Below, piece by piece: positions 1 through 64,000 of a stretch of 64,000 nucleotides of DNA. This DNA comes from Romanomermis culicivorax (Eukaryota; Nematoda; Enoplea; Mermithida; Mermithidae). The position numbers were made by a program, and so were the translations under genes. Position 1 is the first letter of the stretch; each line of letters begins with the position of its first letter. The stretch lies in the NCBI GenBank assembly GCA_963922205.1, contig CAWUHX010000256.1:452516-516515 (forward strand), read 5' to 3'. Under the pieces are notes generated by a model. The model was not told where the DNA came from and ran no database searches. It worked only from the letters and a program-made list of their open reading frames with translations.

Positions 1-2530
1 ATTTTTACTCGCAGCTATGTGACAGTTAAGCACATTGTATTATGCGCAAACTTTTTATGCACTATTACATTGCACTGATACAAATTTTTGCATTCGTACA
101 GTTAGGCAAGAGGGTTAGTAAGGTGGAGAGCTGAAGTGCAAGTGAAATTGCTCAACCACTCCTTGAATGATGGAGATAATTAATTCTGCTTCCATTTACT
201 GTATACACTTCCCAATTTCCAACCGATTTTAAGGCAGGTTTTTTGCTGTAAATTTCACTAATTTAATTGATATTATTATATTTTGAATTATTATGTGCAA
301 TGTGTCATTTTTTAAATTTTGGAATTGAAATTTTTCCTGTCATTATATTTTCCAACTTTTCAAGAAGCCCAATGTTAACCAATTCATCAGAGTCAAGGCC
401 ATCTTTTTAAACAATCGATTTTGTTTTTAGAAGATGTGATATAGTTTTAAAAATTTTCATCTCAAATCATTTCTTGTTTAACTTTTTGGGGAAATTTAAA
501 CATTCGAAACGAAATAACAATCAGGAATCAGCAAAGTAGGTTTGCATGAGATTTTGACCTTCAAAAAATCTGGAAGACTTGTCCCAGCACTTTAAATAAT
601 GAACTACTGTCCCATAATTGGCATAAAAGTAGTTATATAGGCCAGTACCGGGTACACAGGAAACATAGGCACGCTCTGAGTGTAGTCTTCAAGGGCTGCC
701 ACTTAACGTGTGGGGCAGCACAGAGGGTGTAGGAAGTAAGTGACATTTCGGGGTTGAAGGTGCCTTGTGCAACTATCTTCCGATGAAGAGATGATGAGGG
801 CTGCAGAGTTTCTATGAGAATCGTAGGCAGAGGGGCACTGTAGGTGCAGAGATGCTATTATTGGCACCCTGCTTTGGACGTCATGGAGCCTAGCACGTGG
901 AGTGATTGTCCATGAATTCTGAGAGTTCAAGAAGATACGTCAGTATCTCTGGTTCTGGTGTGGAATGCTATAAGTGCTAGAACCTTAGTTTTGCCTGAGG
1001 ATACTGAGAGGGGGAGACCCAATGCAGCACAAAAGGGGTATGGCGACACAGGAGGGGAAGACCTCTACCCCCTCTGCCAGCCCGATTATAAGATTGTTTA
1101 CTTACTAGGGCAATGGGCTTAAATTGATCTTTTAATACAACGAAAATGTAATGAAATGGCAATAGGGCATTCCGAACTATGAAGTATTATAATACAAGTG
1201 TGTAAGAGCAGACTCAATATTTATACAAGTGAGACTGGATGTGTTGGCCACTCTAGAGTATGGTAAGGGAGGCAGCTACAGTAATTGTCAATGGTCCTTG
1301 AAGGGAGAGACACCAATCGAGTTGGAGGCTGAAAATAGTTTGCGATGGTCATTCCAGTTGAGTGGAGGCCAGTGCTTGTGCATTCCTGTGTAGGAGTACA
1401 GGGAAAAGGGGCCACATATAGAAAGCCGACTCTGTTTGTTAGAGTCAATAAAAGAGACAAAAATAGATACTAAATGCCTTGGGGGCAGGTACAGATAAAT
1501 ACAAGTGTACTGTAAATAAAAACGAGCATACTGTATAGAAACCAATGTACTGTAGAATCACGTGGTTAGCTGCATGTGACAACCTCTTAAATAATATTCT
1601 CAAACAAAATCACATCAACAAATCTTATGGTGTTTGGGCACCCTGTTGATGTCAAAGTCGCGACCAGTAAGTCGACATGCAGATTGACAATGGAGGACTG
1701 GCGGCACAGACTATTCCCATAGCAATGGAGCACCACAGAAAGAAGAAAAAGTGATGATGAAATCATTCATCATTTTTCATAAGATTATTTTGGTTTTTAT
1801 GCCTGTGTTCATTAATAAACCTTCATTCAGCAAACACGTCTTAAATTTCCATAATTCCTTAAAGGTACATCTGCCTTCTTTAACACTATTTGTTTATTTA
1901 TTTAGTGCTTTACATTAGACTCAGTGTACAGTAAGTTACAGAGGGCTCTAGGCCCAGGCGTAGGTCTATTGCAGATGTCAGTTAGAAGGAAGACTATTCA
2001 CTATTCTAGGGAAACTTTATTTGTCATTCCTTCCAGACGAATTACTTTTCTCCTGGGAGTCTATGAGAAGCCATTGTGAGGGCCCATTTAGAGGTAAGTA
2101 TTAGTTGTTGTTGCCAGGTCTGGGCGTGAACTGTTGCTCTATATCCAAGGCCTAGCCATGGAGAAGTTCTAACTAGTTTGACCAAACCTATCTTTCTTTA
2201 AACCCTAAGCAATGACCTATACAACAGTGGTTGCATCGGATTAATTCATAAACTTGAACTACAGGCTAAACTAATTGTCTCTTCTCTATCATCCACAGTG
2301 GATCTGAAATGTTTATTATGGATTTCTTGACATCTAAATACAAGTGAATCCTATGTTTTCATCCCCATGATTCATTTTTCTAACATACTGGAACCATAAT
2401 TTAATGGAAATCATGTTAATTTTATTATTATTCTATTCACTAACAAATTTCGGTTTAAGCATATCAGTTCTTATCTATGGCACCTTAATGCATTAATGTT
2501 GTAGCATTCTTTAAAACTTTTTGCATTTTA

Positions 2531-3002
2531 TGTTAGGCTGCTGTGGGTAGACGATGATGTATCTGACCTTTGGGTTTATACAAAGGAAGTTGCAACAGTT
2601 CTGACCACAAGCCAACAATAACCCAACTACACCAACACCAGAACTCTCTCTCACACAGATTACCAGATACCACCAAACCTCAGGCAGAACACCTTGACAC
2701 ATACCTTAGGAACTTCTAGCCAAGTGTCCAATCCTACTCTTAAAAATACTTTCCACTACACTCACAAAACTAAGCAAGTTACTGTCTCAACATTGTATTT
2801 GAAGAACAAGGCCAAGTTGTGGAATAATAAAAAAACAAAAAAAACCAAAAACCAATAATAATAAATAACCAAAAAACACGCGAAACAGTAGCATCACAAA
2901 TCTATGCTAATTTGTCTTTTCTTCCTTGCCACTCTTCGCGGTGTCCACAGCCTGCACGACAACACCAGGAGTTGAACATCTGCACCCACAGTAACCACAA
3001 CA
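2531..3002. mobile_element. Solo LTR A
   Basis: The element starts TGTTAGGCTGCTG and ends CCACAACA, so it has TG...CA ends. It is flanked by the direct repeat TTTA at 2527-2530 and 3003-3006, a 4-bp target site duplication. It is a diverged homologue of 3471-3948 along its length. No internal retroelement sequence lies between the flanks, so it is read as a solo LTR left by recombination. The counterpart in the right repeat copy (61907-62390) is 12 bp longer. Confidence 0.75.
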
Positions 3003-3470
3003 TTTACTCTTGGTTATATGCCTCAGTGTATCCTCTGAACTGAAATTATTGTTACGTTTGTTTTGTGCTGTGTCTTTGTGCAACTTTGCCCTAGTGGGCA
3101 ACTGTGTCACTGTTTGATACTTCAAACACAGTATTGATATTTCTTCACCACTCCACATGTTAGCCTTTGCCAATTCTTATTGCTTTGTATAAATTAGCTT
3201 GAGAGATCTTGACTTCAGCAATCTGGATTACCATTTTCATGATTTTTGACATACACGATTCGATTTTCTTCAGAATTTTTCATTCATTTTCGACACCTTC
3301 TACCTGGACTGATTTTGACTTCTGACTTTTACTAACTCAACACTAAGTAAATTTCTGTGTATTAAGGCTCGAACCTCTTTGAATCAAAACCTGCTTCTCA
3401 CACATGGTCTAAAATCAATTTATAATTGGTGGATTACTAATTGAATCAATGTCTCAATTTTTCAATATAA

Positions 3471-3948
3471 TGTTAGGCTGCTGTGGGGTCAATACGATGC
3501 AACAGTTCTGACCACAGGCTAACAACAACAACAAACACAAAACTCTCCCAGACGTTTCACCAGATACTCGCCAGAACTTTCACCAAACCTCAGGCAGAAC
3601 ACCTTGGCACGTACCTCAGGAGATCCTACCCAAGTCTCCAATCCTGACCTTATAAACTCCAACCCCTACGCTCACAGAACAATACACTTACCAGTTAACG
3701 TGTATTGGGTGACGACTGGCGACGCCAACAAAAAATAATAATAAACAAATAATTATAAGAAGGGCGATGGTGGCGTCGCTCCATAAACTGAATCTTTTTA
3801 ACAATGATAAAAAGACATAAACATCGCAAAACAGTGGCAGCATAAATCTATGCAAATTATCTTTCTTTTTTCGCCACTTTTCGCCGTGACCAACTGCCTG
3901 CGCACGGACGCCGGAAGCTGAACACGTGCACCTGGAGCCACCTCAACA
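3471..3948. mobile_element. Solo LTR B, same family as A
   Basis: Starts TGTTAGGCTGCTGTGG and ends CCTCAACA, with the 4-bp direct repeat ATAA at 3467-3470 and 3949-3952. Homology to solo LTR A is clear in the first 230 bp and the last 130 bp. The superfamily cannot be fixed from a solo LTR, although 4-bp duplications fit Ty3/gypsy or BEL elements. Confidence 0.75.
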
Positions 3949-4439
3949 ATAACATAACATTCAGAAAATAATTTTTAACTTACCCAATCATTGGTGTCAG
4001 ATGAGAAACTCATATAGTGTTCCAAGACTAATGCGCAGACATGCACAGCAAGAATTTCCAGTAACAAGTGTCCTCAGACTTTTCATTGGCAGCAGTGTGG
4101 GGGGGAGCTGAAAAAAGCTCCACAAGCATGTTTTTTTCATCATACAAAATATGTGCAAAAAGTCATCAAAAATTGAAAAAAATTCATCTGGAGGGTTTGA
4201 CATTTTTTCAGGCCAACAGGGGATGTTCTCGGTCTCAGGTAGGAGCACTTACCTTCTAATGCCTATGTGCATTTATGCTAATGAATATATACAACTGATC
4301 CTTGTGTATTAAATTGCCTTCCTAGTTCCTTATGAATAGACTATCTGCACCTTCAGCCTGGGACTTTACTAATTGTTAGTTATGGAAGCAGGAAAAATAG
4401 AAGGATGTGTCAGACTACTTAATAAAGACTACTAGTGCT

Positions 4440-5033
4440 TCGACGAATTTTTTTCATTGGAAAAAGACTCTTTTCTGGGAAATAATCATTATTTAGTTTT
4501 CTCTATACAGAAGGATGCCAATTGCTTCTTCAAACATTTCTCTTTGTATATTGTGTTTATCAAAGACAAAAGAACCAACCTCAGAGCAGTATCAAATTCA
4601 AAAGACATGGTTTGAGAAATATTATTTTCAAATGAAAATTCTCTTCGTCTTAAAGTTTATTCTATTCTAAATCATAAACCATTCATCTAAGATGAATAAT
4701 TTTCGTAAACGAGTTCAACTCAGCAGCAACAAAATTTTGAAGACATAATAACCAATTGAGGAACGTTGTTCAAGGCATGTAGATAATGTTCTCACATTAT
4801 ACACATAATGCCATCATGGAAGCTCATTTTGTGCCGACTGATAAACAGAGAGAAGGTATTTTGCCGCAAAAATAAGGCAGTGGCGGTATCTTAAGACAGT
4901 TGGAAATTTACAAAATAGTATAATGAAAAATGCGTCTTTATTAGCATTGTATGCATAAAGTGAGCAGTTTTTTCACCTCGCGTGAATAGGACACTATAAC
5001 TACTAATATATACCAAGTTTATAATTGACAATC
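4440..5033. repeat. Duplicated 3' flank, copy 1
   Basis: This non-coding block is a diverged copy of about 5400-6130. Shared landmarks include the GCCATCATGGAAGCT segment and the sequence leading into the terminal exon. With the exon copy at 5034-5230 it forms a tandem unit of roughly 1 kb made of a terminal M16 exon and its downstream flank. Confidence 0.75.
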
Positions 5034-5230
5034 ATTGCTCAACCAATTGTCTCAGCATTTCTCTGTCAACATGCTGGTATTCCAACTGAACATGGATGAT
5101 AGTTCTCTTCATGTGTACAGAATTTGGACCAAAGTATTTCTGAATAAAGAATCTTTTCTCACTTACAACAAGATAGGACAATGTTTTCATCATAGTTTTA
5201 CTCGGCTTCTTTTTGCCATCTTGTTGATTT
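5034..5230 (-). pseudogene. Second copy of the M16 peptidase terminal exon
   Basis: On the minus strand this encodes a C-terminal segment nearly identical to that of exon 16. Both contain MKRTIIHV and end REMLRQLVEQ followed by a stop. The frame stays open upstream for about 65 codons, where similarity fades (QQDGKKK against QQLSDAL). No other exon of a second gene copy is visible between it and exon 16. It could be a remnant of a partial tandem duplication or an alternative last exon of the same gene. Its open frame and conserved end argue against long neutral decay. The open frame on the opposite strand over this stretch is antisense and is not annotated. Confidence 0.7.
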
Positions 5231-6139
5231 TTCTCAAGTATGTTAGGGGAAAATCTTTTATTTCATTATTAGGCTGTTTCAAATTGCTGATTGAACTTCA
5301 GAGGATTTATCCCAGTTTCGCAACGCAGCTAAAGTTTTCAAGTCGGTTCCCAATGTATACGGTTTGTTCAGGGAAATCTTTTGTGCACCGCATGAAGAAA
5401 ATTTGTCAAAACACTCGAATAGGTGTTTTCAGAAATTTCCTTCATCCAAAAAAGATTTATTCTGAGACACGAACATTATTTAGTTTCCTCAGTTTAAAAG
5501 AATGCAAATTGCTTTTTTGAAACTTTCTGTTGGGATATAGTCTTCAAGGACAAAACAAACCTCAGAGTAATGTCAGATCTATAAGACCAGGTTTTACATT
5601 TATTATTTGCAAACACAAATTCGTCCCTTCTAAAACTAAACCATGAACCATCTATCTAAGACTACTAATGTTTCTGAACAAAGGAATTCAATTCAGCAAC
5701 AAAATTTTAAAGACAAAATAACTAATGGAATCACATTCTTCAAGGGATGTAGATAAGATACTCACATCATACATATAATGCCATCATGGAAGCTGTTTTG
5801 TGGACTGATACAGAGAGGCAAGGTTTAGGTTGGAGTGGAACATGATGAGATTCTAATCTGCTGCAGAAAATTAATCCAGTGTCAACAAAGTTGAGAAACT
5901 TATTACTGAAGTTTTTTAAAAGCAGATATCTGGTGAACATATAAAATTATATAATCGAAAACCTTGAAATTCTAGAATTTTTCACATAAATTTCATGTAC
6001 AAAAGCCCCAGCCATATGAACCCTGTATCCCCTAGCACATCATATACTGCTCTATCAGCATATGCATAATGTGAGCATTTTTCCACATTCGTTGAATAAT
6101 ACCATATAACTACCAAAACATCAAGTATATAATTGACAA

Positions 6140-37899
<31,760 letters not shown>

Positions 37900-38432
37900 C
37901 CTGGAGAAATTTTTTTTGAAAAATAATTCACATTGCAATTTAATATAGAGATGCGCATTCTATACGAAAAAGGTGTTCAATCAAAATGTAAAACAAACAA
38001 TAATTTAATGATAAATCGTTTAATCTCCATCTAATGTAAATAGTGTTTTTGGAAAATGTGAAGGTTGGAAAAATTTTTCTAGCTTGTTTTCGCTTTTTGA
38101 AGCTGATGGCTTCGAGTAGTATTAGTCTTTAAATTTAGGGATGAAAGAATTTGCTGTTATAAAAATAATATCCCAGGCCTCCAACGACTACACGAGGATG
38201 AAGAGTAGTGGAACAGGCCCATACAGTGGGTACACAAAAAATACCTATGTAGAAAACATTGACATCAAAGTATAGTACCTTGAATGTGCAAAGGCATACA
38301 GAAGAAAGTACGGCCAAAGCTTGAATGATCAAAAATTTCCCTCAGTGTAGCTGATGATTGGAATTCACACAATATATGGAGTGATGCAGGGCCTGCGTTT
38401 TAAAAAAATGTGCTCCCAATAAGCGTTAATCG

Positions 38433-38949
38433 TGTCCCGAACTATGAGAAACGTGTTATAAAAAACAAAGCTAAAGCATAGGGAATCATTGGAAAATGTG
38501 TCCTGAATATGTATAACATGTGTCCCGAACAGATTTTTTCGCTAAAAAATGGGTAAATCCACTAGATCATTAGATCATAGGAGAGTTTATAGAAGATTTA
38601 ATTGAATTTATCGAGAGATATTACACCATTAAAGTTTATATTGGAATCAGCACAACAACAAGTTAACCATAGAAATTTACTGTAAAATATATAGTTTTTT
38701 GAAAATTTCGATACTGTCTGGTGCATCAGCTGTTGATTATAGTCTGTTAGATGTTTGCTTTGTCCAACATTCTTAGAAAAATGTAGAAAATTTAGAAAAT
38801 TAGAAAATTTTAAAAACATCAGAGGCTCATAACACACTGATGGTTTCACTCATTATTTTATAAAAAAATTTGTTCAGGACACAGTTTTTTCATATTAGGG
38901 ACACATTTTTTGATGATTCTCCATGCTTAAGCGTTGTTTTCGGGACATG
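38433..38949. mobile_element. Foldback (MITE-like) element with GTGTCCCGAAC arms
   Basis: The left arm (about 38433-38530) and right arm (about 38872-38949) are imperfect inverted repeats. Shared blocks include GTGTCC(C/T)GAA, AGCAT(A/G)G(G/A)GAATCAT and AAAATGTGTCC. Another GTGTCCCAAAC lies at about 39068. Exact termini and a target duplication are unclear. No coding content is recognised. Confidence 0.6.
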
Positions 38950-39189
38950 TTTTTCACTGCTTTGAGATATGATTTTCAGTCATTTGTGACAAATTTTTCT
39001 ATAAAAGGCATTGAAAATCATGTTAAAAATAACGCTCATGGGATCAGTATCCTAAATATGTAAAAATTGTGTCCCAAACAAAAATGACTGACACTTGGAT
39101 TCTAAGAGTGGCGTTAGAATTTCTAGTGGATACATTGCCTAATCGACTTTTACTCAATTTTTTTTCTGCACAGTGCAGAATTTTTCGGG

Positions 39190-41800
39190 GGATGTCTACA
39201 CTGGTGCAGAATTTTTTGAGTCATGTGTTTGAGGACATCAGATACAGAAGCATTTCGGTGCATTTGAGAAGGTCATAATCTAACTTTAATAATCATTATT
39301 CATATTCTAGCTCATGACGGGTTTCTAACATGTCTATCTTCACTTATCATAGCTAGCACGTTAGTGCTAGACTATAATATGTTTCATTTTGGGCAAGCCG
39401 ATTTTCACCTTTAAGACAAGATTTCCAAAAAACTATAAAACATCCATAGCTGAAATTTGGCAACAATATAGAACTCGATGCGGGCTGCAATGTGGTACCG
39501 CTTAGAATACTGTAGAAATACTGTAGCTAAAGTTATGAGACAAACTAAAGTACTGTTTTGCCACCTTTTCATATCTAACCATTGTTGTAACTGATTAGCT
39601 CGATTGTGGTATTAATGTCTTCAGTAGGGTCATATCTCGGGACCACCACGAAATTTTTTCAAAATATGCAAATGCGACCTTATTTCAGTGTAAAGAAAAA
39701 TCTCAAAACTCCAACTGGTAAAAACTTTATGAATATTTAGTCTTTCTAGACGATTCTTGTTCCGTTGGATGCAGCTCATCGAGTTGTACAAGATACTGAC
39801 TGGCGGTTGGAAAATTTGCAGGGTAAACTTAATTATCATAGAAAATATGCAGATTTGGCCGAGTTGGAGTAGATGACTGCACAAATATCTCGAGTTGTAT
39901 AAGTCGTAAAAAGCTAATTTTTTCGATAGCCGAGTAAAATGCCCAGAGTAAACCACCTTAACATCTAGTATGTGTAGAGTAAAGAAAGTTTGAACAAAGC
40001 GAAAATGTCAATTTAAAATTTTTTTTTGAGATATTCAGATCTTTTGTTGCACCATTGAAACGAGCTTGTTTTTCTAGCCCCCAGTTTTGATATTTGTTTT
40101 TTGTAAAAATTTATAGTACGTTAGAGATTTGCATAAATGTTGTTTACAAAAAAAATTTTTTTCGATTCATTTATTCTAAGTAGCACCGTTGCAAAGAGCG
40201 TATTTTGTTGTCCCTGATGCATATTTTTGTTCTTCGAAATATCTCAACCTACGCTAAAAATTTGCATAAATGATATATGCCAAAAAAATGTTAAATTTGC
40301 CAGATTTTAGTGGCGTTCGTACTATACTTCGAAAATACACTTTTTCAGTAAAAATTTTTTACACCTTCCTTGCAGGAGCTTGAAAGTGCGATATTTATCT
40401 GAAAATGCCAGGAAATGGAAAAAAGGAGAATATGTTTTTCCTTTTTGCTTGTTTCACTGGCTTAAAAGTTCGATAAGGCCTCCCCATCATTTGATTTCAG
40501 CAAAATTCTAACTGAAAAAAACTTTCCATTTCCTGAGAAACATATACGCGCCCAGTTTTTTAAAAAACAAAACGTTTTTAAGCCTATGCACATGAAATTC
40601 ACTTGTCTTGTAGCAATTTTTACAATCTACATGATTACTGTATGTACAATACATACTTCGTCTTCATGATAGAACACATGTGATGCTCCTAACTGCATGT
40701 ATAAAATTCATTACAGGCTTGTACAAAAAAGTGCTATAATTGACAAGAACTATACAGAACAATAACCATTCTCTAATACTAGGAAGTGGCAAAAGATGAG
40801 TATGTTTCTCCTTGTCCCACATTTCACTGAGCATAATACTATACTTCGTTTCCGAGAGCCTGGTCGTATACTTACCGTATTTTTGATTCACACGTATTGT
40901 TTTTTCCGAGTTTAAAACGTGGGAATCTAAATTTCTAATACGATTAATGCTAGTTCAAACTTATTTGAAACTATGCTTTAGCCAATTTTACTCAAATAAT
41001 GTTCGCCAGTCTCTCAAAAATCGCCGTTAACAAAAATTTTCTGTCTACCAGCAATTAAGTTTTCGAATTTGTTCTCAAGTTGTGTAAATTCGTTGTCTTG
41101 CGAATCAGGAATACTTTGGATTTACCACCTGCTTTTCGGAAACAAGGTATATACAACTGCATTGTACACAGTAATGAAAAATTCTAACAAAGAATGGCAA
41201 ATAAGTAATTACAAAGATTTCGGGTTTTTCATTAAACCAAAGTTTTTTCATCTGTAAAAATCAACTTTAATGACTGATACTGAAATTTTTCAAAGATTTG
41301 TCCATTTTTGCGCAGAGGCATTTTCAGAAATGACTAAAAAATAGGGCGCGTATATGTTTCTCAGGGAATGGAAAGTTTTTTTCAGTTAGAATTTTGCTGA
41401 AATGAAATGTTGGGAGGCCTCTAATATCGAACTTTTAAGACAGTGAAACAAGCAAAAAGGAAAAACATATTCTCCTTTTTGCCATTTCCTGGCATTTTCA
41501 GATAAATCATTTAATCTTTAATAGCTAACATCATCTTAAACGTACTATCTCATGTTTTAATCGGTAATCCTCAATGTTTTATCCCGATATTTAATCGAGC
41601 TTTGCATTTTTTCCTTCACACATTTTTTGAGAGAGATCAATACCTTAATCTCTTTTGAAGCAATTGTATCTTTTTTCAACGTAAAACGAATCCAAAAGCT
41701 TCATGGACGTATTTTTCGGAGATTTCCACCCTTCTTACTCATATTTTTTGGGCCAGGTTCATGAGAAGTTGCGAATAAATTACTGGTTTAAAAATTTTTC
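39190..41800. mobile_element. Relative of the hAT interior, split by a 2.15-kb insertion
   Basis: 39190-39350 and 41506-41800 match consecutive parts of the hAT interior at 30980-31460 (for example GAATTTTTTGAGTCATGTGTTTGA and AAAAGCTTCATGGA). Between them lies 39351-41505, bounded on both sides by ATCAT (39346-39350 and 41506-41510), consistent with a 5-bp target duplication. The terminal TAGAGATG repeats of a hAT element are not found here, so only an internal fragment remains. Confidence 0.65.
40393..41507. mobile_element. Long inverted-repeat element inside the 39351-41505 insertion
   Basis: The arms at 40393-40553 and 41344-41507 are inverted copies of about 160 bp, beginning ATTTATCTGAAAATGCC and ending GGCATTTTCAGATAAAT. 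The central 790 bp has no recognised protein. The right arm coincides with the right edge of the larger insertion, but the left arm does not reach the left edge, so the insertion may be nested or the left part may be other sequence. Confidence 0.7.
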
Positions 41801-42734
41801 AAATATATATATTGACCTAAACGTTAAAAAATCTCTTTTCGATGTAGGCATAGCCTAACAGAAATTTTTGGATGATTCCTTGGCCACGCCTTTATGGACA
41901 AGAATGATTGGCTAATATAGAAATGATGTTTGCCTTGCCTGAAGTCGATATGTTTTTCCCTGCAGGATATTTATAGATAATCATGAAGAGATTAGTCCCA
42001 AAAAAAGAAAACAAGATATTATATTTGGGAGAGATAGAATGAGAGGAAAGTGCAGTGCATAAACAAATCAATAATTGTAAACCTGATAACCCTAATTAGC
42101 TTTTCTAATTTGAAACAGAAAAAATTTTCCAAGAAAAGCGAACATAAAGTATAAAAGCCCTTTTACATTGATATTAATTCTTTATTTTGTGTGCAGTTAT
42201 ACTGGAATGTTTAGAACGTTTCCTTCCCTTTCAATCAGAACAGAAGTGACATAAATAATTATGATGACGAAATAAATTGTTCAACAAGGACTAATAAGAA
42301 AAATTTGAAAAGTCACGCAAGAATTAATAATTCCGACTCTAAAATTAACATAAATTCAACCAAGTGCATTTACAAGTATTTTTTCATAACTGATATGAAA
42401 ATGAATGATAAATTATTTTGACATCATCTTTTCTCCTCATATGTTTCAGTTTTTCGTATAATACTCTTTATATTATAGTCTGTACATGTGCACAAAATCA
42501 TTCATTCGATTGATAACTGATCATCAAATTTTCTTCATCGGTCATGGTCATTCCAGCAATGGAAAAGCTTTTGTTATGCAAACCCCCAAAAGAACATGAA
42601 ATCATACTACATAGGAACTTGTACACAGTGTGCTCATAAAATGCGTACGAGTATCATGTTGAAAAAAAAAAATTAAGGGGCACAATGGGCCCTGAAGCCC
42701 GACTATGTGATAAAAGTCGATAGAAAATATTGGT
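41801..42734. other. Unannotated DNA upstream of the retrotransposon
   Basis: AT-rich. No LTR matching the downstream sequence, no gene and no repeat could be supported here. Confidence 0.5.
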
Positions 42735-43025
42735 GCACCGACAATTGAGGGCCGGACCATTGAGGGCCGACAATTGAGCCTCGACAACTGAGCGCTGGAC
42801 AATTGAGCGCCGTGACAACTGAGCACCGAAAACTGAGTGCCGACAACTGAGCGCCGACAACTGAGGGCCAGACAATTGAGCGCCGACAATTGAGCACCGA
42901 CAACTGAGCGCCAGACAACTGAGCGCCGTGACAATTGAGCGCCGTGACAACTGAGCGCCAGACATTTGAGTGCCGACAACTGAGTGCCGACTATTTAATG
43001 CATTATAATTGAGCGTTTTTTTCAT
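42735..43025. repeat. Minisatellite of 12-16 bp units (GACAACTGAGCGCC)
   Basis: About 20 units of GACAA(C/T)TGAGCGCC with spacers of variable length (CCAGA, CCGTGA) fill 290 bp. The overlapping minus-strand open frames (repeating SALNC/CRRSI patterns) are artefacts of the repeat. It ends about 110 bp before the gag start. Three ATGATTATCTACC(A/G)T units follow at about 43060-43105. Confidence 0.9.
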
Positions 43026-43132
43026 TTACTGAGCGCTACGGAATACTAGCATTTCAGTGATTATCTACCATAATGATTATCTACCGTAATGATTATCTAC
43101 CGTAATGTATATATGTCCATACCTCTAATATT

Positions 43133-44743
43133 ATGAATCCTTTATCGGTGGAAAATGAAGGCAACCGACCTACGACCTCGACAGCTGTCGAGAGGGAGGA
43201 TGACGACGTGATATTATCGGCCAATGAAGATCAAATTTTTAAAATTCTGTCGTCGATGAACCTCCCGAAGAGAGGCGAATACTTACAACCGCCTATTACG
43301 GGACAGGCGTGTCCATTACCGAAGATGAACATTCCGGTTTTGGATCAACAGCAGCGCCGGCCGACAAATAAACCTGCCCAATTATTCGATACGTACCATT
43401 GATTATATTGGAACAATGAGCGGGAAGAACACCGCGAAAATCCTCGAAAGAGCTCATTGGAGGATAAACTGGACCAGATCATGAACAGGTTAGATGTTTA
43501 TGATAGCATATTCGCCAACATTGCTAATACAGGTTCACAGAAAGCCGGTAAGGCAAATGAACCGAGGCAAAGCAATGCTGGCTGTTTGGAACAAGGTGGT
43601 GCTTTGAAGTTTGAGCAGGGCCAGGAAGAGTTAGTGTGGCAAAATGATGGTATCACTCTTCAGCAAGACTGTAGACGGAAAGACCAAAAGTCAAGTCTCG
43701 GTCCTAAAGAGCAGTATATGGCTCATTTGCCCACTACCTCAAAAGTGGAGCAGAGAGTGAGTACTTGTGGTTTTGACGAGGGCGTAAAAAACCCAAGTCT
43801 GATAAATCCAACTATCTCACAACAGAGCAGTTGTATTAGGGGAGAGACCCCAAGTGTCAGGCAGCAGGTTATGCCTACAATGATTCCGATTGATCCAGCT
43901 TTATGGGTCAATCTGGCTCAAGTAGGCCCAACTGTCTATGACATTGAAAGGGCGATCAAACCGAAATTACTGCAATCTGATATGCCAAGTAAACAGGTTC
44001 TTGCTTTTCTAGTGGAGCTAGAAGGCGAGTTTCGAAAGAATACTCCCGATGAGGTGAAACTAGAAGCATTAACCCGCTTGTCAAGGGACTTGCCGAAAGA
44101 ATTGGCTGAAGAGTCAACGACATATAGGGAGGCCGGAGACAAGATTTTGAATTATTGTGCTCCAGATTGCAACCTGGACATGCTCAAACGGGATTTATTG
44201 GATATTAAACAGGAACCCGATGAAGCAGCAACCAAATTTCTAAAAAGGGTTCGAGCACATGTGAATCTCGTTTATCAGAGTGAAACAAAGGAGTTTAAAA
44301 ATAAAGTAATCATTGAAACCTTTTTCTATAGAAGTTCTTTAACTTATCAATTAGAACTGCAGAAAGACATAGCAAAATTCAAAAATTGGTATGATCTTTC
44401 GCAGGCAGTCTATGAGATAGAGTTAAAGTACCGGAATGCGATTAGAACATTTGGGCCAAGAGAGCAGCCCATGATGATGAATACGGCACAAGCAGAAATT
44501 GCTGAGGAGCAGCAAGCCGATGTGAATGTAATCCAAAGGCCTTATGAAAGCGCCCAAAAGCGCAATAGGGACCTTAGAAGACCAAACACAGAAAGGCAAA
44601 CTCCAATGCAATCTTTGCAAAATCAATTGATAGATATAGCAGATGATGAAGTACTTGAAGTACCTCCTCAACAGGCCATAATGCCTCGGCAACAGCCTGT
44701 TGAGGAGCCAAAAAAAGGACTCACTCATGGTGGCTTTATCTAA
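43133..44743 (+). pseudogene. gag: Retrotransposon Gag (capsid), one in-frame TGA
   Basis: The frame starts MNPLSVENEG and is open except for TGA at 43400-43402; coding continues in the same frame on both sides (before: FDTYH; after: LYWNNERE). Residues from about 43930 to 44450 form an all-helical stretch typical of Ty3 capsid (FLVELEGEF, FLKRVRAHVNLVY, YDLSQAVYEIELKYR). It assembles the virus-like particle that carries element RNA. No CCHC zinc knuckle is visible. An RG-rich segment follows instead in another frame. Confidence 0.85.
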
Positions 44744-45210
44744 GGAGTTTATCAAAATGGCACAATGTTATGAAGAAATTAGGAACTCGACCAAAGCTCA
44801 AGAGGAAGCCATAACTGCTTTAACTCAGAAAGTTGATAAAGCGAAAGCAAAAAGTCAACAAGAGGTTCAGCAGGAAAATGGTGTACTTACCACAAAAATA
44901 ACACTCACAACACGATTGACTGTAGAACCTTGAATTTTTATAAAGGTCTACAAAATCGTGGAAGGGGTGGAAATAGTGGAAGAGTCTTTGGAAGAGGAAG
45001 TCCTAGAGGAAGTTTTGGAAATTTCCGAGGTAGAGGAAATTTCAGAGGTAATTTCAGAGGAAATTAGGGAGGAAGTAGAGGAGGTTTTGGTAACAAAGGC
45101 GAAAGGGGAGCTTATCAAGTTTTGTTTCCTGACGACGAGGCGAAAAATTTGCAAGAGTATGCCGAGTTTCAGGAATACGTAAAGTTGAAGAAGCTCAGGG
45201 AGCAGATGAG
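44700..45210 (+). pseudogene. Gag C-terminal segment with RG-rich nucleic-acid-binding box
   Basis: A run of seven A residues at 44710-44716 marks a change of frame from Gag to a coiled-coil-like stretch (KMAQCYEEIRNSTKAQEE). A second shift near 44930 opens a frame with GRGGNSGRVFGRGSPRGSF and further FRG repeats. A TAG at 45065-45067 interrupts it before GGSRGGFGNKGERGAYQ. The RGG box probably replaces the zinc knuckle in RNA binding. The frames could be indels or sequencing errors at homopolymers. Confidence 0.65.
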
Positions 45211-45222
45211 ATTGTTACAGGC

Positions 45223-45930
45223 TTGTTACAGGCTACCACCCAGCTGATGTTTCCAGGACCAAATCTAATGGACCAACAACCAGTAATCGCAAATCAGAGT
45301 TCAAATACCTTGTTGGTTCCACAAAAGGTAGTTAGTCCATCGCAAGCCTCCGGGCAGACAGACCAACTGCCAACTAATGGTGTCAATAGTGTACAGCAGG
45401 AACCAATAATGGAGATGAAGTTGTGTGGTTTGCCTAATTGTGCAATGGAGAAAGAGGAGAATGTGCCAGAAATGGAATGCAGTGCTGAGTATGGTAGAAA
45501 GGCAACTGCAGAGGAACTGGATATGTTAGCAAGATACCCTAGAACACAGCCATTTCACATCAAAGTAACTGTGTGTTCGACTACTGCAAAGGCACTGATT
45601 GACACGGGAGCTCAGTGTTCAGTGATGTCGGCTGATTTCTTGAAAAAATCACTTGGACTGGAGTATACAGTGTACCCTAAGATCCTAAAAGTCACTGTCG
45701 CCAATGGTAAAGTAGTTAGTGCACATGGTTACGTTCAATTTCAAATGCAATGTGATTATGGCCGTTTTCCAGTTAAAGCTATCGTAATACCAGGGTCCGC
45801 AGAAGATTTGATATTGGGAACAGACTTCCTGGCCCATCCGGAAGTCAATACGGTAAAAGATTTTGGAAAAGGTTCAATGACTATGATGGGTGTAAAGAAA
45901 AGTATTGATTTGTTAACATCGGATAAGTAA
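45223..45930 (+). CDS. Retroviral-type aspartic protease segment of pol
   Basis: ALIDTGAQCSVM contains the catalytic DTG (Asp codon at 45601). EDLILGTDFL is the second conserved retropepsin element. The protease matures Gag and Pol. A TAA at 45928-45930 separates it from the RT frame, but coding continues in the same frame, so the stop is a single mutation. Confidence 0.88.
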   Translation: MLQATTQLMFPGPNLMDQQPVIANQSSNTLLVPQKVVSPSQASGQTDQLPTNGVNSVQQEPIMEMKLCGLPNCAMEKEENVPEMECSAEYGRKATAEELDMLARYPRTQPFHIKVTVCSTTAKALIDTGAQCSVMSADFLKKSLGLEYTVYPKILKVTVANGKVVSAHGYVQFQMQCDYGRFPVKAIVIPGSAEDLILGTDFLAHPEVNTVKDFGKGSMTMMGVKKSIDLLTSDK

Positions 45931-45942
45931 GCAATTCCAATA

Positions 45943-47412
45943 GTGGGGATGCATAATCCGATGATAGCAGAATCAATACAAGAAAATTCTATTGAAGAAG
46001 ATCAATGTTCGACAATTGAGCAACTGGAAGATCCAGTTCCAGTAGTGGCTTGTAATAGAATTTACATTCCACATGGAACAGATCAGCTAGTGAAAGCCAA
46101 ATTGTGGAATAAATCTTCGGCAAATAGAATAAATGGAATCATCGTAGAAGGTGATGATTCAGAAACGAGATTCAGAATAGACGATACTATAGTTGATGGT
46201 TCAAAGGAGGACTTTGTATTGATGATCTCCAATAATACGGGTTCCGGTTGCCTGATAGAACCTAATCAAGTTCTTGGCTACTGTAACTCCGTATTTCGGG
46301 GAGAATCAGGTGTATCAATTTTGCAGGCAGGAAATGGTGGAGAAAGTAGCCTAGAGGGCATTTTCGATGCCAAGGAATCAAAATTCGATGGAGTTGTGTT
46401 TCTGGAAGCATTGTACAAAATGACCTCTAAAGCTACAGTGTCAGAGGAACAGAAAGAGATGGTGATACAGCAACTCGTGAAATACCAGGATGTATTTAGC
46501 CTACCTCATGATCCTCTGACAACTACTCCCCATCTTACTTGTAAAATTAATACAGGTGATGCTAGCCCTGTGGCAAAACATTACTACAGAGCTGCCATTG
46601 AACGCCGACCATATATCAGGCAACATGTGCAAGAAATGCTAGACAAAGGAGTCATAGAGCCATCAAGATCGCCCTGGGCGGCGCCATTATTCCTAGTAGG
46701 GAAGAAAGATGGGTTGCTCAGGCTGGTTGTTGATTTCAGAGGCTTTAACGAGGTCACGAAGGATGATCGATATCCAATACCAAGAATGGATGATTATCTG
46801 GACTGCCTCGGGAGAGCAAAATTTTATATGACTCTTGACCTTAAGTCTGGTTATTGGCAAGTGCCAATGGAAGAAGGCAGTAAAGAAAAGACTGCTTTCC
46901 TGTGTCAAGAAGGGTTGTTTCAGTTCAAAGTAATGCCCTTTGGACTGAAAAATGCACCAGCCGAGTTCCAGAGGATGATGGAAAGAATCCTTCATCCTCA
47001 TGTTTGGAAGATATGTCTAGTTTATATAGACAATATCATAGTGTTCTCGAATACATTCGAGGAACACGTAGAAAATTTGAAATCGGTCCTGGATGCTCTG
47101 AGACGAGCCCAGCTTACACTTAAACCAGAAAAATGCGAATTCCCACCAAAGAAGGTACATTTTCTTGGTCATATTTTGGATTCTAATGGAATTTCGCTCA
47201 ATCCGAAAAAAGTGCAAGCTATTATTGAGTTTGAGTTCCCGGACTGGGTCAAGCATATGCAAAGGTTTCTCAGAATGCTCCAGTGGTGTAAAAAATTTAT
47301 ACCACATCTGGCAAAGCACGGAATAAATGGCTCGTTACAGAGGATCATTACAAAGCATTTAATGCTTCGAAAGAAGCACTGGTTTCGGTTCCATTTCTCA
47401 GGTACCCAGTAA
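45943..47412 (+). pseudogene. Reverse transcriptase segment of pol, active site altered to YIDN
   Basis: RT motifs appear in order: VIEPSRSPWAAPLFLVGKKD, LVVDFRGFNEVT, FYMTLDLKSGYWQVPM, TAFLCQEGLFQFKVMPFGLK and VYIDNIIVFS. The last should be YxDD; the second Asp is Asn here (AAT at 47032-47034), which removes a metal ligand. After KKFIPHLAKH the frame is lost around 47320-47335, and the equivalent of the thumb-RNase H link continues one frame over. It converts element RNA to cDNA when intact; this copy should not. Confidence 0.92.
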
Positions 47413-48257
47413 TGGATGGCTCAGCCCAGTTCATTCTACAAACTGATGCCAGTGGAACAGCACTAGGGGCTGTTCTGTATCAAGAGTCTGGAGACGACAA
47501 GTGGGTCATAGCATACAATAGCCCTGTGCTAAAAGAGGACGAGAAAAAGCGGTGCACAACTGAAAGGGAGTGCCTGGCGATTATCTACGGCCTCAAAATC
47601 TACCGGCACTATTTATTGGGGCAGAAAGTATTGATTAAGACAGATCACAGACCACTGTTATCAATGAAAGTCAACACTACAACAAATGACAAATTGAAAT
47701 GGTGGTATGCGATCATAAATCAATACAACCACAAGTTAGAATACGTGCCCGGTAGACAAAATGCTATGGCTGACTTTCTCTCTAGAAAGGATGAGCCAGA
47801 GGATGTGGTGAAATCACCACCAAAGTGGGAAAGCATGTTCAAATCGGATGTTGTTTCCTCCGATGTCAAAGGAATAATAAAAGAACAACAGGAACAACAA
47901 CAAATTTCCTTGGTGGCCGAGAGGAACAACATCCCCGAAAAGAATAAATCCCACAAGGATAAAAAGGAAGGAGAGGATGCTGGAATTAGTCCTGAGGACG
48001 AAAGAGAGCATTCTAAAGGAGTAGAAGCGGTGGTAACCCGAAGCAAAGCTCGTGTTTCGGAAAAGGTACAGAAAGAAAATCAGGAAACTGATAAATCTGC
48101 AATACCTAAGAAACAAGACAATGTGCAGTGGTTACACCCTAGAAAGGAAGAGGAATTTGATAAACCGGGAACATCAGGAGAAAAAGAGATACCTATTGGC
48201 CTGATCCCAGATGACTTGATGAGCAAACTGCAAAAAGCAGACGAAAGCTTAAAGTAA
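47335..48257 (+). CDS. RNase H and linker segment of pol
   Basis: The segment EDHYKAFNASKEALVSVPF leads into LQTDASGTALGAVLYQ, TERECLAIIYGLKIYRHYL, KTDHRPL and MADFLSR, the conserved Ty3 RNase H blocks with catalytic Asp, Glu and Asp. An acidic, lysine-rich linker (about 47800-48250) follows. TAA at 48255-48257 interrupts an otherwise continuous frame into integrase. Confidence 0.85.
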
Positions 48258-49523
48258 ATCTGGGATAGATTAGGTGAAAATAGCACCACGAAGTATCACA
48301 CTGGGTTCTATGGAGAAAATGGTGTATTGTATAGGGAAACTGAGGCAGAAAGCGAAGACCAATTGGTCGTACCCGCAAACCTCAGGGACTCTGTACTGCA
48401 TCAGCATCATGGTGCTGTAATAATGACACACCAGGGTTTCAAAAGAACTCTGAGTGTCATGAAATTGCACTATTGGTGGCCTGGCATGGAAAAAGATGTC
48501 AGGGAATGGATAAAATACTGCGTTGTCTGTCAAATGGCAACTGCAGGAAAGCCATCTATTCCTCCCTTGATACCCATTGTGCCACAAGGTCCATTCGACA
48601 TTGTATCTGTGGATATAGTAGGAATTTCGCCTTTGGGAGAAAGAATGCCTTATGTTATAGTTTTTCAGGACTATTTCACAAAATGGGTTGAAGCTGAGAT
48701 GATCCCAGATCAATCAGCAAATTCAGTTGTGAATGCGTTCTTAGAAGCTATAATATTTAGGCATGGAACACCAATGAAACTCCTAAGTGACAATGGATCT
48801 TGTTTTACTTAGGATTTAATGAAATCAGTTTGTGATTTATTAGAGTGTAAGAAGATCTTCACTACTGCTTACCACCCTCAGGGTAATGGTATGGTAGAGA
48901 GGTTCAACCAAACTCTAATAAAACCACTGAGAAAAGTAGCTATCGGTGAACCCGATAGCTGGCCAAGATATCTCAAATCAGTAGTCTTTGCCTACAATGC
49001 TAGCCCACACGCAGTGACGAAGGCCTCGCCATTTGCATTGTTTTGGGGCCATGAGGCAAAGTTCGGGATGAATTTGTCAAAAGCCCTTAAAATAGTAATG
49101 CCCATGAATTATGAGGCATACAAATTCATCCTAACAGACCATTTAACCAGGCTTTATGGTATTATTGCCGAAAATATCTGGAAAGCAGCGGAAGCTAGCA
49201 AAAGATATTTCGACAAGAAAATTAAAACCTCGGTTTTTAAAGACAATGATTGGGTACTTCTTAAAGTTGATAAGCAAAAGAAACTAGGCTTAACTTGGGA
49301 AGGACCCTTCATTATAACTGATGTTTCCAGGTTAGAAGATAATGTCATAACAATTGCAGGTTATGATAATCTTTTCCTACGGCAAAAGGTTTCAGCAAGT
49401 AGGCTGAAAATTTTTCGCTATGAGAGTACACGATGGCAGAACTACGTAAAAAATCGATCGAATCGTCTTACTGTACCTTCGCAATTAGCGGAGAGTAGTG
49501 CGACGCCCGATGTAGTTTCGTAG
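48258..49523 (+). pseudogene. Integrase segment of pol, one in-frame TAG
   Basis: The zinc-binding HHCC region is HQHHGAVIMTHQG ... CVVCQMA. The catalytic core is DDE: Asp in VSVDIVG, Asp in LLSDNGS and Glu in GNGMVERFNQ. A TAG at 48810-48812 falls between the second Asp and the Glu. The C-terminal region has LGLTWEGPFII, the GPF/Y-like module. It integrates cDNA. No chromodomain follows; the frame ends 49521-49523. Confidence 0.9.
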
Positions 49524-49952
49524 GGGCAAAATCTGCCAATTTGTGTGTATTTATTTTGTATATTTAATAAATATTTATTCCAATTGTGTTTTGTAACAGT
49601 TGAAATCCGTTTTCATATTTTTTGATATGTAGGATTGTGTTTTAACGGAGCGGGGGAAAAGCTTTTAAAGCGAAAGACCCGTTTTCGTACATTTTTTCAT
49701 TTGACAACTTCTTGGTTAACACCTCAAAATCATTCAAAACTTTCAAAAGTCGTGTCCCGCGTCTGCTCTTCATTTTTCAAATCTTTTTCGAAAAAATTGT
49801 GAACCGAAGAGCCCTCCTGTGAGGTAATTTGCAGCCGCAAGGGACTAGACTGTAAATGTTTTATACATCTGTCTACTTTTCACAGCTGCAAATCCGGTTT
49901 AAAAATTTTTTAAAATTATTTCAGTGCAAAGAATCGGGCCCAAAAATTTCAA
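49524..49952. other. Spacer between integrase and exonuclease gene
   Basis: Contains an AATAAA near 49565, which could be a poly(A) signal for pol transcripts, and a purine run GGAGCGGGGGAAAA at 49647-49660. That run resembles a polypurine tract but is not followed by a recognisable LTR start. Confidence 0.45.
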
Positions 49953-52900
49953 ATGGGTACGCCAAACGAGTGTACTCGGACGTACAAGGCGACGGACGAC
50001 GAGGTCCAGTTTGGGGAGCCGCACCCGCGGCAGAATAATCGATATTTTTTGGGCGACGGTAAGCAACCATTTTTTATTTGTAAATAGTTGGGTAAGAAAA
50101 TGAGTGGAGGTTACGCTTGTCAGGGGTGTTTTGTAAGACTGTTTCTGTGCCCTTTCTCGGACGAGCTACCAACTGGGAGTTGAGAAATAAACACAAAAAT
50201 TAGGTAGAAGGGGGTGGCAAGGGCCGAACCTAGGTGATCCGAAAAAGACTTCGGTCGAATTAGGTGATCCCATTAGGGGAGGTTTTTGTCATTCCCGCTC
50301 CCTCTGGTTTCCGCAAAGCGGCGAAGAAGGGGATTAGCAGAAACTAGTCGTGGAGATCAGGGTTGTGATCGATTGAGCACTGATCGAGTAGCAAGAGTGT
50401 GTTGGGTTAGAGTGAAAAAACACCTAATTTCACATATTTTTGCCTATCAATTTTGGTTTCTATAAAGGGACACCCAACAGCCAGAAAGGCTAAAAATCAA
50501 GTTCCCGCTCCAAAAATTTCAAAAATTCAAAAGTTAAAATGGTGTTCTGCACGAAAGTGATAGAGTTTTCCCCAAAGGTTAAAGGAGTAATAGTGGGTAA
50601 AATTACCCAAAGAGTTCAAAAAGGGTCACGAAAATGCACATAAAGAGTTAGTAGAGTATGTCTGTGTAAAAATTTAAATGTCCTGGATTTTTAGACCACA
50701 ACATCCGTCGGGCAATGTGGATAGCAGAGTTAAAAAGGTGGTTTTTTGCCCTTTTTGAGTTCTGGCCGACCAACCCTATCGAGCCGATAATTGTTCCTAT
50801 GGGAAGTGTGGAAAGGGTGGTAAAACACCTAGAAAGCAGCACTCTCCGAGGCATGACCATTGTCGGCTTCGATGTAGAGAAGGTGAACAGCGAGGACGCT
50901 AGAAAGCTATTTAGGTGGGGGTTCGAAAACGAAAAAGGCAACCAGTTTGCCAGATTAGTTTCATTCGCCCACCTAAATGGCAAAACATTCGTAATCGATT
51001 TAACGTTGCTGCAAGAGCAAGAGTGGAACATCTTGTTACACTTTTTACCCTCAGCGATGTTGTTAGTGGGTTATGCCGTTTTGGAGGACATAGTTTCAAT
51101 TATCAATGTCCGTGGATGCGGAAAAAGCACCGATGGTCGCGACATGTCTGACGCGATTAGATGTAGTATCAAAGATGGAAATCTTGGAAGATACTATGAT
51201 CTAAGCGTCACGGCAAAGCAGATCATGGGAAGCGAGATTACCAAATCCAGGAAAGCAGGAATCTGCCCTGAGACATTGAAATTGAAAGGCCTCTTTGCTG
51301 AAATGTATTTGGCTGACATTGGTCCTCACCAGACTGATTTCAGTCTTTTACGTAATAGGCAAAGTGTGGCCAAAGAAAGAGTCCCCGAAGAGATACTGCA
51401 GTACGCTGGTATGGATGCCTTCTTTTCATTGGCAATTTTTATGGGGGCATTTCACTATGGGTATGTGATTGAGCTATGTGGGGGAGTTGCCAACTTTCCT
51501 CACGATATAGTCGATCCGTATCAGATTGAAATTCTTTCATATAAATTTTATCAGTTTTACTCATATATAGTTATGGACTATAAACTAGGAAACTTTGTGG
51601 GTACACCTGATATTGTGGTTAGGCAGCCTGAGGCCACCTACCACATGATGCGCCAAGAAATGTATGCAAGATGGGTCACACAAGTGCAAGAAATAGGGCC
51701 TAATTTTCGTTGCCATCGGGACATCTGCAATCCTAGGAAAGGGAAAGAAAATTTGCCATGGCGAGGCATCTATCCAGGTGCTTATCGTCAGGGTAAAAAA
51801 TTAAAGCCCAATTCCTATGATGAGGCAAGTGATCCCGACGACGACGAAATGATTAGGCCTGAACAGCGCTTGTCGGCCAAGGATAGGTTGCGCCTACAGT
51901 TAGTAGAGGAAATGGCGCAAGGGAAGCAGTATCATGAGCTCACACAGCCAGCGTCCTTAGTTTGGTTCATTGACACAGCAAGGAAAGTTGTCAAACTACC
52001 CCAAGATCGTCAAAAGCAAGCACTAATAGATGCCCTAAAAAATCATCTGGTTCATGTGCCTATTGATATTGATCCTGGGGTGGGTTATTTTGACAAAGAT
52101 CACTGGGAGCCTCAGCTGGCGGAGTATGCTAAGACATTTGAGGAAAAGCAGTTCTCGGAACTGCAAGCCACTTGTGCCTTAGTCCCACTGGCCTTTCACG
52201 TGATCTGGCCCCATAGCAGAAAGGAACTGGACTTTGTAATGACCGAAATGTTTAGTTACAGGTTCATTACATCGTTCAGCCCAGAGCTACAGGGCAAGAT
52301 AAAGGAAATGGCTTGGTGGTCAGACGAAAGGTTATCTCAATATCTTTTGTTGGCGAAAACTCTTCCAAACATAGAGTATGAGGTACCCCGAAAAGGTGCT
52401 GGAATATATGTTTGGATGAATCGATTCGGATTTATGCCGATTCGATTAAGATTATGGAAGAATGCAGATGTGTGCGCGCCAATCCCTGGCAGCCCTGACA
52501 CAATAACTATGGACAGTAAGAGCTATAGCTCAAATCCGTATTATTATGTTAGGTTCTACCATATCAAGCTAGCACAAAGAACGCCTTCATTAAGATATGG
52601 GGTAACCTGGCAAACCAAAATCGATAAGGTCCGAGACGTCTATGGGTCATTGGCGGAAAATAGGGAGTATACTATAGCCTTCCCTAAAAAGACCTTTGAC
52701 TACTATAGACCTCTGGCATCGGATTTACTGGGAATTCAGCACACATATAGTTATAAAACGGGTGAAGGTACTGTCACCAAATTAGCTGGCAAGATTAGTC
52801 CCACCAAGACTGATAGTCTGAAAGGCGAGGACAAACAGCAGGCTGATGTAGGTGTTGTTAAATTTCCGATATTTTCAGGTCAGGAAGTCCAAACGTCGGA

Positions 52901-52973
52901 AAGCGAAATCTTCAGCGATGCAGTGGGACTGCCGGCTGAAGATGAATCGCCAGACCAAGGACTTGAGGATTAG
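49953..52973 (+). CDS. DEDDy 3'-5' exonuclease (WRN/RNase D-like) protein of a retroelement
   Basis: Two exons: 49953-50058 (35 codons plus one base, starting MGTPNEC, donor GACG/GTAAGC) and 50695-52973 (acceptor TTTTTAG). Phases agree and the product is 794 residues up to the first stop. The exonuclease domain covers about residues 80-290: GFDVEK gives D95 and E97, GYAVLED gives D167, and LQYAGMDAFF gives Y272 and D276. All five DEDDy residues are therefore present. LKLKGLFAEMYL matches the family helix before motif III. The C-terminal 500 residues resemble nothing I know, but are conserved in the two decayed copies in this window. Predicted to remove nucleotides from 3' ends; the natural substrate is unknown. 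Confidence 0.8.
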
Positions 52974-54791
52974 GACGTGACTGAGCTGTTGGAAGAAGAG
53001 CAGCAGCAAGAGCAATCGGTTCCAGCAATGGAACTGATGCAAGCTCAAACTACTCAGACGCAGTCGGAACTCAACAACCAGCATTGATTAGAAGTTATTC
53101 TAAAGATGGAAGAGGAGGCGAAGGAAAGAATTCGACTACAACGCCAATTAATGGAGGAAGAATTGGCGAAGAATGCAGCCATTTACAACGAAAAACTTCG
53201 TCAAATGTCAATTCAATTTGGACTCCAAAAGGACGATACCGCAGTGCCCGAAGTGGAAGCAAAAGTAGTCGTATTAGAGCCACCATCGCCGATGAAGGTA
53301 GACGACGATATGGCCTCCGATAAGCTCGTTATTGACGAAACGAAAGCGGAAACGCCCGACTCGGAGATGATGGAGAGCAAGGAGGTAATAGCGTTCTCAG
53401 CTGATGGGGGTGTTCCAGGATTGTATTCAGCCAAAGTCGTTCAGAGTATGAGAGAAAAAGGCTGGAACGACGAGAAAATATTATTTATGGCTGAAAGGAA
53501 GAAGAAAATGAGAGTGAAGGAGAAGGAAAGGAGGAAGAAGGGTATTAAGGGAGCAAAAGCAGAAGCGAAAGAGGAAGACAGTAAGACGGCGACTTCGTCC
53601 GTCATATCTACCTCAACTTCTACGATTACCTCGACTACTACCACCACTTCTCAAATTACTTCTACTTCAACTGGAACACTGTCATTGGCTACATCTTCAG
53701 TGGCAACTGCAACTCAAGATAGTACATCCAAGACTAGTCAAACTTCAGGCGCAATAGGCCTTGCGATGGGGAAACCGATGCCGAAAGGCCAGACAAAACC
53801 CAGCAAGGACCAAAAACCGGGAGTGGCAGCTAGCCAAGTGCAAGTGGCTGGTCCTAGTAAAATTAAGCAGGCACAGGCTGCTCAGGCAACTGAAACGCCG
53901 GAAGTGACTGCAGAAAAATTCAAGGACAGTCTCTTGGACTTCTGGGGTGTCTATCAACCAAAAGCCAGAGAATCTGGCCCAATATCATTTTTCACGAGTG
54001 CAGTGGCCAAGTATTTTGCTTTCGAGCAATTTGAGTCAGAAAGGGTTTTCTTCATGGTGAATGATGCGGTTAGGGAAATCTACCAGGATTATGAACAACA
54101 GTTCAGAATCCAGGGAGCTTTTCTCTATGATCGGACCAATTTACCTGAAGAGCTCTGGGAAAGAGTCATGTATGACTTTCTCCCCAGGTGGCTCAAGATG
54201 GAGAGAGCACCTGATGTGTTTTCCTCGGTCAGGTATTTGGTTATGATGCTATTCCTCATGTTGGAATGCGCCCCGCTATCCCCGATGCATATTGGAAACA
54301 TTTATGCCAGGGCGATGGTGGCGGCGAATAACCGACTGTTGAGGGTGTATAATAACCACGATACCCCCTTGGAATACAAAAGGGCCTTTCGATCTGTGAT
54401 GCTTAGTAGCAATCACCAGGTTGGATTGATGGGAGCCAAAAGAAGCGCCAGTTCAGACTTGCAAAGCTCTGTTAAATTCAGTAAAGCTCAAGACGGAAAA
54501 ACTGGTGCTACTTTGAAGGTTCCCGGACCTCAAGGTCAGGGTCAAGGCCAAGGAAGCCAGGAAATAGCTCGGAGTACACAAGGAAAGGTGCAAAAGACTG
54601 GTAACTGCGGCCGAGGTCAGTTTCAGTTCCACAACCCCAACAGGGGTGGTCGTGGAGCAGTGCCTGGCAGAGGTGCCACGCCTCAGGTGCAAGGTAGAGG
54701 AGGCCAGCAGGGCCAACGGGTATGGAGACCTTACGGAGGTCGTGGAGGAGCCCATAGAGGGGCGCAAGGAGGCGGCGGGCCGCAACAGTAA
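52974..54791 (+). CDS. C-terminal coiled-coil and RGG protein, in frame with the exonuclease
   Basis: The same frame continues past TAG (52971-52973) for 37 Glu/Gln-rich codons to TGA (53085-53087), then through a Met at 53106 to 54791. The 53106 frame has a charged coiled coil ([19 protein letters not shown]), a Lys-rich and Ser/Thr-rich stretch, a helical domain (about 53900-54450, [16 protein letters not shown] and [11 protein letters not shown]), and an RGG-rich tail ([20 protein letters not shown]). The tail suggests RNA binding. The helical domain could be capsid-like, but I cannot show it. It may be read separately, by readthrough, or be broken by two mutations. Confidence 0.7.
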
Positions 54792-55488
54792 ATTAGCTGC
54801 AAGGTCTTTGGCCTAAAAATATTGTTTTTGCATTTATTTTGGATAAAAAACACAAAATACAAAAAAAATATAAAACCACAAAAATACAAAAAAAAATATA
54901 TAAAATACAAAATACAAAAAAAAAATTTTTTTATTTGTTGCGCGCTTTAAATTTCTATTCGTTTTTCGTACCTCGCATTGCCAAAACGGGCATGTACAAA
55001 AATTTATTTTTTCACTTAATCTCGGTTACTATCTCGCCTTACTTTTCTTTTTTTTTGCTCAATCGATACGCCGGGATTTGATTTTTTTTTGTGATACTCG
55101 TACTAATGTACATATTTTGTAGTTTATTTAGATATAATAGAAAATTTTTTTTTTGGTGAGGGCAACGTTGGAAAAAAGGCGGAGACTTCACGGCGAAACA
55201 CACAACCGGAAAGAGATAGACAGATAAATGTTCTGTCCCTGGCATCCAGCGTATGGCACGAAACGAAAGGTTAGGGGATGGACGGCAACTGAAGACCCTC
55301 GGCCCTGGTGCAGGTCAAATTTGATTCCGTGTTAGGCCAACAAAGTCAAGCCGACGCGGAGTCGTCGATCCATCGGCGTCCAGACCAAGAGGTAGCGCAC
55401 CCGGACGGCCTTGTGGACATTCCGGTATGCCTAATAAAAGACTTGACGTAAGAGGGTGGTCATTCGGAAAGCTTTCCACAAGGGGGCA
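54792..55488. other. 3' untranslated or spacer DNA of the exonuclease gene
   Basis: A-rich run at 54840-54930, then mixed sequence ending in the purine run CAAGGGGGC at 55480-55487, which resembles the tract before the copy 2 3' LTR. No coding sequence supported. Confidence 0.4.
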
Positions 55489-55855
55489 TGAATGACCAAA
55501 AAGGTTCAGAAAACTGCTTTGACTGTATTAGGGCCTGAAAAGGTTCCAAAATTGTCATTGTCGCATTATATGAATCTTTTTAACCTCCCATTGGTCAGTT
55601 TCGAGGCTCGAGGGATGTCGGGGATGGACATAGTCTATCTCCAGGTTGCGAAGAAATAGCCAAAGTTGACGCAAAACGCGTCGACGCCGATTTGCATAGA
55701 CACCGCGCATAAATATGCCGGTCGTCTATGTTTTTGGTCATTCTATGATTGTTTGTTTATTTTTAATAAAAGATAAATCGGCGGCCCAGTAGGGCAAATT
55801 TTATATATTATTTGTTATATTATTTTTGGTGGAGCATTTCGGCCCAAATACAACA
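55489..55855 (+). repeat. Candidate 3' LTR downstream of the exonuclease gene
   Basis: Starts TGAATGACC immediately after CAAGGGGGCA and ends AAATACAACA, like the LTR ends of copy 2. CATAAATATG near 55705 could be a TATA region, and AATAAA at about 55765 a poly(A) signal. No matching 5' LTR could be found in the window, so this rests on ends and position only. Confidence 0.4.
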
Positions 55856-58692
55856 ACCCGCAGCCAGAGATTATTTCGATCACTCGCAGCAGAGGGAACG
55901 CAGGTCCCCCGACTTCTGGAGAGCCACCCAGCGTGCAAGTCTACATTTACAACTCAGTTCTTGGCCTGACTTCTGAATTTGCCCCTGGTTTGAAGTTACT
56001 TGAGCTCAGGGTGTTATCTTATCTTCTGCAGTTCTTCGGGACGAAGCAGGAGATCTTTGTTGATTTTGAGACTGACCGAACTGTTGCAAACTTATTCTAC
56101 CTAAGGTTTCAGCCTGATTAGGTGAATTAGTGAGTGACTGATTAGGTCTATTTTTAGTATCAAATCTTTATTATATTTCTCAACCACAACACAAGTCTCA
56201 TTTCAACAGGACTCATAACAGGTGGGAAACATCTGCCACAAGTATCTTCCTGTGCAGGTTGGGGGTACTATTTACTTTGCCACCACCAGTTGCCCAAATC
56301 TCATTAAAGTTAGCCCAATAGTGCCTTGTGATCACCACTTCACAGTGATTTTCTGAAATCACTCGGGCTGATTCACTGAGTCTAGCATGGTCCATGTGAG
56401 CCACATCCTGCTTGAACTCTTCTGGAAGCTGCACTTCAACGTCACTCACTTTGAGGCTCCTGTGTTGTTCCATGATCAATTGGTGATGAGGCCTTCAAGT
56501 TTTGCTTTCTTTAAACAGTATGTTTACAAGACTGAGCAACTTGAAGCGGTTTTAAACCAGCTGGGTTCGGTTTGTTAGTTGCTTTTCCCCATTGGGTCTT
56601 TCGTGCAAAGTCCAATGCTTGGTTGGTTTTCGCTATTTGCAGAACAACATACCTTCCCAGCTAGATCAAATTACCCCATGTTTTGTTGTGCTGGTCGATG
56701 CCAAGGAAACTCCTGCTTTCCATAATACTGGTTGCTCCCAGACTATCATTAGCCAACATCTTCACAAAGCTTTTGTTTGAGAGAGTCCAAAGGTGGCAAT
56801 GGCATTCCAGCAACATCGTGACTTCAATCCATTAATGGGTATCAATGGTATAGCAGTTCGTACCCTCCTTTAGGGACTGTATGAAATCATGTTGCCCATC
56901 AATCGCCGGCTGAACACCAGGATCAATATACATCTCCATGTGTGCAAGACTACATCTCCCTTCTGGGCACCAGTTGATTTGATACTTGGACCGGACTTTC
57001 TTAAACAGTTCAAGAACATTATGTTTAATTACCAACATAAGGTATGTCAGTTTAACCCAGTCAAACTACCCCTTCTTCTGACCATGGCAGAGATTGATCA
57101 GATCGAACCCTGGTGGGAGAACTCACATTCACTATCAAGGGCCTCATACAGGTCTGGATCCCAATCACAGTGTAGGACTTCATCCATCTCTAGGCCACAC
57201 TGAGGGGCATCCTCAGTCGCCTCATCATGTGGAAAACTGGACCTCTTCCAGGCATGCAAGTTGTCATTGAATGGCCATGCAAGGGTCGACTTGCCCTGGA
57301 CCCCTGCTTGGAAACTCTCCAGTTACACTGGAAAAGGGCCTATTCCATGAGCCAAGCGATTAAGATGCCCCAGCATCACCCATGTTGGGAGTGCCACCAC
57401 TATTAGACATAGAGGTTGAATCCCTAGGAGCTATCCAGAGCCCAGGAGAGCAATCTGACCATGTACTCACAGTACAGGTTCATCCCGTACCATGGGACAA
57501 CTGGAAAACATCCCTTGTTTAAGCTCTGCTAGGTCTACTCCATCCCACCCTGTAGCTAATTCCAAGGGGAACCAATTAATCTTCACTGACATTGTAGATC
57601 AATTGACAACAGCAACTCCATGCATTACTGACTTCCAGTCACCATATAGCCCAATGAGCCAGAGTACGTAGAGAATCCAATGGACCCTTGACCACCAGCC
57701 TTTGCACCCCTTGGACGATAAACCACCATGTATATGCCCCATAAACCTCTACCACAACAAGGACGAGGACACATTTTTTTGAAGGACCACCCTGTCACAT
57801 GCTGACCAATTTTCACAAACATGTGATTTCCATCATGTTGATATTTTATGTTTTCCACCACTTTTTATTTGACAGTTACTTACTTTTATTTCATTTCGTT
57901 TGTTATGTTTCACATGCATCCTGTGTCTCATTTTTGTTTCATTTTTGTTGTTTTCCATTCTGCAGGTAGGCTACAGTGTGACCCTTCAAACAGAATTTCT
58001 GCCAGATAGGCTCTTCGAGCACATGGTCATAATTGTAGCATTATGTGCACCACTTATCAGTAATAACTGGTGACCCTTTGCAACCGAAAACGACTAGTTT
58101 GGAAGTTCTCATCGAAAGAAGTTCATATGTTTAGCATAGGAATGAAACTCGTCCCCAATCCTAAACGTATTTGAGCTGGAAAATGTATATGTGACCAGAG
58201 GCATCTTCTGCACCCATTTCCACGCAAAAGTTAGCTTGGCGTCGTAAGCTGTGCCCAGGCCATATTCTAGGCCTACAAGGTCCTTAAAAGGGCTTGTTTT
58301 GTCAGTTTTGTGCTCATTCTCTGGGTTCTTGCTCACGTCCGACTTTGTATTTTTGCCCGCGTTTGCTGCCTTCTTATTTTTTATAATAAATTTAAATATT
58401 TGCATTCCTCCTGTGTCCATCGGGGGATTGGCATATTCTTCCTACTCACTGCATCCACTGCCCTGGCCCATATAGAGAACACCAATCGCCCATGTAGTAC
58501 CTGGTCACCCAGTCACCCATCCATCAAATACTAGAGCATCACCTGACCTCCCGAGCTAACCCATCACCGAACTGAGTGGACCCTTTCCCCATTTGCTGAT
58601 TGCTATCCGAAGCAACCAGGGACCTGTGGCCCTTTTTTGTCAAATCATAGTTGAGAAGCATGACTAGGTAAATCTTCTCAGGGGATTATTAT
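55856..58692 (+). pseudogene. Decayed retroelement internal region with retropepsin remnant
   Basis: At 56700-57070 the plus strand encodes AFHNTGCSQTIIS, equivalent to the DTG motif with Asp changed to Asn, and later VDLILGPDFLKQF, the second retropepsin element. An intervening stop and frame breaks show decay. Upstream (55933-56580) and downstream (57100-58690) frames are short, with no domain that I can name. A T-rich stretch at 57870-57965 ending CTGCAG resembles an intron end. The LTR-like repeat that follows may be its 3' LTR. Confidence 0.55.
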
Positions 58693-59020
58693 TGTTGAGG
58701 GTGTATTTTGGGAACCCTTCCCTAAGTCCGTTTTCCCTTGAGTCCCCCCTCAGTTAGAAGGGCCCTTGTTCCCCTTGAGTTAGGGCTAAAAAGGGGATTC
58801 AGATTTACAATCAGGTCCACTATATCAGGTCATTCCTCGAGTGGCCTTGTCCATCTTTCATATTGAATGGGACCAGGCGTTGCCACCCCTGACCTGGCAG
58901 AATTGTCAAATACTCTACAGCAGAACCCCAGGACAGCACCATAGTACCCTACAGGCCTTCTTATAGCCAGTACTAGACTGGTCAGGTTCGAGAAAATGAA
59001 ATAATGGGAGCCACCCAACA
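58693..59020 (+). repeat. Dispersed LTR-like repeat, copy 2
   Basis: Starts TGTTGAGGGTG and ends CACCCAACA. It is homologous in blocks to 19182-19497. A short purine stretch (AGGGGATTATTAT) precedes it. Lack of a clear target duplication keeps the LTR call tentative. Confidence 0.5.
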
Positions 59021-59376
59021 GGGTCACAGCATGTCACTCACAGTGACGTGGTGGCATTTTTCTATCGATATGGCATGGATTTTTCCATCAATGTGACAGA
59101 TCAAGTTATCACTTAATGTGACATGGCTCCAATTTAGTTTAATGTGACATACTCTTTGATGATGTTCAATATGATGCACGCAAGACAAGAAAATAGATAT
59201 GGCCACTCTAGACAAATGTAAAGGAACAGAATGATGTGATCACTACTTTTTCTGTCAGTGTGATAGTCGACAGTGTGAACCTTCTACCAGCTTTAAACTC
59301 CAAACCACCCTTTCTTGCAAATCTCTTTGTAAAACTGAACAGTTTGCACCATTGACAGACAGCGCCCTACTACACT
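59021..59376. other. Spacer with recurring TGTGACA motif
   Basis: Variants of AATGTGACA/CAGTGTGA recur about six times between 59035 and 59275. Otherwise unremarkable. It borders the left end of the right-hand long repeat. Confidence 0.45.
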
Positions 59377-61906
59377 ATTTTTACTCACAGCTATGTGACA
59401 GTTAAGCACATTGTATTATGTGCAAACTTTTTATTCACTATTACATTGCACTGATACAAATTTTCGCATTCGTACAGTTAGGCAAGAGGGTTAGTAAGGT
59501 GGAGAGCTGAAGTGCAAGTGAAATTGCTCAACCACTCCTTGAATGATGGAGATAATTAATTCTGCTTCCATTTACTGTATACACTTCCCAATTTCCGACC
59601 GATTTTAAGGCAGGTTTTTTGCTGTAAATTTCACTAATTTAATTGATATTATTATATTTTGAATTATTATGTGCAATGTGTCATTTTTTAAATTTTGGAA
59701 TTGAAATTTTTCCTGTCATTATATTTTCCAACTTTTCAAGAAGCCCAATGTTAACCAATTCATCAGAGTCAAGGCCATCTTTTTAAACAATCGATTTTGT
59801 TTTTAGAAGATGTGATATAGTTTTAAAAATTTTCATCTCAAATCATTTCTTGTTTAACTTTTTGGGGAAATTTAAACATTCGAAACGAAATAACAATCAG
59901 GAATCAGCAAAGTAGGTTTGCATGAGATTTTGACCTTCAAAAAATCTGGAAGACTTGTCCCAGCACTTTAAATAATGAACTACTGTCCCATAATTGGCAT
60001 AAAAGTAGTTATATAGGCCAGTACCGGGTACACAGGAAACATAGGCACGCTCTGAGTGTAGTCTTCAAGGGCTGCCACTTAACGTGTGGGGCAGCACAGA
60101 GGGTGTAGGAAGTAAGTGACATTTGGGGGTTGAAGGTGCCTTGTGCAACTATCTTCCGATGAAGAGATGATGAGGGCTGCAGAGTTTCTATGAGAATCGT
60201 AGGCAGAGGGGCACTGTAGGTGCAGAGATGCTATTATTGGCACCCTGCTTTGGACGTAATGGAGCCTAGCACGTGGAGTGATTGTCCATGAATTCTGAGA
60301 GTTCAAGAAGATAGGTCAGTACCTCTGGTTCTGGTGTGGAATGCTATAAGTGCTAGAACCTTAGTTTTGCCTGAGGATACTGAGAGGGGGAGACCCAATG
60401 CAGCACAAAAGGGGTATGGCGACACAGGAGGGGAAGACCTCTACCCCCTCTGCCAGCCCGAGTATAAGATTGTTTACTTACTAGGGCAATGGGCTTAAAT
60501 TGATCTTTTAATACAACGAAAATGTAATGAAATGGCAATAGGGCATTCCGAACTATGAAGTATTATAATACAAGTGTGTAAGAGCAGACTCAATATTTAT
60601 ACAAGTGAGACTGGATGTGTTGGCCACTCTAGAGTATGGTAAGGGAGGCAGCTACAGTAATTGTCAATGGTCCTTGAAGGGAGAGACATCAATCGAGTTG
60701 GAGGCTGAAAATAGTTTGCGATGGTCATTCCAGTTGAGTGGAGGCCAGTGCTTGTGCATTCCTGTGTAGGAGAACAGGGAAAAGGGGCCACATATAGAAA
60801 GCCGACTCTGTTTGTTAGAGTCAATAAAAGAGACAAAAATAGATACTAAATGCCTTGGGGGCAGGTACAGATAAATACAAGTGTACTGTAAATAAAAACG
60901 AGCATACTGTATAGAAACCAATGTACTGTAGAATCACGTGGTTAGCTGCATGTGACAACCTCTTAAATAATATTCTCAAACAAAATCACATCAACAAATC
61001 TTATGGTGTTTGGGCACCCTGTTGATGTCAAAGTCGCGATCAGTAAGTCGACATGCAAATTGACAATGGAGGACTGGTGGCACAGACTATTCCCATAGCA
61101 ATGGAGCACCACAGAAAGAAGAAAAAGTGATGATGAAATCATTCATCATTTTTCATAAGATTATTTTGGTTTTTATGCCTGTGTTCATTAATAAACCTTC
61201 ATTCAGCAAACACGTCTTAAATTTCCATAATTCCTTAAAGGTACATCTGCCTTCTTTAACACTATTTGTTTATTTATTTAGTGCTTTACATTAGACTCAG
61301 TGTACAGTAAGTTACAGAGGGCTCTAGGCCCAGGCGTAGGTCTATTGCAGATGTCAGTTAGAAGGAAGACTATTCACTATTCTAGGGAAACTTTATTTGT
61401 CATTCCTTCCAGACGAATTACTTTTCTCCTGGGAGTCTATGAGAAGCCATTGTGAGGGCCCATTTAGAGGTAAGTATTAGTTGTTGTTGCCAGGTCTGGG
61501 CGTGAACTGTTGCACTATATCCAAGGCCTAGCCATGGAGAAGTTCTAACTAGTTTGACCAAACCTATCTTTCTTTAAACCCTAAGCAATGACCTATACAA
61601 CAGTGGTTGCATCGGGTTAATTCATAAACTTGAACTACAGGCTAAACTAATTGTCTCTTCTCTATCATCCACAGTGGATCTGAAATGTTTATTATGGATT
61701 TCTTGACATCTAAATACAAGTGAATCCTATGTTTTCATCCCCATGATTCATTTTTCTAACATACTGGAACCATAATTTAATGGAAATCATGTTAATTTTA
61801 TTATTATTCCATTCACTAACAAATTTCGGTTTAAGCACATCAGTTCTTATCTATGGCACCTTAATGCATTAATGTTGTAGCATTCTTTAAAACTTTTTGC
61901 ATTTTA

Positions 61907-62390
61907 TGTTAGGCTGCTGTGGGTAGACGATGATGTATCTGACCTTTGGGTTTATACAAAGGAAGTTGCAACAGTTCTGACCACAAGCCAACAATAACCC
62001 AACTACGCCAACACCAGAACTCTCTCTCACACAGATTACCAGATACACTCCAGTAGTTCACCAAACCTCAGGCAGAACACCTTGACACATACCTTAGGAA
62101 CTTCTAGCCAAGTGTCCAATCCTACTCTTAAAAATACTTTCCACTACACTCACAAAACTAAGCAAGTTACTGTCTCGACATTGTATTTGAAGAACAAGGC
62201 CAAGTTGTGGAATAATAAAAAAACAAAAAAAAACCAAAAACCAATAATAATAAATAACCAAAAAACATGGAAACAGTAGCATCACAAATCTATGCTAATT
62301 TGTCTTTTCTTCCTTGCCACTCTTCCCGGTGTCCACAGCCTGCACGACAACACCAGGAGTTGAACATCTGCACCCACAGTAACCACAACA
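61907..62390. mobile_element. Solo LTR A, right-hand copy
   Basis: Same insertion as 2531-3002, carried by the duplicated segment, with TTTA on both sides (61903-61906 and 62391-62394). It keeps a short stretch (CTCCAGTAGTT region) that the left copy lacks. Confidence 0.75.
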
Positions 62391-62855
62391 TTTACTCTTG
62401 GTTATATGCCTCAGTGTATCCTCTGAACTGAAATTATTGTTACGTTTGTTTTGTGCTGTGTCTTTGTGCAACTTTGCCCTAGTGGGCAACTGTGTCACTG
62501 TTTGATACTTCAAACACAGTATTGATATTTCTTCACCACTCCACATGTTAGCCTTTGCCAATTCTTATTGCTTTGTATAAATTAGCTTGAGAGATCTTGA
62601 CTTCAGCAATCTGGATTACCATTTTCATGATTTTTGACATACACGATTCGATTTTCTTCAGAATTTTTCATTCATTTTCGACACCTACCTGGACTGATTT
62701 TGACTTCTGACTTTTACTAACTCAACACTAAGTAAATTTCTGTGTATTAAGGCTCGAACCTCTTTGAATCAAAACCTGCTTCTCACACATGGTCTAAAAG
62801 CAATTTATAATTGGTGGATTACTAATTGAATCAATGTCTCAATTTTTCAATATAA

Positions 62856-63333
62856 TGTTAGGCTGCTGTGGGGTCAATAATATGCAACAGTTCTGACCAC
62901 AGGCTAACAACAACAACAAACACAAAACTCTCCCAGACGTTTCACCAGATACTCGCCAGAACTTTCACCAAACCTCAGGCAGAACACCTTGGCACGTACC
63001 TCAGGAGATCCTACCCAAGTCTCCAATCCTGACCTTATAAACTCCAACCCCTACGCTCACAGAACAATACACTTACGGGTTAACGTGTATTAAGTGACGA
63101 CTGGCGACGCCAACAAAAAATAATAATAAACAAATAATTATAAGAAGGGCGATGGTGGCGTCGCTCCATAAACTGAATCTTTTTAACAATGATAAAAAGA
63201 CATAAACATCGCAAAACAGTGGCAGCATAAATCTATGCAAATTATCTTTCTTTTTTCGCCACTTTTCGCCGCGTCCAACTGCCTGCGCACGGACGCCGGA
63301 AGCTGAACACCTGCACCTGGAGCCACCCCAACA
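62856..63333. mobile_element. Solo LTR B, right-hand copy
   Basis: Same insertion as 3471-3948, carried by the duplicated segment, with ATAA at 62852-62855 and 63334-63337. Confidence 0.75.
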
Positions 63334-64000
63334 ATAACATAACATTCAGAAAATAATTTTTAACTTACCCAATCATTGGTGTCAGATGAGAAGCTCATAT
63401 AGTGTTCCAAGACTAATGCGCAGACATGCACAGCAAGAATTTCTAGTAACAAGTGTCCTCAGACTTTTCATTGGCAGCAGTGTGGGGGGAGCTGAAAAAA
63501 GCTCCACAAGCATGTTTTTTTCATCATACAAAATATGTGCAAAAAGTCATCAAAAATTGAAAAAAAATTCATCTTGAGGGTTTGACATTTTTTCAGGCCA
63601 ACAGGGGATGTTCTCGGTCTCAGGTAGGAGCACTTACCTTCTAATGCCTATGTGCATTTATGCTAATGAATATATACAACTGATCCTTGTGTATTAAATT
63701 GCCTTCCTAGTTCCTTATGAATAGACTATCTGCACCTTCAGCCTGGGACTTTACTAATTGTTAGTTATGGAAGCAGGAAAAATAGAAGGATGTGTCAGAC
63801 TACTTAATAAAGACTACTAGTGCTTCGACGAATTTTTTTCATTGGAAAAAGACTCTTTTCTGGGAAATAATCATTATTTAGTTTTCTCTATACAGAAGGA
63901 TGCCAATTGCTTCTTCAAACATTTCTCTTTGTATATTGTGTTTATTAAGGACAAAAGAACCAACCTCAGAGCAGTATCAAATTCAAAAGACATGGTTTGA

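What the first reader, a model, noticed from the sequence alone, without database searches (positions are those of the whole stretch)
49953..54791. A DEDDy 3'-5' exonuclease protein carried by an LTR retroelement family
Seen: a two-exon gene with all five DEDDy residues (D95, E97, D167, Y272, D276) and WRN/RNase D-like context, plus two decayed homologues in the same window, one of them between LTRs with a polypurine tract. Known: LTR elements encode Gag, PR, RT, RH, IN and sometimes Env; I am not aware of a family with a DEDDy exonuclease. Inference: the exonuclease works for the element, for example by trimming cDNA or RNA 3' ends or countering host small-RNA or DNA repair factors, and may have been captured from a host RNase D/WRN-type gene.
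Basis: partly seen in the sequence, partly recalled or inferred. Interest (0 to 1): 0.9.

Follow-up and report, generated by a model that had tools for sequence, protein, structure and literature searches.

The report
DEDDy exonuclease gene in nematode retroelements
Virus-like jumping genes in what is probably a mermithid roundworm carry, behind their usual enzymes, a gene (broken in the copies seen here) for a protein that looks like an RNA/DNA-trimming enzyme fused to a probable RNA-binding tail; a similar trick was described before in bdelloid rotifers, so this is a distant new variant rather than a first.

Summary
Confirmed, with corrections. No Pfam DEDD model matches, but a 26-row profile of the family matches an RNase D/PolA-exonuclease profile (score 36.8, E 1e-4; 0 of 296 shuffles reach it) with the five catalytic positions in register. 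The gene is multi-copy: 27 related proteins found, 26 named Romanomermis culicivorax, in two lineages about 22% identical. It lies behind a decayed Ty3/gypsy-type gag-pol; three R. culicivorax gene models also put pol upstream of it. Another copy is open across the two stops that here separate the exonuclease from a coiled-coil-like/RGG-rich half, so the natural product is probably one protein of about 1,400 residues. Two decayed copies diverged under purifying selection (dN/dS about 0.13). New here: a second animal phylum, the fusion, a shared phase-1 intron, the selection signal. Structure models failed, activity and role are untested, matched LTRs were not found, and the genome search tool did not complete.

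The parts
43133..45100 (+). gag-like region of the element (ATG 43133, main open stretch 43403-44743; further on, in the same frame behind several stops, a zinc-knuckle-like CX2HX4HX4C and an RG-rich stretch)
   Evidence: no significant Pfam gag hit; knuckle recognised by eye
45133..49523 (+). pol: protease, RT, RNase H, integrase in the Ty3/gypsy order; decayed (in-frame stops, a frame change between RT and RNase H, RT motif reads YIDN)
   Evidence: Pfam gag-asp_proteas 4.2e-12, RVT_1 1.2e-34, RT_RNaseH 4e-28, Integrase_H2C2 1.1e-19, rve 3.7e-11
49953..50058 (+). exon 1 of the exonuclease gene, followed by a phase-1 intron
   Evidence: weak similarity to exon 1 of lineage A gene models (2 and 3 of 1000 shuffles for P0006 and P0004), not significant for the window's own A copy (71 of 1000)
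50059..50694 (+). predicted intron GT...AG
   Evidence: same phase as the predicted intron of the A copy (27296-27385)
50695..52973 (+). exon 2: DEDDy 3'-5' exonuclease-like domain (about 50790-51560) and a middle region without known relatives; stop TAG 52971
53088..54791 (+). ORF continuing in the same frame: charged coiled-coil-like start (by eye), then a G/R/Q-rich C-terminal tail; probably the C-terminal half of the same protein
   Evidence: P0028 spans the junction; P0022 joins exonuclease and tail
55479..55488 (+). purine-rich tract before the putative 3' LTR
   Evidence: the octamer CAAGGGGG occurs twice on the + strand (here and before the lineage A 3' LTR) and once on the - strand
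55489..55855 (+). putative 3' LTR (TG...CA, AATAAA at 55765); no 5' partner found in the window
   Evidence: inferred from tract and ends only
23547..26484 (+). lineage A exonuclease relative, decayed copy 1
26485..27020 (+). LTR-like repeat directly upstream of decayed copy 2
   Evidence: 66% to 10472-11062, 64% to 34983-35411
27157..30204 (+). lineage A exonuclease relative, decayed copy 2: exon 1 27157-27295, predicted phase-1 intron 27296-27385, exon 2 from 27386, stop at 28085
34930..35434 (+). purine tract and lineage A 3' LTR

Best explanation
The window (probably Romanomermis culicivorax or a close mermithid nematode) holds a decaying Ty3/gypsy-type LTR retroelement whose third gene, behind gag and pol, encodes a DEDDy 3'-5' exonuclease-like domain fused to a coiled-coil-like/RGG-rich C-terminal half. 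SHOWN: family assignment by profile comparison with catalytic residues in place, a family of copies, pol-exo order in the window and three gene models, an intron of the same phase in two lineages, past purifying selection between two copies. INFERRED: the gene is translated from a spliced subgenomic mRNA, as stated for rotifer ORF3s, while unspliced RNA is copied, so the intron persists; the RGG half holds the protein on the element's RNA; the exonuclease trims or removes RNA (less likely cDNA) 3' ends in that particle, to the element's benefit. Probability that it is a genuine element-borne DEDDy-family gene 0.85; that it was catalytically active 0.65; that its main job is 3'-end trimming in the RNP 0.4.
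For: Profile vs RNase D/PolA exo: score 36.8, E 1.1e-4, 168 columns; the D-x-E, D and Y-x3-D of E. coli RNase D (printed alignment) align with D/E/D/Y/D; shuffles 0 of 296; a second, overlapping alignment 36.0, 0 of 299. EXD2 is the best of 177,635 PDB sequences for two overlapping profiles, over motif III (E 0.55, 0.49: suggestive only). Copies: 27 proteins in three searches, 26 named R. culicivorax, P0018 without an organism name. Pol upstream in P0001 (72% and 81% to the window's own pol pieces), P0011 (RNase H, Pfam 1.5e-13) and P0026 (shares P0011's pol linker). P0028 matches the window on both sides of the two stops, 80% over 25 residues before and 80% over 123 after, and is open between. 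Codon-position differences 45/20/78 over 155 codons, dN/dS 0.13 in frame, 0.88 and 2.8 in the other two frames.
Against: No DEDD family among Pfam or NCBIfam hits of any member tested (window pieces; 20 Pfam scans of 18 distinct proteins). AlphaFold models of both lineages are poor (mean pLDDT 43.9 and 49.0) and Foldseek finds nothing at E <= 0.001. Lineage A alone and B alone are near background (3 of 299 and 3 of 295 shuffles reach them); against the RNase D-like or the PolA-like part alone the joint profile falls to 23.2 and 24.2; the 4-row profile A1 finds nothing in PDB. D of motif I is N or H in 5 of 14 rows, D of motif II is changed in 8 of 24. Gene predictors here also bridge to host genes (myosin in P0001, astacin in P0017), so pol-exo models are not proof of one transcript. 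The A copy at 27157 starts 136 bases behind an LTR-like repeat with no pol between, so the gene's place in A elements is not settled. No 5' LTR found for the main element.
Confidence: 0.7

Rival explanations
1. Counter-silencing enzyme: the exonuclease shortens or destroys the host's Dicer-made small RNAs or dsRNA made against the element, helped by its RNA-binding tail, as the arenavirus nucleoprotein exonuclease acts against innate sensing.
For: Passages of PMC4323106: no PRG-1/Piwi and no 5'-triphosphate small RNAs in R. culicivorax, RRF-3-type RdRP in clade I, Dicer-made transposon small RNAs in T. spiralis. Arenavirus ExoN takes part in suppressing innate signalling (passages of PMC7968707). 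Exonuclease joined to an RGG-rich tail.
Against: No direct evidence; arenavirus ExoN is DEDDh, not DEDDy.
Confidence: 0.25
2. Catalytically dead RNA-binding module: the DEDDy fold is kept only for binding RNA (as the rotifer paper notes for Maelstrom and EXD1) and acts as a second nucleocapsid.
For: D of motif I changed in 5 of 14 rows, D of motif II in 8 of 24; RGG tail.
Against: At each of the five sites most rows keep the residue; the window's B ORF, P0002 and P0003 keep all five. Whether the changed rows come from dead copies was not tested.
Confidence: 0.2
3. Separate non-autonomous LTR element: the exonuclease/RGG gene has its own LTRs and only by chance lies behind gag-pol at 43-49 kb.
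For: The A copy starts 136 bases behind an LTR-like repeat with no pol between, and has a purine tract and LTR behind it.
Against: The stretch between pol and exon 1 shares no sizeable repeat with the rest of the window; three gene models with pol upstream, one with this very pol lineage.
Confidence: 0.2
4. Chance motifs in an env- or gag-like ORF; not an exonuclease at all.
For: No Pfam hit, poor models; each lineage alone is marginal.
Against: Joint profile: 0 of 296 and 0 of 299 shuffles, five residues in register.
Confidence: 0.1

Closest known systems
DEDDy ORF3 of bdelloid rotifer LTR retrotransposons Juno and Vesta (Rodriguez, Kenefick and Arkhipova 2017, PMC5408684; passages and Discussion seen)
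   Same: RNase D-like DEDDy gene as an extra ORF behind pol in LTR elements; ORF3s said to be expressed from spliced messages; acquired at least twice; role unknown
   Different: Different phylum; here joined to a coiled-coil-like/RGG-rich half (the paper says its DEDDy-like ORFs lack CC and TM domains); [quoted passage not shown] The rotifer proteins were not in reach, so no sequence comparison was made
DEDDy ORFs of Terminons/Athena Penelope-like elements (PMC5408684; passages of PMC6431247)
   Same: retroelement-borne DEDDy gene
   Different: Penelope-like RT, not an LTR element
Dada DNA transposons with a DEDDy DnaQ-like domain (passages of PMC3706591)
   Same: mobile element with a DEDDy exonuclease, proposed to process 3' ends during transposition
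   Different: DNA transposon; the domain lies inside the transposase
Cellular DEDDy enzymes: RNase D, EXD2 (and MUT-7, WRN, recalled)
   Same: catalytic residues in register with RNase D; EXD2 first but not significant in PDB
   Different: 17% identity in the profile alignment; no Pfam match
Arenavirus nucleoprotein exonuclease (passages of PMC7968707)
   Same: analogy only: exonuclease joined to an RNA-binding protein
   Different: DEDDh type, unrelated virus

Membership tests
DEDDy (RNase D-like, DnaQ-fold) exonucleases | DxE, D, Y-x3-D residues in order in a homologous domain | tested here: met
   (joint profile; each lineage alone only marginal)
DEDDy (RNase D-like, DnaQ-fold) exonucleases | match to a curated DEDD family model such as PF01612 | tested here: not met
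   no DEDD hit for 4 window pieces at E<=10, nor in 20 scans of 18 distinct proteins (E<=10, E<=1; one of the 18, P0028, is the tail only)
DEDDy (RNase D-like, DnaQ-fold) exonucleases | RNase H-like fold | tested here: inconclusive
   models of mean pLDDT 43.9 and 49.0, no Foldseek match at E<=0.001
DEDDy (RNase D-like, DnaQ-fold) exonucleases | metal-dependent 3'-5' exonuclease activity | not testable with these tools
   bench assay needed
LTR retrotransposon with DEDDy ORF3 (Juno/Vesta kind) | Ty3/gypsy-type pol upstream of the DEDDy ORF | tested here: met
   window; P0001, P0011, P0026
LTR retrotransposon with DEDDy ORF3 (Juno/Vesta kind) | matched LTR pair enclosing the DEDDy ORF | tested here: inconclusive
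   B element: putative 3' LTR only; A copy: flanking repeats 64% alike
LTR retrotransposon with DEDDy ORF3 (Juno/Vesta kind) | special kinship with the rotifer DEDDy ORFs | not tested
   rotifer sequences not in reach

The most novel reading that the evidence does not exclude
An exonuclease-RNA-binding fusion protein carried for long by mermithid LTR retroelements as a counter-measure to the worm's Dicer-based silencing, arisen independently of the rotifer case, so that DEDDy capture is a recurrent solution of retroelements in different animal phyla.
Probability: 0.2. Interest if true: 0.8.

Novelty: new variant of a known kind. Interest (0 to 1): 0.5.

Why it matters
It takes the DEDDy-in-LTR-element phenomenon out of bdelloid rotifers into nematodes, adds a selection signal that such a gene did something useful (the rotifer paper reports no significant departure from neutrality), and offers a fused architecture that makes the 3'-end-processing and counter-silencing ideas testable in one protein.

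Tried and rejected
Single-sequence family and PDB searches: no DEDD hit. Two AlphaFold jobs and two Foldseek searches: models too poor to use; not counted for or against. tblastn in phages and a viral-contig scan: nothing. A 5' LTR of the main element and a repeat between pol and exon 1: none found. Host identity: rests on protein hits only; copies differ from the R. culicivorax models, so a related mermithid is not excluded. PDB search with the 4-row alignment A1: 0 hits. Exon 1 of the window's A copy alone is not significantly like exon 1 of B (71 of 1000 shuffles). In one search I took wrong coordinates for that exon (and got 980 of 1000); one search uses the right ones. The synonymous distance is near saturation (pS 0.68), so the ratio is rough.
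Full report
What is there. From 43.1 to 49.5 kb the window encodes a decayed Ty3/gypsy-type gag-pol: protease, RT, RNase H and integrase have significant Pfam hits; in-frame stops, a frame change between RT and RNase H, and a YIDN motif in RT show that this copy is broken. Exon 1 49953-50058 and exon 2 50695-52970 join to 794 codons without a stop, and residues 95, 97, 167, 272 and 276 are D, E, D, Y, D as reported. The same frame runs on, with two stops (52971, 53085), to 54789; this second half has a charged, coiled-coil-like start (judged by eye) and a G/R/Q-rich tail (29 G, 10 R, 19 Q in the last 110 residues).

Is it one protein? R. culicivorax protein P0028 matches the last 25 residues before the first stop (80%, E 3e-8) and, further on, the second half (80% over 123 residues), and is open between. 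P0022 joins a piece of the exonuclease region (84%) to a piece of the tail (74%). So other copies read exonuclease and RGG half as one ORF of about 1,400 codons; the 794-residue product is most likely the truncated version of a broken copy.

Is it a DEDDy exonuclease? Simple searches say nothing: no DEDD family among the Pfam, NCBIfam or PDB hits of the single sequence. A search with the 767-residue ORF gave 1 protein (P0001); with a four-row alignment 25 (24 named R. culicivorax, P0018 unnamed). Two lineages: B (window gene; P0001, P0018, P0022, P0025) and A (the window's two decayed copies and the other 22 of those 26 proteins). A and B are homologous (P0002 against the window's B ORF: tblastn E 3e-17, 22.6% over 288 columns). 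A profile of both (26 rows) over the exonuclease region, compared by hhalign with a 19-sequence RNase D/PolA-exonuclease profile, scored 36.8 (E 1.1e-4, probability 56%) over 168 columns and put the DxE, D and Y-x3-D residues of RNase D onto those of the nematode family. Of 300 column shuffles 296 gave output and none reached it (best 21.1); reversed 16.2; RNase D against PolA exo, as a positive scale, 207. A 14-row alignment, which overlaps the first, gave 36.0, 0 of 299 shuffles. Against this: A alone and B alone are marginal (3 of 299, 3 of 295), and against the RNase D-like or PolA-like part of the reference alone the scores are 23.2 and 24.2. Profile searches of solved structures put EXD2, a DEDDy enzyme, first of 177,635 sequences, over motif III, but with E 0.55 and 0.49; a third profile found nothing. 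AlphaFold models are too poor to help.

Are the residues kept? Rows of the 26-row alignment with a letter at the site: D of motif I 9 of 14, E 13 of 14, D of motif II 16 of 24, Y 12 of 13, D of motif III 11 of 14; some rows are decayed or chimeric. The two decayed A copies in the window, over 155 codons of the domain, differ at 45 first, 20 second and 78 third positions, dN/dS 0.13 in frame but 0.88 and 2.8 in the other two frames (149 and 142 codons). The synonymous distance is near saturation, so the ratio is rough, but the codon-position pattern is plain: the coding sequence was under purifying selection for a good part of their divergence.

Does it belong to the element? For: it lies between pol and a putative purine tract and 3' LTR (55479-55855); the octamer CAAGGGGG occurs twice on the + strand, here and at the lineage A 3' LTR, and once on the - strand, a modest coincidence. 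P0001, a chimeric R. culicivorax model, carries pieces of this same pol lineage (72% and 81%) followed by the B exonuclease; P0011 carries RNase H (Pfam 1.5e-13) and then the A exonuclease; P0026 shares P0011's pol linker and then has the A exonuclease. That is 3 of 27 proteins; many of the others are short pieces. Against: such models also bridge to host genes (myosin in P0001, astacin in P0017); the A copy at 27157 lies 136 bases behind an LTR-like repeat with no pol between, so the A gene may also travel in pol-less elements; its flanking repeats are only about 64% alike; and no 5' LTR was found for the main element.

Intron. In both lineages predicted exon 1 ends with one base of a split codon (106 and 139 bases), the intron is GT...AG, and the join is open: 794 codons in B, 159 codons in A before the first stop. 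Exon 1 of B resembles exon 1 of the A gene models P0004 and P0006 (3 and 2 of 1000 shuffles) but not significantly that of the window's own A copy (71 of 1000). A shared phase-1 intron fits an ORF made from a spliced RNA while unspliced RNA is copied; Rodriguez et al. state that rotifer ORF3s are typically expressed from spliced messages (passage). No RNA data were seen here.

What is known. I saw the DEDDy/ORF3 passages and the Discussion of PMC5408684: DEDDy-like ORFs acquired at least twice in bdelloid LTR elements (Juno, Vesta) and present in Athena/Terminon elements; catalytic activity not shown; 3'-end processing or silencing suggested. Passages of PMC6431247 and PMC5718144 repeat the rotifer case; passages of PMC3706591 report a DEDDy domain in some Dada DNA transposons. 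Searches of the held open-access library: LTR retrotransposon + DEDDy + exonuclease (5 papers), Romanomermis culicivorax + retrotransposon (10 papers), exonuclease + LTR retrotransposon + ORF3 + nematode (1 paper), Terminons + DEDDy (2 papers), a five-term search (17 papers, 15 listed) and mermithid + gypsy + exonuclease (0 papers). In their titles, and in the papers of which I saw passages, I found no nematode case; I did not open most of the listed papers, and subscription journals are mostly missing.

How it most likely works. Committed reading: the fusion protein sits on the element's RNA through its RGG-rich half and trims RNA 3' ends (0.4). Main rival: counter-silencing (0.25); passages of PMC4323106 report no PRG-1/Piwi and no 5'-triphosphate small RNAs in R. 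culicivorax, RRF-3-type RdRP in its clade, and Dicer-made transposon small RNAs in T. spiralis of that clade. A dead, binding-only domain is next (0.2). These are inferences from architecture; nothing here measures activity.

Verdict. A new variant of a known kind, interest 0.5.

Noticed in passing
1-4615 and 59377-64000: The two ends of the window are 98.7% identical direct copies over 4.6 kb, running off both ends: a tandem or segmental duplication with a 59.4 kb step, a giant terminal repeat, or an assembly artefact.
   Followed up: no
40393-41507: Inverted repeat arms of about 170 bases, 93% alike, 0.8 kb apart: looks like a non-autonomous DNA transposon with long terminal inverted repeats.
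   Followed up: no
42738-42995: Minisatellite with a 14-base unit CCGACAACTGAGCG just upstream of gag, where the 5' LTR or leader of the element would be expected.
   Followed up: partly
10472-11062: Lone copy of the lineage A LTR-like repeat, 66% to 26485-27020.
   Followed up: partly
26484-26485: The lineage A LTR-like repeat begins where the coding similarity of decayed copy 1 stops, as if it had inserted into that gene.
   Followed up: no
22636-23330: Nearly perfect ATAG microsatellite, 174 units.
   Followed up: no
30511-30693 and 32307-32402: Two arrays of CGGGTCCGGGTCCAAAATTTT-type repeats 1.6 kb apart, between decayed copy 2 and the lineage A 3' LTR.
   Followed up: no
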